Shown here: positions 1-64,000 of the stretch, piece after piece
Numbering within the stretch: the first letter of the stretch is position 1
Layout: every line of letters starts with the position of its first letter
Program-made: the position numbers and the translations under genes
Assembly (NCBI GenBank): GCA_963768165.1
Contig: CAVYHJ010000001.1
Coordinates: 277,301-341,300, forward strand
Direction: 5' to 3'
Origin: CAVYHJ01 sp963768165 [NCBI: uncultured bacterium]
Lineage (GTDB): Bacteria; UBP4; UBA4092
Length of the DNA stretch: 64,000 nt
Notes under the pieces: generated by a model
Database searches by the model: none
Seen by the model: the letters and a program-made list of their open reading frames with translations, nothing else
Told to the model about the DNA's origin: nothing

Positions 1-1
1 A

Positions 2-199
2 ATTGGCAAGGGTGAAATAATTGAAGATTATCCGACGGATAAATACGGACCCAGTTGTCTTATTTTGGGGAAAACAATGTCCGGTAGACCATTGCATATC
101 CAATGTACCCATCCGTCGAGACCCAAAATTAAAATTATTACTGTTTATGAGCCTGACCCACAAGAATGGATAAACTTTAAAACAAGGAGAACAATATGA
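2..199 (+). CDS. DUF4258 domain protein, C-terminal part (toxin-like)
   Basis: The frame is open from the window edge to a TGA at 197-199, so the N-terminus lies outside. The visible 65 residues carry the usual DUF4258 ending: G-E-I-I-E-D-Y-P, then P-S-C-L-I-L-G, G-R-P-L-H, and I-T-V-Y-E-P-D-P followed by W and a T-R-R tail. DUF4258 proteins are commonly encoded just before a YgiT-type zinc-finger protein, and the pair is usually read as a toxin-antitoxin-like module related in layout to MqsR/MqsA. Here the stop overlaps the next start by 4 nt (ATGA), so the two are translationally coupled. The toxin role is inferred from family and context. Confidence 0.75.
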   Translation: MGKGEIIEDYPTDKYGPSCLILGKTMSGRPLHIQCTHPSRPKIKIITVYEPDPQEWINFKTRRTI

Positions 200-423
200 A
201 ATGCGATGTTTGCGGAATCGGTAAATTGGAAAAAAAGCTAATTCGATATAGTTTGCAAGTAGGTAAAAAACTTGTGGTAATTGAACATGTACCCGCCTTG
301 GTTTGCGGGAATTGCGGAGAGACGACTTTTTCACCCGATACAGTAGAAAAATTACAAAAAACAATTTGGAAATCTCATAAACCCATGAAAGTATTGGAAA
401 CTCCGGTTTATGAGTTTGCTTAA
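196..423 (+). CDS. YgiT-type zinc finger protein (antitoxin-like)
   Basis: A 75-residue protein with two C-x-x-C pairs (C-D-V-C near residue 3 and C-G-N-C near residue 38), the zinc-binding pattern of the N-terminal domain of MqsA/YgiT-type proteins. The linker resembles the family, with a conserved V-P-A-L-V-C-x-x-C-G-E turn. There is no C-terminal XRE helix-turn-helix as in full MqsA, so it is the short stand-alone form. The start is preceded by AAGGAGA and overlaps the stop of the DUF4258 gene. It is likely the antitoxin or partner of that gene. DNA binding cannot be assumed without an HTH. Confidence 0.8.
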   Translation: MKCDVCGIGKLEKKLIRYSLQVGKKLVVIEHVPALVCGNCGETTFSPDTVEKLQKTIWKSHKPMKVLETPVYEFA

Positions 424-604
424 TACCACGCACCACCCACTACAAAACCACTGATTTCCTCTGACTAAAATTTTCTTCTTCTTACTAAGTAGAAGATTGA
501 TTTTAAATAAGTTACAATAAAACTCTAAAGCGATACATAACTTTTGTACATTTGTACAAAGCTATCCGTGATTCCCAAGCAATGGTTATATGAATCTAGA
601 AAAT

Positions 605-1933
605 TTAGGTAAATAATTCTTTGATGGGAACGCCGTCATCCACCAGTTTAATAGGTCTGCCCATCGGGGTATAATTGGTTTCGGAACCGTCAATTCCCAA
701 ACATTGCGCGAATGACGCGAATAAATTGGGAACAGAAATAGGGTTACTCGTGAGTTCAAATCCATCTTCATCCGTCCCGCCAATGACCCGGCCGCCTTGA
801 ATACCGCCGCCTGCTACCACGATAGACCAGGCTTTGGGATAATGATCCCGACCGGCATTTTGATTAATTTTCGGAGTCCGTCCGAATTCACCCATCCAGA
901 TGACCAGTGTTTCATCGAGCATCCCGCGCTGTTTTAAATCCGCCAGCAACGTGGAAAATCCCGGGTCTAATTCCGCTTGAAGTTTTTCCCCACGGTTAAA
1001 ATTGTCCTGATGAGTATCCCAACCCGGTAATGTCACTTCCACAAATTTCACGCCGGATTCCACCAATCGCCGCGCGAGTAAACATCCCTGCCCAAACGGT
1101 GTCCGACCATACGCATCGCGCAACGCATCCGGCTCCGCGTCTAGATTAAACGCCTTTAAATCTGGTGAGTGCATGAATTTGACGGTCTTGGAATAAATGG
1201 TTTCATGGGCGGCGACTTCTTTTCCGCCATGCGTGATTTCAAAATTGGACGCTAATTTTTCTTGTAAAGAAAGCCGTTCGCGGAATCGTTTTTCATCCAC
1301 ATCCTTGGGTGGATTAATATTGTCAATTGGTTTGGTTGGGTCGGCAACATAAAATGGAGAATTTTCCATTCCCAAATAACCCGCGCCAAAGGACGGATTT
1401 CGTAGAGCCACAAAATTAGGCAAATCAAAATTTGGGTCGCCCATCTTGGCAGAAACTATCGAACCAATACTGGGATGTTTAACCGTCGCTTGCGGTTTAA
1501 ATCCGGTATGAAGATAATAGCGGGCGCGTTCGTGATTCCCTTCCCCCGTGGACATGGAACGGATAATGGCGATTTTGTCCGTGTGCTTTGCCACACCCGA
1601 TAAATGTTCGCTAATTTGAATTCCCGGGACTATTGTAGAAATGGCTTTGAAAGAACCTCCCGTGTCCCTGCCCGGTTTGGGGTCCCAGGTATCCAACTGG
1701 CTGGGGCCGCCGTCCATCCATAATAAAATGCACGCTTTCGCTTTGGCGGCATTGGGTTCCGCCGCGCGCGCGGTTTCCGTGAACAGGGTATAGAGAGAAC
1801 TGCCAAATAAAAAACTGCTGAAAGTTAATGCACTCCCTTTGATAAACCCGCGCCGCGATACACCATTGTGCAGGAGTTCCATTTCGTTAATAACCTTGAT
1901 AGGGTCAAATTCGCAATCTTTACATTTATGCAT
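605..1933 (-). CDS. DUF1501 family secreted protein (Tat substrate)
   Basis: A 442-residue DUF1501 protein. The N-terminus has a twin-arginine motif S-R-R-G-F-I-K-G (residues 26-33) followed by a hydrophobic stretch ending near A-R-A-A, so export by Tat is likely. Family landmarks are the W-M-D-G-G-P-S-Q-L-D-T-W-D block near residue 72, G-W-D-T-H-Q-D-N-F in the middle, and G-E-F-G-R-T-P followed by G-R-D-H-Y-P near residue 350. The fold is related to alkaline phosphatase/sulfatase enzymes, and the Asp and His residues of these blocks fit metal binding, but the substrate is unknown. It lies just downstream of a DUF1549/DUF1553 gene, the standard pairing in Planctomycetes, Verrucomicrobia and related groups. 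Confidence 0.88.
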   Translation of the reverse strand: MHKCKDCEFDPIKVINEMELLHNGVSRRGFIKGSALTFSSFLFGSSLYTLFTETARAAEPNAAKAKACILLWMDGGPSQLDTWDPKPGRDTGGSFKAISTIVPGIQISEHLSGVAKHTDKIAIIRSMSTGEGNHERARYYLHTGFKPQATVKHPSIGSIVSAKMGDPNFDLPNFVALRNPSFGAGYLGMENSPFYVADPTKPIDNINPPKDVDEKRFRERLSLQEKLASNFEITHGGKEVAAHETIYSKTVKFMHSPDLKAFNLDAEPDALRDAYGRTPFGQGCLLARRLVESGVKFVEVTLPGWDTHQDNFNRGEKLQAELDPGFSTLLADLKQRGMLDETLVIWMGEFGRTPKINQNAGRDHYPKAWSIVVAGGGIQGGRVIGGTDEDGFELTSNPISVPNLFASFAQCLGIDGSETNYTPMGRPIKLVDDGVPIKELFT

Positions 1934-1975
1934 TTGTTACTCCTTTACCTCGTCCCTTCTCCTTCCTTAACAACT

Positions 1976-2003
1976 GTAGAGACGTAACATGTTACGTCTC
2001 TAC
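1976..2003. repeat. 28-bp perfect palindrome between DUF1501 and DUF1553
   Basis: A perfect 28-bp palindrome centred on AACATGTT, with outer arms GTAGAGACGT and ACGTCTCTAC. It sits in the gap between the two co-directional genes. It could form a hairpin in the mRNA and separate expression of the two genes. There is no T-tract, so it is not a classical terminator. Similar GTAGAGACG palindromes are familiar as dispersed repeats in other genomes. Confidence 0.85.
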
Positions 2004-2032
2004 CGGGTGATAGAGAGTTGAGGGGGTGGTCA

Positions 2033-3184
2033 TTAATGATTCAAAATAAATTCCGGGGAATTTAGCAATGCCCAGAAAATATCTTCCATTGCCGGATTAC
2101 TAAATCCGGAAAATTGCCGTTGGTTGAAATTTCCTAATAGACCGTTATTCTTTTTATCAGATTGTGCCACGGGTCCCGGAACGGCACTGGCATATAACGA
2201 TACACCGGTTCCCTGGGCTGTAGGGGTTGAACTTAATTTGTCTATATAATCGAAACAGTATTTCTTTTCTTCCGGCAACGGATAACGGGATAAGGTCGCC
2301 AGGTACAGCCAATCAATCCGCTCGGAATTGGATTTGGCGTTCTTCAGGATCGTTCCCAGAGTTCCCCCGCCGGGACGGGCTTTAATTCCTTGATTGACCA
2401 AATTCCCGTTCAACAGCATCAATGCCTGCGGAATGGTTCCCTGGAAACTTTCATCCTCTTCCATTTCGTCATTATCAAAAATAAACACAAACTTGCGCAG
2501 GTAACCGTCTTTTAGTTTTTCCATTTGATCCGGATTGATATTTCGGCGGGTTTCTTCAATCCCTGTGGATTCCATCAGGGAATAAAATAATTCTTCCGCG
2601 CTCATGGGACGCAGATAAGCGTGAGAATAATACTCATGGTCTTTCTCATTGTCTCCCGTTTTCCGTGAACTCAACTGGTAGGTCTTGGAATTGGTAATGA
2701 CCCGTACCAGGTATTTTAAGTCATAGTGATGGCGCATGAAATCATCCGCCAGAAAATTCAATAACTCCGGATGCGTAGGTGTTTTCGAAAGGTCATCAAT
2801 CGGGTCCACCAGCCCTCTACCCATGAAATGATCCCACATCCGGTTTACAATCGCTTTGGCAAAATACGGGTCGCTGGGAGAAGTCACCAGGCGGGCGAGT
2901 TCCACCCGGCGATTGGTGCGAAAACTATTATCAATGGTTTCTCCCGTAATAAATTTGGGTTGAACGGCGCCCTGGTCTTCTTTATTGGGAATATAAACAT
3001 CTCCGCGAGGACGGTCGTAAATTTCTACGCCGATAACTTTTTTATCTTCCCGCACGGGTTGCAATTTCGTGCGCGCGAAAAACGCTGCCATCGCCCAGAA
3101 ATCCGTTTGTTTGATTTCCTTTTCATAGGGGTGATTGTGACATTGGGCGCATTGGATTTGTTTTGCCATAAAAAGCTGGGACAT
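2033..3184 (-). CDS. DUF1549/DUF1553 protein, C-terminal part (frameshifted)
   Basis: This is the 3' portion of a planctomycete-type DUF1549/DUF1553 protein. It begins near the haem-binding-like C-A-Q-C-H motif of the DUF1549 end and continues through the DUF1553 region (R-L-V-T-S-P-S-D-P-Y-F and V-N-R-M-W-D-H-F-M-G-R-G) to the usual S-P-E-F-I-L-N-H tail. The frame is open upstream to about 3235, where it meets the end of the preceding fragment, so the methionine at 3184 is probably not a real start. Removing one C from the run at 3234-3236 joins both parts into one protein of about 590 residues, the normal family size. The break is either a sequencing error or a young pseudogene. Confidence 0.85.
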   Translation of the reverse strand: MSQLFMAKQIQCAQCHNHPYEKEIKQTDFWAMAAFFARTKLQPVREDKKVIGVEIYDRPRGDVYIPNKEDQGAVQPKFITGETIDNSFRTNRRVELARLVTSPSDPYFAKAIVNRMWDHFMGRGLVDPIDDLSKTPTHPELLNFLADDFMRHHYDLKYLVRVITNSKTYQLSSRKTGDNEKDHEYYSHAYLRPMSAEELFYSLMESTGIEETRRNINPDQMEKLKDGYLRKFVFIFDNDEMEEDESFQGTIPQALMLLNGNLVNQGIKARPGGGTLGTILKNAKSNSERIDWLYLATLSRYPLPEEKKYCFDYIDKLSSTPTAQGTGVSLYASAVPGPVAQSDKKNNGLLGNFNQRQFSGFSNPAMEDIFWALLNSPEFILNH

Positions 3185-3212
3185 ATTTCCCGCGAGGTCT
3201 TCCGGTTTGGCT

Positions 3213-3803
3213 TCATAACGCGCAATATAAAATCCCGCCGGGATTATCCATCGTCCCGCCTTCGGCGGTCAGCAGTGCGGTCACAAATTGGTCGTAAGGC
3301 ATATCCTTATTAAACGTGTCCGCCAGCCAATCTTTAAGTTCGCGCGGTTTCACTAATTGCTGCCGGTACTGGCGTCCTACCAGCCATTTCGTCCAGATAT
3401 TTGCCCAGTTATCGCCATAAAGTTTGCTATTTAAAAGTTCTTGAATTTTTTCCTGTCGTTTGGTAGGGCTGGTGCTTTTCAGAAATTCAGACACTTCGGT
3501 TGCGGTGGGAATTTCACCGACTATATCAATGGAAACCCGCCGTAAGAATTCCTCATCGGTGGAAAGCGGGGACGGTTTTAACCCTTGATTCTTCCATTCC
3601 GCCGAAATGTATTGATCTACTTGCTTGGTAGCGGAAGAAGTATCACCGGCTGATTTCGCTGGAAAATTAAAAGTATCTTGTACAGTGGCGGCAATCGAAA
3701 GTAACGAACCGACCATAATTACGCAGAGCAGGAAGAAGAGAGAATAAGTCGTATTATTAACAGTTTTTCTTGGTATAGAAGTAGCCTGTTTATTTTTTCG
3801 CAT
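3213..3803 (-). CDS. DUF1549 protein, N-terminal part (frameshifted)
   Basis: This is the 5' portion of the DUF1549/DUF1553 gene. It has an N-terminal hydrophobic segment (residues about 19-40, S-L-F-F-L-L-C-V-I-M-V-G-S) that acts as signal peptide or anchor. The DUF1549 core follows: S-T-D-E-E-F-L-R-R-V-S-I-D-I-V-G, then W-T-K-W-L-V-G-R-Q-Y-R and M-P-Y-D-Q-F. The family sequence D-N-P-x-G-F-Y-I-A-R-Y-E-A-K-P-E-D-L-A is present in the DNA, but it crosses a +1 shift between 3232 and 3243, so the frame ends prematurely in Y-C-A-L. A promoter-like element lies just upstream. Confidence 0.85.
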   Translation of the reverse strand: MRKNKQATSIPRKTVNNTTYSLFFLLCVIMVGSLLSIAATVQDTFNFPAKSAGDTSSATKQVDQYISAEWKNQGLKPSPLSTDEEFLRRVSIDIVGEIPTATEVSEFLKSTSPTKRQEKIQELLNSKLYGDNWANIWTKWLVGRQYRQQLVKPRELKDWLADTFNKDMPYDQFVTALLTAEGGTMDNPGGILYCAL

Positions 3804-3827
3804 TTACGCTCACGACCTTCTTAGTTT

Positions 3828-3856
3828 ATTGTATAGCAATTACTTCACAAAATCAA
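3828..3856 (-). promoter_or_regulatory. Sigma70-type promoter for the DUF1549-DUF1501 genes
   Basis: On the minus strand TTGATT (3856-3851) and TACAAT (3833-3828) are separated by exactly 17 nt. This lies about 25 nt before the start codon at 3803. The position and spacing suit transcription of both downstream genes. Confidence 0.5.
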
Positions 3857-4039
3857 TGCCAGTTTACAGAATATGGATAACGTAAGGAAATACAAGGCTG
3901 TATTCAATTTTGCAGGATTGGATTGTCACCCGGTTGTACCATTAGGAACAATTTTGTTGACCTTATAGAGCAAGCTAAACAAAAAACCTAATCTGAAGGT
4001 CTCTGACCGAGGAAGGTTGCAAAAAATCTTCCCGGCAAT

Positions 4040-7000
4040 TTATTTCTTTAACAATGTCTGTAAATCTGTAAAAGGCGCATTATTCCCGACAAAAGAAACC
4101 CTATATGGAATTTTGATTGGCGAAGTCGTATCTTTTGGGTTATAGGTATACATCATCCAATCGTTCACGGGAACTGGTTCAGAGACGGTTGTGAAATTCC
4201 ATTGAGCGGACGTACCAGACCCGAAGGCATTTTTCGCCACCACATACCAATCGTACTGGGTATTAGATTGTAAAGTACTCGGTGTCCAATAGGTAACTAA
4301 TAAATTGGATACCGAAGGTGACGTGGGTTGAGAATATCCATCTTTCCAGAGATAGACGTCATATTGGGTAGCCCGGTCAGCAACATTCCAACTCAATAAT
4401 TGGTTCAACGACACATTATTAGTACTGCTATTGGGTTGCGGGAATGCCGGAGCATCCGGCGGAAGGTTGGCAATGGTATTAAACCAGGTATTCGTACTGA
4501 TTGCGGCATTGGTATCGAATATTACATTACCGGCATTGTTAATAATCGTGCCTGCCGTATCCGTGGACTTGGGATACACTGTAAATGAAACAAACCCTGT
4601 ACCTCGTCCTGAACCATCTTCTGGCGGCAGGAAACCTGCCAAGGCGTCATCCGGTATTTGACCCGTTTTGGGGTCAATGATGGTCAATGTCCAGGTAGCT
4701 TGTCCGGTGCCGGAGTTGAAATTACAGGTCACGGTTACCCACCATTGGTTGGTGGTACCCGGACGCCAGTCGGGTATCGTAACCCGTGTAAAATATTGCT
4801 GGGTATCCTGGGAAATTGCAATATTGTTACTTCCAAAAGAAATTCCATTCAAAGCAAAAGTTGAATTATTCAGATATGTAACGAGGTTATCCGTTACGAT
4901 GACCTGTTGTGCCGGGGCTAAAGCCGTAGATTCATTCTCAAAATAAATCATATAATTTAGAGGGTCGGTAACTCCAATATATCGCACACTATCCCCCCCA
5001 TATCCAGCCGGACCGATTTTCTCATTCGGGTCAACCGAACTGACCGCTTGGCATGAGCCACCACTCTTTGTATTAGACAAGGATGATGGTGACGGTGTGG
5101 TAGGGGGTGTTGATGGATGATTTTTAAATTCATCATAAAGATAATTACCAAATCTACCAATTCCATAACCTATTCCAATCCAGGTCTTTGGAATTCTCGA
5201 ACTATAAGACAAATCTTCGATGATTTGTGTGAAGAGGAGTGGTATCTTATCGCCATTCATATATACAAACAAATTCGCATTATTATAAGTTGGAACAGCA
5301 ACATTTTTAATCATATAAACAGCAGCATCACCAGCAGCATCCAAAGCAAAAAAAGCAACATCAACTGCTGCGCCTATTACTACTTCTGGTGCTAAAAGGG
5401 TTACAATTACAGCGCCAAGAATAAGACCTTTAGTGGTTCCAGATAATAATCCATTCGGGTCAATTAAATTCACCGGATTATTAACACAATAAGTATAAAG
5501 ATTAACTCCACCAACGATATTGATGGGGTCTTCTGTTACAAAGCGTCCGATATTAGTTGCATAATATCTATTTCTCATAAAATTTATTGAATTGCCGTCA
5601 GCTATGACCCCAAACCGTCCGACATACTGGAAAATGTTACTAATAGATTCCTGTTGGGTTAATAAAATCCCAAAAGGTGTGTAATCATAACTGTTAAGTA
5701 TGTTGCCGGTTGTACCTGTCAATTCCCTTGTATTTCCAATCGCATCAAAATCATAATACGCTTGAGTACCCGTACCCGCATCCTGCCGTGCAATCAGTCC
5801 GAGTCCGTAGGTATACTGGGCAATAGGAGTATTGGAATTATCGTATTCGCCAGCCAGTGCGCCGCCACTGATGGGGTCATAAATATAATGTCGGGTAACA
5901 CCGTTAATAGTGACCGTAGCCCGGTTTCCCAAGGCATCGTAGGTATAGTTCCATGTAGTAGCCAGGGATACCACACTGATTAATCTATTTTCAAAATCAT
6001 AGGTATAAAAAGTAGTTTTCCCGCTGACTACCATCGTTAGCATGTTCCCGTCGGTATCGTAAGAAAAAGTAGTTCCACCTGCTTGAGAATATTGGTTCAT
6101 AATATTGGTGGAATAGTTGGAGAGAGTATTATTGTTCTTGACTGAAATCCGGTTTCCCGCGGAGTCGTAGGTGTATGTTTCCACACTTCCCGTCGAATAG
6201 AACACTGCCGTCAATTGACTGAGGGCATCATATTTATACCGGGTGGTTCCCTGTAGGGTAGTCATGGAAGTCCGGTTGCCCAAAGAATCGTAGGTATAAA
6301 TAAACTGAGAAAGGGTGGAAGAACCACTGGGAGCATAATTCATCATGCTTAAAATTTGTCCGGCAGAATCATAGGTATATTGGGTATAAACCCCGTTTCC
6401 CTTGGTTTCTTGAGTGACTTTCCCGGCACTGTCATAGGTGTATTGTATGAGTGTGGTTGACCCGCTGGTAAGTTGGAGCAAACGTCCAGCGGTATCATAG
6501 GAATAATTTAAAATTGTACTGCTTTGGTCAATCCGTTGGGTCAGTTTACCGCCGGAATCGTAAGAATAGGAAAAGAATTGTCCCGTGGGATAAGTAATTT
6601 GGGTAAGGAAATCCCGTGAGTCATATTGCATAGAGATAGTACCTGTAGAATCCGTGGCGGAGGTTAGACGATTAAACGAGTCATAGGTATACGTCACGAA
6701 ACTACCATCAGGATAATTCTTTCGGGTGGGCTGACCGTTCGTATTGTATAGATAGGTAATTTTCTGTCCTTTACGATTGGTGGCGCTGGTTGCATTTCCA
6801 AAGGTATCATAGATAAAAGATTTGGAAGATGAATCAGGGGATACAATGGTTAATAAATTTCCCTTGGTGTCATAACTGAAAGTCGTGAGGTGTTGCTTGG
6901 CATCCTGCAAAGACGAAAGCTTATTGAAATTTGAAGAATAAGATAAATTGATTATATGACCCGCCGCATCAAGAATGCCATTGGTAAGACCTTGGAGATT

Positions 7001-9256
7001 ACTTCCCAATAATGAAATATTATTGGCAGGGTCAATCACGGATGCGAGATTAAGATTTTGGTCATAATTGTATTGAATGATTTGATTTAAAGGGTTTTGG
7101 ATTTGCAGAATCTGTCCTTGGGGACCCAAGCGAACCAATGTATTATTCCCCAGATTATCCGACACTGTAATAGTCCCCTGGGAATCATAAGCATATTGAA
7201 TCAAACCAACTCCCCCGTCTTGATATTGTTGAGAAAGTCTACCCAAATTATCGTATTGGAAATATAAATGGGTATTGTCCGGGAAGGTAATGGAACTCAA
7301 ACTATGGTCATAGGGAGTTCCCGGTAATTGATTATTACTATATTGAGTGATAATACCACCCGATCCGGTAACTTGTGTCAAGTATTGTCCGCTACCATCA
7401 TATTGATAATTGGTGGTTCGATTGGCATAATCAATGACTTGCGAAATGCGATTATTTCCATTGTAGTTCATCTGAATCGCCTGACCATTGGAATGAGTTA
7501 CGGAGACCAGGTTTCCACTGTTATATCCCATCGTGAGGGTATTCCCATTAGGTTCAGAGATTGAAGTTAGAACACCGGTGGTGCTGAAATGATAGGTCAG
7601 TCCATTGAGTTCAATCAAGGCAAAGGAATGGTCGGACAAGGTGGTTAAGTTCCCATAGTCTCCGGTGAGGGGTTGATAAGTTCCATTGGAATTGCGATTA
7701 AATTGTCTACCTCTCCCGCCCGCGTCATTCACCAATATGGAACTATCGTTATTAAAACTCAATGAGTATTCATACTCATGATACCATCCATAGCCCAACG
7801 CGCCTAGATGAAACCGGCGGTCAATCATTTGTGGTGCCACCCGAGCAAAAGATAATCCCAGTTCTGGCCCTGGCAATGAAACATCCACGGCACTTGCCAG
7901 CAGGGACTGGACGCTCTGTCCCTCGGCTTTTAGAATTTCAAAATTATATAAATCATTGATACTATAAATCGCCTTATTCTGTGGAACCGGTTGAAGCGCG
8001 AGAGTTGTATTTACTCCACCGGTATAGACATGATAATACTGGTAGAGATAATTGGCATCGTTAATTAAGGCATTTTGATAATCCGCCCAAGTTGAGCCCA
8101 TTTGTGTACTCAAGTTGGATAAGACCGCCTGCCAGGCTGAACTATCCATATTCGTAGGTTGAGTAAAGGTGGATTGCTGCGACCAATTAATAGGTGTGGT
8201 ATCTGTTACAGTCTGTGTAAGATTAAATTGGAGTTGTGTGTAGGCAGGAACCGTATTGGAAACATAATAATAAATGGGTATACTGTAGGCTTGTCCCGGA
8301 TGGAGTATACCGGGAGTGGTATCTATGGCAATTCCTAAAAGCGAAACCGTCCCAATGGAATAGGGGTCTTGGTCGGATAGACGCAGGGGCAGATTTTGTG
8401 GACCGATAACATTAAGTAGGGGAGCAGGAATATCTTGATTCCCTTCATTTTCATATTCTACGATTGCCGTGTATTCCCGACCTCTGCGAACAGAGGAGGG
8501 AACATTGATTCCTGTTTGAAGGAGGGAGAGTACGATATTATTCATATCTTGCACCCACACATCATTCAGAAAACTTCCATCATCCCCCCCAAAGATCGTC
8601 ATCCGATTATTAACAGCATCGTAAACCGCAGTATGGGAGCATCGCGTCGCTGGGTAACCATATAGAGGGTCAAGAATAGAAGAAAGCTTTGTCCAAGTAG
8701 AGGTTGTAGTATCCCTTCCATTGGCATTTCTGAGTACCCAGACATCATTGAAGTAATTACTAATATTAAATCCTCCAAAGATGGTCATCTGATTGTTGGT
8801 ATTATCATAAACTGCCGTATGCCCGTATCGTACTGCCGGTGTGCTACCAACGGTAGTAATTTTTGTCCAAGTGGGCGTTCCCCCCAGCCCATTGGCATTA
8901 CTGAGTACCCATACGTCATTGAAAGAAACCCCTCCATCATTATACCCCCCAAAGATCGTCATCCGATTATTTGTTGCATCGTAGACCGCAGTTTGCCAGT
9001 ATCGCGTGGTCGGAGCACTCCCGGTCGGAAAGAGTTGTGTCCAAGCAGGGGTTCCTCCCAGTCCATTAGCATTGCTGAGCACCCAAACATCATTATTTAC
9101 ATGAGGGAAAGGACCTAAACCTCCAAAGATTGTCATCCGATTATTGGCAGCGTCGTAGACGGCTGTATGCCCTTCTCGCGTCGTCGGAGTACTTCCGGTA
9201 GTAATAATTTGAGTCCAAGAGGGGGTTCCTCCTAATCCATTGGCATTGCTGAGCAC
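4040..9256 (-). CDS. Kelch-RHS-Fn3 giant secreted protein, main part (frameshifted)
   Basis: A 1738-residue open frame that continues the signal-peptide fragment at 9268-9687. In order: about four more kelch units (N-D-V-W-V-L-S-N-A-N-G ... M-T-I-F-G-G) to residue about 237; a CARDB-like beta domain; a DUF6531-like region near residue 457; many YD repeats (Y-T-Y-D-S-A-G-N-R); an RHS core ending in I-N-F-M-R-N-R-Y-Y and N-L-I-D-P-N-G-L near residue 1264; and a hydrophobic segment of about 140 residues. A D-P-N-E-K-I-G-P-A-G-Y-G module of the type found after RHS cores and a fibronectin-III domain near residue 1600 complete it. Unlike polymorphic toxins, the RHS core is internal, not terminal. 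It is likely an exported surface or adhesion protein. IS elements are absent here. Confidence 0.8.
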   Translation of the reverse strand: MLSNANGLGGTPSWTQIITTGSTPTTREGHTAVYDAANNRMTIFGGLGPFPHVNNDVWVLSNANGLGGTPAWTQLFPTGSAPTTRYWQTAVYDATNNRMTIFGGYNDGGVSFNDVWVLSNANGLGGTPTWTKITTVGSTPAVRYGHTAVYDNTNNQMTIFGGFNISNYFNDVWVLRNANGRDTTTSTWTKLSSILDPLYGYPATRCSHTAVYDAVNNRMTIFGGDDGSFLNDVWVQDMNNIVLSLLQTGINVPSSVRRGREYTAIVEYENEGNQDIPAPLLNVIGPQNLPLRLSDQDPYSIGTVSLLGIAIDTTPGILHPGQAYSIPIYYYVSNTVPAYTQLQFNLTQTVTDTTPINWSQQSTFTQPTNMDSSAWQAVLSNLSTQMGSTWADYQNALINDANYLYQYYHVYTGGVNTTLALQPVPQNKAIYSINDLYNFEILKAEGQSVQSLLASAVDVSLPGPELGLSFARVAPQMIDRRFHLGALGYGWYHEYEYSLSFNNDSSILVNDAGGRGRQFNRNSNGTYQPLTGDYGNLTTLSDHSFALIELNGLTYHFSTTGVLTSISEPNGNTLTMGYNSGNLVSVTHSNGQAIQMNYNGNNRISQVIDYANRTTNYQYDGSGQYLTQVTGSGGIITQYSNNQLPGTPYDHSLSSITFPDNTHLYFQYDNLGRLSQQYQDGGVGLIQYAYDSQGTITVSDNLGNNTLVRLGPQGQILQIQNPLNQIIQYNYDQNLNLASVIDPANNISLLGSNLQGLTNGILDAAGHIINLSYSSNFNKLSSLQDAKQHLTTFSYDTKGNLLTIVSPDSSSKSFIYDTFGNATSATNRKGQKITYLYNTNGQPTRKNYPDGSFVTYTYDSFNRLTSATDSTGTISMQYDSRDFLTQITYPTGQFFSYSYDSGGKLTQRIDQSSTILNYSYDTAGRLLQLTSGSTTLIQYTYDSAGKVTQETKGNGVYTQYTYDSAGQILSMMNYAPSGSSTLSQFIYTYDSLGNRTSMTTLQGTTRYKYDALSQLTAVFYSTGSVETYTYDSAGNRISVKNNNTLSNYSTNIMNQYSQAGGTTFSYDTDGNMLTMVVSGKTTFYTYDFENRLISVVSLATTWNYTYDALGNRATVTINGVTRHYIYDPISGGALAGEYDNSNTPIAQYTYGLGLIARQDAGTGTQAYYDFDAIGNTRELTGTTGNILNSYDYTPFGILLTQQESISNIFQYVGRFGVIADGNSINFMRNRYYATNIGRFVTEDPINIVGGVNLYTYCVNNPVNLIDPNGLLSGTTKGLILGAVIVTLLAPEVVIGAAVDVAFFALDAAGDAAVYMIKNVAVPTYNNANLFVYMNGDKIPLLFTQIIEDLSYSSRIPKTWIGIGYGIGRFGNYLYDEFKNHPSTPPTTPSPSSLSNTKSGGSCQAVSSVDPNEKIGPAGYGGDSVRYIGVTDPLNYMIYFENESTALAPAQQVIVTDNLVTYLNNSTFALNGISFGSNNIAISQDTQQYFTRVTIPDWRPGTTNQWWVTVTCNFNSGTGQATWTLTIIDPKTGQIPDDALAGFLPPEDGSGRGTGFVSFTVYPKSTDTAGTIINNAGNVIFDTNAAISTNTWFNTIANLPPDAPAFPQPNSSTNNVSLNQLLSWNVADRATQYDVYLWKDGYSQPTSPSVSNLLVTYWTPSTLQSNTQYDWYVVAKNAFGSGTSAQWNFTTVSEPVPVNDWMMYTYNPKDTTSPIKIPYRVSFVGNNAPFTDLQTLLKK

Positions 9257-9267
9257 CCAAACATCAT

Positions 9268-9687
9268 TTAGATCACCACTACCGCTACTATTCCCCCCCC
9301 AAAGATCGTCATCCGATTATTAGCAGCATCATAGATGGCAGTATGATCGGCTCGTATTACCGGTAGTCCATTATACCCGTTGGTAGTTTGAGTTGGATCA
9401 GGATTCGGAGAAAGCTTTACCCAAGTGGGTGTTCCCCCAAGTCCATTGGCATTGCTGAGTACCCATACATCATTGAGATAACTATAATTCATATATCCCC
9501 CGAAGGTAATCATCCGATTATTGGCAGGATCATATACCGCTTTAGGAGAGTATCGCATTGTCGGAGAGCTCAGTGTATTTCCATTTGCAATAAGCTGCGT
9601 CCAAGTCTGTGCCTGCATACGAATAACGACCATACATAACATAAGAGACATGGATATTATGCCTAGCTTTTTGGTAATACTTTTCAT
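9268..9687 (-). CDS. Kelch-RHS protein, N-terminal part with signal peptide
   Basis: This is the 5' end of the giant kelch-RHS gene. The start at 9687 has AAGGA 7 nt upstream. Residues 1-27 form a signal peptide (K-K-L-G-I-I-S-M-S-L-M-L-C-M-V-V) with likely cleavage after M-Q-A. Two kelch units follow. The frame leaves the kelch pattern at a run of eight G (plus-strand C8 at 9293-9300), inside I-F-G-G-G. With nine G the frame would read on as N-S-S-G-S-G-D-L-N-D-V-W-V-L straight into the downstream frame. The break is therefore a one-base length change in a homopolymer: phase variation, decay or sequencing error. Confidence 0.8.
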   Translation of the reverse strand: MKSITKKLGIISMSLMLCMVVIRMQAQTWTQLIANGNTLSSPTMRYSPKAVYDPANNRMITFGGYMNYSYLNDVWVLSNANGLGGTPTWVKLSPNPDPTQTTNGYNGLPVIRADHTAIYDAANNRMTIFGGGIVAVVVI

Positions 9688-9875
9688 ACTATTTTCCTTC
9701 TTTTAGGAAATTGGGAATGGGTGGATGATGAAAGACTATTGAAAAAATGAGACGAGAATAAGATACACTGAGAAAAAGTGTTGCCAGAACAAAACTCAAT
9801 CTTTTGGAAATATTCAATTTATTACGCTCCTTATTCTATTAAGTATAAAATTGATGTTCGCCGTAGCCAAATTGT

Positions 9876-11195
9876 TTATACCTGACTATCCAGCAGCGGG
9901 ATTAACTTATTATTCATTTGCTGTTCCACTCGGTGCACGCGGTTTTTCAAAACCATGTGAAGAACGATTAAATATGGGATTAATAACAGAACACCAATGC
10001 ACGAAAGAAATGATGTGATAATCACCAGAGTTTTCCACCAAGGGGTTACCATTCCTTTTAACGATGCATCATTATAAATGGTTTGACCTGTAGAATGATT
10101 TCTAAACATAAAATAATTACCGGATTCTTTTCCTTTGCGAATCATCCAAACGGCGGATAATTTATGCCCTTCCCTGACGGCGGTGTCAGCCAGACCCGAA
10201 GTGACATGGATAGGTCTTTCCTCTCCGTTTGCCTTTTGCAAGAAGAACTCCAGATGCGTTATTGTGGTAGTGGTACTGGTAACGGGTGTACTGGTAACAG
10301 GACTGTTGTATCCTCCACTTACTTGTCCCCCATGCACATGGGTTCTGACTTCGCGATCCTTACTCGGACTAACCACAGTACCCGTGTCGGAATAAAGTGT
10401 GTAAAAGGTTCCACCCAAATACAACTTCCGTGGATTGGTAGGGTCCAGTTCGAAACGACCGCCAAAACTGAATATAACTGCGACAATCCATAGAACAAAA
10501 AATAGGGCAAAAAATATGGCAGTATTAATAACTACTTTTTTTTGAAATTCAGTATCAGAACCATTATGATTTTGCCGCCACCATTGCTCTGCGTGACGTT
10601 GTAGTTGTTGCTGTTGTTGCTTCTCTTGTTGTGCCAGTTGTTGTTGGCGTTGCTGTTGTTGCTGTAATTGCTCATTATTAAATTGCTGTCTTTTCTCTTT
10701 ATTCATTTTTAGAAGGTCGAGATAATGTGTCTGCCATTCCGGGGAGAAATAAAGTTTGAGTAGTTCATTACGTAATGATGCATCTAATTCGTAATCTATA
10801 CTCAACTTACCCCAATTCTTACCAAGTCGCTTGTACTCCTCCGGGTCAAACTTCGGTTGCACCATGGCTTGCTGGTAGTTCTTCCGAATCTGTACCTCTT
10901 CCTTTGTCAACTGGTTTCTAAACACTCGACCCTCCGACATCACATCGAGCATGTCTCGTAACTGATAAAACGCTCCCCACTGTCGTGCGGCAGTGTCAAT
11001 TTTATCCGAACCTTTAATATCATTGATCACTCGAGTGGTGTCCGGCATTTCTTTGAGGTAGCTCAGGTCTACGGATTGCTGTGCTGTTGACAATGATACT
11101 ATGGATAGGAGAAAAAAAATGAAGATACTATTATACCGGGAATGATTATTAACGGAAATAAGACCCAAGATATTTTTCACAACACTGCAAAACAT
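9876..11195 (-). CDS. Secreted-N-terminus membrane protein with Q-rich coiled coil
   Basis: I do not recognise the family. From the methionine at 11195 the protein is 439 residues. The frame is open further up to 11312, but the first 39 residues look non-coding. A signal peptide (I-F-I-F-F-L-L-S-I-V-S-L-S-T-A-Q) precedes a soluble helical region. Next comes a glutamine-rich stretch (repeated Q-Q-Q-Q-Q-R, L-A-Q-Q-E-K), a transmembrane segment (A-I-F-F-A-L-F-F-V-L-W-I-V-A-V), a soluble region of about 130 residues, and a final transmembrane helix (L-L-L-I-P-Y-L-I-V). The layout suggests a periplasmic coiled-coil part and a DUF3592-like membrane/soluble part. The start choice is uncertain, with only a weak AAGAGAG upstream. 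Confidence 0.6.
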   Translation of the reverse strand: MFCSVVKNILGLISVNNHSRYNSIFIFFLLSIVSLSTAQQSVDLSYLKEMPDTTRVINDIKGSDKIDTAARQWGAFYQLRDMLDVMSEGRVFRNQLTKEEVQIRKNYQQAMVQPKFDPEEYKRLGKNWGKLSIDYELDASLRNELLKLYFSPEWQTHYLDLLKMNKEKRQQFNNEQLQQQQQRQQQLAQQEKQQQQQLQRHAEQWWRQNHNGSDTEFQKKVVINTAIFFALFFVLWIVAVIFSFGGRFELDPTNPRKLYLGGTFYTLYSDTGTVVSPSKDREVRTHVHGGQVSGGYNSPVTSTPVTSTTTTITHLEFFLQKANGEERPIHVTSGLADTAVREGHKLSAVWMIRKGKESGNYFMFRNHSTGQTIYNDASLKGMVTPWWKTLVIITSFLSCIGVLLLIPYLIVLHMVLKNRVHRVEQQMNNKLIPLLDSQV

Positions 11196-11312
11196 GAAAA
11201 TATGCTTACTCTCTTTTCCTGTTACAATGTCGCGAGCGGGACAAAGAACCCCAACGACTCTAAATGAAGGCAGAGTAACAAAAACCGACCGCAAGTATGC
11301 TAACAATACCAA

Positions 11313-11567
11313 GTGAACTTGTCAAGTTTTTTAAAGAGTAATTTGTGAAATATAGGTTGGTAGACAAAGACTACATTGGGATAGGTTGTCTCCCAATTTG
11401 CTCCGTATCTGCTCCCAATCCGCTCCGTTGGACAAACGCTAACTTAACAGGGGAGTTTTGTCTACCAAACCGGTCTACGAAAATAGTCTAAAGTTTCAAG
11501 TCCAAAGTCTAAAGTTAAAAACGAAAGATAGTTAAAGATTACAGATTTTAGATTTCAGATGGTAGAT
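11313..11567. other. Gene-free region with inverted and tandem repeats
   Basis: No coding sequence was seen. It holds a 12-bp perfect inverted repeat, TTGGTAGACAAA at 11357-11368 and its complement at 11457-11468, enclosing about 88 bp. Inside is a degenerate tandem duplication of about 22 bp (CTCCCAAT..GCTCCGT, twice, 11391-11434). Low-complexity A-rich sequence then runs to the aldo/keto reductase remnant. Confidence 0.5.
11357..11468. repeat. 112-bp MITE-like inverted-repeat unit
   Basis: The perfect 12-bp terminal inverted repeats TTGGTAGACAAA/TTTGTCTACCAA bound a 112-bp unit without an ORF. The interior contains two copies of a 22-bp motif. Size and structure resemble a miniature element. 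No target-site duplication is evident, so mobility is only an inference. Confidence 0.5.
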
Positions 11568-11644
11568 TTAAAAATTCCCTTGGGAATTCGCGGGGAATAA
11601 TTTATCCAACTCTTGCAACTCTTTTTCGGAGAACTTGACTCCCA
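11568..11644 (-). pseudogene. Remnant of a second aldo/keto reductase 3' end
   Basis: On the minus strand 24 codons read G-V-K-F-S-E-K-E-L-Q-E-L-D-K-L-F-P and then A-N-S-Q-G-N-F-stop. This is nearly identical to the C-terminus of the intact aldo/keto reductase at 11782-12741, which has D for E, Q for A and D for N. The match stops abruptly upstream at about 11644. It is a leftover of a tandem duplication or a recombination scar. No start or catalytic region remains. Confidence 0.8.
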
Positions 11645-11742
11645 TGGAAAAAAAGGGCAAGAAAAATAAGGAGGCAGGCATCGGGAATAGATGGATACTC
11701 GATAAGGACATTCGAGTACAAATTCCCGATGCATCTTTAAAT

Positions 11743-11767
11743 GTCGAGTCGGGAGACTCGACCTATC
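11743..11767. repeat. Short palindrome shared with 15315-15329
   Basis: GTCGAGTC (11743-11750) pairs with GACTCGAC (11755-11762). The following bases share GAGACTCGACCTATC with 15315-15329. Both copies lie just downstream of the 3' ends of minus-strand genes (aldo/keto reductase and nucleotidyltransferase), so they may act as 3'-end hairpins. Confidence 0.55.
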
Positions 11768-11781
11768 CTGCGACTGAAGAT

Positions 11782-12741
11782 TTAAAAATCCCCTTGAGAA
11801 TTTTGAGGAAACAATTTATCTAAATCTTGTAATTCTTTTTCGGAGAACTTAACTCCTGACCCTTTGGCATTCTCTTCGATTTGTTTGACAGTGCGCGCGC
11901 CCACGATGCAGGAGGTGATTTCTTTTTTGCTCAATATCCAACCGAGTGCCAGTTGAGCCATGGTCTTCCTTTTTTTCTTCGCGAGTTTTTCTAATGCACG
12001 CAGGCTTTTGATTTTTTGCGGAGTGAGTTTTCCTTTGAAATAGTTGGTATCGGTCTTCCGCGCGGTATCCGCGTCTTTCTTTCCAGAAAGATATTTGCCA
12101 GTGAGAATCCCCTGCGCCAAGGGGCAATAGACAATGATTCCAAGCCCTTTTTGACCGCATCGCGGAATTAACTCTTTCTCGATATCCCGGCCTAAGAGAT
12201 TGAAATGGGGTTGGAGGGAATCAAACCGTGCCCAGCTTTTTTTCTCGGAAATTCCTATCGCGTCTTGCAACTGGTCTGCCGAGAAATTGGAACACCCAAC
12301 GTATAAAACCTTGCCCTGCCGTACCAAATCATTCAACGCTTCCAGCGTTTCTTCCAAGGGAGTTTCCGTATCGTATGAATGCACCTGATATAAATCTATA
12401 TACTCGGTTCCCAACCGGCGCAAACTGGCATGGCAAGCTTCCATGATATGTTTACGGGATAACCCCTCCCCGTTCACACCATCAAAAATCCGCCATCGCA
12501 CTTTGGTGGCAATAACCACTTCCTCGCGTTTGAAATCGCGTAGTGCCTTCCCCATCACCTCTTCGGAACGGCCCGCCGCATACACATCCGCGGAATCAAA
12601 TAGATTGATCCCCAATTCAAACGCGCGATGGATAATAGGAATAGATTGTTCTTCATCAATTTGGTTCCCATAGGTCAACCATCCCCCTAAAGAAATCTCG
12701 GAAACCTTAAGACCTGTCCTGCCTAATCTGCGGTAATTCAT
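11782..12741 (-). CDS. Aldo/keto reductase
   Basis: A 319-residue NADPH-dependent aldo/keto reductase of the potassium-channel-beta-subunit/YghZ-like type. Visible family features are the start M-N-Y-R-R-L-G-R-T-G-L-K-V-S, F-D-S-A-D-V-Y-A-A-G-R-S-E (catalytic Asp and Tyr), I-A-T-K-V near residue 80 (Lys), L-Y-Q-V-H-S (His), and the cofactor-binding V-G-A-R-T-V-K-Q-I-E-E-N near the C-terminus. It probably reduces a carbonyl or sugar aldehyde; the substrate is unknown. A TATAAA box ends 7 nt before the ATG and no Shine-Dalgarno is visible, so the mRNA is probably leaderless. A remnant of a second copy lies downstream. Confidence 0.9.
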   Translation of the reverse strand: MNYRRLGRTGLKVSEISLGGWLTYGNQIDEEQSIPIIHRAFELGINLFDSADVYAAGRSEEVMGKALRDFKREEVVIATKVRWRIFDGVNGEGLSRKHIMEACHASLRRLGTEYIDLYQVHSYDTETPLEETLEALNDLVRQGKVLYVGCSNFSADQLQDAIGISEKKSWARFDSLQPHFNLLGRDIEKELIPRCGQKGLGIIVYCPLAQGILTGKYLSGKKDADTARKTDTNYFKGKLTPQKIKSLRALEKLAKKKRKTMAQLALGWILSKKEITSCIVGARTVKQIEENAKGSGVKFSEKELQDLDKLFPQNSQGDF

Positions 12742-12748
12742 AAGAAAG

Positions 12749-12754
12749 TTTATA
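12749..12754 (-). promoter_or_regulatory. -10 box of a leaderless promoter (aldo/keto reductase)
   Basis: TATAAA on the minus strand is separated from the ATG at 12741 by 7 nt. A possible -35 (TGACAA) 17 nt further up overlaps the end of the neighbouring palindromic repeat. Transcription would begin at or next to the start codon. Confidence 0.45.
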
Positions 12755-12773
12755 GTGAATATCGCCCTAATTT

Positions 12774-12860
12774 GTCATTCTGAGTGTAGCGAAGAATCTC
12801 TGTGTTCTACTTTCGTTTTAGCGACTTTGGGCAGGGATTCTTCGCTACACTCAGAATGAC
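12774..12860. repeat. 87-bp palindromic repeat, family A copy 1
   Basis: Perfect 25-bp inverted arms (12774-12798 and 12836-12860; core CATTCTGAG...GAAGAATC) surround a 37-nt loop that begins TCTGTGTTCTAC. An element of exactly the same length and loop start occurs at 27325-27411, and a half copy at 15258-15282. It lies between the convergent-side end of efp and the start of the aldo/keto reductase. This motif is widespread as a dispersed repeat in environmental bacterial genomes. Confidence 0.9.
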
Positions 12861-12876
12861 AGGGATTGTTGAAAAT

Positions 12877-13449
12877 TTATTTACTAACTCTTTCCAGGTA
12901 CTTGCCTTCAGAAGGATTAATCCGTATGACGTCGCCCTCATTGATAAACGCCGGGACTTGAATCTCTACTCCGGTTTCCAATTTAGCGGGTTTGGTCACA
13001 TTACTGACCGTGGCGCTCTTAATCCCCGGTTCAGTTTGAACCACTTTCATTTCCACCGTGCTGGGCAATTCCACCGAAATCGGATTTCCATCGAGAAACA
13101 TCACTTCCAGTTTTAACTGGGGAATCATGTAATTCACGGCATCTCCCAAAATTTCCGCTTCGAGATTCACCTGTTCATAGGTTTCAATATTCATGAACAC
13201 ATATCCCTGGGATTCATGATATAGAAATTCCATTTCATGCTCTTCCAAATCGGCTTTTTCAATGGTTTCAGTGGATGAGAACCGGGTATCTTTGGTTAAC
13301 CCGGAACGAAGATTCCGTAATTTCACCTGCACAAAAGCCCGTAAATTACCGGGTGTGCGATGTTGAAAATCCATGACCCTGTGCGGGTTGCCTTCATACA
13401 TAATCACAAGTCCCTTGCGTATTGATGATGCCTGTACTGAATTTGACAC
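12877..13449 (-). CDS. efp: Translation elongation factor P
   Basis: A 190-residue EF-P with the three usual beta domains. It binds between the P and E sites and relieves ribosome stalling at polyproline. Landmarks are R-K-G-L-V-I-M-Y-E-G-N-P, V-K-L-R-N-L-R-S-G, and a C-terminal G-V-E-I-Q-V-P-A-F-I-N-E-G-D followed by I-R-I-N. The start is GTG with GAGGAG 8 nt upstream. The loop that carries Lys34 in E. coli reads P-G-N-L-R-A-F here, so the normally modified Lys/Arg position is Asn35. No EpmA/EpmB or EarP modification gene is in the window. Confidence 0.95.
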   Translation of the reverse strand: MSNSVQASSIRKGLVIMYEGNPHRVMDFQHRTPGNLRAFVQVKLRNLRSGLTKDTRFSSTETIEKADLEEHEMEFLYHESQGYVFMNIETYEQVNLEAEILGDAVNYMIPQLKLEVMFLDGNPISVELPSTVEMKVVQTEPGIKSATVSNVTKPAKLETGVEIQVPAFINEGDVIRINPSEGKYLERVSK

Positions 13450-13585
13450 GAGTTATACTCCTCTTACTTTCTATATAATGGGAATAACTATTTTACTACA
13501 TCCCGCCCCTTCTGGCAATAAAAATCGCTCCCAAAACCTATTTATTGCACACTTGGTTTTATTCATGTGTTATTATTAAATAGGT

Positions 13586-13807
13586 ATGCATGTATTGACG
13601 GAATATGGTCCGGGGGTAGAATCCCAAAAACGGTATGCCTCCATGAAAGTAAGACTGGACCGGCGTCGTAAAAATTATCGTAGAAAGAAACCGAAACCCA
13701 TACCAACGGACCATCGGTCGGGGATAGACCGCAGAATGAATCTCGAACGTCGGGCAATCATACGCAAACCTACCGCAATAGTTAAAGTCCAAACTCTTCT
13801 AAAATAA
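13586..13807 (+). CDS. Small basic protein with an R-x-S-G-x-D-R-R motif
   Basis: Up to 73 residues, strongly basic, with H-R-S-G-I-D-R-R-M-N near residue 43. This pattern resembles the R-R-S-G-x-D-R-R motif seen in many small uncharacterised proteins and next to PilZ domains. An internal methionine at residue 20 (M-K-V-R-L-D-R-R-R) is an alternative start. No convincing Shine-Dalgarno is visible, and the function is unknown. It is divergent from efp. Confidence 0.45.
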   Translation: MHVLTEYGPGVESQKRYASMKVRLDRRRKNYRRKKPKPIPTDHRSGIDRRMNLERRAIIRKPTAIVKVQTLLK

Positions 13808-13877
13808 CCACTTAATCCAAATTTAATCCCCATCACAAAGCACCCCAAACTCAATAAATACCGAATCAATAGCGGAG

Positions 13878-13912
13878 TTGAAGTGGAATTGAAATTTTCA
13901 ATTCCACTTCAA
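13878..13912. repeat. Covarying hairpin, family B copy 1
   Basis: TTGAAGTGGAATTG pairs with CAATTCCACTTCAA around a short A/T loop. It shares the inner GGAATTG/CAATTCC stem with hairpins at 31811-31839, 57585-57621 and 62059-62097, but the outer stem bases differ and stay complementary. It lies in the 240-bp gap before the VOC gene. Confidence 0.8.
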
Positions 13913-14046
13913 GTCCACTACTCCATCGGTATATCTTTAAAAAAAAGCGTGTTTATTCCTGATACGGAGCTAATTGATTTAGGTAGGATTTGTGTAGTAG
14001 GATTAATTAGATTCAAGAATTGAGCGAAAGATTGGAGGATATAATT

Positions 14047-14499
14047 ATGGCAGTAAAACCTATTCCGGAAGGGAATCACATGATAACCCCTCATTTAACC
14101 GTTCAAAATGTAGCCAAGTTGATTGATTTTCTGGAGAAAGCCTTTGGCGCAAAAAAACGTTATCCTCCCATGACCCGCCCGGACGGCGGTATCATACATG
14201 CCGAGATGGTAATTGGGGACTCCATTATCATGTTGGGAGAACCCATGGGAAATTCCCAGCCCATTCCCGGTAATCTTTATCTGTATGTCCCAGATGTAGA
14301 TGCCATCTACCAGCGCGCGCTCCAAGAAGGCGCAACTTCAATCATGCCAGTCGCAGACCAGTTTTATGGAGATCGCACGGGAGCGGTTTTGGATATGTGC
14401 GGTAACCACTGGGTGATTGCAACCCATATCGAAGATGTCTCTCCCGAAGAAATCCAAAAACGGGTAAATGCGTTTATGAAACCTCAAGGAAAGAAATAA
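14047..14499 (+). CDS. VOC family protein (PhnB/glyoxalase-like)
   Basis: A 150-residue vicinal-oxygen-chelate protein with two beta-alpha-beta-beta-beta repeats. It opens with I-T-P-H-L-T-V-Q-N-V and continues I-D-F-L-E-K-A-F-G-A, then H-A-E-M-V-I-G-D-S-I-I-M-L-G-E, and closes with F-Y-G-D-R-T-G and N-H-W-V-I-A-T-H. This is the PhnB-like subgroup. It binds a metal in related enzymes; the substrate is unknown. The start at 14047 is chosen because GGAGG lies 8 nt upstream; an upstream ATG at 14020 lacks a ribosome site. Confidence 0.88.
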   Translation: MAVKPIPEGNHMITPHLTVQNVAKLIDFLEKAFGAKKRYPPMTRPDGGIIHAEMVIGDSIIMLGEPMGNSQPIPGNLYLYVPDVDAIYQRALQEGATSIMPVADQFYGDRTGAVLDMCGNHWVIATHIEDVSPEEIQKRVNAFMKPQGKK

Positions 14500-14595
14500 T
14501 CAAGAGATACACGGCGTCGAGAAAGAGAAAGCTGTTAATTCCTGATACAGAGAAAAACGTTCGACGATAGTTCAACAAAAATACTCAAATAAAGT

Positions 14596-14624
14596 TTGAC
14601 TTATAAACTATAAAGTATTAGAAT
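14596..14624 (+). promoter_or_regulatory. Sigma70-type promoter before the 167-residue membrane protein
   Basis: TTGACT (14596-14601) and TAGAAT (14619-14624) have an exact 17-nt spacer, 24 nt before the start codon at 14648. AGGAAA provides a ribosome site. Confidence 0.55.
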
Positions 14625-14647
14625 TCAGGCATAATAGGAAATATGAT

Positions 14648-15151
14648 ATGCCTTTAAAAAAACACTGGACAGAATGGGTCTTTATCGTATTGGGGGTTCT
14701 TAACATCCTGTTTGCCGCCTTTGGCTTCTTGTATAATTCCCTATCCTTCTATGGATTCATCAAAATACATGAAATAGATAAAGATACTCCTTATTTTAAT
14801 CAGGCGTTCATTATTATGAGTACTATTTGTATTTTCTATTACATTATGCTTTTAATCACAGGAATACAATTAATAAGAAGAAAAGTATTCTGGATAAAGA
14901 TATTTATAATGGTCTTGATTCTAGAAGTACTGTTTCCTTTGACTATAGGGATATCATGGCTTCCAATGGGGCCTATTAGTGAGGATATTTCTACAAGTGT
15001 TGCGGCAGCCACAGGTATTTCCATGGGTGGATTAGCACCTCAATTAATTATATGGTATCCACTTTGGGGAATTATACTGGCTATCATTGCTAAAAAGAAA
15101 TATGATAAGTTCCAGAAAATAAATATCTTGCACCCTCAAACTGTAAACTAA
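14648..15151 (+). CDS. Four-helix membrane protein, unknown function
   Basis: 167 residues with about four transmembrane segments: W-V-F-I-V-L-G-V-L-N-I-L-F-A near residue 9, I-I-M-S-T-I-C-I-F-Y-Y near 52, W-I-K-I-F-I-M-V-L-I-L near 82, and L-I-I-W-Y-P-L-W-G-I-I-L near 132. The start has AGGAAA 8 nt upstream and its own promoter. I do not recognise the family. It is a single-gene unit. Confidence 0.7.
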   Translation: MPLKKHWTEWVFIVLGVLNILFAAFGFLYNSLSFYGFIKIHEIDKDTPYFNQAFIIMSTICIFYYIMLLITGIQLIRRKVFWIKIFIMVLILEVLFPLTIGISWLPMGPISEDISTSVAAATGISMGGLAPQLIIWYPLWGIILAIIAKKKYDKFQKINILHPQTVN

Positions 15152-15257
15152 CCCAACCTGAAATTCTACAGAATTAAATTTATATCCTTTTTAAAAAGTG
15201 TTTTCTGCAATCAAAGAATCCCCTTTAAAAGTTATCTTGTTTCCGGTAAAACACCGG

Positions 15258-15282
15258 GATTCTTCGCTCCGCTCAGAATGAC
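15258..15282. repeat. Half copy of palindromic family A
   Basis: A single arm of the family A repeat (GATTCTTCGC ... CTCAGAATGAC), matching the right arms at 12836-12860 and 27387-27411. The complementary arm is absent. A second short repeat, GAGACTCGACCTATC at 15315-15329, shared with 11753-11767, follows just before the nucleotidyltransferase stop. Confidence 0.75.
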
Positions 15283-15335
15283 AATGGGGATGGAAAAAGA
15301 CATTGTCTAATCGTGAGACTCGACCTATCGGGTAT

Positions 15336-15698
15336 TTAAATAGAAAGTAAAATCCCCTCGTTTCGTATAGTTTCAAACAAGGAATAATCGGCTTTGTCCG
15401 CCCATAAAGAATGAGAGACCACAATATTGACAAGTAAAACGCCATAGTACAGTGAAACTTGATTGGCGACATCCCGAATGATTGTTTTGGTATCCGAAAG
15501 AGTCAATTTATCCGATAACACAATCAGCAAATCAATATCCGATTCTTTATCAAAATCTCCACGGGCTTTTGATCCAAACAAAGAAATACGGAGATTTTCT
15601 TTTCCTAGACGAGTTTCCAACTGAGAAATAAATTGCGCCAATGCTTGTTTCTCAATAGGATTTAAAGTATTTATATGATCCATTGTAATGGTTGCCAT
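15336..15698 (-). CDS. MNT-type nucleotidyltransferase domain protein
   Basis: A 120-residue minimal nucleotidyltransferase with the signature L-F-G-S-K-A-R-G-D-F and S-D-I-D-L-L-I-V. The two Asp of D-x-D bind the catalytic metal. Proteins of this size are usually the MntA half of HEPN-MNT modules, but no HEPN partner is next to it. The start at 15698 is favoured by AGGGTGAT upstream; a longer frame to 15752 lacks one. It is probably an orphan AMP- or nucleotide-transferring partner. Confidence 0.8.
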   Translation of the reverse strand: MATITMDHINTLNPIEKQALAQFISQLETRLGKENLRISLFGSKARGDFDKESDIDLLIVLSDKLTLSDTKTIIRDVANQVSLYYGVLLVNIVVSHSLWADKADYSLFETIRNEGILLSI

Positions 15699-15890
15699 AA
15701 TATCACCCTTTATTCTATCTAAAGAATACCAATAAACAATAGTTTTCGTCAAAAATTATTTTCTTCTCCGGATATCTATGGGCTAAAGACTGGAAAAGAG
15801 TGGATTTCCGCTTTTGCGGGAACACACTAAAGTGTCGTAGAAGACGAACCCTATGAGAGATTCACGAAATATTATATAATTCTACGAAAC

Positions 15891-17237
15891 ATGAAAGTAA
15901 AATATATTATATGGTTTGGGTTACTCTCCGTTATCTTGTTTTCCTGCACCGGTTGTTCTTCCAGTTCAAACGATGACAAAATCAATGGCCGAACGCATGT
16001 GGTTTATTGGGAAAAATGGACAGGATTTGAAGGGGAGGCCATGCAAGCGGTAGTGGACGATTTTAATGCCTCCCAGAACAAAATCTTTGTTGATAAAGTC
16101 ATCATCAATCAAATCGACCAAAAAACGCTGGTATCGATTGCCGGAGGAGACCCACCCGATATCGCCGGTCTCTGGGAATCCAATATCTCCTCGTTTGCGG
16201 ATAAATATGCATTAATTTGCCTGGATGATTATGCCGCCAAAGCCGGAATCAAACGGGAGAATTACATCCCTATTTTTTGGGACATTTGTCTGCATCGCAA
16301 GCATCTATACGGATTGCCATCGACACCTGCGTCCTTAGCACTCCATTGGAATAGGGACATGTTTCGTAAAGCGGGGTTAGATCCCAATCGCCCCCCCCAA
16401 TCCATTCAAGAATTAACAGAATTTGCCAGGAAATTAACCAAACGAGATAAGAACGGTAAAATTATTCAAATGGGATTTCTCCCTTCCGAACCGGGCTGGT
16501 GGAACTGGTCCTGGGGTTACTATTTTGGCGGTAAAATCTGGAATGGAAAAGACACCATTACCTGTAACTCACCGGAGAATATCAAAGCCTATGAATGGGT
16601 ACAAAGCTTTACCAAAGAGAACGGTGTAAAAGACGTACAAGCCTTTTTTAGCGGCTTTGGCAATTTTGCCTCTCCCCAAAATGCCTTTTTATCCGGCAAA
16701 GTTGCTATGGAATTACAAGGTGTATGGATGTATAACTTTATCAAGAATTACGCACCCAACTTAAATTGGGATTGTGCGCCCTTTCCCTCAGCAATACCCG
16801 GAACCATCCCCGCCTCCTATGTGGAAGCGGATGTTTTGTCCATACCCATCGGTGCCAAACACCCTAATGAAGCTTTTGAGTTTATTAAATATGTTGAATC
16901 CCAAAAAGGAATGGAAAAACTCTGTATAGGACAGAGGAAATTCTCTCCTTTAATTAAGGTAAGTGACGAATTTATTAAAAACCACCCCAATCCTTATATA
17001 AAGAAATTCATTGAACTGGCAAAAGAACCCACTGTATTTTCACCCCTGGATATGAGTATCTGGAATGAATATTCTGATGAAATGGGAGTTGCGTATGATA
17101 AAATCTGGTTGCAACAAGCGACCCCCAAAGATGCCTTGGATTTAGTCCAAAAGAAAATACAGAAGAAATGGGACAAAGAATTGACCCGATTCCGACGATT
17201 AGGCTGGCCGATAGAGCAAGTGCCACCGGGAAGATAA
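15891..17237 (+). CDS. Sugar ABC transporter substrate-binding lipoprotein
   Basis: A 448-residue family 1 extracellular solute-binding protein. The N-terminus has a lipoprotein signal with L-F-S-C at residues 16-19. Typical features are V-V-Y-W-E-K-W-T-G-F-E-G near the start, P-P-D-I-A-G-L-W near residue 88, W-N-R-D-M-F-R-K-A-G-L-D-P, and F-L-S-G-K-V-A-M-E-L-Q-G-V-W-M. It captures a sugar or oligosaccharide in the periplasm for the two permeases that follow. TATAAT lies 10 nt before the ATG and no Shine-Dalgarno is visible, so the mRNA may be leaderless. An in-frame C8 run lies near 16391. Confidence 0.92.
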   Translation: MKVKYIIWFGLLSVILFSCTGCSSSSNDDKINGRTHVVYWEKWTGFEGEAMQAVVDDFNASQNKIFVDKVIINQIDQKTLVSIAGGDPPDIAGLWESNISSFADKYALICLDDYAAKAGIKRENYIPIFWDICLHRKHLYGLPSTPASLALHWNRDMFRKAGLDPNRPPQSIQELTEFARKLTKRDKNGKIIQMGFLPSEPGWWNWSWGYYFGGKIWNGKDTITCNSPENIKAYEWVQSFTKENGVKDVQAFFSGFGNFASPQNAFLSGKVAMELQGVWMYNFIKNYAPNLNWDCAPFPSAIPGTIPASYVEADVLSIPIGAKHPNEAFEFIKYVESQKGMEKLCIGQRKFSPLIKVSDEFIKNHPNPYIKKFIELAKEPTVFSPLDMSIWNEYSDEMGVAYDKIWLQQATPKDALDLVQKKIQKKWDKELTRFRRLGWPIEQVPPGR

Positions 17238-17238
17238 G

Positions 17239-18144
17239 ATGACTCGAAGAGAAAAAATAAATTTACGCAACGGATTGTTATTCGTCAGTCCCTGGATAAT
17301 CGGATTTTGTTCATTTATCGTGTATCCGGTTATTGCCTCTTTGTATTACAGTCTTTGCGAATATTCGGTATTAATGCCTGCTCATTTTATCGGGTTGGGG
17401 AATTATACGGATTTAATGACAGATGACGTGTTCTGGCAAACATTGGGCAACACCGTATACTATTCCATGATTGCCGTACCCTTAGGGACTATCCTAGCCA
17501 TTATATTGGCACTATTACTGAATGTAGATACCAAAGGACGTGCCATCTACCGAACAATTTTCTTTTTACCGACCCTTGTCCCGATGGTTGCTCTCGCCAT
17601 TTTATGGATGTGGATTCTCAACGGGAATTTTGGGATACTCAATTATTTATTGTCTCTAGTAGGTATTGACGGACCTGGCTGGCTGGTAGACCCCCATTGG
17701 TCGAAACCCGGATTAATCATAACCAGTTTATGGGGCGTAGGTCAGGCGATGATTATCTATCTTGCCGGATTGCAGGACGTTCCGCAAGAATTATATGAAG
17801 CCTCGGAATTAGACGGTGCACGGTATTGGAAGAAAACCTGGCATGTAACCCTGCCCATGATATCACCGGTAATCTATTTTAATGTAATTATCGGAATCAT
17901 AAACGCATTCCAGCTCTTTGCCGTACCCTATGTATTAAGTTCGACGGGCAACGGTACTGCCGGTACCGGTTATCCAGCCAGGTCGTTATTATTTTATACC
18001 ATGTATTTGTACGACAACGCGTTTCGGTATTTACGCATGGGGTACGCGAGCGCGATGGCATGGATTATGTTAATCATCATTCTCATTCTGACGTTTATTA
18101 CGACAAAATATTCGCAAAAATATATTTATTACGCAGGGAAATAG
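17239..18144 (+). CDS. Sugar ABC transporter permease (MalF/UgpA type)
   Basis: 301 residues, six transmembrane segments. The EAA loop that contacts the ATPase reads A-S-E-L-D-G-A-R-Y-W-K-K-T-W, followed by L-P-M-I-S-P. It starts 1 nt after the binding-protein stop, so the two are translationally coupled. With the next gene it forms the membrane channel. No ATP-binding subunit is encoded nearby; such systems often share a multi-use MsmK/UgpC-like ATPase encoded elsewhere. Confidence 0.93.
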   Translation: MTRREKINLRNGLLFVSPWIIGFCSFIVYPVIASLYYSLCEYSVLMPAHFIGLGNYTDLMTDDVFWQTLGNTVYYSMIAVPLGTILAIILALLLNVDTKGRAIYRTIFFLPTLVPMVALAILWMWILNGNFGILNYLLSLVGIDGPGWLVDPHWSKPGLIITSLWGVGQAMIIYLAGLQDVPQELYEASELDGARYWKKTWHVTLPMISPVIYFNVIIGIINAFQLFAVPYVLSSTGNGTAGTGYPARSLLFYTMYLYDNAFRYLRMGYASAMAWIMLIIILILTFITTKYSQKYIYYAGK

Positions 18145-18151
18145 TATCGCT

Positions 18152-18991
18152 ATGAAAATGAACAAATTAATAACTCGCTTTTTTATCTACCTGATGTTAA
18201 TCACCGGTTCCGTCATGTTTATTTTCCCATTATTATGGATGATTTCGACATCCCTTAAACCTATTGAAGAAACCATGAAAATGCCGCCGGTGTGGATACC
18301 GAGCACGATTCAATGGAAAAATTATCTAACCGTATTGACAGACCCCAATATTCCCCTATTACTATTTGCAAAAAACACGCTGATCATTTGTGTTTTAGGG
18401 GTTTGTGGAGTGCTCATTTCCAATGCCTTAATCGCCTATGGATTTTCCCGGATAGAATGGCCGGGAAGAAACATATTTTTCGGAGTCACATTAGCGACCA
18501 TGATGATTCCCTTTCCCGTGACCATGGTTCCCATGTACAGCGTATTCCGGTCGTTACATTGGATTGGAACCTTCAAACCCTTATGGGTTCCGGTTTGGTT
18601 CGGGAGCGCGTTTAATATATTTTTACTGCGTCAATTTTTCCTAACGATTCCGCATGACCTATCGGAAGCCGCCCGCATTGACGGCTGTTCCGAGTTCCGC
18701 ATCTTTCGCCAAATCATTCTGCCTTTGTGCCGGCCTGCGCTGATGGTGGTTGGTTTGTTCCATTTCATGTACGCGTGGAATGATTTTCTAGGCCCGTTGA
18801 TTTACCTAACCAAACAGAGTACCTTTACCCTTGCTTTAGGGTTACAGTTTTATCAAAGCCAGTCTGGCGGTACCCAATGGCATTATTTAATGGCGGCTTC
18901 CACTCTGGTCGTTCTTCCGGTCATTGTTCTTTTCTTTTTCACCCAAAAGACATTTATCCAGGGAATCGCCATGACGGGGTTAAAAGGGTAA
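18152..18991 (+). CDS. Sugar ABC transporter permease (MalG/UgpE type)
   Basis: 279 residues, six transmembrane segments. The EAA loop is S-E-A-A-R-I-D-G-C-S-E-F-R-I-F and then L-P-L. N-terminal P-L-L-W-M-I-S-T-S-L-K and the central M-I-P-F-P-V-T-M-V-P-M-Y are typical. It lies 7 nt after the first permease and ends the three-gene operon. Confidence 0.93.
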   Translation: MKMNKLITRFFIYLMLITGSVMFIFPLLWMISTSLKPIEETMKMPPVWIPSTIQWKNYLTVLTDPNIPLLLFAKNTLIICVLGVCGVLISNALIAYGFSRIEWPGRNIFFGVTLATMMIPFPVTMVPMYSVFRSLHWIGTFKPLWVPVWFGSAFNIFLLRQFFLTIPHDLSEAARIDGCSEFRIFRQIILPLCRPALMVVGLFHFMYAWNDFLGPLIYLTKQSTFTLALGLQFYQSQSGGTQWHYLMAASTLVVLPVIVLFFFTQKTFIQGIAMTGLKG

Positions 18992-19186
18992 GTGGTGGGT
19001 ATGGCAGGACGATTTTCTAACCTTTGATTGGAAGATAGCCAACCTGGTTACTGATTTCGAGTCTCAAAAGATTGTTGCTATAGGTCATATCATCGTGTAA
19101 TAATCCTTTTACATAAGAAAACGTAAGTTATCAAAATAACCGCTTCAACAATATAGTAATATAATGTTTTATCAGGAGAATTAGTC

Positions 19187-20071
19187 GTGCGAATCATAGG
19201 GATGTTCCGAAATAAAAATCAGGCGCAGGTATTTGGGGACTATCTGTATGCCCTTGGGATTGATAATAAGGTCGAACCCGAAGATCCCCAAGTGTGGAAT
19301 GTCTGGGTTGTTTCAGATGATCACCTGGATAGGGCAAAGGAATTACTCACTGAATTTATTTCCAACCCGGAGAATCCCAAATACTTGGAAGCCATAAAAC
19401 TGGCGTCTCAAAAACGGCAGGAGGAACACCAAAACAATGTAGACTACCAAAAGAAGGTCTATGGCCGGGAGCAATTATTCAAATCAAGGATAGGTATACT
19501 CACCGTTATACTAATTGGAATCAGCGTGGTGGTAACCATACTCACTTTTTTTGGCGATAATCACAAACTGTTAAATTATTTTACCATCACTTCCTTTATA
19601 TTATCAGACAATTATATCCATTGGAAACCAGGACTCCCGGAAATCTTCCAAGGACAAATCTGGCGTTTAATTACCCCCATCTTTATTCATTATGGAATCC
19701 TGCATATTATATTCAACATGCTATGGTTACAAGATTTGGGCAGTATGATTGAACAAAAACAAAAGTCTTGGTTTCTCGCCCTCCTCGTATTGATTATAGG
19801 AATCGCATCCAATCTGGGCCAATATTATGTTAGTGGTCCGATGTTTGGAGGAATGTCTGGCGTGGTCTATGGATTATTTGGATATGTATGGCTTCGAGGA
19901 AAGTATGATTTCTCTTCCGGTTATTTCATGCATCCCCAGACGGTGGTGATGATGATTATATGGTTTTTCTTGTGTTTCTTTGGAATCATCCCGAATGTCG
20001 CCAATACAGCCCATGCAATTGGATTTGGGATAGGATGTGCCTGGGGTTTTATCTCTGCTAAAATGGTTTAA
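19187..20071 (+). CDS. glpG: Rhomboid intramembrane serine protease, GlpG type
   Basis: 294 residues from a GTG start with AGGAGA 8 nt upstream. The N-terminal 75 residues match the GlpG cytoplasmic domain (A-Q-V-F-G-D-Y-L-Y-A-L-G-I ... N-P-E-N-P-K-Y). The rhomboid domain follows with H-I-I-F-N-M-L-W-L, the nucleophile motif G-G-M-S-G-V-V-Y-G near residue 224, and the catalytic His in N-T-A-H-A-I-G-F near 278. It cleaves transmembrane substrates in the inner membrane. It is a single gene between unrelated units. Confidence 0.92.
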   Translation: MRIIGMFRNKNQAQVFGDYLYALGIDNKVEPEDPQVWNVWVVSDDHLDRAKELLTEFISNPENPKYLEAIKLASQKRQEEHQNNVDYQKKVYGREQLFKSRIGILTVILIGISVVVTILTFFGDNHKLLNYFTITSFILSDNYIHWKPGLPEIFQGQIWRLITPIFIHYGILHIIFNMLWLQDLGSMIEQKQKSWFLALLVLIIGIASNLGQYYVSGPMFGGMSGVVYGLFGYVWLRGKYDFSSGYFMHPQTVVMMIIWFFLCFFGIIPNVANTAHAIGFGIGCAWGFISAKMV

Positions 20072-20165
20072 GTTTAACTCTTAAAACGTCCGTGAAATCA
20101 ACGCTCGGAAAGATATGGATTCCACAACAAAGCCGTTAAACGTAATTACTTAAAAGGAGAAAAAA

Positions 20166-21182
20166 ATGAGACAAGCTGTTATGACATCTCCGGGTAAGAT
20201 TGAATTTTTCGACATCGAACCACCTAAACCCGGGGTAGGAGAAGTATTGATACAGATACATCGTATTGGGATATGCGGATCGGATGTTCATGTAAACCAC
20301 GGGAAACACCCCTTTACCACTTATCCGGTGGTCCAGGGACATGAATTTTCCGCCCAAGTGGTAGAAGTGGGAAAGGGAGTTCAAGGAATTCCGGTAGGGA
20401 GCAAAATTACCGCACTCCCCCAAGAGGTATGCGGGAAATGCGCCCCCTGCCAACGGGGAGATTATCATATTTGCGACACGTTGAAAGTGCGAGGATTTCA
20501 GGCTCCTGGAGTAGCCCAGGATTTATTTGTTACCGAGGCAGAAAAGGTGGTTCTTTTACCCGATACATTTACCTTTGAGGAAGGTGCCTTGGTGGAACCC
20601 GTCTCCGTGGCTGTACATGCCACAGGCCGGATTCCAATATTAAAAAATAAAAATGTCGTTATTACCGGAGCGGGTCCAATCGGAAATCTCATGGCGCAAG
20701 TTTCTAGGGCAAAAGGTGCCAATGTGTTAATCGTAGATATCAGCGATTATCGTTTAGAGAAAGCAAAAGCTTGTAATATTATTCATGTATCTAATGCCCG
20801 CCAGGAAAATTTACAAGATGCTGCCAAGCGAGTTTTTGGAAAAGCCGGATTTACAGTTGCTTTTGAATGTGCCGGTGTTGAATCTTCACTCAGCGCCCTG
20901 GTGGAATCAATTGAAAAAGGCGGAGAAATCGTAGTGGTCGCTGTCTATGAAGAAAAGGTTCCAATCAATATGTCATTGATACAGGATAGAGAATTGAAGA
21001 TGTTGGGCACATTAATGTACCAAAAGAAAGATTATGAGAAAGCGGTGGATTTGATAGCCAGGGGCGAAGTGGTTACAGAACCCTTGGTAACGAATCATTT
21101 TGCTTTCGAACAATTTCAGAAAGCGTATGAATTTATCGATGAGCAAGCGGATAAGTCTCTTAAAGTGATGATTGATCTGTGA
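20166..21182 (+). CDS. Zinc-dependent medium-chain alcohol/polyol dehydrogenase
   Basis: A 338-residue MDR-family dehydrogenase. Catalytic zinc ligands are in G-I-C-G-S-D-V-H and V-Q-G-H-E-F. Structural-zinc cysteines lie in C-G-K-C-A-P-C-Q-R-G-D-Y-H-I-C. The Rossmann motif is I-T-G-A-G-P-I-G-N. The closest relatives are sorbitol/L-iditol, galactitol and galactonate dehydrogenases. AAGGAG lies 5 nt before the ATG. Its stop overlaps the start of a PfkB kinase, which points to a two-step polyol route: oxidation to a ketose, then phosphorylation. The substrate is inferred, not shown. Confidence 0.92.
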   Translation: MRQAVMTSPGKIEFFDIEPPKPGVGEVLIQIHRIGICGSDVHVNHGKHPFTTYPVVQGHEFSAQVVEVGKGVQGIPVGSKITALPQEVCGKCAPCQRGDYHICDTLKVRGFQAPGVAQDLFVTEAEKVVLLPDTFTFEEGALVEPVSVAVHATGRIPILKNKNVVITGAGPIGNLMAQVSRAKGANVLIVDISDYRLEKAKACNIIHVSNARQENLQDAAKRVFGKAGFTVAFECAGVESSLSALVESIEKGGEIVVVAVYEEKVPINMSLIQDRELKMLGTLMYQKKDYEKAVDLIARGEVVTEPLVTNHFAFEQFQKAYEFIDEQADKSLKVMIDL

Positions 21183-22081
21183 AATCATCCGGTACAAGCA
21201 GACGATTTAAAGTAACGGGATTGGGAGAATTGCTGTGGGATCTGCTACCGAACGGACCGCGATTGGGCGGTGCACCTGCCAATTTTGCCTATCATGTCCA
21301 TCAATTGGGTGCCGCGACAACACTGGTCAGTTGTGTAGGGAAAGACAAACTTGGAGAAGAATTACTATCCCAGTTGGAGTCGATAGGGTTAGATATTCGT
21401 CATATCATTACCTGTTCCAAATATCCCACCGGAACGGTGTCTGTTCTATTGAATTCACAGGGAAAACCTACCTACCAAATTCATGAAAATGTGGCATGGG
21501 ATAACATCTCATGGAAAAACGCTATGAAATCCGTGGCGATTAAAACCGATGCCGTTTGTTTCGGAACTCTGGCACAACGGTCAGCATTGTCACGGAAAAC
21601 CATCCAACGATTTTTAACCAGCACTCGGAAAGAATGTCTGCGAGTTTATGATATAAATTTACGACAAACCTATTACACCCGAGAGATTATCGAAACGAGC
21701 CTGCGTCTCGCGAATATTCTGAAATTGAATGATGAGGAATTATCGATTATCTGCGAACTTCTTTCCATAAACGGAAAAGAAAACGAGCGGTTATCAATTC
21801 TCTTGAAGAAATATGAATTACAGTATATCGCTTTAACAAAAGGAGCTCGGGGCAGTGTACTTATGACACCGGAACGAATTTATGTTCATAAGGGAGTTCG
21901 GTTAAAAAAGATTGTGGACACAGTCGGCGCGGGAGACAGTTTTACAGCCGCTTTGGTGATGGGTATTCTCAGACATAACTCATTGGAGGATATTTCCGAA
22001 GCTGCAAATGCGTTGGCATCTTCTGTCTGCCGCCATTCCGGTGCCATGGGTGATGATGCGGTGATGTCACAATTCTTATAA
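21179..22081 (+). CDS. PfkB family carbohydrate kinase (fructokinase-like)
   Basis: 300 residues, starting at a GTG that overlaps the previous stop by 4 nt. Ribokinase-family features are the N-terminal G-L-G-E-L-L-W-D-L-L-P-N-G, G-G-A-P-A-N-F-A-Y-H, and the catalytic signature V-D-T-V-G-A-G-D-S-F near residue 244, whose Asp is the base. The opening block resembles fructokinases. It probably phosphorylates the product of the upstream dehydrogenase. It is convergent with purU, with only 1 nt between the two. Confidence 0.92.
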   Translation: MKSSGTSRRFKVTGLGELLWDLLPNGPRLGGAPANFAYHVHQLGAATTLVSCVGKDKLGEELLSQLESIGLDIRHIITCSKYPTGTVSVLLNSQGKPTYQIHENVAWDNISWKNAMKSVAIKTDAVCFGTLAQRSALSRKTIQRFLTSTRKECLRVYDINLRQTYYTREIIETSLRLANILKLNDEELSIICELLSINGKENERLSILLKKYELQYIALTKGARGSVLMTPERIYVHKGVRLKKIVDTVGAGDSFTAALVMGILRHNSLEDISEAANALASSVCRHSGAMGDDAVMSQFL

Positions 22082-22082
22082 T

Positions 22083-22946
22083 CTAGTTAAAAACAATGGT
22101 CTTATTTCCGTGAATGAGTATGCGGTTGTTTAAGTGCGCCAGAACCGCACGCGCCAACACCACTTTCTCTAAATCTCTTCCTTTGCGGATTAAATCAGGG
22201 ATGGAATCCCGATGGCTCACCCGGATGACATCCTGCTCAATGATAGGACCTTCATCCAAATCCGTGGTCACATAATGACTGGTCGCACCGATGATTTTGA
22301 CTCCCCGCGCGTACGCCTGCTGATAGGGTTTTCCGCCAATAAATGCCGGTAAAAAGGAATGATGGATATTGATTATTTTATTGGGATAACAGCTAATAAT
22401 ATTTTCACTCAAGACCTGCATATACCGTGCTAAAACCACCAGGTCTATTTTGTATTCCTTTAATAATTCCATTTGTTTTTTTTCCTGTTCCACCTTGTTC
22501 TCTTTGGTGATGAAGAATATATGATAATCAATGCCAAAACTTTTAGCGGCATGTTCCATGTCCGGATGATTGCTGATAATCAATGGGATCTCCGCTTGAA
22601 ATTCTTTATCCTGGTAACGGGATAATAAGTCGTATAAACAATGCCCCTGTTTGGATACCAATATCGCGACACGGGGAAGTGTATCGTTATAATGGAGACT
22701 CCATGCCATATTAAATCGCAAAGCTAATGGATTAAACACGGCGGTAAAATTATCCCGGGAGATTTTAAACCCTTCCACCTCCCACTCAATCCTCATAAAA
22801 AACCGTTTGCTTTCCGGGTCAGTATATTGGTCGGCATGCATGACATTTCCGTTATTTTTATAGATAAATTCTGAGACCGCAGCGACCAGACCCTTCTGAT
22901 CGGGACAGGTGATGAGTACTGCAGCAGTAATATTATTCTCTGACAT
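22083..22946 (-). CDS. purU: Formyltetrahydrofolate deformylase
   Basis: 287 residues. An N-terminal ACT domain (residues about 8-85, beginning V-L-I-T-C-P-D-Q-K-G-L-V) precedes a formyltransferase-type hydrolase domain. Catalytic blocks are N-I-H-H-S-F-L-P-A-F-I-G-G-K and A-T-S-H-Y-V-T-T-D-L-D-E-G-P-I, with the conserved Asn, His and Asp. It releases formate from 10-formyl-tetrahydrofolate and balances one-carbon pools. AAGGAAA lies about 9 nt before the start. The upstream UroD-like gene ends 17 nt away, so they probably share a transcript and a link to methyl-group metabolism. Confidence 0.95.
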   Translation of the reverse strand: MSENNITAAVLITCPDQKGLVAAVSEFIYKNNGNVMHADQYTDPESKRFFMRIEWEVEGFKISRDNFTAVFNPLALRFNMAWSLHYNDTLPRVAILVSKQGHCLYDLLSRYQDKEFQAEIPLIISNHPDMEHAAKSFGIDYHIFFITKENKVEQEKKQMELLKEYKIDLVVLARYMQVLSENIISCYPNKIINIHHSFLPAFIGGKPYQQAYARGVKIIGATSHYVTTDLDEGPIIEQDVIRVSHRDSIPDLIRKGRDLEKVVLARAVLAHLNNRILIHGNKTIVFN

Positions 22947-22963
22947 TGTATCGGGTTTCCTTG

Positions 22964-24145
22964 TTATTTGGTTTGATTATATTTGCGGACGACTTCTACC
23001 ATCGCTTGCAGGTTCTCCTTGGGAACTGCCGGTGCCACCGAACATGCCGTGCTCATGATATAGCCAGATGCTTTAGAACCTTCCGCTAATATCTGTTCGA
23101 TATCCTGAATGACTCCGTCCCGTGATTTTAACAAAAGTGTATTCACGGAGTCCACATTCCCTTTGATAAAAATCTTATCCTGCCAGGCATCAATCGCATC
23201 TTTTAATTCTACGTTACCTAGTGGAGGCGGGTCGAGACATTCAATCCCGCTGACCCCGGATTCCACTATCAGATCCAGTCGGTCTCCGATGGAACCGCAG
23301 GTATGGGTATAAATATAACCTCCAGCAGCTTTGACAGCATCCGCCAACCGTTTTTCATACGGGAAAATAAACTCTTTATAATGTTCCCGTGAGATAAAAC
23401 TCCCCCCCGCATAGGGGGAGGATATTTTGATGGCATCACACCCCCGTTTGATTTGCGCCACCGACCAGGCGATACAATTCTCCGTAAAATAATCCAGTAT
23501 CTCTTTACATTTATCCGGTGATTCAATTAAGGATATCAAAGAGTTCTGCAACCCCAGGTAATTAAATAGATAATCGGAAGGGGCTTTGGTTTCTCCATGC
23601 ACGGAGTAGGTGTCTCCTACCCGCGCCAATACCCTGTCAATCGTGGCGTAATAATAGTCCGGGAAATCTTCCACTTTTTTCCAAGGGTGAAGACCTTTGT
23701 GAATGCACCAATGATAAAAAGACTCCGGCATCCAATCAAAAGGCCGGTTCATATTGACATCATTTATATTCGGAAATCCCTCAAACGCGCCCGAAGTGTC
23801 TGTCGAAGGATAGTACTTTGGATCATCATTATAGGTGTTAATAATAACCCCGCCATCCTTAAATACCATCATTTTCCCTTCATCACAATCCTCGATGTGA
23901 TCTACGAAATCCATGATGGATTCTTCCCTGCCCGGCTTATGAAGGAGAATCCCGTCGAAATCATATAATTCCCTGGCTTTTATTGCACCTTCGGCATACC
24001 CGTCATTGGTAAAATTAAAATCTATCGGCACTACCCCGGTGTTTAATAATATATTCCCGATGGTTAATTGACACATGACCGGGATATGCCGGGGCTTTTG
24101 CCTTGCCATGGCTTGTCGAACATAATCTTTTGATACGAAACTCAT
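22964..24145 (-). CDS. Uroporphyrinogen decarboxylase-family (MtaA/UroD-like) protein
   Basis: 393 residues from the ATG at 24145, which has GAGG 8 nt upstream; an in-frame ATG at 24172 lacks one. It belongs to the UroD superfamily of TIM barrels and shows H-T-C-G-S-I-G-D-R-L-D-L-I near residue 300 and E-C-L-D-P-P-P-L-G. Long members like this in Hydrogenedentota, Armatimonadota and similar phyla are more likely corrinoid-methyl transferases or unknown decarboxylases than haem enzymes. The neighbouring purU supports a one-carbon link. The exact substrate is not known. Confidence 0.8.
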   Translation of the reverse strand: MSFVSKDYVRQAMARQKPRHIPVMCQLTIGNILLNTGVVPIDFNFTNDGYAEGAIKARELYDFDGILLHKPGREESIMDFVDHIEDCDEGKMMVFKDGGVIINTYNDDPKYYPSTDTSGAFEGFPNINDVNMNRPFDWMPESFYHWCIHKGLHPWKKVEDFPDYYYATIDRVLARVGDTYSVHGETKAPSDYLFNYLGLQNSLISLIESPDKCKEILDYFTENCIAWSVAQIKRGCDAIKISSPYAGGSFISREHYKEFIFPYEKRLADAVKAAGGYIYTHTCGSIGDRLDLIVESGVSGIECLDPPPLGNVELKDAIDAWQDKIFIKGNVDSVNTLLLKSRDGVIQDIEQILAEGSKASGYIMSTACSVAPAVPKENLQAMVEVVRKYNQTK

Positions 24146-24564
24146 TGACGATTCCTCATTAATCATCGACAAACAAAAGATCTCCTTCTCAACGCGTATT
24201 ATTATATCAAATTCTATTCATAGGTTCCGGTAAACAAGGAGGAATTTTACATCCAGTCTGGTAATTTAATTTAGCAAAAGGGTCTCTTGTAAGAAAAGTG
24301 TTCTTCTTGATGGATACAAATTGTAATGAATTACCTTTGATAGCAATTGGGTTTAGAATCATTCTCGTTACACCGAAAGATTCTTCAGTCCTTTCACTCC
24401 GTTCAAGAGTATACTTCAACCTTCCTCTCTTAAAAATAATAAAAAAGACACCCGTATGGCACTAGAACATATTCTAATTTAACCAGTTAATTTTTCACCC
24501 AACTGCGTTGACAAAATCATCCAATTCGTATAATCTTCAATAGTTAAAGAATTAATATAACTTT
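24146..24564. other. Divergent intergenic region with a promoter
   Basis: About 420 bp between the minus-strand UroD-like gene and the plus-strand phosphoesterase. No credible gene was seen. Around 24360-24415 is a diverged palindrome-arm-like sequence (AAGATTCTTCAGTC ... CACTCCGTTC) reminiscent of repeat family A. The consensus promoter TTGACA (24508-24513) and TATAAT (24529-24534), with a short 15-nt spacer, points towards the phosphoesterase. Confidence 0.5.
24508..24534 (+). promoter_or_regulatory. Promoter for the phosphoesterase-ligA unit
   Basis: Perfect -35 (TTGACA) and -10 (TATAAT) hexamers lie 15 nt apart, 30 nt before the ATG at 24565. The spacer is 2 nt shorter than optimal, so the promoter may be weak or activator-assisted. 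Confidence 0.5.
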
Positions 24565-27314
<2,750 letters not shown>

Positions 27315-27324
27315 ATATTAATCT

Positions 27325-27411
27325 GTCATTCTGAGCGCAGCGAAGAATCTCTGTGTTCTACCTGAAGTAACACGACTTTAGACCGGGATTCTTCGCTGCG
27401 CTCAGAATGAC
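27325..27411. repeat. 87-bp palindromic repeat, family A copy 2
   Basis: Perfect 25-bp arms at 27325-27349 and 27387-27411, with a 37-nt loop that starts TCTGTGTTCTAC as in copy 1. It lies between the ligA stop and the MBL hydrolase start. Arms differ from copy 1 at paired positions (GCGCAG versus GTGTAG), so pairing is preserved. Confidence 0.9.
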
Positions 27412-27426
27412 AAGAGTGGAGAATGA

Positions 27427-28053
27427 ATGTTTTTTCGTTGCATACCCATTGGAGTATTACAAGCAAATTGTTATATTGTGGCATGTCCCAAGACAAAACA
27501 TGCTTTTGTCATTGATCCCGGAGCTGAACCTGATTTGATTTTATCCGTTATTGAACAGAATGCTCTGGAAGTTAAATACATTTTAAATACGCATGGCCAT
27601 CCCGACCATATCGGTGCAAATACCGCTATCAAACAATGGAGTGGCGCTCCTTTATTAATTCATAAAGAGGATGCGGATTTATTGATTCATCCCCTACCCT
27701 TACCTTTTGAAAATGAACCACCGGTGGATTCCCCGCCAGCCGACCAATTTCTAAACGACGGAGATAAATTTCAAGTGGGGAATGTATCTCTGCAAGTCCT
27801 CTACACTCCCGGTCATTCTCCCGGCAGTGTCAGTTTCTTATTCTCAGATCGTGTGATTACCGGGGATGCGTTATTCGCCGGAACCATTGGCAGAACCGAT
27901 TTGCCGGGCGGTTCCATGCCCGTTCTCATTCAGGCGATTCAAGAAAAATTATTAGTGCTGGATGACGAAACCGAAGTTTACCCCGGACATGGCCCCTCCA
28001 CCACTATCGGTCAGGAAAAACAATTCAATCCTTTTTTCTCAGATTTACAATAA
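27427..28053 (+). CDS. MBL-fold metallo-hydrolase (glyoxalase II-like)
   Basis: A 208-residue metallo-beta-lactamase-fold enzyme. Zinc motifs are N-T-H-G-H-P-D-H-I-G near residue 55, Y-T-P-G-H-S-P-G-S near 128, T-G-D-A-L-F near 147, and Y-P-G-H-G-P near 193. It starts C-I-P-I-G-V-L-Q-A-N-C-Y like YcbL-type hydroxyacylglutathione-hydrolase relatives. GGAG lies 5 nt before the ATG. It is convergent with lon. Confidence 0.92.
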   Translation: MFFRCIPIGVLQANCYIVACPKTKHAFVIDPGAEPDLILSVIEQNALEVKYILNTHGHPDHIGANTAIKQWSGAPLLIHKEDADLLIHPLPLPFENEPPVDSPPADQFLNDGDKFQVGNVSLQVLYTPGHSPGSVSFLFSDRVITGDALFAGTIGRTDLPGGSMPVLIQAIQEKLLVLDDETEVYPGHGPSTTIGQEKQFNPFFSDLQ

Positions 28054-28066
28054 AGAATATTTGAGA

Positions 28067-30544
28067 TTACTCGTCGTCGGAGAGCGTCGCGACAGCCGGT
28101 ACGGCAGGTGATATTGATTGTATTTCATGATGAGACGGCTGTACAACTTCTTTTGCAAATGCCGATTCTAAAACTTTATCTAACGTTTCTACAAAGATAA
28201 ACTTCATTTCTTTCCGGATATTTTCAGGAATATCTTCCAAATCCTTCTCGTTCTTTTTGGGCATAATGACCGTCGTAATCCCCGCTCTGCGCGCCGCCAA
28301 AATCTTTTCTTTGACCCCGCCAATCGGTAACACTTTCCCGCGCAACGTGATTTCTCCAGTCATCGCAATATCATGCCGAACCTTTCGTCCGCTCAATAAC
28401 GATGCAATCGCTGTCGCCATTGTAATTCCGGCAGACGGTCCGTCTTTGGGAATAGCTCCCGCAGGAACATGAATATGCAAATCGGTTTTTTCAAAAAAAT
28501 CATCAGGGATATGCAACGATTTCGCTTGAGACCGAACGTAGGACAATGCTGCCTGCGCCGATTCTTTCATCACATCGCCTAACTGTCCCGTTAACGTCAA
28601 TCCCTTTTTCCCGCGCATTTGAGTGGCTTCAATCGTCAAAATTTCGCCCCCAGCCTGCGTCCACGCCAGGCCGGTGGCCACGCCGACTTCATCCTGCTTT
28701 TCCGCCACATCCGCAAAATATCGAGGGGCTTTCAGATACTCATGAAGATTTTCTGAAGTGATAATTGCGGGTTCGGTATTCCCCTCCGCTACTTTCCGCG
28801 CCACTTTTCGGCAGATATTTCCGATTTCCCGTTCCAGGTTCCGCACACCAGCTTCCCGCGTATAATCCGCAACAATCGCACTGAGAGTCTTCTCACCCAT
28901 CCGCAGCATTTGGTCCGTCAGCCCATGTTCTTTTAATTGCCGGGGGATTAAATACTTAACGGCAATATGGACTTTTTCTTCCTCCGTATATCCCGGCAAA
29001 TGCAGCACTTCCATCCGGTCAAGTAAGGGTCCGGGAATAGTATCCAAAATATTCGCGGTCGTGATAAACATGACTTTGGATAAATCGAACGGCACATCCA
29101 AATAATGATCACTAAAACTCGAATTCTGTTCCGGGTCTAACACTTCCAATAATGCTGACGATGGGTCTCCACGAAAGTCCGTTCCCAGCTTGTCTACTTC
29201 ATCCAACATAAATACAGGATTGTTTGATTCCGCCCGACGAATCCCTTGAATAATTCTCCCGGGAAGAGAACCGATATAGGTTCTCCGATGCCCGCGAATT
29301 TCCGCTTCATCACGAATTCCGCCCAAGGAAATCCGCACGAATTTCCGACTCATCGCCCGCGCGATGGATTTTCCAAGAGACGTTTTTCCTACTCCCGGCG
29401 GACCTACAAAACATAAAATCGGCCCTTTCATATCACTCTTCAATTTTCTAACGGAGAGATATTCCAAAATCCGTTCTTTGATTTTTTCCAAATCATAATG
29501 GTCTTCATCCAGTATCTGCGCTGCTTTTTTGATATCTAAATTATCGATTGTCGAAATAGACCACGGTAATGCGATTAGGTAATCCAAATAGGTCCGCGAA
29601 ACCGTATATTCTGCTGCCTGGGGAGGCATCTTCGACAGCCGGTTTAATTCTTTCAGGGATTCTTTTTCCACGGCTTCCGGCATTTTTGCATCTTTGATTT
29701 TCTTCTCCAGTTCGGCAATTTCAATCGTTCGGTCGTCCGATTCTCCCAATTCCTTTTGAATCGCTTTCATCTGCTCGCGCAACACGTATTCCCGCTGGTT
29801 TTTATCGATTTCCGTTTTAACCTGCGACTGGATTTTACTACCCAGTTCCAACACTTCCAGTTCCCGGTTCAACAGAACCATCAGTTTTTTCATTCGGTCC
29901 CGTACGCTCAACGTTTCTAAAATCATCTGTTTATCGGCAACCGATAAATTCAAATTGGCCGCGATTAAATCCGCCATCTTGCTGGAGTCTTGCAAATTCA
30001 TTGCTGCTACATGCAGTTCATCCGGCAAATGTGGAGCGAGCGCCACAATCTTATTAAATGTATCCAACAGATTGCGTGATAACGCATCAATTTCCACGGA
30101 TTTTTCGGATTTTTCTTTAATGATTTCAATACTTGTTACAAAATAAGGCTCGTCCACCAGCATGGTTTTTATTTTGATTCTCGAAAGACCTTGAATCAGC
30201 AACCGAATACTCCCGTCCGGAAATTTCAACATTTTCAAAATCGTTGCCGCCACGCCATACTCGTACAAATCCTTGATGGTCGGAGAATCAATTTCAGCTT
30301 TGCGCTGCGCCACTACTCCGATAATCCGTTTACCGTTTAATGCATCGTCTATTAATTTGACTGATTTTCCCCGCGCAATCACCAGCGGTGCTACCATATA
30401 GGGGTAAATCACCGTATCCCGCAAGGGCAAGATAGCCAACTTTTCGGGTATATGGGTTTGGTCATCTTTGGAGGCAGCAATACTGGATTTCTTGGAAGTT
30501 GGAAATTGAATTTCCTTTTTCAAATTTTTTGGTTTTATCCGCAT
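28067..30544 (-). CDS. lon: ATP-dependent protease Lon
   Basis: 825 residues. The N-terminal substrate domain ([13 protein letters not shown]) is followed by a long coiled coil, an AAA+ module with Walker [10 protein letters not shown], and a peptidase domain with the Ser-Lys dyad in K-D-G-P-S-A-G-I-T and [13 protein letters not shown]. Full length and intact. It degrades misfolded and regulatory proteins. TATATT/TATGAT boxes lie 5-10 nt before the ATG without a Shine-Dalgarno, so the message is probably leaderless. Confidence 0.97.
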
Positions 30545-30658
30545 TACTTCAATATATCATAAAATTTGTCTGATAGGATATAGGGTAATTAAGTTTCCAG
30601 TTGAAACGTACGATTTCATTTTTTAAATATATCCCATCCTCTGCTATACTTTTCACTC

Positions 30659-31363
30659 ATGTCCTTGTTTTTGGAAAAGCCCAATCTATCAGTCATCCTG
30701 CCGGCGTATAATGAAGCAGGAAATATTGAAACCGTTATCTCCAAAGCGATACCGGTACTCCATAATTTCGCGGAAGAATACGAAATCATTGTGGTCAATG
30801 ACGGAAGCACAGATAGCACTCAAGAGTTGCTTAACCGGCTTGTGAAAAACAATCCGCATCTCCGGGCAATTCATCATCCACAAAATCAAGGCTACGGTTC
30901 CGCCATCCGTTCCGGGTTGAAAGAATCCCGTCTGGATTATATTTTTATTACCGACTCCGACGGGCAATTTGATTTCAACGAATTACCTGAAATTTATTCC
31001 AATCTAGCCAAGGCAGATTTTCTCATCGGGTATCGTCTTCAACGGCAGGACTCTTTGATGAGAAAAGTAAACACTTATTGTTGGAATACTCTGTGTCAGA
31101 CTCTTTTTAAAACCGGAGTGCGGGATGTAGATTGTGCGTTTAAACTTTTCAAACGACCGGTTCTCGATTCTCTCCAACTTAAAGCCAGTGGTGCCATGAT
31201 AAGCACGGAATTAGTTATCAAATCCCGCAAAGCGGGGTTTAAAATCCTGGAAATTGGCGTTCATCACTATCCCCGGCTTTCCGGCAAATCCTCCGGTGCC
31301 CATCTCCGCGTCATTCTCCGCGCCTTCCAAGAAATAATTCGACTCTATCCCGAATTACACTAA
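30659..31363 (+). CDS. Glycosyltransferase family 2 (DPM1/polyprenyl-phosphate type)
   Basis: 234 residues, single GT-A domain. S-V-I-L-P-A-Y-N-E-A-G-N near residue 10 and V-V-N-D-G-S-T-D-S form the nucleotide-sugar site. I-T-D-S-D-G-Q-F-D near residue 97 holds the metal-binding DxD-type motif. No C-terminal membrane helices are present, so it is a soluble or peripheral enzyme that likely charges a lipid carrier with a sugar. TATACT lies 8 nt before the ATG and no Shine-Dalgarno is seen. Confidence 0.9.
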   Translation: MSLFLEKPNLSVILPAYNEAGNIETVISKAIPVLHNFAEEYEIIVVNDGSTDSTQELLNRLVKNNPHLRAIHHPQNQGYGSAIRSGLKESRLDYIFITDSDGQFDFNELPEIYSNLAKADFLIGYRLQRQDSLMRKVNTYCWNTLCQTLFKTGVRDVDCAFKLFKRPVLDSLQLKASGAMISTELVIKSRKAGFKILEIGVHHYPRLSGKSSGAHLRVILRAFQEIIRLYPELH

Positions 31364-31367
31364 AATG

Positions 31368-31727
31368 TTAATGATTGGAGGGCATACTTAGTCCACTGGA
31401 ATTGGGTGCTAAAATATCCCCTCGGCTAACCGTCCCATTGGATGGATCATAAATAATCAAACCACCGTCATCTATCAAATCGGGTCCCCAGGAATAGGGA
31501 TAAAAACCCGTTGTGGAAGAGTAACTATAGGGACTCCCCCAGGGGTCATATTGAGGAAATTGTTTTCCAGTAGCACGTAATGTTAGATATTGGCTTAGTT
31601 CCGCTTGGGTTCGAGATACTTTTGTCCGGGTAATCGCGGCAGACATATTATAAATCCCTAGCACCGCCAGTAATAAAATCACCGCAACTACAACCAATAA
31701 TTCCACCAATGTAAATCCATTTTTCAT
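31368..31727 (-). CDS. Type IV pilin-like / type II secretion pseudopilin
   Basis: 119 residues with a short N-terminal leader and the prepilin peptidase/N-methylation motif K-N-G-F-T-L-V-E-L-L near residue 3, then a hydrophobic alpha-1 segment. The C-terminal part contains Y-D-P-W-G-S-P-Y-S-Y and D-D-G-G-L-I, as in major pseudopilins of the GspG class. It is a lone gene here. The PilO-like protein at 52.6 kb may belong to the same machine. Confidence 0.88.
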   Translation of the reverse strand: MKNGFTLVELLVVVAVILLLAVLGIYNMSAAITRTKVSRTQAELSQYLTLRATGKQFPQYDPWGSPYSYSSTTGFYPYSWGPDLIDDGGLIIYDPSNGTVSRGDILAPNSSGLSMPSNH

Positions 31728-31810
31728 AGTTTTAAGTATATCAAAATCTTACAGATTACCTAACCTCAATAATTTGTCCGTCAAACCACAACGATCCATT
31801 TACGTATCAC

Positions 31811-31941
31811 AAGCGGAATTGAGAATTTCAATTCCGCTTACAAGAGCGAACATGATCGAATTTCTTCGCTACTTGTACAGTTTTGATACGCCTGGCATTT
31901 CCTGGGAATGGTGGAATAAGTGTCGCCAGTGGCGACACTTT
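31811..31941 (+). repeat. Composite structured repeat, copy X
   Basis: In order: hairpin B (31811-31839), a 41-nt spacer, a 36-nt conserved block (31881-31916), and a perfect 10-bp hairpin (AAGTGTCGCC/GGCGACACTT, 31917-31941 with a short loop). The same order and orientation recur on the minus strand at 57621-57476. The 36-nt blocks match at 31 of 36 positions, but the flanking stems differ in sequence while keeping perfect pairing. It lies in the 519-bp gap between the pseudopilin and the first kelch gene. Confidence 0.65.
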
Positions 31942-32061
31942 ATCTTCAATGAAATCAAAGGTCTTATTTTTCGACATTTGGCGAAAAATTATGTACAGTT
32001 GTATCTAATTCTTTCTTTCAAAAAACCGCAATATTTGTTGCAGATTATTTATCTCCAATAA
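31851..32061 (+). CDS. Possible small ORF, or remnant, overlapping the structured repeat
   Basis: A 70-codon frame starting 11 nt after hairpin B. It contains I-S-W-E-W-W-N-K and L-I-F-R-H-L-A-K-N-Y. The second motif resembles G-I-F-R-H-L-A-K-Y-Y in the frame interrupted by two ISs near 59.4 kb. There is no Shine-Dalgarno and the family is not recognised. It may be a decayed gene or a by-chance frame over a structured repeat. Nothing else coding was seen in 31728-32246. Confidence 0.25.
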
Positions 32062-32246
32062 AATCAATCAAATAGAAAACCATAACCAATTGGACATGGT
32101 ATTGGGAGTGTCAAAAGACGATTTCTATAAAACACTGATTTATATAGTGTTAGGAAAAAAGTGTAGTAAATTTCGTTTGAGATGACACTGCTATAGTAGT
32201 GAATAACAATTAGGAGTACAATACAAACATCATAGGAGGATGTAAA

Positions 32247-33398
32247 ATGTTCTACAAACGCATAAGTACAATTTCAATAATATCAATACTTTTTCTTTCA
32301 TTAACCAGTTTCATACAAGCACAGGGTTGGATACGATTAATCTCCAATGAAACCACGTTGAGTGCGCCAACAGCACGATCTCAACATAGTGCTGTTTATG
32401 ATTCTGTGAATAGCCGGATGATTATCTTTGGTGGGATACCAGGAGTTAATGATTTGAATGATGTATGGGTACTGAGTAATGCCAATGGGCTAGGCGGAAC
32501 TCCATCGTGGACACAACTTACAACGACAATACGTACCCCGGAGGCACGAAACAGTCATACAGCAGTCTACGATGCTATCAATAATCGGATGACAATCTAT
32601 GGTGGTAGTAATGACCAGGGAAGCCTTTTTAGTGATGTATGGGTGTTGAGCAATGCCAATGGACTGGATACTACAATTCCAACTTGGACAGAAGTTTATC
32701 CTCCTTCAGACAGCTCTCCAGGATTGCGAGCTGGTCATACAGCAGTCTATGACACTACGCATAATCAAATGATTATTTTTGGAGGTGGAGCAATAAATAA
32801 CTATAACGATGTATGGGTGTTGAGCAATACCAATGGACTGGATAGTACAACTCCTGTTTGGACACAACTTACTACTACGGGTAGTACTCCGACGACGCGA
32901 AGCAGCCATACAGCAGTCTATGATGCTAATAATAATCGAATGACTATTTTTGGAGGATATAATGCCGGGACTTTTCTAAATGATGTCTGGGTACTCAGCA
33001 ATGCCAACGGACTGAGTGGAACTCCCACTTGGACACAACTTTTTCCAACCGGGAGTATCCCAACAACGCGATATGGCCATACAGCGGTCTACGATGCTAC
33101 AAATAATCGAATGACGATCTTTGGGGGATATATTGCCGGGACTTTTCTGAATGATACATGGGTGTTGAGCAATGCCAATGGGCAAGGTGGAATGCCTGTT
33201 TGGACACAACTCTTACCACCCGGGGGTACCCCGACAGTACGAGATGGGCATTCCGCTATCTACGATTCTGCCAGTAATCGCATGACCATCTTTGGAGGCG
33301 GCAATAGTACTAATTATTTGAATGATGCGTGGATATTGATAAATTCAGATTATATTACTTCCGTCCCTAAAGAAATATGGGAGTTGTTGGATGAGTAA
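32247..33398 (+). CDS. Secreted kelch-repeat protein, paralog 1
   Basis: 383 residues with a signal peptide (I-S-I-L-F-L-S-L-T-S-F-I-Q-A-Q, cleaved near residue 25). About six kelch units of roughly 55-60 residues follow, each with H-T-A-V-Y-D, N-N-R-M-T-I-F-G-G and N-D-V-W-V-L-S-N-A-N-G, enough for one beta-propeller. The protein ends I-T-S-V-P-K-E-I-W-E-L-L-D-E, a tail shared with the next gene. AGGAGGATGTAAA precedes the ATG. It is likely exported or surface-exposed, probably binding. It is closely related to the N-terminus of the giant protein at 4-9.7 kb. Confidence 0.9.
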   Translation: MFYKRISTISIISILFLSLTSFIQAQGWIRLISNETTLSAPTARSQHSAVYDSVNSRMIIFGGIPGVNDLNDVWVLSNANGLGGTPSWTQLTTTIRTPEARNSHTAVYDAINNRMTIYGGSNDQGSLFSDVWVLSNANGLDTTIPTWTEVYPPSDSSPGLRAGHTAVYDTTHNQMIIFGGGAINNYNDVWVLSNTNGLDSTTPVWTQLTTTGSTPTTRSSHTAVYDANNNRMTIFGGYNAGTFLNDVWVLSNANGLSGTPTWTQLFPTGSIPTTRYGHTAVYDATNNRMTIFGGYIAGTFLNDTWVLSNANGQGGMPVWTQLLPPGGTPTVRDGHSAIYDSASNRMTIFGGGNSTNYLNDAWILINSDYITSVPKEIWELLDE

Positions 33399-33443
33399 GG
33401 TGCATGTTTTTATTATAAAAATCTAAAATAAGGAGGATGTAAA

Positions 33444-34622
33444 ATGTGTTACAAGCGCATAAGTACAGTTTCAACAATATCAATACTTTTTCTTTCATTA
33501 ATTCATTTCACACAGGCACAGACGTGGACACAACTTACCTGGAGTGGGACTACACCGTCTGCGCGATACGGTCATACGGCGGTCTATGATAATACAAATA
33601 ATCTAATGACTATCTTCGGAGGGTTTGATACTACCAATGATGCTCGGAATGATGTCTGGGTGTTCAGCCATGCCAATGGACTTGATAGTACAATTTCTGC
33701 TTGGATACAGTTCTCACCAACACCCGATCCAACCCAAACTACTAACGGATTTGGGGGATTTCCTGCACCGCGAACGTTGCATACTGCGGTCTATGATAAT
33801 GCAAATAATCTAATGACTATCTTCGGAGGGGTTGATACTACCGTTGATGCTCGGAATGATGTCTGGGTGCTCAGCCATGCCAATGGCCTGGGGGAAACAC
33901 CCGTTTGGACAAAACTCACTCCTACCGGAAGCGCCCCGCCAGTGCGATTTTGGCACACTGCAGTCTATGATACGACCAACAATCGGATGACTATTTTTGG
34001 GGGATTGGCTGGGAGTGATTCAAATGATATCTGGGTGCTCAGCCATGCCAATGGCCTGGGAGGAACATCTGCTTGGACACAGCTCACTCCTACCGGAAGT
34101 GCCCCAACAACACGCGACTCTCATTCGGCAGTCTACGATTCAATTAATAATCGGATGATAATCTTTGGGGGTTGGAATGATAGTGAAGAAAATAGTCTGA
34201 ATGATGTGTGGGTGCTTAGCAATGCCAATGGACTGGGAGGAACACCTGCTTGGACACAGCTCACTCCTACCGGAAGTACTCCGCCAACGCGATGTAATCA
34301 TACGGCAGTCTACAATAATACCAATAATCAGATGACGATTTTTGGGGGGTGGACTGTTTCGAGTGCCCTGAATGATACCTGGGTGCTCAGCCATGCCAAT
34401 GGACTGGGGGGAACACCAGCTTGGACACATATTTCTCCTACCGGAAGTGCTCCGACAACACGATACTCTCATACGGCGATCTACGATAATACCAATAATC
34501 GGATGACGATCTTTGGGGGAGATGGTTCTACGGGTTGTCTAAATGATGTGTGGGTGCTTAACAATATAAATATAAAGATCACCTCCGTACCCAAAGGAAT
34601 ATGGGAGTTGTTGGATAAGTAA
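33444..34622 (+). CDS. Secreted kelch-repeat protein, paralog 2
   Basis: 392 residues, a tandem duplicate of the preceding gene: the same AGGAGGATGTAAA leader, near-identical signal peptide (K-R-I-S-T-V-S-T-I-S-I-L-F-L-S-L), about six kelch units, and the tail I-T-S-V-P-K-G-I-W-E-L-L-D-K. Repeat units within and between the two genes are very similar at DNA level, which favours recombination and slippage. The function is unknown beyond a beta-propeller fold. Confidence 0.9.
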   Translation: MCYKRISTVSTISILFLSLIHFTQAQTWTQLTWSGTTPSARYGHTAVYDNTNNLMTIFGGFDTTNDARNDVWVFSHANGLDSTISAWIQFSPTPDPTQTTNGFGGFPAPRTLHTAVYDNANNLMTIFGGVDTTVDARNDVWVLSHANGLGETPVWTKLTPTGSAPPVRFWHTAVYDTTNNRMTIFGGLAGSDSNDIWVLSHANGLGGTSAWTQLTPTGSAPTTRDSHSAVYDSINNRMIIFGGWNDSEENSLNDVWVLSNANGLGGTPAWTQLTPTGSTPPTRCNHTAVYNNTNNQMTIFGGWTVSSALNDTWVLSHANGLGGTPAWTHISPTGSAPTTRYSHTAIYDNTNNRMTIFGGDGSTGCLNDVWVLNNINIKITSVPKGIWELLDK

Positions 34623-34666
34623 GGATAGAACTTAATTCCTGACTCCTATTTTCTCAACTCTTGTTT

Positions 34667-34903
34667 TTACTCGTCTTTATCTTTGGAAGTGACGATTTGA
34701 TAGACACCCAAGGCGATGGCAAAGAGCAGGAAGGTATCTGTCATCCGCAACATGGCTTCCGCGGTTAATCCAAAAAAAGGGTCCAGTTTAGCGGGATGGA
34801 TATTTTCGTAATGCGCCCAAATCCGTGTAAAAACAGCCAGGACTAGAAACACACCAGCGGCCCGGAGGCAGATTCGTACCCAAATTCCTTTATCATCTTT
34901 CAT
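34667..34903 (-). CDS. Small two-helix membrane protein
   Basis: 78 residues with two hydrophobic segments (A-G-V-F-L-V-L-A-V-F and T-F-L-L-F-A-I-A-L-G-V-Y-Q-I-V) and a charged K-D-K-D-E tail. AAAGGAG lies 7 nt before the ATG. Not recognised. It follows the ABC-2 permease gene with a 44-bp gap and may be co-transcribed with it. Confidence 0.65.
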   Translation of the reverse strand: MKDDKGIWVRICLRAAGVFLVLAVFTRIWAHYENIHPAKLDPFFGLTAEAMLRMTDTFLLFAIALGVYQIVTSKDKDE

Positions 34904-34947
34904 AGTAACTCTCCTTTGATTTTAAAAATTCCACCCTGAAGGGTGTC

Positions 34948-35790
34948 CTACAACGTGTCTACCAATTTTTCATCAAACGCATGAAACACCCACCAGCCGA
35001 GTGTCAATATAATTATAGCAATTCCCGTGGCAATGCCAAGATAGAACGCCCATTCATTAAAATCGTACCCGAACCCGCTATCCGGTAGGAACCCGTTGGC
35101 CAGAAAGACTTTGCGAAATCCCGTTAAGATGGAACTCATGGGATTTAACAAATAAATATGATAAATATACAACTTTTCCTTGGAATAGTTTTGAACATAA
35201 CTCACTGGATAGAACACCGGGGATAAATAGAACCACGCCATTAAACCCAAATCCATGATAGCCAGAGTATCCCGGAAAAATACATTAAGGGAGGAAACCA
35301 ACAAGGTGAATCCTAATACCAAAATCACTTCAATCAGGACAAGGACAGGTAATCCGATGAGCCAAAAACTTAACCCAATGCGAAATATTAAAAGAAAAGG
35401 AATCAGGACCAGCAGGGATAAAAGAAAATTCACCAGTTCCGCTAAAACCGCCGCTATAGGAAATACTTCCCGGGGGAGATAGACTTTTTTTATCAAACTT
35501 TCATTGGATAATAAACAATGGGCGCCGTTGTTTAAGGCGCCGGTCAGAAATTGCCAGGGTAAAATGGCGCATAATAAAAAAAGGGGATAGGGTACACTCA
35601 TGTGGATATTCCAGCGGAACATTTTGGAAAAGACAATCGTGAAAATTAACATCATGAATAAGGGGCGTAATAATGACCATAGGAATCCCAGGACGGAAAC
35701 CTTATACCGCGCTTTTAAATCGCGTTTTACCAGGTTCCAGATGAGGTCACGATGATGAATGATTTCCGTTAGTTTTTTCCAGACCCACAT
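34948..35790 (-). CDS. ABC-2 type exporter permease (polysaccharide/O-antigen type)
   Basis: 280 residues, six transmembrane helices. The N-terminus R-D-L-I-W-N-L-V-K-R-D-L-K-A-R-Y matches the TagG/KpsM/Wzm family, as does the central N-V-F-F-R-D-T-L-A-I-M-D-L and F-Y-L-S-P-V-F-Y-P. It exports an undecaprenyl-linked or lipid-linked polysaccharide. The partner ATPase (Wzt/TagH type) usually lies directly downstream but is missing here, so it must be encoded elsewhere. Confidence 0.9.
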   Translation of the reverse strand: MWVWKKLTEIIHHRDLIWNLVKRDLKARYKVSVLGFLWSLLRPLFMMLIFTIVFSKMFRWNIHMSVPYPLFLLCAILPWQFLTGALNNGAHCLLSNESLIKKVYLPREVFPIAAVLAELVNFLLSLLVLIPFLLIFRIGLSFWLIGLPVLVLIEVILVLGFTLLVSSLNVFFRDTLAIMDLGLMAWFYLSPVFYPVSYVQNYSKEKLYIYHIYLLNPMSSILTGFRKVFLANGFLPDSGFGYDFNEWAFYLGIATGIAIIILTLGWWVFHAFDEKLVDTL

Positions 35791-35930
35791 AGTTTATCGC
35801 AACATTTTGGAATAATAGATGGACATCATTATAAAGTTTTCCTCTTATCCTGTCTATGATAAAACCAGTTTGGAGTTTTGGGTTTCAGGGGTCAGGGTTT
35901 CGAGTTCAAAGCCGCATCGGGAAGAGATAA

Positions 35931-35961
35931 ACCCCGTTAGAGACGGCGTTTCTAACGGGGT
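35931..35961. repeat. Palindromic hairpin with ACCCCGTTAGA arms
   Basis: ACCCCGTTAGA and TCTAACGGGGT form an 11-bp perfect stem around a 9-nt loop. It lies between the stop of the PKD gene and the start of the exporter permease. There is no T-tract on the needed side. Hairpins of this sequence type are known as dispersed repeats in many environmental genomes. Confidence 0.85.
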
Positions 35962-36005
35962 AAAGCAAAAATTACTGATGCATCTTTTTAAGGATGAGGC
36001 AAAAC

Positions 36006-39000
36006 TTATTGTTTTAATTTAGGCGTATCCAGGACATCATTCTCCGCTGTGAAGTTGCATAACTCGACAGCAACACCCCCGGCACCGCCCAGTGTCCATA
36101 ACGAGAATTCATTCAAGCCGAATAGGGTAAGGGTATGATTCACGGTGTCTCGCGTAATCCCCATGCCATTCGTCGAGAGGGAACTCCATGTCGAAGTGAT
36201 AGTAGAATCCGCGGGGAATAAAAGCGTCTCGGAGGATAATCCACTGGCATTGAAATCTATCGTGGTATACGAGAAAGTCACCGCCGCATCCAGCGCACCC
36301 GAACCTAAGCGGTTGATTGACCAATATCGGGAGATGTAATAATTGCTAGGGAGACCCGGCGCTTTGGTATTCATGGTTGTGATGGTCACGGTATCGGCAT
36401 TGGTGGTGTTGAAGACAATTGTCACAGGCAGGATTCCTTCCAGACTGTTACCCAGATAGAAGGTCACTGTCTCGGAAGTGGCCACGGCTCTCTGATCCGT
36501 CGTATCGTACACAATCACCTGCTGGGTAGTCGAGGTGCTAGACCCAAACACACTATTCGCTTGAATGTCCCAGTAAACCGGACCCGTGGATAAACTTGGG
36601 ATCGTGTAACTGGTACTGGAGACACTCATGATGGTTGTAATCATCGAAGTAAATCCGGTATCTAATCCTAATCGTAACGTGTAATTAATACTGCTTCCTA
36701 CGCTATCCGTCGCCGAAGACCATGAGAAGAGCAATGGAACATTCAAGGTCGTCGAATTATCTACCGGTGCTTGTAACGACGACACAGAGGGAGGCGGTTC
36801 CGTTACCGTAATAACGGTGGTTGCCGTACTCATCCCAAAATTCGTGGTAACAACCAACTTCGCAGTATAGGTCGTTGGAGCCGCCACAACCGCATATACA
36901 TTGGTCGGATTCTCGGCACTACTTATCTGTCCATCCCCAAAAATCCAATTCCACGTCGTGGATGACCCGTTCAATTGATTCGATTGATTGGTAAAATTCA
37001 CCGTTAACGCCCCATACCCACTGGTCGGGCTTGGACTGAAAGCGGCAATCGGCCCGGCTTCCGTCACGGTCACGGTTTGCGTAACGGAACTGCTCATACC
37101 AAAGGGGGTGGTCACCACTAATTGTACAACATATTGCGCGGTCGTTGGCACACTCAGATAGACATGCTGTGGATTCTGGGAGCTACTGGTACTTCCATCC
37201 CCAAAAGTCCATGACCAAGTCGTTGAATTCCCATTCAATGGACTTGAGGTATCCATAAAGTTCACTGTCAATGGCCCGTAGGTATTCACGAGGTTCTTGC
37301 TGAATGAAGCGGTCGGCCCGGCTTCCGTCACCGTAATAGCAGTGCTTGCCGTACTCATACCAAAACTCGTTGAGACGATCTCAAAAACCGTATAGGTAGT
37401 TGGAGCGCTCACGGACAGATACACATGTTGCGGATTCTGGGCACTGCTGGTACTCCCATCCCCGAAAGTCCATGACCAAGTAACGGCTCCATTTTCATTC
37501 ACCGTGATATCTGTAAAATTGACGGTCAATGGGCCATAGGTATTAAGTACACTCTGAGTAAACCCGGCACTCGGTGCCGCTTCCGTTACAGTAATCGATC
37601 CCATTGCCGTTGTAGTACCAAAACTATTGGTGACAATCAAGAGAACCGTATAAGTCGTCGGCGCAGCTACTGCCGCATAAGTATATGTGGTATTTTGAGT
37701 ATTTCCAATATTCCCGTCACCAAAAATCCAACTCCAACTGGTAGGATTATTTAAAGAAGTATCTGTGAAAGTTACGGGTAATGGACCATTCCCAGAACTC
37801 GGACTCGCCGTAAAGCCAGCAGAGGGTGATGGATTCGATTCTGCAATACCAAAATCGGAAAATCCAGATAATCCTGTTCGTACAATATCTACACCACTGT
37901 TTGTTCCGGCACTTCCCAGGTCTACCCATGCTGATGCACCATTGGGACGTTTGACAATCCGGGCATCAGAAATAGGCGAAGGTAAATCAAATCCATTGGC
38001 TTCGAGGGTCAAATTATATGTTCCACCCGCAAAAGATGAGTTACCGGTACTAATGGTCCAGAATCCAGATGGATTGATCGTATTTAATGACAACGTTCCG
38101 TCAGTCGTTGGAAGACCTAATGTACCAGGATTGGAGGCTGTAAAGAAAGTCGTTAATGTACCGCCGGTTGTTGGCGGTACCGAAAAGTTGACTGTCGCTT
38201 CATTGAAATTCGATGCCGTTCCAATAGGGAATGTATAAGTCCCTGTGGTTAACGCAGAGACCCATCGAGTAAATTTTCCAATAATCGTGCCTGAAGTTCG
38301 ATTTAGTGTACCCAGTTGGGTCGTACTGACACCCAGCACAAAATTATTTGAACCCGTATTAATATTGCCAGCGGCCATGGACAAAGTGGAAATAATGCTA
38401 ACATTGCTACTCAATGTAATCCCAGAACTATTATTTACATTCAGGTTGGGAATTGCAGTAGATGACGCACTTAAGGTCAATGTTTGTGGGCTGGAACCAT
38501 CCAATAAATAAATACGATTAACATTGGCACTTGGAGTAAAGCTACCCGTGCTTTGGTTGAAATTCCCTTGCACTTCAAAATTGGTTGGAGTGGTTAATGA
38601 GGGATTGTCTTTTAATCCACCTGACCCGGATTCGATAATGAAATCTGCTCCGATTTTTACAGGGGAGGTTCCGGAAAATGTTCCAGAGAACGTGCCTGTG
38701 CTTTTAAACCGACAGGTATCTATGACAACCCAAGCCGCAACACCACTGTCTCCAAAACTCAATCCAGACGCACGAAGGTCAAAAGATACATTCGAGACGG
38801 TTCTTCCGCTAAAAGACATATCTGACGGGTCATAAACATAAAACAGACTACCATGTTGGAAAGAAGCTATAGATTTACCTGTTCCTCCGAAAGGATCACC
38901 GGACTGAAACCCAGAGTTCGCCGTTTTGTTCCCTGACATGTAATAAGTCGCACCAGATTGAAAAACTATAGAATTTGAGGTCCCTGACCCAAAGGGATTA

Positions 39001-39524
39001 TTGGCATTGTTCGCCGTGGGATTAAATTGAAAGCTGGCACCGTTAGTAAAGATAATTCCATTAGCAGTAGCCGAAGAAAGAACGTGTGCTACTGTACCAT
39101 TTCCGCTATTAAAAACCACATCTCCCTGCACCGTACCAGTGCTTAAGATAGGCAGATTTATGATAATTTGGCTTGTACCAATATAAATCAACTGGCTAGT
39201 TGAATCCACCAAGAATGCGAAACCGGGAGTGCTCACGGTAAGAGTAATTCCAGACGATGCCTGAAACGCAGCAGTACAACCGTTAATCACTTTCAACTCA
39301 CCGATTTGTTGAGTAGGAATGCTATTGGCGGTGCATAAGGAAGTCGTAGAGTTTTTATCAAAAAGTAGAATATCATCTGTAGCCGGTGTAGTTCGAGTGG
39401 GACTCCAGTTTGCCGCGGTTGCCCATGAACCACTGGCTTTATTAAAATAATAGGTCACCCCAAAGGCGTGATAACTGATGAAAAAATAACCTAGAACAGA
39501 AACTAAAAACAGAAACCTTTTCAT
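36006..39524 (-). CDS. Secreted PKD-domain surface protein
   Basis: 1172 residues. The signal peptide (F-L-F-L-V-S-V-L-G-Y-F-F-I-S-Y) is followed by a beta-rich region with G-S-W-A-T-A-A-N-W, common in secreted Bacteroidetes-like proteins. Four PKD domains then run over about residues 570-908 (each with W-S-W-x-F-G-D-G and Y-T-V or related strands). An Ig/Fn-like domain follows near 910-1010 (P-L-L-F-S-W-S-S-A-T-D), then a terminal beta domain. No T9SS or PEP-CTERM tail is visible. GGAGGAG lies just before the ATG. The role is probably adhesion or binding at the cell surface. Confidence 0.88.
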   Translation of the reverse strand: MKRFLFLVSVLGYFFISYHAFGVTYYFNKASGSWATAANWSPTRTTPATDDILLFDKNSTTSLCTANSIPTQQIGELKVINGCTAAFQASSGITLTVSTPGFAFLVDSTSQLIYIGTSQIIINLPILSTGTVQGDVVFNSGNGTVAHVLSSATANGIIFTNGASFQFNPTANNANNPFGSGTSNSIVFQSGATYYMSGNKTANSGFQSGDPFGGTGKSIASFQHGSLFYVYDPSDMSFSGRTVSNVSFDLRASGLSFGDSGVAAWVVIDTCRFKSTGTFSGTFSGTSPVKIGADFIIESGSGGLKDNPSLTTPTNFEVQGNFNQSTGSFTPSANVNRIYLLDGSSPQTLTLSASSTAIPNLNVNNSSGITLSSNVSIISTLSMAAGNINTGSNNFVLGVSTTQLGTLNRTSGTIIGKFTRWVSALTTGTYTFPIGTASNFNEATVNFSVPPTTGGTLTTFFTASNPGTLGLPTTDGTLSLNTINPSGFWTISTGNSSFAGGTYNLTLEANGFDLPSPISDARIVKRPNGASAWVDLGSAGTNSGVDIVRTGLSGFSDFGIAESNPSPSAGFTASPSSGNGPLPVTFTDTSLNNPTSWSWIFGDGNIGNTQNTTYTYAAVAAPTTYTVLLIVTNSFGTTTAMGSITVTEAAPSAGFTQSVLNTYGPLTVNFTDITVNENGAVTWSWTFGDGSTSSAQNPQHVYLSVSAPTTYTVFEIVSTSFGMSTASTAITVTEAGPTASFSKNLVNTYGPLTVNFMDTSSPLNGNSTTWSWTFGDGSTSSSQNPQHVYLSVPTTAQYVVQLVVTTPFGMSSSVTQTVTVTEAGPIAAFSPSPTSGYGALTVNFTNQSNQLNGSSTTWNWIFGDGQISSAENPTNVYAVVAAPTTYTAKLVVTTNFGMSTATTVITVTEPPPSVSSLQAPVDNSTTLNVPLLFSWSSATDSVGSSINYTLRLGLDTGFTSMITTIMSVSSTSYTIPSLSTGPVYWDIQANSVFGSSTSTTQQVIVYDTTDQRAVATSETVTFYLGNSLEGILPVTIVFNTTNADTVTITTMNTKAPGLPSNYYISRYWSINRLGSGALDAAVTFSYTTIDFNASGLSSETLLFPADSTITSTWSSLSTNGMGITRDTVNHTLTLFGLNEFSLWTLGGAGGVAVELCNFTAENDVLDTPKLKQ

Positions 39525-40062
39525 AACTCCTCCGGTAGGTAAATGAAAACAAAAGTGTCTTTTTATAGTTATAGTTTTATTATTCTTTTAGATTAAAAAT
39601 ATTGAAATCTATCCTTCACAGATCAAATATCCCTTACTAACTGTTTACTTATTTTCGAGTAGTATAAATCATCAAAAATAAGTTGTCAACTCTCTCTGTA
39701 TAAAAATAGATAGAAAAAAACAAGATAAAATGCCCTGATGCAATGGAACGATTATTTCAAAAAAATCAAGGATCCAAATGGGTTAATTGATGACATAAAA
39801 ATCAACTTCGCGGCGGGTGATTTAGAAATCATTCTCCATTCCATGACATTCCACGAAAAGGTATCCCTGACAGGTAAATTTACAATCGGCAGATTATTTT
39901 CTTGCAGTATTTTATATATTTCTCGATTTCCAATGTGAGTATATCATCCACAAAATAGGGCGTCCGAAATATAATTTCAATTCCATCGAAATCCAATTCA
40001 GTGGTTTTATGAATGGTCTCCTCCAGTAAACATTGTTAAAAAACAACTAAAAATGGATAGCT
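39525..40062. other. Intergenic region with a decayed gene
   Basis: 538 bp between the PKD gene and the sugar isomerase. The right half contains the remnant described at 39830-40026. The left half (39525-39740) is AT-rich and probably holds the PKD gene promoter. A 66-codon plus-strand frame at 39738 runs antisense to the remnant and is not supported as a gene. Confidence 0.4.
39830..40026 (-). pseudogene. Decayed sugar isomerase/epimerase (TIM barrel) fragment
   Basis: On the minus strand the codons read L-E-E-T-I-H-K-T-T-E-L-D-F-D-G-I-E-I, a typical first-helix/second-strand pattern of AP-endonuclease-2-fold sugar isomerases. After a frame change near 39920-39930 the frame continues E-I-Y-K-I-L-Q-E-N-N-L-P-I-V-N-L-P. 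No start is visible and the sequence stops matching near 39830. It lies directly downstream of two intact paralogs, so it is probably a dead third copy. Confidence 0.45.
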
Positions 40063-40947
40063 TCAATTGGTTAGGACTGCCTTACATTCGTCAAGGAGTT
40101 TTATCATTCGTCTGCCATACTCGACATAATTGGAGTACCGGATACCATCTTCCGATTGTACGGATTTATCATGTGCCAACACTGCCATGTGCGGTTCAAT
40201 AGAAAACCCCCCGTCATAACCCCATGCCAGAAGGTCCGATACAATTTTGCGGACATCCCCGTTCCCTTCCCCCGGATAGGTAAAGATAGGTTTATTCTTT
40301 TCCGTATCCCAAATTCCATCTTTGATATGGACATAAACGACATGTTTCTTGACATAGGAATAAAATTCCCAGGAGGATTGTTTGGGATGGGGTTTGGGTT
40401 TGGAATAATCATCATCGGTGATGGGATTCCCTGTGTCATAGACCAATTTAAGTCCGGGAACATTCTCCACCAGTTCCAAGGTATAGGGCCAACCCATTCC
40501 GCCATAATTGGCACAATTTTCATGTACCATAACCAGCCCTTCATCAGAAAACATTTTTTGTAAAATCCTCATTCGGCGGAATCGTTCTTGGGGTATTTGA
40601 TCCTGGGGTTCTTTGCCGGGAAACAAGGCAAAACTCATCACACGAATAAATTGGGTACCCAGCCGTTTCATTCGCGGAATAGCCCGTTTCGCTTCTTCCA
40701 GAGAGGAATCGAAAGGTTGGTCAATTTGTTTCCCCCAGTTGGCAATGGCGGATCCGAAACAGTTAATTTTGATTCCCGTGTCTTGCAGTTTGCCATAGGC
40801 TTTATCGAAATCCGCATCGGATAAATCGTGAATATTCTTCCCGTCGATATTTCTGGATTCAATATATTTCCAACCCAATTCTTTGGTAGCCCGTATTTGG
40901 CCGTCCAAGTCATTAGCGGCTTCATCCGCGAATCCTGTTAAATACAT
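40063..40947 (-). CDS. Sugar phosphate isomerase/epimerase, TIM barrel (second copy)
   Basis: 294 residues from the ATG at 40947, chosen because AGGAGAA lies just upstream; a longer frame to 41031 overlaps the previous gene. AP-endonuclease-2-like barrel with metal ligands in V-H-E-N-C-A-N-Y-G, Y-D-T-G-N-P, V-Y-V-H-I-K-D-G, and S-I-E-P-H-M. It starts 10 nt inside the end of the neighbouring isomerase, so both are coupled. It likely acts with the Gfo/Idh/MocA oxidoreductase on an inositol- or hexose-like sugar. Confidence 0.9.
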   Translation of the reverse strand: MYLTGFADEAANDLDGQIRATKELGWKYIESRNIDGKNIHDLSDADFDKAYGKLQDTGIKINCFGSAIANWGKQIDQPFDSSLEEAKRAIPRMKRLGTQFIRVMSFALFPGKEPQDQIPQERFRRMRILQKMFSDEGLVMVHENCANYGGMGWPYTLELVENVPGLKLVYDTGNPITDDDYSKPKPHPKQSSWEFYSYVKKHVVYVHIKDGIWDTEKNKPIFTYPGEGNGDVRKIVSDLLAWGYDGGFSIEPHMAVLAHDKSVQSEDGIRYSNYVEYGRRMIKLLDECKAVLTN

Positions 40948-41708
40948 AAATTCTCCTGTATAAAATGGAAACTTTTTTTCAGCGAATCCACGGGATCGCC
41001 GGGACAAGTATCCTGTTCTACGATAAACCATTTACAGCCGGATTTTTCAGCGGCCGGTATAATGGTTTTCCAATCCAGGTTCCCAGAACCTATTTCCGCG
41101 AAATCAATTTTGCAATCTTTAGTAATTTTATAATCTTTTAAATGAATTAACGGCAACCGTTTTTTTAACCGGTTACACCAATCCGTTGGATTTCCGCCGC
41201 CGTATTGCACCCAATAGGTATCAATTTCCCCTTGAAGATACTGCGGGTTGGTTTCGTTATATATTAGTTCCAATACAGTTTTTTCGCCTACTTTTTGAAA
41301 TTCAATATGATGATTGTGATAGGTAAGGACTTGTTTGGATTGATACAATACTTTCCCCGCGGAGTTTAATTTTTTGGCAAATTTTTTGACATCTTTGACA
41401 GAATCCATGATTACATTCGCAGGATAGGGATAGGAGGTATATTTGCATTTTAATTTTTCAAGCCGTTCAACCACCTTTTCCGGTTCATTCAGAATCTGCT
41501 CCGACGATTCATGGGTCGCACAGCAAATTAATCCGTTATCTTTGAGGATTTTCATCAAATCCTCTTCGGGTATGGGACCCATACCGCTAACTTGCACGGC
41601 AAGGTATCCAATTTTTCGGATTTTCTTAAGGGTTATTTCGATATCTTTCGGGGTTTTAAGATAGTCTCGTACAGTATATAATTGCGCCGCCACTTGATTA
41701 ATTTTCAT
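40938..41708 (-). CDS. Sugar phosphate isomerase/epimerase, TIM barrel (first copy)
   Basis: 256 residues. The opening I-N-Q-V-A-A-Q-L-Y-T-V-R-D is typical of the IolE/xylose-isomerase-like barrel family. Metal and substrate residues are in T-Y-H-N-H-H-I-E-F, Q-G-E-I-D-T-Y-W-V, I-H-L-K-D-Y, and F-A-E-I-G-S-G. AAAGGAAC lies before the ATG. It is the middle gene of an operon: oxidoreductase, isomerase, isomerase. Confidence 0.92.
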   Translation of the reverse strand: MKINQVAAQLYTVRDYLKTPKDIEITLKKIRKIGYLAVQVSGMGPIPEEDLMKILKDNGLICCATHESSEQILNEPEKVVERLEKLKCKYTSYPYPANVIMDSVKDVKKFAKKLNSAGKVLYQSKQVLTYHNHHIEFQKVGEKTVLELIYNETNPQYLQGEIDTYWVQYGGGNPTDWCNRLKKRLPLIHLKDYKITKDCKIDFAEIGSGNLDWKTIIPAAEKSGCKWFIVEQDTCPGDPVDSLKKSFHFIQENLCI

Positions 41709-41719
41709 GATGTTCCTTT

Positions 41720-42868
41720 CTATTTTGTAAACGATTGGGTAACATCTGTTTTTATATTTTCCCGGACTTCTTTTTTCTGGAGTTTGGATTCTTTGATTAA
41801 TTTTTTTAATCTTCTTTTATAGGCCGCACTGTTCATGGGCAATTCAACGGTTTTCCCGGTCAGAGACGAATACAACATGGCATTCCCCAGTTCCACGGAA
41901 CGAATCCCTTCTTCCGCCCGGGCGATTAAAGGCGTACCGTCCAAAATTGCATTGATAAAATTTTGCATAACCTCCTGATGTTGTCCGCCGTTTCCCTCCG
42001 CTGGAAGAGAAATCTCCGTCACTTTGGGTTTACCAAAACTTTCCGATGTCGTCTTGGAATAGACCCGGGTGGGAGTATCGTTCTTATAAAATATAACCTT
42101 TCCATTTTCATAGACAATTTTGCCTTTATCCCCGGCGATTTCCAACCGACTGGTACCCGGTGACTCACCTGTGGTGCACAGAAAGATACCCGTTGCACCG
42201 TTGGCATATTCGAGATACGCCGTCACTTCATCTTCCACTTCGATATTATGATATTTTCCAAGATTGCAAAACGCGCGAACCCGGACAGGTAATCCACAAA
42301 TCCATTGTAATAAATCCAGATTATGGGGACACTGGTTTAACAAAACTCCACCCCCTTCTCCACCCCAGGTAGCCCGCCAGGTCCCGGACGCATAATAGGC
42401 TTCTGAACGGAATACATCCGTAATGATATAGTTCATCCGTTGAATTTCCCCAATTTCTCCATCATCCACCAGTTTTTTAATAACTTTATGGTGGGGATCG
42501 GTGCGCTGATTAAACACGATGGCGAAGACCTGTTTTTGATTTTTATGAGTAGAAATCAATCGTTCGCAATCGGCTTTGTGGACAGAAAGCGGTTTTTCCG
42601 ATAGAACATGCAATCCCTGCCGCAAAGCATCCATCCCGATGGTAGTATGAGAATAATGCGGTGTGGCGATAACGATTGCATCCATTAATCCGGACCGAAT
42701 TAGTTTCTTGCTATCGAGGAAAGTTTTATAATCCTTATATTTATCCAATCGCGCGGGATCAATATCACAAATAGCCGTTAATTCCGCGTTGCTAATTTTT
42801 TTATCTTTAAAAAGACTGACGTGGAATGAACCCATATTCCCAACGCCAATAACTCCAACACGTACCAT
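41720..42868 (-). CDS. Gfo/Idh/MocA family oxidoreductase
   Basis: 382 residues. N-terminal Rossmann domain with V-G-V-I-G-V-G-N-M-G and V-I-A-T-P-H-Y-S-H. The family signature E-K-P-L-S-V-H-K carries the catalytic lysine near residue 96. The C-terminal domain contains N-Q-C-P-H-N-L-D-L-L-Q-W with the conserved Asp and His. It oxidises or reduces a sugar or inositol with NAD(P). GGAG lies 7 nt before the ATG. It is the first gene of the operon with two isomerases. Confidence 0.93.
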   Translation of the reverse strand: MVRVGVIGVGNMGSFHVSLFKDKKISNAELTAICDIDPARLDKYKDYKTFLDSKKLIRSGLMDAIVIATPHYSHTTIGMDALRQGLHVLSEKPLSVHKADCERLISTHKNQKQVFAIVFNQRTDPHHKVIKKLVDDGEIGEIQRMNYIITDVFRSEAYYASGTWRATWGGEGGGVLLNQCPHNLDLLQWICGLPVRVRAFCNLGKYHNIEVEDEVTAYLEYANGATGIFLCTTGESPGTSRLEIAGDKGKIVYENGKVIFYKNDTPTRVYSKTTSESFGKPKVTEISLPAEGNGGQHQEVMQNFINAILDGTPLIARAEEGIRSVELGNAMLYSSLTGKTVELPMNSAAYKRRLKKLIKESKLQKKEVRENIKTDVTQSFTK

Positions 42869-43087
42869 TTTTCAGCTCCAATAAGAAATTTAGTAATTTG
42901 ATTATAACAATTGATAGTAAAACACTTTCACTACATCTTGCAAGAGATCGTAATGAATAGTCCATTGCAAAATGAAGAAAACACAGTACCAAAGGTCAAA
43001 GTTAAAATGACAATATTTTATCTCATGTTCCTCAATACCATACAAAAAAAATCCCCCCGTCTGGGTTCTCAGGATTCTTGGGTACTA
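42869..43087. other. Gene-free region
   Basis: About 220 bp between the oxidoreductase start and the small membrane protein stop. A 70-codon plus-strand frame is present but lacks a ribosome site and resembles nothing known. The promoter of the oxidoreductase operon should lie here; no clear hexamers were seen. Confidence 0.35.
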
Positions 43088-43261
43088 TCAATGGTTTTTA
43101 TAAAAAGGAACTTTTTCGTTTGAAGGGATGGGATTATTTTTAATATCCGCAGTATTAGAATGAAAGAAATCCATATAGACCAAACAACACACCCGACCAC
43201 AAATAAAGCCCAATAAAGTAAAAAGAATAGCTTTTCTAAGCGGATAATTTGGTTTATTCAT
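43088..43261 (-). CDS. Small single-helix membrane protein (57 residues)
   Basis: A short frame starting M-N-K-P-N-Y-P-L-R-K, then a hydrophobic segment A-I-L-F-T-L-L-G-F-I-C-G-R-V-C-C-L-V-Y-M, and a polar tail ending P-F-Y-K-N-H. A weak TTTAGG site lies before the ATG. The basic N-terminus plus one helix plus polar tail suggests a type II or small inner-membrane protein. No family is recognised; it could be a chance frame. Confidence 0.4.
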   Translation of the reverse strand: MNKPNYPLRKAILFTLLGFICGRVCCLVYMDFFHSNTADIKNNPIPSNEKVPFYKNH

Positions 43262-43341
43262 AATCTTACCTAAATTAAACCAAGCATCAGGAAATCCTCC
43301 GATTAATCGGGATAAACATCAAGAACACTTCCCGACAGTTT

Positions 43342-44355
43342 TTAATCAAATATCTCCCATTCTCTCTTTTCAATCCCGGTTGGTACTAATGGAGCGTATT
43401 CGACAGTATTCGAATCATTACCATTATATCCACCAATCACATAAGCGGCACTGGACGTTTGCAAAAACCCATATCCACCAATATCCATTTGTAATCCCGA
43501 TGTTTGTGCCCAATTGCCTAAACTTCCATCCGGATTGATTTGTGCTCGTTCAGACTGGAACCCACCACTAAGCGCATTGAGATATGTGCCATCATAGAAC
43601 AATCCATCTCCATCAGTATGGGGTTCTAATGTGCTAGTAACTGTTGTAAATGCACTGAATTGTCCATCAGGAAAAATAGTGGCTTTTTCCACACTATACA
43701 TGTCGAATCCAGCACCATTTGCTCCCCCTACAACATATACAGTAGTATTAATTAAAATTGAACTAAGCCCCTCTCGCCCTACTAATAATTGAGAAGAAAG
43801 TTGCGTCCATGTTCCTAATGATCCATTAGCATTGACAGTAGTCCGATAAATATAGGGAAGGACTGCTACACCTGCTTCTTGATACCCACTAATTACATAA
43901 ATATATTGGTTGTATTTAATCAAGCCTGATAGGGTAAAATTTTGAGGCAAGATACTAATGGTTGTCCATAGTCCTAAACTTCCATCATAATTAATCGGGG
44001 CACGTTCAACACATCCCGGCAGATTCACATCTCCACCAATCGCATAAACATAGGAGTCTGTTGCAAAACTCACTGGACTTTGACGAGCATCAACCATTTG
44101 TGAACTCTCAATCACCCAAGGGCTCAAAGTGCCACCCGGTTGAACTGTGGCACATTCCACCGGATAAGGAGTATTGGTATAGGGATAGCCTCCAAAGATA
44201 TAAACAATCGTGCTTCGGGACAAAACAGCAACATTGTAAAAACGTGCTACATTCAAACTACTGGTATAATTCCAAGGACCTAATCCTGCAAAGCAAGATG
44301 CAGATCCTAAGAGCGTTAACACATTCAACACTATGAACAACCTACCTCTTTTCAT
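43342..44355 (-). CDS. Secreted kelch/galactose-oxidase-like propeller protein
   Basis: 337 residues. Signal peptide (L-F-I-V-L-N-V-L-T-L-L-G-S-A-S-C-F-A). About six blades follow with the pattern D-G-S-L-G-x-W-T and Y-I-Y-V-I-S-G-Y or V-Y-V-V-G-G-A. This differs from the N-D-V-W-V kelch family at 32-34 kb. The protein ends V-P-T-G-I-E-K-R-E-W-E-I-F-D, similar in pattern to the tails of those kelch proteins. TATATT lies 6 nt before the ATG, inside the end of the upstream gene. Confidence 0.85.
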   Translation of the reverse strand: MKRGRLFIVLNVLTLLGSASCFAGLGPWNYTSSLNVARFYNVAVLSRSTIVYIFGGYPYTNTPYPVECATVQPGGTLSPWVIESSQMVDARQSPVSFATDSYVYAIGGDVNLPGCVERAPINYDGSLGLWTTISILPQNFTLSGLIKYNQYIYVISGYQEAGVAVLPYIYRTTVNANGSLGTWTQLSSQLLVGREGLSSILINTTVYVVGGANGAGFDMYSVEKATIFPDGQFSAFTTVTSTLEPHTDGDGLFYDGTYLNALSGGFQSERAQINPDGSLGNWAQTSGLQMDIGGYGFLQTSSAAYVIGGYNGNDSNTVEYAPLVPTGIEKREWEIFD

Positions 44356-44367
44356 GGTTTAAATATA

Positions 44368-47300
44368 TCACTCCGGCTTGATAATCGCCACTATATCTCG
44401 TACAAAAGGTGGGATGGGCGTACTCACAATATCTGTTGATGAATTCCACGTGAGATTATTGACCGTCGTTACGACACTTCCAGTAGTGGTATTATACCAG
44501 GTAAGCTGATAAGTCTGTGGTGGGAAGTTCGTAAGTACAAGAGTGTCATAGGATAATGCGGTAAGAACTGTATACACACCTAAAGACCGTGTATCTTGTA
44601 GTATCCAAATTAGAAGATTTTGACTGTCCCCGGAATAAATAGGAATAGCTTCATGAGTATCCTGATAATCATCCGCTGTAATAGAAACCCGTCCACTGGT
44701 ATTTTGATTCGCCCACTGTGTTAATCCCGCCCAGTTAAAGACATTTATAATGTTGGCACGTACTAAATGGTCATTAAACATGTTGTCATCCAATGGATTA
44801 TAAACATGTATAGCTTTATTGGGTCCATCAGCAGCACTGTTTTTATATATTGTAGTGTTGGTTATGTAAGTAACGGAATCATTATATGTTGTATTGAAAT
44901 CAGTAGCAAATAAATTATTGACATACATGCCATAGTGATAGCCTTCTCCTGCCGCGCCGCTGGCAATATTCGCCCAACCCATATAATGCACATACTGGTC
45001 GTACAGATTTTCATTGATATGGCGATCAGTTGAATTAGTGGCACTGGCTAAGAGGTTCAGATTGTTATCAGATGTCGTATCTCCATGTAGGGGACTCGGC
45101 ACCCATGGAAATTCATAATTCTCCGGTCCCATCAAGGTACAAAGATAGGGTTTGGTAGTAGTCATCATTTCAAAAGCCAATTTAATAGTATGAAACATGT
45201 CAATTGCCACTTCCGACGCCGCTGAATCAATCAGGTATTGCAAAGAAGTAGTATCATACCAATCCGAACTGGGACCGGCGGTAGTCGCCTGAATCCATAA
45301 TGGAAAACTTATCGGCATAGTTGTCACAACACCATAAGGAGCCGTCGTTACTGTCACATAGACCGGATGGGTACTTACCAAATCCTGCTGGGAATTCTGA
45401 AAAAATACCTTTACCGTAGAGGTAGTATCAAACCCAACATTAGCTTGGTAAGGAGTCGTCGCCGCATCCGTTCCTATTGCTTGAGGATTGGAGGCTCCTG
45501 AAGAAAAACTCACCAAATGGCAATGTCCCCATTGCTGGGTTTCATAGGTATGAACGAAATTCGCAATTTGCGTCATCCAATTATTTTTGACGCTCTCGTT
45601 TGTGAAAGAAGTCGTAGTAATATCCCCAATATAATTAATTTCCGGGATAGGGTCCCACAGGACGATTCCTTCCCGGTCTCCCCAGCGGTTAATGTAATAC
45701 TGTAAGGTTGTTTCTGCTGTGTTGATGGCACTCTGTTGACTGAGTACCTGTCCCGGTAAAACGGCTGGTCCATGAAATATTGTAGATCCGCTAAACCAGA
45801 CATTAAAATGGGAACGAGGGTCTGTAGAATCCCAACTGTATCCGGGATTACCTGTATATCCGGTACCAATGACCGTCCATAGCGAAAGGTAATAGGTCAA
45901 TTGATATTTATCCATTTCATTCAAATACTGATCCAACCATTGCGCTGTGGAGTTATCGAATTTTCCCAGTGCTGTCTCCACACTATACCACGTTGAGGCG
46001 TACACAGGATACGACCACGGGTTGGGCGGGTGGTCATGAAATTGCCGTCCCATACTATTAAATCCATGCGACTTCACCCAATTCAAATAATTATCTACAA
46101 TAGCCAAAGTATTAATGGGGCTAGTTTCTTGATATTCTACAATTGGGGATTTTGGAATAAATCCCATCGGGATATAGGGGGTTCCATCTTCATATTCCAA
46201 CAACTGATTATTTTCCGCTACTTCAATAAACCCACGATTGAGATAATGATACCCAATATCCACGGTTCCTGTATCCAAACTTTGGTTGGTAGCGGTACTG
46301 CCATAAGCACGGACGGTGGTATCTCCTGCCTGAACCAGAGGACTGGCACCTAAATAATTGAATGATGTTTCGGCTAATCCTGTCGGATCATAGTTCATGG
46401 CGTACCAGGCGTCTTGAATGGGGTTAAAATCATTACTCATTCCATGCGTCGAACTCCCATAAAAACTACTGCCATCCATACCCACCCATAGGCAGAATTC
46501 ACCATTGGTATTCATGGGCTGTATAACATATCCCGGTAAAATTACGTCCAATCGAGTACCATTTGTAAAATTTAAAGTCACGGAATCCCCAGAGGTCAAT
46601 GTCCAGTTAGTTGATGCACATAAAAATACTAACGCAACATTTCCAAAGGATGTAGAGCCGCTGTAATAGGTTCCGGCTCCGCCGTTATAAGTTCCTGTTC
46701 CATAATCCCATAACCCCAACCACGAGGCATAAGCAAGTTGTCCCGGACTCGTACCAGTATAGACATTAATTTCAGAACCCATAGGCACAGCATTAGAGAG
46801 ATGCGGCACAATCCCATTACTGGCGGCTAATGCGCTATTTTGGAAAGGAAAATGGCTTACATCCCCGGTGATCGAGGCTAGGTAATACCCGTCAAATGAT
46901 CCGCTTCCGCTATTGGCAAATTGCGGATTACTGTAAACGGGTTTTGTGTTCGTTAGACTTCCAGCATAATCAATAGCCGAATTATTGTAAAAACTATTAT
47001 TGGAAACCACTCCGACAAAATAGGGCGGTTGTAAATTGACCCCTGTAGAGAATCCATAGAAAATATTATTGCGGATGTCTACAAAACAGGTGAGAGATCC
47101 ATTGCTTGTTATCGCATTAATTCCATAACAGCCTATCCCATTTCCCACCAGGGTATTATTGCGAATAATAGCGCTATTACTGGAATAAGAGGCACTCCAG
47201 ACTAGAACCTGATACTGGTTATTATTTCCCGCGAGAAACAGATTATTCTCTGCACGTACATAGGAATCCACAGCCGCAATTCCGTCCCGACAATTGTAGA

Positions 47301-49623
47301 AAATATTATCGTTAATCCGGTGAAAGAGAATGGTTCCCGGATCGAGATCAATCCCCGCCTTGGCATAGCGGAAGATACAATTTTCAATAATGGAATTAGG
47401 ACCGAGATTTGTACCAATGTGAATACTATAATAATAACTAAAAAGACCATCGGCGCCCAAGGGATGGGTCATCATATCCCCGGTCGCATAAATGGTATTG
47501 AATTCAATCCGGTTATTGGCGTGACCGTGCGCAATAATATTGGCATCGACTAAACTATAGATTTGCGTGGTAGATGCTGAGACACTTCGCCAGAATGATA
47601 CGACTGCCCCCGGCAGAATAGTGAGTGTGGCGCTGTTTGACCCAAGGGTTAAATTTGTGTTGGTTGCACTTCCCACCACGACATCTACAGGGTCATAATG
47701 ATACCCAATATCCACAATTCCCGTATTGCGAGGAACTTCCGACCATGTGGTGCTGGCAGTGATGGTATTGGGTGCTTGAGCTGGTGCAACGGTGGTCTTG
47801 TTTTGCAAGCCATAGTATGCGGCTGTTGAATCTCCCGCGCCAACGACCCCACTGACTGTAGAATTGAGATAAAATGAACCGTTGGCGGAGATTGTATAAG
47901 GATTACTCACGGACCCTTCTGATGCACCTAGACCGGTATTCACATAGGGTGGGCCATGCGATATATTAAACCACTTGTTATAGGAGTGATTGCCAAATCC
48001 TGGATTGGGATTAGATGCCACTAAGGTGTATTGACCGTTGCTCATTAAATTGTTTTTGCAAGCGGTAAATCCCCCATTACTAACATAAAAAGCCACAGAG
48101 GCATTATCTATGGTGTTATTGAAAGCGCTAACGGATGGCGAAGAACTCCCCGCACCAACCCACACAGCATCCAGGGTGATCTGAGTAAATAAATTGTTTT
48201 CAACGGTGTCGGTAGCATTATAAATTTGCATCCCATATACGCAGGTTCTAAAAATATTATTTTGAATGGGATAATTCAGATTCGTGTATGTAACATTGAC
48301 CCCAATATTGGTATAAGCGAATTTACAATATTCAATCCGGCTATTCGATGAAGAACCATATTCCAAGTTGATCGCTGAATAATAATCCCCCGCCGAGGGG
48401 TTGCCGTAGGTAGTACTTACCGAATCACCCATCGTGGTGTCTTGCCAATCGGTAAAGAGAACATAATCGAAAGTCGTTCCAACGGCTAGAATCGATGCCC
48501 CGGAGGCTACATTAATTTCGGCTCCCGTAGAAAATTTACAGACCGTACCCCCCTCAATCACCAAAGTCCACCCGTTACCGATGGTATAGGTTCCGCTGAT
48601 ATAATAGGTATTTCCTGATTGCCAGACTTCATTATCATTCTGACTTCCGGTGCGAATAACCGGCGGGTCAAGGGTTACGGGATAACTTGCCGTTTGAAAA
48701 TAACTGTAAGGTACCGTCGCATAAAGATAATAATGCGACCCTTGTTTCACGATCATTTGAGAAATCGGTTGTGGGGAGTTGTTACTTGAACTATTAGGGG
48801 GCACCACTACCGCGGGATCAAAACTACACAATGGGGCATCCGTACTGGGATCACTAAAGGTGAAATTTCCATCCATCAGTATCCCGCTGTTTTGCAAAAT
48901 CGAATTATTTGCCAAGGCTCCGCCAAAAGAATCCAAACCCAATTCCACTACTATTAATAATTGGGCCGTGTTGGGATCATAGCCATATAAACTGGGGGAA
49001 GGTAAACTACTTGGAGTGTTGAGGATTACATTCGTATGAAAACTTCCCTTGGTATAAAGAAATTGCAAATCAACTCCCGGATAAACATTAGGATAGGTAA
49101 CACTGTTGGTTGCCGTTTGAATAGGTGTTACGGAAGACAAAGTCCCTAGTATGGCATAACTGGTTGACCCCGGTAGCGTATATCCCAATCCACGAAAGCC
49201 CATGTTTAAAATATAATTTTTTGTCTGATAGGATATAGGCATATCCGAATTGGTGATATGGGTAGGTAAAAAAACTTGATAATTTCCTTGATTCGCTGTA
49301 TACGCTATCCCGGATAATTCCATGGAATTGAATTGCTCCACGGAGGGAATCCAATTGTTCGCCGTATCTTGATAACACAAGCCATCTGCCCTTTCGTAGA
49401 AAATTCGAGTAACGGTTACTTGAGATACTGCTTGTGTCACCACATCAAGATCATCTACCACTCTCTTGACTTGCCAGACACGGGTGTTGGAGTTTCTGAG
49501 AGAGATGATTTCCGTGGGACTTCCTGCGGGTGGCGTATTTCCAACTACGCTCGCGATGGAAAAAGCGCACAGTGTCAACAAACATAAAATGAAAAAGCAC
49601 GTTCTCTTACTGGATGTAGTCAT
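44368..49623 (-). CDS. Giant secreted beta-helix and glycosidase-like protein
   Basis: 1751 residues from the ATG at 49623, preceded by AGGAGG; a longer frame to 49671 exists. Signal peptide (C-F-F-I-L-C-L-L-T-L-C-A-F-S-I-A-S). Right-handed parallel beta-helix repeats span about residues 350-1000 (runs of N-N-I-F, N-S-F-Y-N-N, I-E-N-C-I-F-R-Y). A TIM-barrel glycosidase-like domain covers about 1120-1600, with W-D-P-I-P-E-I-N-Y near 1328 where an acid catalyst would be expected. The C-terminal beta domain resembles those after DUF5060/DUF4434-like hydrolases. It probably cleaves an extracellular polysaccharide. It starts a two-gene unit with the propeller protein. Confidence 0.85.
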   Translation of the reverse strand: MTTSSKRTCFFILCLLTLCAFSIASVVGNTPPAGSPTEIISLRNSNTRVWQVKRVVDDLDVVTQAVSQVTVTRIFYERADGLCYQDTANNWIPSVEQFNSMELSGIAYTANQGNYQVFLPTHITNSDMPISYQTKNYILNMGFRGLGYTLPGSTSYAILGTLSSVTPIQTATNSVTYPNVYPGVDLQFLYTKGSFHTNVILNTPSSLPSPSLYGYDPNTAQLLIVVELGLDSFGGALANNSILQNSGILMDGNFTFSDPSTDAPLCSFDPAVVVPPNSSSNNSPQPISQMIVKQGSHYYLYATVPYSYFQTASYPVTLDPPVIRTGSQNDNEVWQSGNTYYISGTYTIGNGWTLVIEGGTVCKFSTGAEINVASGASILAVGTTFDYVLFTDWQDTTMGDSVSTTYGNPSAGDYYSAINLEYGSSSNSRIEYCKFAYTNIGVNVTYTNLNYPIQNNIFRTCVYGMQIYNATDTVENNLFTQITLDAVWVGAGSSSPSVSAFNNTIDNASVAFYVSNGGFTACKNNLMSNGQYTLVASNPNPGFGNHSYNKWFNISHGPPYVNTGLGASEGSVSNPYTISANGSFYLNSTVSGVVGAGDSTAAYYGLQNKTTVAPAQAPNTITASTTWSEVPRNTGIVDIGYHYDPVDVVVGSATNTNLTLGSNSATLTILPGAVVSFWRSVSASTTQIYSLVDANIIAHGHANNRIEFNTIYATGDMMTHPLGADGLFSYYYSIHIGTNLGPNSIIENCIFRYAKAGIDLDPGTILFHRINDNIFYNCRDGIAAVDSYVRAENNLFLAGNNNQYQVLVWSASYSSNSAIIRNNTLVGNGIGCYGINAITSNGSLTCFVDIRNNIFYGFSTGVNLQPPYFVGVVSNNSFYNNSAIDYAGSLTNTKPVYSNPQFANSGSGSFDGYYLASITGDVSHFPFQNSALAASNGIVPHLSNAVPMGSEINVYTGTSPGQLAYASWLGLWDYGTGTYNGGAGTYYSGSTSFGNVALVFLCASTNWTLTSGDSVTLNFTNGTRLDVILPGYVIQPMNTNGEFCLWVGMDGSSFYGSSTHGMSNDFNPIQDAWYAMNYDPTGLAETSFNYLGASPLVQAGDTTVRAYGSTATNQSLDTGTVDIGYHYLNRGFIEVAENNQLLEYEDGTPYIPMGFIPKSPIVEYQETSPINTLAIVDNYLNWVKSHGFNSMGRQFHDHPPNPWSYPVYASTWYSVETALGKFDNSTAQWLDQYLNEMDKYQLTYYLSLWTVIGTGYTGNPGYSWDSTDPRSHFNVWFSGSTIFHGPAVLPGQVLSQQSAINTAETTLQYYINRWGDREGIVLWDPIPEINYIGDITTTSFTNESVKNNWMTQIANFVHTYETQQWGHCHLVSFSSGASNPQAIGTDAATTPYQANVGFDTTSTVKVFFQNSQQDLVSTHPVYVTVTTAPYGVVTTMPISFPLWIQATTAGPSSDWYDTTSLQYLIDSAASEVAIDMFHTIKLAFEMMTTTKPYLCTLMGPENYEFPWVPSPLHGDTTSDNNLNLLASATNSTDRHINENLYDQYVHYMGWANIASGAAGEGYHYGMYVNNLFATDFNTTYNDSVTYITNTTIYKNSAADGPNKAIHVYNPLDDNMFNDHLVRANIINVFNWAGLTQWANQNTSGRVSITADDYQDTHEAIPIYSGDSQNLLIWILQDTRSLGVYTVLTALSYDTLVLTNFPPQTYQLTWYNTTTGSVVTTVNNLTWNSSTDIVSTPIPPFVRDIVAIIKPE

Positions 49624-49976
49624 AGAGCTTAGCCCTCCTTGGAATATGATTTTTGTTCTTGTTACATTCATCTTTGAATATTTCCTATCTATAACAGTGT
49701 TATCTCAAAGCCATTTTCTTACAAAATATTTTTACAATTTTATAAATCATTGAGAAGTAAAGAGTTGTTTTGTATGGAATTCTAGTGCTGTAATAACATT
49801 TTTCTTCATTTCCCAATCCCCCGCGTTTTGAATGAAGTCACAAAGAACGTATTTTCCTCTTAAGCGAAAATTATAATCTTATTAGAGTTAGTTTATCAAT
49901 ATTATTAATTTCATTAAATTGTTCTTGTTTTCAAATAAACCCGTCATGATGTTTTACCGAAAGAGAGAAAAGATAA
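49624..49976. other. Divergent AT-rich intergenic region, no gene seen
   Basis: 353 bp between the giant secreted protein (minus) and the XRE regulator (plus). It is AT-rich. No ORF, hairpin or clear promoter hexamer pair was identified, although both flanking genes must have promoters here. Confidence 0.4.
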
Positions 49977-50297
49977 ATGAAAAAAGATCAAAAGCTATTG
50001 GGTGCACGAATACAATATCTGCGAAAACGAAGACATTTAACTCAAGAAAAGTTGGCAGAAAAAATGAATATCAGTGTAAACTATCTAAGTAGCGTAGAAC
50101 GAGGGATCGGAAATCCCACTTTAAATCTATTTTTCAAATTAGCACAAGCGTTAAATGTTGAGCTATGGGAAATGTTTGATTTTGAACATCAAGTAGAAAC
50201 AAAAGATTTACATGATTTATTGAAACAACTTTCCCATGAAATTGATGCAGACCAGTTACGATTAGCTGTTAAAGTCTTACGAGCGATGGTACGGTAA
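49977..50297 (+). CDS. XRE-family transcriptional regulator
   Basis: 106 residues. An HTH_3 domain covers residues 9-62 (L-G-A-R-I-Q-Y-L-R-K-R-R, then L-T-Q-E-K-L-A-E-K-M-N-I-S, then Y-L-S-S-V-E-R-G-I-G-N-P-T). A helical tail follows. It probably regulates a nearby promoter, possibly the adjacent giant secreted-protein gene, or acts as a stand-alone antitoxin-like regulator. The weak GAGAG before the start allows translation. Confidence 0.9.
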   Translation: MKKDQKLLGARIQYLRKRRHLTQEKLAEKMNISVNYLSSVERGIGNPTLNLFFKLAQALNVELWEMFDFEHQVETKDLHDLLKQLSHEIDADQLRLAVKVLRAMVR

Positions 50298-50859
50298 TTA
50301 TAATAACACTTTTCCAATTGTACAGAGATATCCTTCATCTTTGGTTTAGGTATGCTTTAACTATGCGTTGTCTTTGCTGGACAAACGATTACTAAATAGG
50401 TTGATAATAAATACAGTTCCTAGTTCCGAGTTAAAAGGACTGGCTATATTAAGAATGATTCTTAATTTGAACTGTTTTTAGGGTTATTTTTGGTGTAGCT
50501 TAATATTAAGTTTTTTAATTAAAGGTGTAAAGCTAGCTACACACTGTCTCCGTATTATCTCCGTATTATCTCCCATTAGACTCCCTTCTCAATTTTTAGG
50601 TTTTTCAGGGCTTTTAGGCAGGCGGCGGGGGATTTTTTTTTAGGGTTTTTGCTGTCATCTTAACTTTGGCTTTTTGCGTTCACGGAGTCTTCGTATCAAT
50701 CAATGACATTTTTTCATCGCTCTACGGAGAGACGCCAGTCTCTGATGAAAAAAAGTCTCAAGGATACTATACGAGACAAAAACATAAGATTATAATACTA
50801 TAGCTGTCATAGGCGTTGGTATATATTCCTTTATATTATATTCAATTGAAGTCATTTCT
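50298..50859. other. Gene-free 560-bp region before aroB
   Basis: No coding frame was supported. It holds a short tandem repeat (TCTCCGTATTA twice, about 50547-50571) followed by a TCTCCC block, G- and T-runs near 50620-50650, and a nested hairpin at 50709-50753. These low-complexity pieces resemble those at 11391-11434. Confidence 0.45.
50709..50753. repeat. Nested hairpin upstream of aroB
   Basis: TTTTTTCATC (50709-50718) pairs with GATGAAAAAA (50744-50753). Inside, AGAGAC and GTCTCT pair around GCCA (50728-50743), with a 9-nt one-sided bulge. It is a 45-nt structure about 150 nt before the aroB start. It may be a dispersed repeat or a leader structure. Confidence 0.65.
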
Positions 50860-50888
50860 TTGACTATAAAAAAGGGAGATGCTATTCT
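50860..50888 (+). promoter_or_regulatory. Sigma70-type promoter for the aroB-aroQ unit
   Basis: TTGACT (50860-50865) and TATTCT (50883-50888) are 17 nt apart. The expected start point is about 8 nt before the ATG at 50903, so the aroB message would be almost leaderless. Confidence 0.55.
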
Positions 50889-50902
50889 TTTCAGTTACAA
50901 TT

Positions 50903-52033
50903 ATGTCCATAAAATCATTACATGGTGCCAAAAAAAACAGTACGACAATTCTACCTGTGGATTTAGGTGACCGAAGTTACCAGATTATTATCCAAGATGG
51001 GATTTTACTTGAACTGGGCTCAAATCTAAAGAATCTGCGATTATCGAGAAAAGTCGGAGTAATTACCAATCCCACCGTCGGACGGTTATATGCCGAACCA
51101 GTTATTGAGAGTCTCAAATCATCAGGATTTAGTCCGGTTCAATTGATTGTACCGGATGGTGAAGCCTATAAATCGTTGGAATCCGCCCGCGATTTGTATA
51201 AGAAACTATTACAGGAACATTTTGACCGTGATTCCGCCCTGGTGGCTTTAGGTGGCGGAGTCATAGGAGATTTAACCGGTTTCGTGGCGGCAACTTTTTT
51301 ACGGGGTATTCCATTTGTCCAAGTTCCCACAACCATAGTATCTCAAGTGGATGCCAGTGTGGGCGGGAAAGTGGCCGTGGATTTGCCAGAAGGCAAAAAT
51401 CTGATAGGGTGTTTCTATCAACCATCGGCTGTCTTGATTGACCCAACAGTACTACGCAGTTTACCGCCCAGAGAATTATCCGCCGGTCTGGCGGAAGTTA
51501 TTAAGCACGGCGTAATCTGGGATAAGAAATTTTTTGAATTTCTGGAAAGAAAAATGAAAATGATTTTTTTATTCGACGCACGTTCGATACATACAATTAT
51601 TCGCCGTTCCTGTGAGATTAAAGCAGAGGTTGTTTCCAGGGATGAGACCGATAAAGGGCTCCGCAATATTTTGAATTTCGGGCATACGGTCGGCCATGCC
51701 GTGGAAACGATTACCGGATATAAAAAATTCCGGCATGGGGAAGCCGTTGCCGTGGGGATGTTAGCAGAATCTCTCATTGCACAAAAATTAAAACTATTTG
51801 ATAGGAATTCAATAACCCGGATAAAGGAACTCCTCAAGGCAGCCAATCTTCCAACCCGCATTCCCAAACTGAATCAGCAAAGATTAAGGGAAATTATGGT
51901 TCATGATAAAAAGGTCAAAGAAGACCGTATCCGGATGATATTACCTGTGAAAATTGGCAAAGTGAAAATTGTGGATAATATTAAATGGGATATAATAGAT
52001 GCGGCACTTCAACGCCTAATGGAAGGAATTTGA
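50903..52033 (+). CDS. aroB: 3-dehydroquinate synthase
   Basis: 376 residues from the ATG at 50903. A longer frame to 50879 would begin inside the promoter. NAD-binding and active-site blocks are present: V-A-L-G-G-G-V-I-G-D-L-T-G-F, the long V-P-T-T-I-V-S-Q-V-D-A-S-V-G-G-K, and zinc ligands in G-L-A-E-V-I-K-H-G, N-F-G-H-T-V-G-H-A, and F-R-H-G-E-A. It makes 3-dehydroquinate from DAHP, the second step of the shikimate pathway. aroQ follows after 3 nt. Confidence 0.96.
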   Translation: MSIKSLHGAKKNSTTILPVDLGDRSYQIIIQDGILLELGSNLKNLRLSRKVGVITNPTVGRLYAEPVIESLKSSGFSPVQLIVPDGEAYKSLESARDLYKKLLQEHFDRDSALVALGGGVIGDLTGFVAATFLRGIPFVQVPTTIVSQVDASVGGKVAVDLPEGKNLIGCFYQPSAVLIDPTVLRSLPPRELSAGLAEVIKHGVIWDKKFFEFLERKMKMIFLFDARSIHTIIRRSCEIKAEVVSRDETDKGLRNILNFGHTVGHAVETITGYKKFRHGEAVAVGMLAESLIAQKLKLFDRNSITRIKELLKAANLPTRIPKLNQQRLREIMVHDKKVKEDRIRMILPVKIGKVKIVDNIKWDIIDAALQRLMEGI

Positions 52034-52036
52034 AAC

Positions 52037-52522
52037 ATGCCAAAAAAGATATTAGTGATTCATGGGCCCAATTTACAACTGCTGGGTAAGCGGGAAAAAA
52101 ACGTTTATGGAACGGTTACCCTGACTCAAATAAACCAAGCCTTACAAAAACTGGCGAAAGGATTAAAGATTGAATTAAAGGTTTTTCAATCCAATAATGA
52201 AGGAGAATTAGTGGATTGTATTGGAACCGTGGGACAAAATTGGGCGGATGGTATTCTCATCAATCCTGCGGCGTATACACATACCAGTATTGCCATACGC
52301 GATGCCGTGGCCGGAGTCGGAAAACCTACAGTAGAGGTACATTTAAGTAATATCCATGCCCGTGAATCTTTTCGACATGTATCTCATATTGCGCCGGTTG
52401 CCACCGGCCAAATATCAGGTTTTGGTATCGGGAGTTACCTTTTAGGGTTACGCGCTTTGGCGGATTTTATTCCCCCTATTTCTTCCCCCAAACCAAAATT
52501 AAAAAAAATAATTGACAAATAA
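52037..52522 (+). CDS. aroQ: 3-dehydroquinate dehydratase, type II
   Basis: 161 residues. Conserved [11 protein letters not shown] with the substrate loop, Y-G-T-V-T-L (catalytic Tyr region), [19 protein letters not shown], and [10 protein letters not shown] near residue 107 (catalytic His). It converts dehydroquinate to dehydroshikimate, directly following aroB, so the two consecutive enzymes are co-transcribed. No Shine-Dalgarno is needed if translation is coupled. Confidence 0.96.
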
Positions 52523-52567
52523 AGCTGGATTAGTTACTGTATTGCAATTGATTATATAAATTGAGAT

Positions 52568-53845
52568 ATGGCCACAACCCCCAAAAACTTAAAGTTCGGG
52601 AATAGAGAAAAGATTATTGCCATTGCTCTGGGAGCCACATTAATCATAACTATTACCCATTTTCTTCTTTACCGTCCCAAGTCCCTGGAATTAACGGAAG
52701 TTAATAAAGATTATGCCTCAGCCTATGACAAATATATGACGGATGCCTCTAAAAATTTACCTGCCAGCGATATTAAAGCTCTCCAAACAGACGTCACAGA
52801 CCTGTACGACCTTTTAACAGTTTCCATTACTAGTTTCCAAATTGGTAAAGAAAAAGAAATCGTGGGTGGCGGCCCGAAATTCATGAGTGTAGTGGACGAT
52901 ATTAAAGCCTTGGAAAAAAATACTGCCAAACCCAAAATCACTGTATTAGAAGATTGGACTATTGCTGATGATATTCCGGGACTTGACCCTGCTCGAATCC
53001 CCGACTATCTGGATCAGTTAAAACAAAAGAAAGCTATCATATCCATGTCCAATATCGACTCTACCTTAAAAGAAAATTTTGACTCACAATATCGAGAAGT
53101 GTTACAACGCATTGGGTTTAATCAGATTGATTTAGGAAAACTGAATGGCTTCATTGCCTGGTTAAAAGAGGCACGAATGTATTTCTATATTAAAGCCCAT
53201 AAGGGGGCTTACGATATTAAAGATGCGGATTTGTATTCCATCCTGAATATCCCAACGTATACCCCCGATTTTTTCAGAATAGGCCTGTTTTTCCTGTATC
53301 GCACGAAAGACTTGATAAATCTAGCCATCCAATCCCAAGTGGATACTGTATCGAATGTTAAGATACTGGGTAGAAAAGAGGTTCGACCCTTTGAAAAAGA
53401 GACACCGCCCACAACTCCAACTAGAACCACCAATCCCATAGGATTTCTTGGACAAGTGGGAGAAGGGCGATTTATGCACGGAAGAGGAGGACCTCCGGCT
53501 CCTGGTAGAGGCGAAGGTATTCAAGGTCCTGCAGGGTTATTAGGATTAACGAATCGGGGAGGATCTACGACTACACCAACACAAAAGTCCAAACCGGCTT
53601 CCGCGATTAGCGTACCCATCGAAATTACTGTAACCGGAGATAACATTTCCATTATCAAATTTTTATATGTCATCACCCATTCTCCGGTGCTTATGGATAT
53701 TCGTGAAATGAGTATCGCCTCCCAGGAAGAAGGAAAATTGACAGCCACAATCACTGTAAATTGTTATCGGGATGTAAAAACAATTGATGATTTTGAAAAT
53801 GAGAAAATAGCCAAAACCACTCCTCAAAGCAAACCTAAAAAGTAA
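52568..53845 (+). CDS. PilO-like pilus/secretion assembly protein
   Basis: 425 residues. One N-terminal transmembrane helix (I-I-A-I-A-L-G-A-T-L-I-I-T-I-T near residues 15-32) is followed by a coiled, helical periplasmic region, a Gly/Pro/Thr-rich linker at about 275-345, and a C-terminal PilO-like fold (V-P-I-E-I-T-V-T-G-D-N-I-S-I-I-K-F then M-D-I-R-E-M-S-I). PilO sits in the inner-membrane alignment complex of type IVa pili. It is longer than typical PilO, and PilM, PilN and PilQ are not adjacent. A TATA-rich box lies about 8 nt before the ATG. TTGACA at the aroQ end could be a -35. Confidence 0.65.
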   Translation: MATTPKNLKFGNREKIIAIALGATLIITITHFLLYRPKSLELTEVNKDYASAYDKYMTDASKNLPASDIKALQTDVTDLYDLLTVSITSFQIGKEKEIVGGGPKFMSVVDDIKALEKNTAKPKITVLEDWTIADDIPGLDPARIPDYLDQLKQKKAIISMSNIDSTLKENFDSQYREVLQRIGFNQIDLGKLNGFIAWLKEARMYFYIKAHKGAYDIKDADLYSILNIPTYTPDFFRIGLFFLYRTKDLINLAIQSQVDTVSNVKILGRKEVRPFEKETPPTTPTRTTNPIGFLGQVGEGRFMHGRGGPPAPGRGEGIQGPAGLLGLTNRGGSTTTPTQKSKPASAISVPIEITVTGDNISIIKFLYVITHSPVLMDIREMSIASQEEGKLTATITVNCYRDVKTIDDFENEKIAKTTPQSKPKK

Positions 53846-53861
53846 TCATCCAGTTCTCTTG

Positions 53862-54998
53862 ATGATTTCTTCTCTAACCATTCTACATATCATTAGTTCA
53901 TCGAATATCGGCGGGTCTCCCCGAATGGCATTACTCCTTTGCAATGAATTAAAAAAAATGGGGCATCGTCCGATACTGGTATTCCCTGCCGGAGGGTCAT
54001 TTGAAAAAGAATTTCTGCAAAGTGGTATTCCCTGTTATCCGATACTGGGAAAAAGTGTATTTGACATAAAACAATACCGGGCTCTTCATCGAATTATCCA
54101 AAAAGAAAAAGTGGATATTCTCCACACCCATGAATTAAGGGCTGATATGGTTGGAGCTATTGCCGGGAAATATAATCACCGTCCGACGGTATCCACCATC
54201 CATAATATGATTACAAAAAGCAGATTATCCCCGCTTAAAAAAAGTATTTATTGTTATTTTTCCAAAAGAATTTATAATTCTATTTCACAGGTTATTGCCA
54301 TATCCACGGCTGTCCAAAATAATCTAATTAATGAATTGGGCGTGAGAAAAAGTCAGGTCACTACTATTTACAACGGAACCAATATCGTTGAATTGACTAC
54401 TTTGCAAACCCCTCAAACAACTCGCGAATCCCTGCGTGTCCCGCCCAAAGCGCCTTTACTAGTTTTCATCGGGCGATTTATTCCCATTCAAAAGGGACAA
54501 GAATATCTCCTGCGAGCGATGCCGGATATTTTACAAAAATTTCCTTCTACGCATTTATTAATGGTAGGTGACGGAATCATCCGCAAAGAGCTTGAGACAC
54601 TATGCGAATCTCTCAAGATTAAAAATAATGTAACATTTTGTGGCTGGAGGAATGATATTAATGATATTTTATATGCCGGTGATATTTGTGTCGTTCCCTC
54701 TTTATGGGAACCTTTTGGTAAGATAGTTATTGAAGCCATGATGATAGAAAAGCCTGTGGTGGGTACAGCCGTGGATGGCATTAAAGAAATTATTATTCCG
54801 GAAGAAACAGGACTTTTAGTGGAACCTAAAAATAGTTTGGAACTGGCAAAGGGAGTTTGCCGCTTGCTGGAAAATACTGAACTTGCGGCGAGTATGGGAA
54901 AAAATGGCAGATTACGCGCCTTGGAGCACTTTACCAGTACCCGGTATGCCGAGAAAACACTGCATCTATACCAAACTTGTGTAAAGGAGTATTCTTAG
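53862..54998 (+). CDS. Glycosyltransferase family 4 (first of three)
   Basis: 378 residues, GT-B fold. N-terminal half: I-L-H-I-I-S-S-S-N-I-G-G-S-P-R-M, then I-L-H-T-H-E-L-R-A-D. C-terminal half: G-R-F-I-P-I-Q-K-G-Q-E-Y-L and the donor-binding E-P-F-G-K-I-V-I-E-A-M near residue 290. It transfers a nucleotide-activated sugar in surface glycan synthesis. It begins a three-gene glycosyltransferase run, with the next start 3 nt after its stop. Confidence 0.93.
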   Translation: MISSLTILHIISSSNIGGSPRMALLLCNELKKMGHRPILVFPAGGSFEKEFLQSGIPCYPILGKSVFDIKQYRALHRIIQKEKVDILHTHELRADMVGAIAGKYNHRPTVSTIHNMITKSRLSPLKKSIYCYFSKRIYNSISQVIAISTAVQNNLINELGVRKSQVTTIYNGTNIVELTTLQTPQTTRESLRVPPKAPLLVFIGRFIPIQKGQEYLLRAMPDILQKFPSTHLLMVGDGIIRKELETLCESLKIKNNVTFCGWRNDINDILYAGDICVVPSLWEPFGKIVIEAMMIEKPVVGTAVDGIKEIIIPEETGLLVEPKNSLELAKGVCRLLENTELAASMGKNGRLRALEHFTSTRYAEKTLHLYQTCVKEYS

Positions 54999-55001
54999 AT
55001 T

Positions 55002-56156
55002 ATGAAAATATGTATTCTTGCGCGTGCGTTACCTTGCCACCAACCCGGTGGATTGGAACATCATACCCTGACCCTGGCGAACAATCTTGCCATGAGCGGT
55101 CACCAGGTAACTCTTCTTACCACGGAACATGCGAATAATCAACCCTGTCCAATAAAATACACGGAACTCGAAGTAATCCATTTACCGGATACTCAACCGG
55201 CTCAGTATAATTTCTCCTATTTCAAAAACACCCTCGGTTACATTCTAGCCAATCGTGAATTTGACATTATTCATTCCCAGGGGTTTGCTGCATTTGGATA
55301 TATGTTCCGGAAGAAACTTCCGTTGGTAACGACCATTCATGGAACGACCACCTCGGAAACAAATTTGTTTTATAAATTTTCCTATAGAGATGTATGGCGC
55401 TATCGTAAACGAGTTCTCGTGAAACCGTTATTTAAACAGTTGGTTAAAAAGTCCGATGCCGTGCTAACGGACAGTCTTTTTTCCAGAGATTTATTAATAT
55501 CAGAATATCCGCAATACTACAAAAAGTTACACACTGTTCTCCTGGGTATTGACACCGAATTCTTTAAACCCATGGATAAGGCAGAGGCGAAAAAAATATT
55601 CAATCTTCCAGAATCCTTCACGATACTGTCATTGGGCCGGTTGACCCAATCCAAAGGATTCCAATTGATAATTCAAGCCCTCACGGAATTGACGGATATA
55701 CCAATTTCTTTGGTGATTGCCGGAGATGGGAATTACCGCTCCGCGTTAGAATCCGACGTGCAATCACGGCAACTGAAAAATGTGACTTTTTTAGGGAAAG
55801 TGGAGGAAACAAAATTAACTGCACTCTATAGTGCCGCGGATGTTTTTATAAATCCCGATTTAACGGCACCGGCTTTTGGATTGGTCGTCGCGGAAGCCCT
55901 GGCTTGCGGGACACCTATGCTGGCGTCGCATACCGGTGCATTACCGGAAATTTTGACTTCCGATTCGGGTTTTCTATTTCCACGCGGGGATGCTCATCAG
56001 ATGGCGGTTCTCATTCGAATACTCCATCACGATACCAATCTCCGTACCTATATGGGAAACAGGGCACGCACCCGCGCGGTACAATTTTTCAATTCCAGAC
56101 AAATGACCCAACACGTAGAAAAGATTTATCAACAGGTTCTTGGCAGATCAACGTGA
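55002..56156 (+). CDS. Glycosyltransferase family 4 (second of three)
   Basis: 384 residues, GT-B fold. Opening P-C-H-Q-P-G-G-L-E-H-H-T-L, C-terminal L-G-R-L-T-Q-S-K-G-F-Q, and a donor-binding motif A-P-A-F-G-L-V-V-A-E-A-L near residue 295. Its stop overlaps the next gene's GTG start by 4 nt, so the enzymes are made together. The acceptor is unknown. Confidence 0.93.
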   Translation: MKICILARALPCHQPGGLEHHTLTLANNLAMSGHQVTLLTTEHANNQPCPIKYTELEVIHLPDTQPAQYNFSYFKNTLGYILANREFDIIHSQGFAAFGYMFRKKLPLVTTIHGTTTSETNLFYKFSYRDVWRYRKRVLVKPLFKQLVKKSDAVLTDSLFSRDLLISEYPQYYKKLHTVLLGIDTEFFKPMDKAEAKKIFNLPESFTILSLGRLTQSKGFQLIIQALTELTDIPISLVIAGDGNYRSALESDVQSRQLKNVTFLGKVEETKLTALYSAADVFINPDLTAPAFGLVVAEALACGTPMLASHTGALPEILTSDSGFLFPRGDAHQMAVLIRILHHDTNLRTYMGNRARTRAVQFFNSRQMTQHVEKIYQQVLGRST

Positions 56157-57451
56157 TAAACGTTCTCTATCTTTCCTATAATAGCGTGATGACCAGCGGG
56201 ATATTGCAATCCCAGGTTCTCACCCTACTCCAATTACTTTCTCAAAAATATCGTGACCAACTTTCTTTTACCCTGATTACCACGGAACACTGGACGGATT
56301 ATTCCAATCAAAAACTTAAAACAGATTTTCGGAAACAATTAAACAATTCGGGTATTCATGTTGTGATTCTGCCTAAATTTCTCCCGACACAACTCCATTA
56401 CTCGGACAAGAAGAATAACCTGCTCCATAAACTCCTTTCCCTAATGCTCTTTCTGGTGGATTTGAAAATAGTATCCTGGGTCAGTGTATGGCAGGTCTTG
56501 CGAAGGAATATTCATATCGTCCAAGCACGCAGTTATGTCCCCGGAATCATTGGAGCCCTATTAAAAAAACTCACACGTATTAAGCTGGTCTTTGATCCGC
56601 GCGGTTTGATTCCCGAAGAACTTCAACTGACTCAAGGGTGGTCTGCGGAGAATCCTTCTTTCAAAAGATGGAAAAGAATAGAAAAATGGTTGTTAAATAA
56701 TTCCGATGCCGTTATTGTATTGTCCCAACCCTTCGCCGACCATTACAAACAAATTGTTCCTGCTTTATCGCCTGTTATCGTGCCGTGTTGTGTGGATACC
56801 GAGCGATTTACCTATGACCGTAATAAACGCTTGGCGCTACGGGCGAAAAATAACTTTACCAATAAATTCATTGTCTTGTATGTCATGGGGCATTATGTCC
56901 CCTATCAGGATTTTGATTCGGCTTTGGATTTATTCCATAAAATCAGCCAGCAGATTCCCCCAGCTCATTTTCTTGTCTTGACTCCGGATATAGCTCAAGT
57001 CACCCAACGTTTAAAAGAAAGCGGAACGGCGCAAGACTGTTACAGTGTATCCAAAGTTCCCTTTGCAGAAGTCCCCGATTATATCACGATGGCAGATATC
57101 GGGTTACTGGCACGGGTTCCCTCCGTCATAAGCAAGGTCGCCTCCCCGGTGAAATTCGCGGAATATCTCGCTTGCGGGGTTCCGGTTTTAGCCCAACCGG
57201 ATATTGGAGACACGGAAAAAGCCCTTGCCACAAAAGACATCGGACAACTGATTAAGAATAACCAATTGACTCCTGAAAATATTACGTGGCTCAAGATCTT
57301 GCAAAACCCGACCGTGCGAGATGACATTGCCAATAAATGCCATTCCAAGGCCATCCAATCCTTCGCCTGGGAAAGTTATCTCGACAACTATCTCGCGTTA
57401 TATCAACAATTGGTTCCTCTTCCTTCCCAAATAACCTCAAGCCAACTTTGA
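56153..57451 (+). CDS. Glycosyltransferase (GT4-like, third of three)
   Basis: 432 residues from a GTG that overlaps the previous stop. A longer frame to 55904 is only an overlap artefact. GT-B layout: N-terminal N-V-L-Y-L-S-Y-N-S-V, a central L-V-F-D-P-R-G-L-I-P-E-E, and the C-terminal P-V-K-F-A-E-Y-L-A-C-G-V-P donor site. It resembles FgaB/WcaI-like enzymes. It is the last of the glycosyltransferase operon, and repeats and an insertion sequence follow. Confidence 0.88.
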   Translation: MINVLYLSYNSVMTSGILQSQVLTLLQLLSQKYRDQLSFTLITTEHWTDYSNQKLKTDFRKQLNNSGIHVVILPKFLPTQLHYSDKKNNLLHKLLSLMLFLVDLKIVSWVSVWQVLRRNIHIVQARSYVPGIIGALLKKLTRIKLVFDPRGLIPEELQLTQGWSAENPSFKRWKRIEKWLLNNSDAVIVLSQPFADHYKQIVPALSPVIVPCCVDTERFTYDRNKRLALRAKNNFTNKFIVLYVMGHYVPYQDFDSALDLFHKISQQIPPAHFLVLTPDIAQVTQRLKESGTAQDCYSVSKVPFAEVPDYITMADIGLLARVPSVISKVASPVKFAEYLACGVPVLAQPDIGDTEKALATKDIGQLIKNNQLTPENITWLKILQNPTVRDDIANKCHSKAIQSFAWESYLDNYLALYQQLVPLPSQITSSQL

Positions 57452-57633
57452 AAGAGGATTGCTTTTATAGGAGATAAAGCTTTTACCAAATGTAAAAGCT
57501 TTCCATCATTTCCATGAAATGTCAGGCGTGTCAAAACGCCACAAAGGGTGTAAATCTTCCCCACGCTGGATGTCTACCTAGCTCTTGGGACTGGAATTGA
57601 AAATAGCAATTCCAGTCCCAATCCAGTTTTAGA
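57452..57633. other. Intergenic region with structured repeats
   Basis: Between the glycosyltransferase stop and the interrupted small ORF. It carries the composite structured repeat in minus orientation (57476-57621) and no supported gene on its own. The same layout is seen at 31811-31941. Confidence 0.5.
57476..57621 (-). repeat. Composite structured repeat, copy Y
   Basis: On the minus strand, in order: hairpin B (57621-57585, TTGGGACTGGAATTG with its complement), a 47-nt spacer, a 36-nt block (57536-57501) matching copy X at 31 of 36 positions, and a perfect 11-bp hairpin (AAAGCTTTTAC/GTAAAAGCTTT, 57502-57476). The order and orientation match 31811-31941, but both hairpin stems have different bases and remain fully paired. 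Confidence 0.65.
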
Positions 57634-57778
57634 ATGGATTTCTTGGTAACTTTAATAAAAACTTGTCCTCGAAGTAATAAGTCTTGCCCGACATTTCTTG
57701 GAAATGGTAGAAACTGTGGACAGTATCCAGAGTTTCCAAAGGTGGCACGGACACCTTTGAAAATAATTGTCTGCAAGG

Positions 57779-59384
57779 GAGGCTGTCCCAAAATAGTCCT
57801 TGACAGAGGGGATATAATAGAAAGAGAAAGTAAGAGATTGAAAGAAGCGAGGAGAGACGATGTCATTTAAGAAGTATGACCAGGATCAAATGGAATTACT
57901 ACCGCGCTCGGTGCACGACTATTTGCCGGAGGGGCATTTGGCAAAAGTGGTGAATGCGGTGGTGGAGCGGTTGGATATAAGCCAGATACGGGAGCGCTAT
58001 TCGGAGAGCGGGTGTTCGGCGTATGAACCGGGGATGATGGTGAAGGTCTTATTTTATGGATATGCCTGCGGGGAGAGGAGTTCCCGGAAGATGGGGAGCC
58101 GCTTGGAGAGTGATCTGGCGTATATGTATTTAGCGGGGCATCAGGTGCCGGATTTTCGGACGATCAACCGGTTTCGCCAAGACCACCTGGATTTGTTAAA
58201 GGAACTGTTTGGTCAGATTGTTCGGTTGTGCCTGGAGATGGGCATGGTTCAGGTGGGAAGGATTGCTCTGGACGGGAGTAAATTCAAAGCGAATGCCTCG
58301 GAGCGGCGGATGAAACGCAAAGAGGATGTGGAACGGGAGATCGAGCGGATATTGCAGGAATCCCACGAGGTGGATGAGCAAGAGGACCGGGAGTATGGAG
58401 ACCGTAGTCCCTATGAAGGATTACCGGAGGTCAAGGATGGGAAAGAACTTCTGCAGCGGTTGGAGGAAGCCCAACAGAGATTGGAAAAGGAAGGAAGGAA
58501 GCAGATTAATTTAACCGATGGGGATGCCACGACCATGTTTCATCAGAACCGCTATCCACTCACCTCGTATAACGGACAGATTGCGGTAGAGGCAGAGAAG
58601 GGATTGATTGTGGCGGCGACGGTGTCCACGAAACCAACCGATCAACCGGCGGTGGTGGAACTGCTTGAACAGATGGAAGAACATCTGGGAGAGAAGCCCC
58701 GGGAGGTGTTGGCGGACAGCGGGTTTTCTTCCTATGCGAATCTGACGTATTTGGAGCAGAAAGGGATTACCGGATATATTCCCGATCCCAAGCAACAGAG
58801 TCTCGAGCGCGGGACTTCCAAACACCCGGAGTTTTCAAAAAGTCACTTTCGTTATGAAGAAAAAGCGGATCAATACATATGTCCGGAAGGACAACCCTTG
58901 CCCTATCTGAGACGGCAACAAGATGACTTGGGGGTGTGGTGCAAAGTCTACCAGGGGAGCCGGTGTTCCGGTTGCTCTCGGAAGTCGGAGTGCACTCGTT
59001 CCAAAGCCCGGTGGGTCACACGGCATCCCCAGGAAGAAGCGTTGGAAAGAATGCGGCGCCGCTTACAAACCCCGGAAGGGAAACGAATTTATGCCCAACG
59101 GCAAACCCTGGTCGAACCAGTCTTTGGACATCTGAAACACAACCTGCGCTACCGTGATGTGCTGTTACGCGGGAAAGTCAAAGTGACCGGGGAATTCTTC
59201 TTGATGTGTATCGGGCATAATCTGAAAAAGATCGCCACGTTCTTTATCCTTCCTCCAAAACACCCTCGAAATTCTACCTATCTGCTTGTGGCAGCATAAT
59301 CTCAGGACCTTTTTCTTTCGCAGGAACCCTTCCCTATCAAACTCTTTATAACTCCATTGTAAAAATCTATTTTGGGACAGCCTC
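57779..59384 (+). mobile_element. IS1182-family insertion sequence, complete
   Basis: The 18-bp perfect terminal inverted repeats GAGGCTGTCCCAAAATAG (57779-57796) and its complement (59367-59384) bound a 1606-bp element. A 5-bp target duplication CAAGG flanks it (57774-57778 and 59385-59389). A single transposase gene fills it. Its base composition is clearly richer in GC than neighbouring genes, which fits recent arrival. Confidence 0.92.
57860..59299 (+). CDS. IS1182-family transposase
   Basis: 479 residues. An N-terminal DUF772-type domain (A-Y-E-P-G-M-M-V-K-V-L-F-Y-G-Y) precedes a DDE domain with Asp in R-I-A-L-D-G-S-K-F, Asp in V-L-A-D-S-G-F-S-S, and Glu in L-V-E-P-V-F-G-H-L-K. A cysteine cluster (C-P-E-G ... 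C-S-G-C-S-R-K-S-E-C) lies between the last two acidic residues. Intact, so probably active. GGAG lies 6 nt before the ATG. Confidence 0.95.
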   Translation: MSFKKYDQDQMELLPRSVHDYLPEGHLAKVVNAVVERLDISQIRERYSESGCSAYEPGMMVKVLFYGYACGERSSRKMGSRLESDLAYMYLAGHQVPDFRTINRFRQDHLDLLKELFGQIVRLCLEMGMVQVGRIALDGSKFKANASERRMKRKEDVEREIERILQESHEVDEQEDREYGDRSPYEGLPEVKDGKELLQRLEEAQQRLEKEGRKQINLTDGDATTMFHQNRYPLTSYNGQIAVEAEKGLIVAATVSTKPTDQPAVVELLEQMEEHLGEKPREVLADSGFSSYANLTYLEQKGITGYIPDPKQQSLERGTSKHPEFSKSHFRYEEKADQYICPEGQPLPYLRRQQDDLGVWCKVYQGSRCSGCSRKSECTRSKARWVTRHPQEEALERMRRRLQTPEGKRIYAQRQTLVEPVFGHLKHNLRYRDVLLRGKVKVTGEFFLMCIGHNLKKIATFFILPPKHPRNSTYLLVAA

Positions 59385-59511
59385 CAAGGATGACAATTTT
59401 ATCTCCTTTAATAGAATAGCTGGTGGATTTCAGCCAATTGGAATATTTCGCCATTTGGCGAAATATTATTGGTTGATTGATTTTATTGAGGATAAAAAAC
59501 CTTTAACAAAT

Positions 59512-60714
59512 GAGACCTCTGAAAAAGTATTGTTTTTGTTTTACAAGAGTGATAAATAAAAAAAGAGAAGGTTGAGGAGGAGGAAAGAAGCGGTTGGGAG
59601 AGTCCAACGACCTTTGGAGGAGTCTCCAAAGAGGAGAATACACTGGTATTCTTGTCCTTTTCGGATTAAGGAGACACAACTCCCCTGCGTTTGACCATCC
59701 GGACCAGATTCTCGGCCATGACCGCCATCTCCAAGAATTGTTTCACTCGTTGTAATCCGCTGACCGTCATCTTGCGTACCCCGCGCCAGAGTTTGAGACA
59801 CCCGAAATACGATTCAATCAGATACCTTTTCTTCTTTTTCCAGCGCTCATTATGTCGTACATCTTCAGGTTTCTGGACTCGGGCATGGCGCTGATTCCGT
59901 AAAATCCCATCCACGATCCCATGGCGTCCCAACCACTCCCGATTCCGTTTCGCATCAAATCCCCGGTCCGCCAGCACGATCCCTTCCTCTCCGGTCAATA
60001 CTTGCGGCAGTAAAAATACATCATGAATATTCGCAGGCACGACTAACGGTCGTCCCCCCAACGTCGTCTTGGGATCATAGCGTAAACACACATTATATCC
60101 ATGCACGATCTTCAAGGGTCCTCGTTTCCCGGTTCCTGCTTCCGGTTCTAAGGGTTTCCCTTCTGGATCTGTGGCCTCTTTCTTATGATGACTTTCCACG
60201 AGGGTCGCATCCACAATCACCACACTCCCTTTCTTTAAGGACACCTTCTGCCGTCCTAACTGTTCTTCAAACCAGCCCCACAACTCGTTCTCCACTCCCG
60301 CCTGGCGAATTCTCTCCCGAAACTTCACCAGCGTCGTATCATCCGGCACTTCCTCCCCAAAAGCAATCCCCACAAACTCCCGAAAGGACAACCGATCCGT
60401 AACCTCTTCAACTACCCGCACATCTGACAGATTATAAATCCTTTCCAACAACCATATCCGAAATAATACCTCCGGCGCATACCCCGGACGTCCCTGATCC
60501 TTCGAATACATTCCTTCCAACCGTTGATGCAGTCCCTTCCAATCCAGCATCCCTTTCAGTTTCTCCAAAAACTTCCCGGTCTTCGTATCCAACTCCATCC
60601 ATCCTTGCAGTAAGTGTCCTTGTCCTTTTTCTTCCCCGATCATGTGTCTCTCCTTTTAGGTTTTCCTTCCCATACTCTCAATCCCAACAAAAGGTAGACT
60701 TTTTCAGAGGTCTC
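59512..60714 (-). mobile_element. IS5-family insertion sequence, complete
   Basis: The 17-bp terminal repeats GAGACCTCTGAAAAAGT (59512-59528) and its complement (60698-60714) bound a 1203-bp element. AAAT flanks both sides (59508-59511 and 60715-60718). The exact duplication length, 4 or up to 6 bp (CAAATG), is ambiguous. It lies 127 bp from the IS1182 element, and the two differ in family, so they do not form a composite transposon. Confidence 0.9.
59666..60643 (-). CDS. IS5-family transposase
   Basis: 325 residues. DUF772-type N-terminal domain (G-Y-A-P-E-V-L-F-R-I-W-L-L-E-R) and DDE residues in V-I-V-D-A-T-L-V, I-V-L-A-D-R-G-F-D, and Y-L-I-E-S-Y-F-G-C-L-K. Complete, without frameshift. 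It reads opposite to the IS1182 transposase. Confidence 0.94.
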   Translation of the reverse strand: MIGEEKGQGHLLQGWMELDTKTGKFLEKLKGMLDWKGLHQRLEGMYSKDQGRPGYAPEVLFRIWLLERIYNLSDVRVVEEVTDRLSFREFVGIAFGEEVPDDTTLVKFRERIRQAGVENELWGWFEEQLGRQKVSLKKGSVVIVDATLVESHHKKEATDPEGKPLEPEAGTGKRGPLKIVHGYNVCLRYDPKTTLGGRPLVVPANIHDVFLLPQVLTGEEGIVLADRGFDAKRNREWLGRHGIVDGILRNQRHARVQKPEDVRHNERWKKKKRYLIESYFGCLKLWRGVRKMTVSGLQRVKQFLEMAVMAENLVRMVKRRGVVSP

Positions 60715-60766
60715 AAATGTAAAAAAAGGTAATGTCTTAATTTGAATTTTTACATATTCCTATCTT

Positions 60767-60901
60767 ATGCAAAGGTGTCTCACCAAGCATAGATTCCTCG
60801 GTCGGAGACCTTCGGATAAGAAGAACGGAAAGAAAAAAGAAGTGGATGCCATCCGTCTTCGCCCGCATCCCTACGAATTCTATATGTATTACGATATTTA
60901 A
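60767..60901 (+). CDS. Possible 44-residue ORF before a terminator
   Basis: A short frame M-Q-R-C-L-T-K-H-R-F-L-G ending P-Y-E-F-Y-M-Y-Y-D-I. It lies between the IS5 element and a rho-independent terminator on the same strand (60929-60963). No Shine-Dalgarno was seen. It could be the tail of a gene damaged by the insertion sequences. Support is mainly positional. Confidence 0.25.
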   Translation: MQRCLTKHRFLGRRPSDKKNGKKKEVDAIRLRPHPYEFYMYYDI

Positions 60902-60928
60902 TCGTTTTACAATTTGTCCTGAATAGAA

Positions 60929-60963
60929 TGCGTCCCGATTCTCATGTCGGGATGCATTTTTTT
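60929..60963 (+). terminator. Rho-independent terminator (plus strand)
   Basis: TGCGTCCCGA (60929-60938) pairs with TCGGGATGCA (60947-60956), with one G-T pair and an 8-nt loop, and seven T follow. It ends whatever plus-strand transcript crosses the small ORF at 60767-60901. Confidence 0.8.
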
Positions 60964-60993
60964 CTATTCAGGGAAATGACATTCCCTCCTTCC

Positions 60994-61042
60994 CGTCATT
61001 CCTGCTTTTTCTTACGTCATCCATACCTTCGCAGGAATGACG
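60994..61042. repeat. Hairpin with CGTCATTCCTGC arms
   Basis: CGTCATTCCTGC (60994-61005) and GCAGGAATGACG (61031-61042) form a perfect 12-bp stem. It belongs to a type of dispersed repeat found in many genomes. It lies between the two terminators that separate the IS region from the ParB gene. Confidence 0.75.
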
Positions 61043-61053
61043 TAAGAGAGAAG

Positions 61054-61084
61054 AAAAAAGGGGCGGGTCAGAGACCCGCCCCTT
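61054..61084 (-). terminator. Rho-independent terminator of the ParB gene
   Basis: On the minus strand, GGGGCGGGTC and GACCCGCCCC form a 10-bp GC-rich stem with a short loop, followed by six T (61059-61054). It lies just after the ParB stop. Confidence 0.88.
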
Positions 61085-61090
61085 CAAGAA

Positions 61091-61951
61091 TTATTGGTTT
61101 TGGAGAGACATCCCTGTTCTCTGCAACATAATGTCCTGAATATGACTGTCAAACTTTTGCAGCCATTGTTGAATCTCCTGGGACATGGTCATCATTCCCA
61201 ACACTTGATCTTCTGGAATTTCAGTAAAGTTCATTGTGCGGTTTTCTATCAACCGGAGGGATTCATAAAATCCTGCCATCTGCCAAAACACCTGTTGAAA
61301 ATCGTGGGATGTCCAAGTCAAATCAATCGGCGGTTGGGGTAAACCAAGTACCCTCTTCTTCTTTTTGCGAGATGATTCCACAGCCGGTTTGCGTGCCGCT
61401 TGTTCCGACAGTGCCGTCCGATAATACATCTCACCAGCCTCAACCTGTTTCTTTAAATCATCATCTAAGCCTTGTAATTGTAGGAATTTATAGATTTCTT
61501 TTGGATGTCTTTTAAAGATTCTACCAGCCTCCTCATAGAATAATTCGCCATCGGGCGAAATACTCTTTTCTTCTGTTTTAGGTCCCATCTTGATGAGACC
61601 ATACTTTTGTTCCCACAAGCATTTTCGTTGGACGAGCAATTCGCACATCTCGATGGCGTTAAAGTCCTTGCGTTTCAGGTTTTCCTCCATCGAAATATCG
61701 AATTGTTCCAAGGTATCTTTGGGTTGGAGAACGGTGATGGGAACTTCCGTCCAACCTAACGCCTCCGCCGTTTTCAATCTCCGAAACCCGGCAATCAATT
61801 CATACGGCGGTTGGGCACTTGCGCCCAAGTCCCTGACGACAATGGGATGAATCATCCCATAGGTTTGCAGAGTTTGTTTCAACTCCTCCTGATTCCCCGG
61901 ATCAATCCGGTGACTGGTCGAGACCGAAATCTCGCTAATCTTTGCTTTCAT
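61091..61951 (-). CDS. ParB-like partition/nuclease-domain protein
   Basis: 286 residues from the ATG at 61951, with AAAGGAGGAAAGG upstream. The ParB N-terminal domain has I-S-E-I-S-V-S, I-H-P-I-V-V-R, and the CTP-binding patch Y-E-L-I-A-G-F-R-R and E-E-N-L-K-R-K-D-F-N-A-I-E near residue 90. A helix-turn-helix region follows (A-G-R-I-F-K-R-H-P-K-E-I-Y). It is probably a chromosome- or plasmid-segregation-like or mobile-element regulator. No ParA is adjacent. The right-hand copy at 63328 is identical where compared. Confidence 0.85.
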   Translation of the reverse strand: MKAKISEISVSTSHRIDPGNQEELKQTLQTYGMIHPIVVRDLGASAQPPYELIAGFRRLKTAEALGWTEVPITVLQPKDTLEQFDISMEENLKRKDFNAIEMCELLVQRKCLWEQKYGLIKMGPKTEEKSISPDGELFYEEAGRIFKRHPKEIYKFLQLQGLDDDLKKQVEAGEMYYRTALSEQAARKPAVESSRKKKKRVLGLPQPPIDLTWTSHDFQQVFWQMAGFYESLRLIENRTMNFTEIPEDQVLGMMTMSQEIQQWLQKFDSHIQDIMLQRTGMSLQNQ

Positions 61952-62058
61952 AAACCTTTCCTCCTTTAGGATAGTTTGTAAGGAAAAGTTTATGGCTCTT
62001 TTTCCAATCCCACTGTCCACTCCATCATGGAAATGGTAAGCACTCAACTTGGTTCGCT

Positions 62059-62097
62059 CTTGTAAGCGGAATTGAAAATAACAATTCCGCTTACAAG
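62059..62097. repeat. Covarying hairpin, family B copy near ParB
   Basis: CTTGTAAGCGGAATTG and CAATTCCGCTTACAAG form a perfect 16-bp stem around AAAATAA. It lies between the small membrane protein and ParB genes. Its mirror copy is at 63182-63220. The bases next to it on the ParB side share GTTCGCTC with copy X at 31.8 kb. Confidence 0.85.
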
Positions 62098-62122
62098 ACG
62101 AAAGAAAAAGAAGAAATTGGGG

Positions 62123-62449
62123 TTATTTTAGGGGGTTGCGACCTTGGGCAAAATAGTATAATGGAGCCAATCCGGCAACCAACATGGCTAACCAAAACAC
62201 CCGTTGAGAATTCTCTTTAAAGGTTCGTTTGGAAAAATCGGCATACATCCAGATGGAAAGAACGATATGAAGACCAAAGACAATACCATAAATGAATATA
62301 AAAGAAAGGATATTTTCGGTGAGAAAGGTTGTGTCATAGGGCGGAAAAAAAGCATTAAAAAAATCAACCACGAGTTTCACAATGTAATAAATAGCGAATA
62401 GGGTATAGAGTGCAATCAGGATATCCACTATCCAGCGTAACACTTTCAT
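62123..62449 (-). CDS. Small three-helix membrane protein (left arm)
   Basis: 108 residues with hydrophobic segments I-V-D-I-L-I-A-L-Y-T-L-F-A-I-Y-Y near residue 7, I-L-S-F-I-F-I-Y-G-I-V-F-G near 48, and V-F-W-L-A-M-L-V-A-G-L-A near 84, ending Y-Y-F-A-Q-G-R-N-P-L-K. Not recognised. It follows the acetyltransferase fragment by 39 nt and precedes ParB. The right-arm copy at 62822 is frameshifted. Confidence 0.7.
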   Translation of the reverse strand: MKVLRWIVDILIALYTLFAIYYIVKLVVDFFNAFFPPYDTTFLTENILSFIFIYGIVFGLHIVLSIWMYADFSKRTFKENSQRVFWLAMLVAGLAPLYYFAQGRNPLK

Positions 62450-62488
62450 GATAGCTCTATCTTAACAGAAAAAAACGACTGGCAATTA

Positions 62489-62638
62489 TTAAACCGCGGC
62501 AGGTTGGGCTTTTTTTAAATCGTAGGCCATAATGACGAAATCGTGAGGTTTTCCTTCGACATCAATCACATGTTGTTCAATACGGGCGATTTGCGAGAAT
62601 CCGACATGTTCAAAGGCACGGATGGCGGTTTCTTGATT
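62489..62638 (-). CDS. GNAT acetyltransferase, C-terminal fragment (left arm)
   Basis: 50 codons: N-Q-E-T-A-I-R-A-F-E-H-V-G-F, a polar stretch, D-V-E-G-K-P-H-D-F-V-I-M-A-Y-D-L, then a short tail. This is the standard end of RimJ/RimL-like N-acetyltransferases. The gene is cut at the palindrome centre, so its N-terminal two thirds are missing. This truncation is a strong sign that the palindrome joint is not an ancestral gene order. Confidence 0.75.
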   Translation of the reverse strand, partial: NQETAIRAFEHVGFSQIARIEQHVIDVEGKPHDFVIMAYDLKKAQPAAV

Positions 62639-62779
62639 CCGCCATCTGTGCCTTTGAACATGTCGGATTCTCGCAAATCGCCCGTATTGAACAACATGTG
62701 ATTGATGTCGAAGGAAAACCTCACGATTTCGTCATTATGGCCTACGATTTAAAAAAAGCCCCAACCTGCCGCGGTTTAA
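62639..62779 (+). pseudogene. GNAT fragment, right-arm copy with frameshift
   Basis: The mirror of 62489-62638. An extra C (four for three) before A-A-C-C-T-G shifts the frame, so the ending becomes K-K-A-P-T-C-R-G-L. Other positions match the left arm apart from one base in the stem. Confidence 0.75.
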
Positions 62780-62821
62780 TAATTGCCAGTCGTTTTTTTC
62801 TGTTAAGCATAGAGTGTTATC

Positions 62822-63156
62822 ATGAAAGTGTTACACTGGATAGTGGATATCCTGATTGCACTCTATACCCTATTCGCTATTTATTACATTGTGAAACTCG
62901 TGGTTGATTTTTTTTTTAATGCTTTTTTTTCGCCCTATGACACAACCTTTCTCACTGAAAATATCCTTTCTTTTATATTCATTTATGGTATTGTCTTTGG
63001 TCTTCATATCGTTATTTCCATCTGGATGTATGCCGATTTTTCCAAAACGAACCTTTAAAGAAAAGAATTCTCAACAGGGTCACTTGGTTAGCCATGTTGG
63101 TAGCCGGATTGGCTCCATTATACTATTTTGCCCAAGGTCGCAACCCCCTAAAATAA
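62822..63156 (+). pseudogene. Small membrane protein, right-arm copy with frameshift
   Basis: The mirror of 62123-62449. It begins M-K-V-L-H-W-I-V-D, and His replaces Arg. The T-tract near 62908-62917 has ten T for seven, which adds one Phe. An extra A near 63045 then breaks the frame, giving F-S-K-T-N-L-stop. More changes follow near 63060-63085. The left-arm copy is intact. Confidence 0.8.
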
Positions 63157-63327
63157 CCCCAATTTCTTCTTTTTCTTTTGTCTTGTAAGCGGAATTGTTA
63201 TTTTCAATTCCGCTTACAAGAGCGAACCAAGTTGAGTGCTTACCATTTCCATGATGGAGTGGACAGTGGGATTGGAAAAAGAGCCATAAACTTTTCCTTA
63301 CAAACTATCCTAAAGGAGGAAAGGTTT

Positions 63328-64000
63328 ATGAAAGCAAAGATTAGCGAGATTTCGGTCTCGACCAGTCACCGGATTGATCCGGGGAATCAGGAGGAGTTGA
63401 AACAAACTCTGCAAACCTATGGGATGATTCATCCCATTGTCGTCAGGGACTTGGGCGCAAGTGCCCAACCGCCGTATGAATTGATTGCCGGGTTTCGGAG
63501 ATTGAAAACGGCGGAGGCGTTAGGTTGGACGGAAGTTCCCATCACCGTTCTCCAACCCAAAGATACCTTGGAACAATTCGATATTTCGATGGAGGAAAAC
63601 CTGAAACGCAAGGACTTTAACGCCATCGAGATGTGCGAATTGCTCGTCCAACGAAAATGCTTGTGGGAACAAAAGTATGGTCTCATCAAGATGGGACCTA
63701 AAACAGAAGAAAAGAGTATTTCGCCCGATGGCGAATTATTCTATGAGGAGGCTGGTAGAATCTTTAAAAGACATCCAAAAGAAATCTATAAATTCCTACA
63801 ATTACAAGGCTTAGATGATGATTTAAAGAAACAGGTTGAGGCTGGTGAGATGTATTATCGGACGGCACTGTCGGAACAAGCGGCACGCAAACCGGCTGTG
63901 GAATCATCTCGCAAAAAGAAGAAGAGGGTACTTGGTTTACCCCAACCGCCGATTGATTTGACTTGGACATCCCACGATTTTCAACAGGTGTTTTGGCAGA
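63328..64000 (+). CDS. ParB-like protein, right-arm copy, cut by window edge
   Basis: Mirror copy of the ParB-like gene at 61091-61951, with the same AAAGGAGGAAAGG leader. The 224 complete codons present appear identical to the left copy where compared. The 3' end lies beyond the window. It should not be counted as a second gene until the inverted duplication is confirmed. Confidence 0.8.
   Translation, partial: MKAKISEISVSTSHRIDPGNQEELKQTLQTYGMIHPIVVRDLGASAQPPYELIAGFRRLKTAEALGWTEVPITVLQPKDTLEQFDISMEENLKRKDFNAIEMCELLVQRKCLWEQKYGLIKMGPKTEEKSISPDGELFYEEAGRIFKRHPKEIYKFLQLQGLDDDLKKQVEAGEMYYRTALSEQAARKPAVESSRKKKKRVLGLPQPPIDLTWTSHDFQQVFWQ

What the first reader, a model, noticed from the sequence alone, without database searches (positions are those of the whole stretch)
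31811..31941. Composite structured repeat with covarying stems (copy X, matches copy Y at 57.5 kb)
Order in X (plus) and Y (minus, 57621-57476) is the same: hairpin B, spacer of 41 or 47 nt, a 36-nt block (31 of 36 identical), then a perfect hairpin. The hairpin stems differ entirely in sequence (GTGTCGCC versus CTTTTAC) yet stay fully paired. That is the signature of selection on structure. No known RNA or element class fits. A decayed small gene is an alternative.
Basis: partly seen in the sequence, partly recalled or inferred. Interest (0 to 1): 0.68.

Follow-up and report, generated by a model that had tools for sequence, protein, structure and literature searches.

The report
Mosaic of intergenic DNA hairpin repeats
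The two matching stretches are parts of a patchwork of short hairpin-forming DNA repeats lying between genes of an uncultured bacterium, much like the hairpin repeats known from E. coli, and two jumping genes have landed inside one such patchwork.

Summary
In detail: X (31811-31941, +) and Y (57621-57476, -) have the order, spacers, 31-of-36 block and perfect hairpins described, far beyond chance. The reading needs changing. X and Y are not two copies of one compact RNA but stretches of a larger modular repeat, B - block1 - C - block2 - E: palindromic hairpins joined by short conserved linkers. The hairpin B core occurs at four independent loci. Two insertion sequences with target duplications (CAAGG, CAAATG) interrupt the Y locus. 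With them excised in silico it becomes a row of units in alternating orientation sharing hairpins B and E, as in BIMEs. One IS sat exactly mid-loop of a 7-bp hairpin; the other sat in the loop region of a C-type hairpin, a weaker case. B stems covary (5 of 17 pairs), but the C hairpins of X and Y look exchanged rather than stepwise compensated. No coding signal, no Rfam match at gathering score, and no convincing relative in 44 distant genomes, viral contigs, phages or plasmids. The window's own genome is not held. Best explanation: a lineage-specific, REP/BIME-like palindromic mosaic DNA repeat that also receives insertion sequences. It lacks consistent GTAG/CGTC tags, and its mobilising enzyme is unknown. 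Moderate interest.

The parts
31811..31839 (+). X: hairpin B
31880..31916 (+). X: linker block1 (holds the small stem CATTTC/GGAATG)
31918..31940 (+). X: hairpin C (11-bp perfect stem)
31939..31958 (+). X: linker block2, first copy
31966..31990 (+). X: hairpin E (matches 59443-59469)
32028..32041 (+). X: possible short second C-type hairpin, loop ATTTG
   Evidence: inspection; the minimum-energy fold does not use this stem
32048..32069 (+). X: linker block2, second copy
57457..57478 (-). Y: block2
57476..57502 (-). Y: hairpin C
57501..57537 (-). Y: block1
57585..57621 (.). hairpin B shared by units Y (-) and Yr (+)
57676..57712 (+). Yr: block1, third copy, inverted relative to Y; similarity is in its last 28 nt
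57710..57736 (+). Yr: hairpin C' (imperfect)
57733..57763 (+). Yr: extra hairpin D'
57765..57778 (+). left half of target hairpin AATTGTC-TGCAAGGAT-GACAATT, with target duplication CAAGG 57774-57778
57779..59384 (+). insertion sequence (transposase 57860-59299 with DUF772 and DDE_Tnp_1_6; IS1182-like by recall), inverted ends GAGGCTGTCCCAAAATAG
59385..59398 (+). right half of the target hairpin, with target duplication CAAGG 59385-59389
59396..59412 (+). Yr: block2
   Evidence: 17 nt, 88%; weak alone, E 0.039
59430..59476 (.). hairpin E shared by Yr (+) and V (-)
59475..59496 (-). V: block2
59500..59512 (-). V: one arm and loop of a C-type hairpin, with target duplication CAAATG 59507-59512
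59513..60713 (-). second insertion sequence (transposase 59666-60643 with DUF772 and DDE_Tnp_1; IS5-like by recall), inverted ends AGACCTCTGAAAAAGT
60714..60729 (-). V: other arm of the C-type hairpin, with target duplication 60714-60719
62058..62098 (-). Z: hairpin B (17-bp arms), upstream of a ParB_N gene
13858..13932 (+). W: long hairpin with the B core at its tip

Best explanation
A lineage-specific family of palindromic mosaic repeats between genes that works like REP/BIME elements. SHOWN: hairpin modules (B, C, E) joined by short conserved linkers (block1, block2), several loci in 64 kb, unit orientation alternating at the Y locus with units sharing their palindromes, and two insertion sequences with target duplications inside it. 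INFERRED: the DNA extrudes hairpins or cruciforms when single-stranded or supercoiled. The repeats spread and rearrange as non-coding DNA through an enzyme encoded elsewhere, or through replication slippage and template switching, which also keeps the stems complementary. Host transposases use the hairpin loops as landing sites where insertion harms no gene.
For: Anatomy and order in X, Y, Yr and V. Four independent B loci, all outside ORFs with a Pfam match. Stem covariation in B. ISs bounded by identical inverted ends (18 and 16 nt) and 5- and 6-bp duplications. V's block2 and C arm match Y's over 43 nt at 81%, E 5.1e-7; only 5 of these nt lie beyond the join across the second IS. The first IS lies exactly at the centre of a 7-bp stem with a 9-nt loop; 63 of 16366 intergenic half-positions (0.4%) are as palindromic. 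No coding pattern in six frames of block1 and no Pfam match for 6 small ORFs. BIME and REP features, and IS targeting of REPs by IS3, IS110, IS4, IS256 and IS5 members, are in print (PMC2817692 passages; PMC3733652 abstract, section 7 and passages; PMC1525189 abstract and passages).
Against: The genome is not held, so copy number is unknown; only four B loci and three block1 copies are known, and alternation is seen at one locus only. None of 10 hairpins has a GTAG or CGTC tag outside its stem within 8 nt (11 entries, W listed twice). Letting the tag reach 3 nt into the stem, 2 of 10 have one (Yr C' GTAG, Z CGTC), where 647 of 5000 random places (13%) do. No REP-type tyrosine transposase was named among the 31 distinct ORFs scanned with Pfam; many other window ORFs were not scanned. 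The V stem is weak (6 bp) and the second C-type stem of X is not in its minimum-energy fold. The second IS site has only a 4-bp perfect stem at its centre, and when 60 nt around either site are folded alone, the first site does not form its target hairpin (the fold of the whole 572-nt empty site does). Two ORFs without Pfam match overlap X (95 aa) and Y (111 aa).
Confidence: 0.66

Rival explanations
1. Ends or remains of one non-autonomous transposon (MITE or foldback type): block2-C-block1 are hairpin-bearing terminal inverted repeats around a core with B; X and Z are truncated copies.
For: Y and Yr form an imperfect inverted repeat around B: block1 arms pair over 28 nt at 86% and, with the IS excised, block2 arms over 17 nt at 88%.
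Against: No target duplication or matching transposase was recognised for such an element (by inspection; no dedicated search was run); X has block1-C-block2 on one side of B only; Z has at most a weak block1-like stretch in the other orientation (14 nt, E 0.14-0.21).
Confidence: 0.18
2. A structured non-coding or cis-regulatory RNA family.
For: Stable folds and covariation in B.
Against: No Rfam match at gathering score in the window; the best weak match is E 0.089, group I intron, 16.6 bits against a cut-off of 50. X lies between divergent genes, Y points at the 3' end of the neighbouring gene, Z lies upstream of a ParB_N gene, so placement is not consistent. Unit orientation alternates within one locus.
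Confidence: 0.1
3. Decayed small gene or protein-coding repeat; a 49-aa ORF on the minus strand of X (31828-31977) and a 95-aa ORF on the plus strand (31774-32061) exist.
For: The ORFs exist. Weak matches of the 49-aa ORF in 15 of 44 genomes at E<=1, best 0.022, and of the 95-aa ORF in 10 of 44, best 0.0155 with three stops inside. Repeating tblastn on 5 of those matched loci alone gave 56% over 25 residues inside a 425-aa frame (E 7e-5) and 42% over 37 (E 1e-4) for the 49-aa ORF; these E-values are for that tiny, pre-selected set.
Against: No Pfam match at E<=10. X versus Y block1: at most 2 of 5 changes synonymous in any frame, and stops arise in 3 of 6 frames. The genome-wide E-values are what 44 searches give by chance.
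Confidence: 0.05

Closest known systems
BIME (bacterial interspersed mosaic elements; E. coli, Stenotrophomonas)
   Same: Several palindromes in alternating orientation with inter-palindrome segments; stem changes keep complementarity (PMC2817692 passages); IS association of E. coli BIMEs is in the title of a reference listed there.
   Different: AT-rich hairpins without a consistent REP tag; several unlike hairpins (B, C, E) in one unit; the linkers are more conserved than some hairpins; associated transposase unknown.
GTAG- and CGTC-tagged REPs and REPINs
   Same: 20-40 nt palindromes dispersed between genes; also reported from the PVC superphylum (PMC3733652 abstract and passages). REPINs known here only from a listing.
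   Different: No tag outside the stem at any of 10 hairpins; a tag overlapping the stem foot at 2 of 10, near the 13% random rate.
IS elements that target REPs (IS1397, ISPpu9, ISPa11 and others)
   Same: Insertion into palindromic repeats, found in IS3, IS110, IS4, IS256 and IS5 families (PMC1525189 abstract and passages).
   Different: Here two different DDE elements sit in one mosaic; one copy of each is all there is to see.
Neisseria mosaic intergenic repeat regions
   Same: REPs interleaved with other repeats in large mosaic intergenic regions (PMC3733652 section 7).
   Different: Sequences not compared here.

Membership tests
BIME-like palindromic mosaic | More than one palindromic unit joined by conserved linkers, outside known genes | tested here: met
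BIME-like palindromic mosaic | Units in alternating orientation | tested here: met
   Y locus with the ISs excised: Y (-), Yr (+), V (-); one locus only
BIME-like palindromic mosaic | High copy number in the genome | not testable with these tools
   genome not held; 4 B loci in 64 kb
REP (GTAG or CGTC superfamily) | Unpaired GTAG or CGTC tag at one foot of the hairpin | tested here: not met
   0 of 10 hairpins outside the stem; 2 of 10 if the tag may reach 3 nt into the stem, random rate 13%
REP/REPIN | Cognate tyrosine transposase (RAYT) in the genome | not testable with these tools
   not named among 31 distinct window ORFs scanned; other window ORFs not scanned; rest of genome not held
MITE / foldback transposon | Constant terminal inverted repeats with target duplication | tested here: inconclusive
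   inverted block1/block2 arms at the Y locus only; duplications of the mosaic itself not searched, none recognised by inspection
Rfam RNA family | Covariance-model score at or above gathering score | tested here: not met
   0 matches in the whole window
Protein-coding gene | Excess of synonymous change or a domain match | tested here: not met

The most novel reading that the evidence does not exclude
The mosaic is a structure-defined landing pad: hairpin loops, not sequence, are the target of two different DDE insertion sequences, and exchange of whole hairpins between fixed linkers (block1|C|block2) reflects a site-specific, single-strand-based module-swapping process not yet described.
Probability: 0.1. 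Interest if true: 0.7.

Novelty: new variant of a known kind. Interest (0 to 1): 0.34.

Why it matters
It shows a BIME-like palindromic mosaic, without the consistent tags of classical REPs, in a poorly known bacterial lineage, and catches two insertion sequences within its hairpins. If copies elsewhere in the genome show the same loop-centred insertions, DNA secondary structure would be shown to guide ordinary DDE insertion sequences.

Tried and rejected
Outside copies: exact block1 and B-flank patterns in viral contigs gave nothing. Block2 gave 3 contigs and the B core 4 contigs; around these I saw no extended stem or other module and they look like coding DNA by inspection (genes not annotated). 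X against plasmids and phages: no match at E<=0.1; the region 57200-60700 against plasmids: none at E<=1e-5. In the 44 genomes of the phylum of G001: block1 pattern with 3 mismatches 0 of 44; X DNA gave matches of up to 65 nt at E<=1 in 31 of 44, best E 0.0065, taken as chance; B pattern with 2 mismatches in 6 of 44, one each, against 3 control matches in 2 of 44. Those genomes are only distant relatives (LigA 54% at best, 40 of 44 matched), so absence there says little.

Covariance model: not built; only two or three copies, with C stems out of register in the MAFFT alignment, so it would mostly have recovered its own inputs. Terminator reading: set aside without running the terminator scan, because X lies between divergent genes and I see no long T run after the hairpins. 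Cis-regulatory RNA: placement inconsistent. In one search the third block1 copy was first cut at the wrong offset; one search repeats it correctly and only one search is used for that copy. In one search several other target-duplication pairs were printed for both ISs (for example AATT, and AAAT one base further out); I chose those next to fully matching inverted ends. The placing of Yr's block2 rests on a short match (E 0.039) plus its order.

Full report
Check. X and Y are as described: hairpin B, spacer of 41 or 47 nt, a block with 31 of 36 (32 of 37) identical, a perfect hairpin. Similarity is far above chance (nhmmer E=8.5e-9; 3 block1 matches against 0 in 100 shuffles).

Wider anatomy. 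Two more modules were missed: linker block2 (31939-31958, 32048-32069, 57457-57478 minus, 59475-59496 minus) and hairpin E (31966-31990 and 59430-59476). The B core GGAATTGNNATTTTCAATTCC is found at 13885, 31815, 57593, 62068 and 63191; the last lies in an inverted duplicate of the contig end, so four loci are independent. They lie outside ORFs with a Pfam match; two ORFs of 95 and 111 aa without a match overlap X and Y. A third block1 (57676-57712 plus) faces Y across the shared B hairpin.

Two insertion sequences. The transposase ORFs 57860-59299 (DUF772, DDE_Tnp_1_6, DDE_Tnp_1) and 59666-60643 (DUF772, DDE_Tnp_1) (the names IS1182-like and IS5-like are recalled) lie in elements 57779-59384 and 59513-60713, with identical inverted ends of 18 and 16 nt and duplications CAAGG and CAAATG. 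Joining the flanks gives an ordered row: block2-C-block1-B (minus), B-block1-C'-D'-block2-E (plus), E-block2-C (minus). V's block2 and C arm match Y's over 43 nt at 81% (E 5.1e-7), but only 5 of those nt lie beyond the second junction, so the join itself rests mainly on the duplications. The first IS lay exactly mid-loop of AATTGTC-TGCAAGGAT-GACAATT; 63 of 16366 intergenic half-positions are as palindromic. That hairpin appears in the fold of the 572-nt empty site, but not when 60 nt around it are folded alone. The second IS lay in the loop of a 6-bp C-type stem with only a 4-bp perfect stem at its exact centre, so loop targeting there rests largely on homology with Y's C hairpin.

Structure or sequence. 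In B, 5 of 17 pairs changed on both sides, 9 never vary, 3 depart only by unpaired cells; 57 of 62 cells (91.9%) are paired; covariation 0.275 against 0.104 shuffled (0 of 500 reach it), while further pair types are not unusual (81 of 500). With four related sequences this control is weak, and palindromes can be kept complementary by template switching between arms (recalled), so it does not prove an RNA. C stems of X and Y share only their basal pairs and are out of register; the V stem is weak and the second C-type stem of X is not in its minimum-energy fold. Exchange of hairpins between fixed linkers is the simpler reading.

Coding. In six frames, X versus Y block1 has at most 2 synonymous changes of 5, with stops in three frames. 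Six small ORFs have no Pfam match at E<=10. The 49-aa and 95-aa ORFs give weak matches in 15 of 44 and 10 of 44 genomes at E<=1. On 5 pre-selected loci alone the 49-aa ORF reached E 7e-5; I read these as chance.

Relatives. The genome is not held. LigA points to a small phylum near a 'PVC group bacterium' MAG, at most 54% identity. No convincing copy was found in its 44 held genomes, in viral contigs (15, 26-28, 42), in phages or plasmids (29, 30), and no Rfam family matched at gathering score (4; weak matches only in 31, 32).

Comparison with known. BIMEs: palindromes in alternating orientation with inter-palindrome segments, whose stem changes stay complementary (PMC2817692, passages). REPs mostly carry GTAG or CGTC tags (PMC3733652, abstract); none of 10 hairpins has one outside its stem, and 2 of 10 have one overlapping the stem foot, near the random 13%. 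IS targeting of REPs spans five families including IS5 (PMC1525189, passages). It therefore works like a BIME, is not shown to be a tagged REP, and no mobilising enzyme is known. Paper searches on BIMEs, IS1182 with palindromes, IS1397, IS loop targets and palindromic repeats in Planctomycetes listed no title on this repeat; the lists show only 15 of 33,854 and 12 of 225 papers, and beyond listings only the three papers named were opened.

Noticed in passing
61279-64000: Near-perfect inverted duplication (98%; 11 substitutions and 12 indel columns in a 1362-column alignment, 6 of the 12 in homopolymer context) folding back at about 62636; probably a long-read or assembly fold-back.
   Followed up: partly
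12768-12861, 27319-27412, 15214-15284: Another palindromic repeat family beginning TGTCATTCTGAG...AGCGAAGAATC, in two 94-nt copies and one part copy.
   Followed up: no
11742-11767 and 15304-15329: Short dispersed repeat TGTCKARTCGKGAGACTCGACCTATC, partly palindromic.
   Followed up: no
3988-4014 and 60794-60820: A 27-nt repeat (89%) around AAGGTCTCYGACCGAGGAA, in inverse orientation at two places between the larger ORFs.
   Followed up: no
61058-61084, 35931-35961, 1976-2003: Further perfect or near-perfect hairpins unrelated to B, C or E.
   Followed up: no
61091-61951 (-): ParB_N-domain gene directly downstream of B hairpin Z.
   Followed up: no
32247-34622 and 8551-9615: Kelch-repeat gene at 32247-33398 whose DNA recurs in the next gene and, inverted, in the long ORF at 4040-9256 (that ORF was not scanned).
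   Followed up: no
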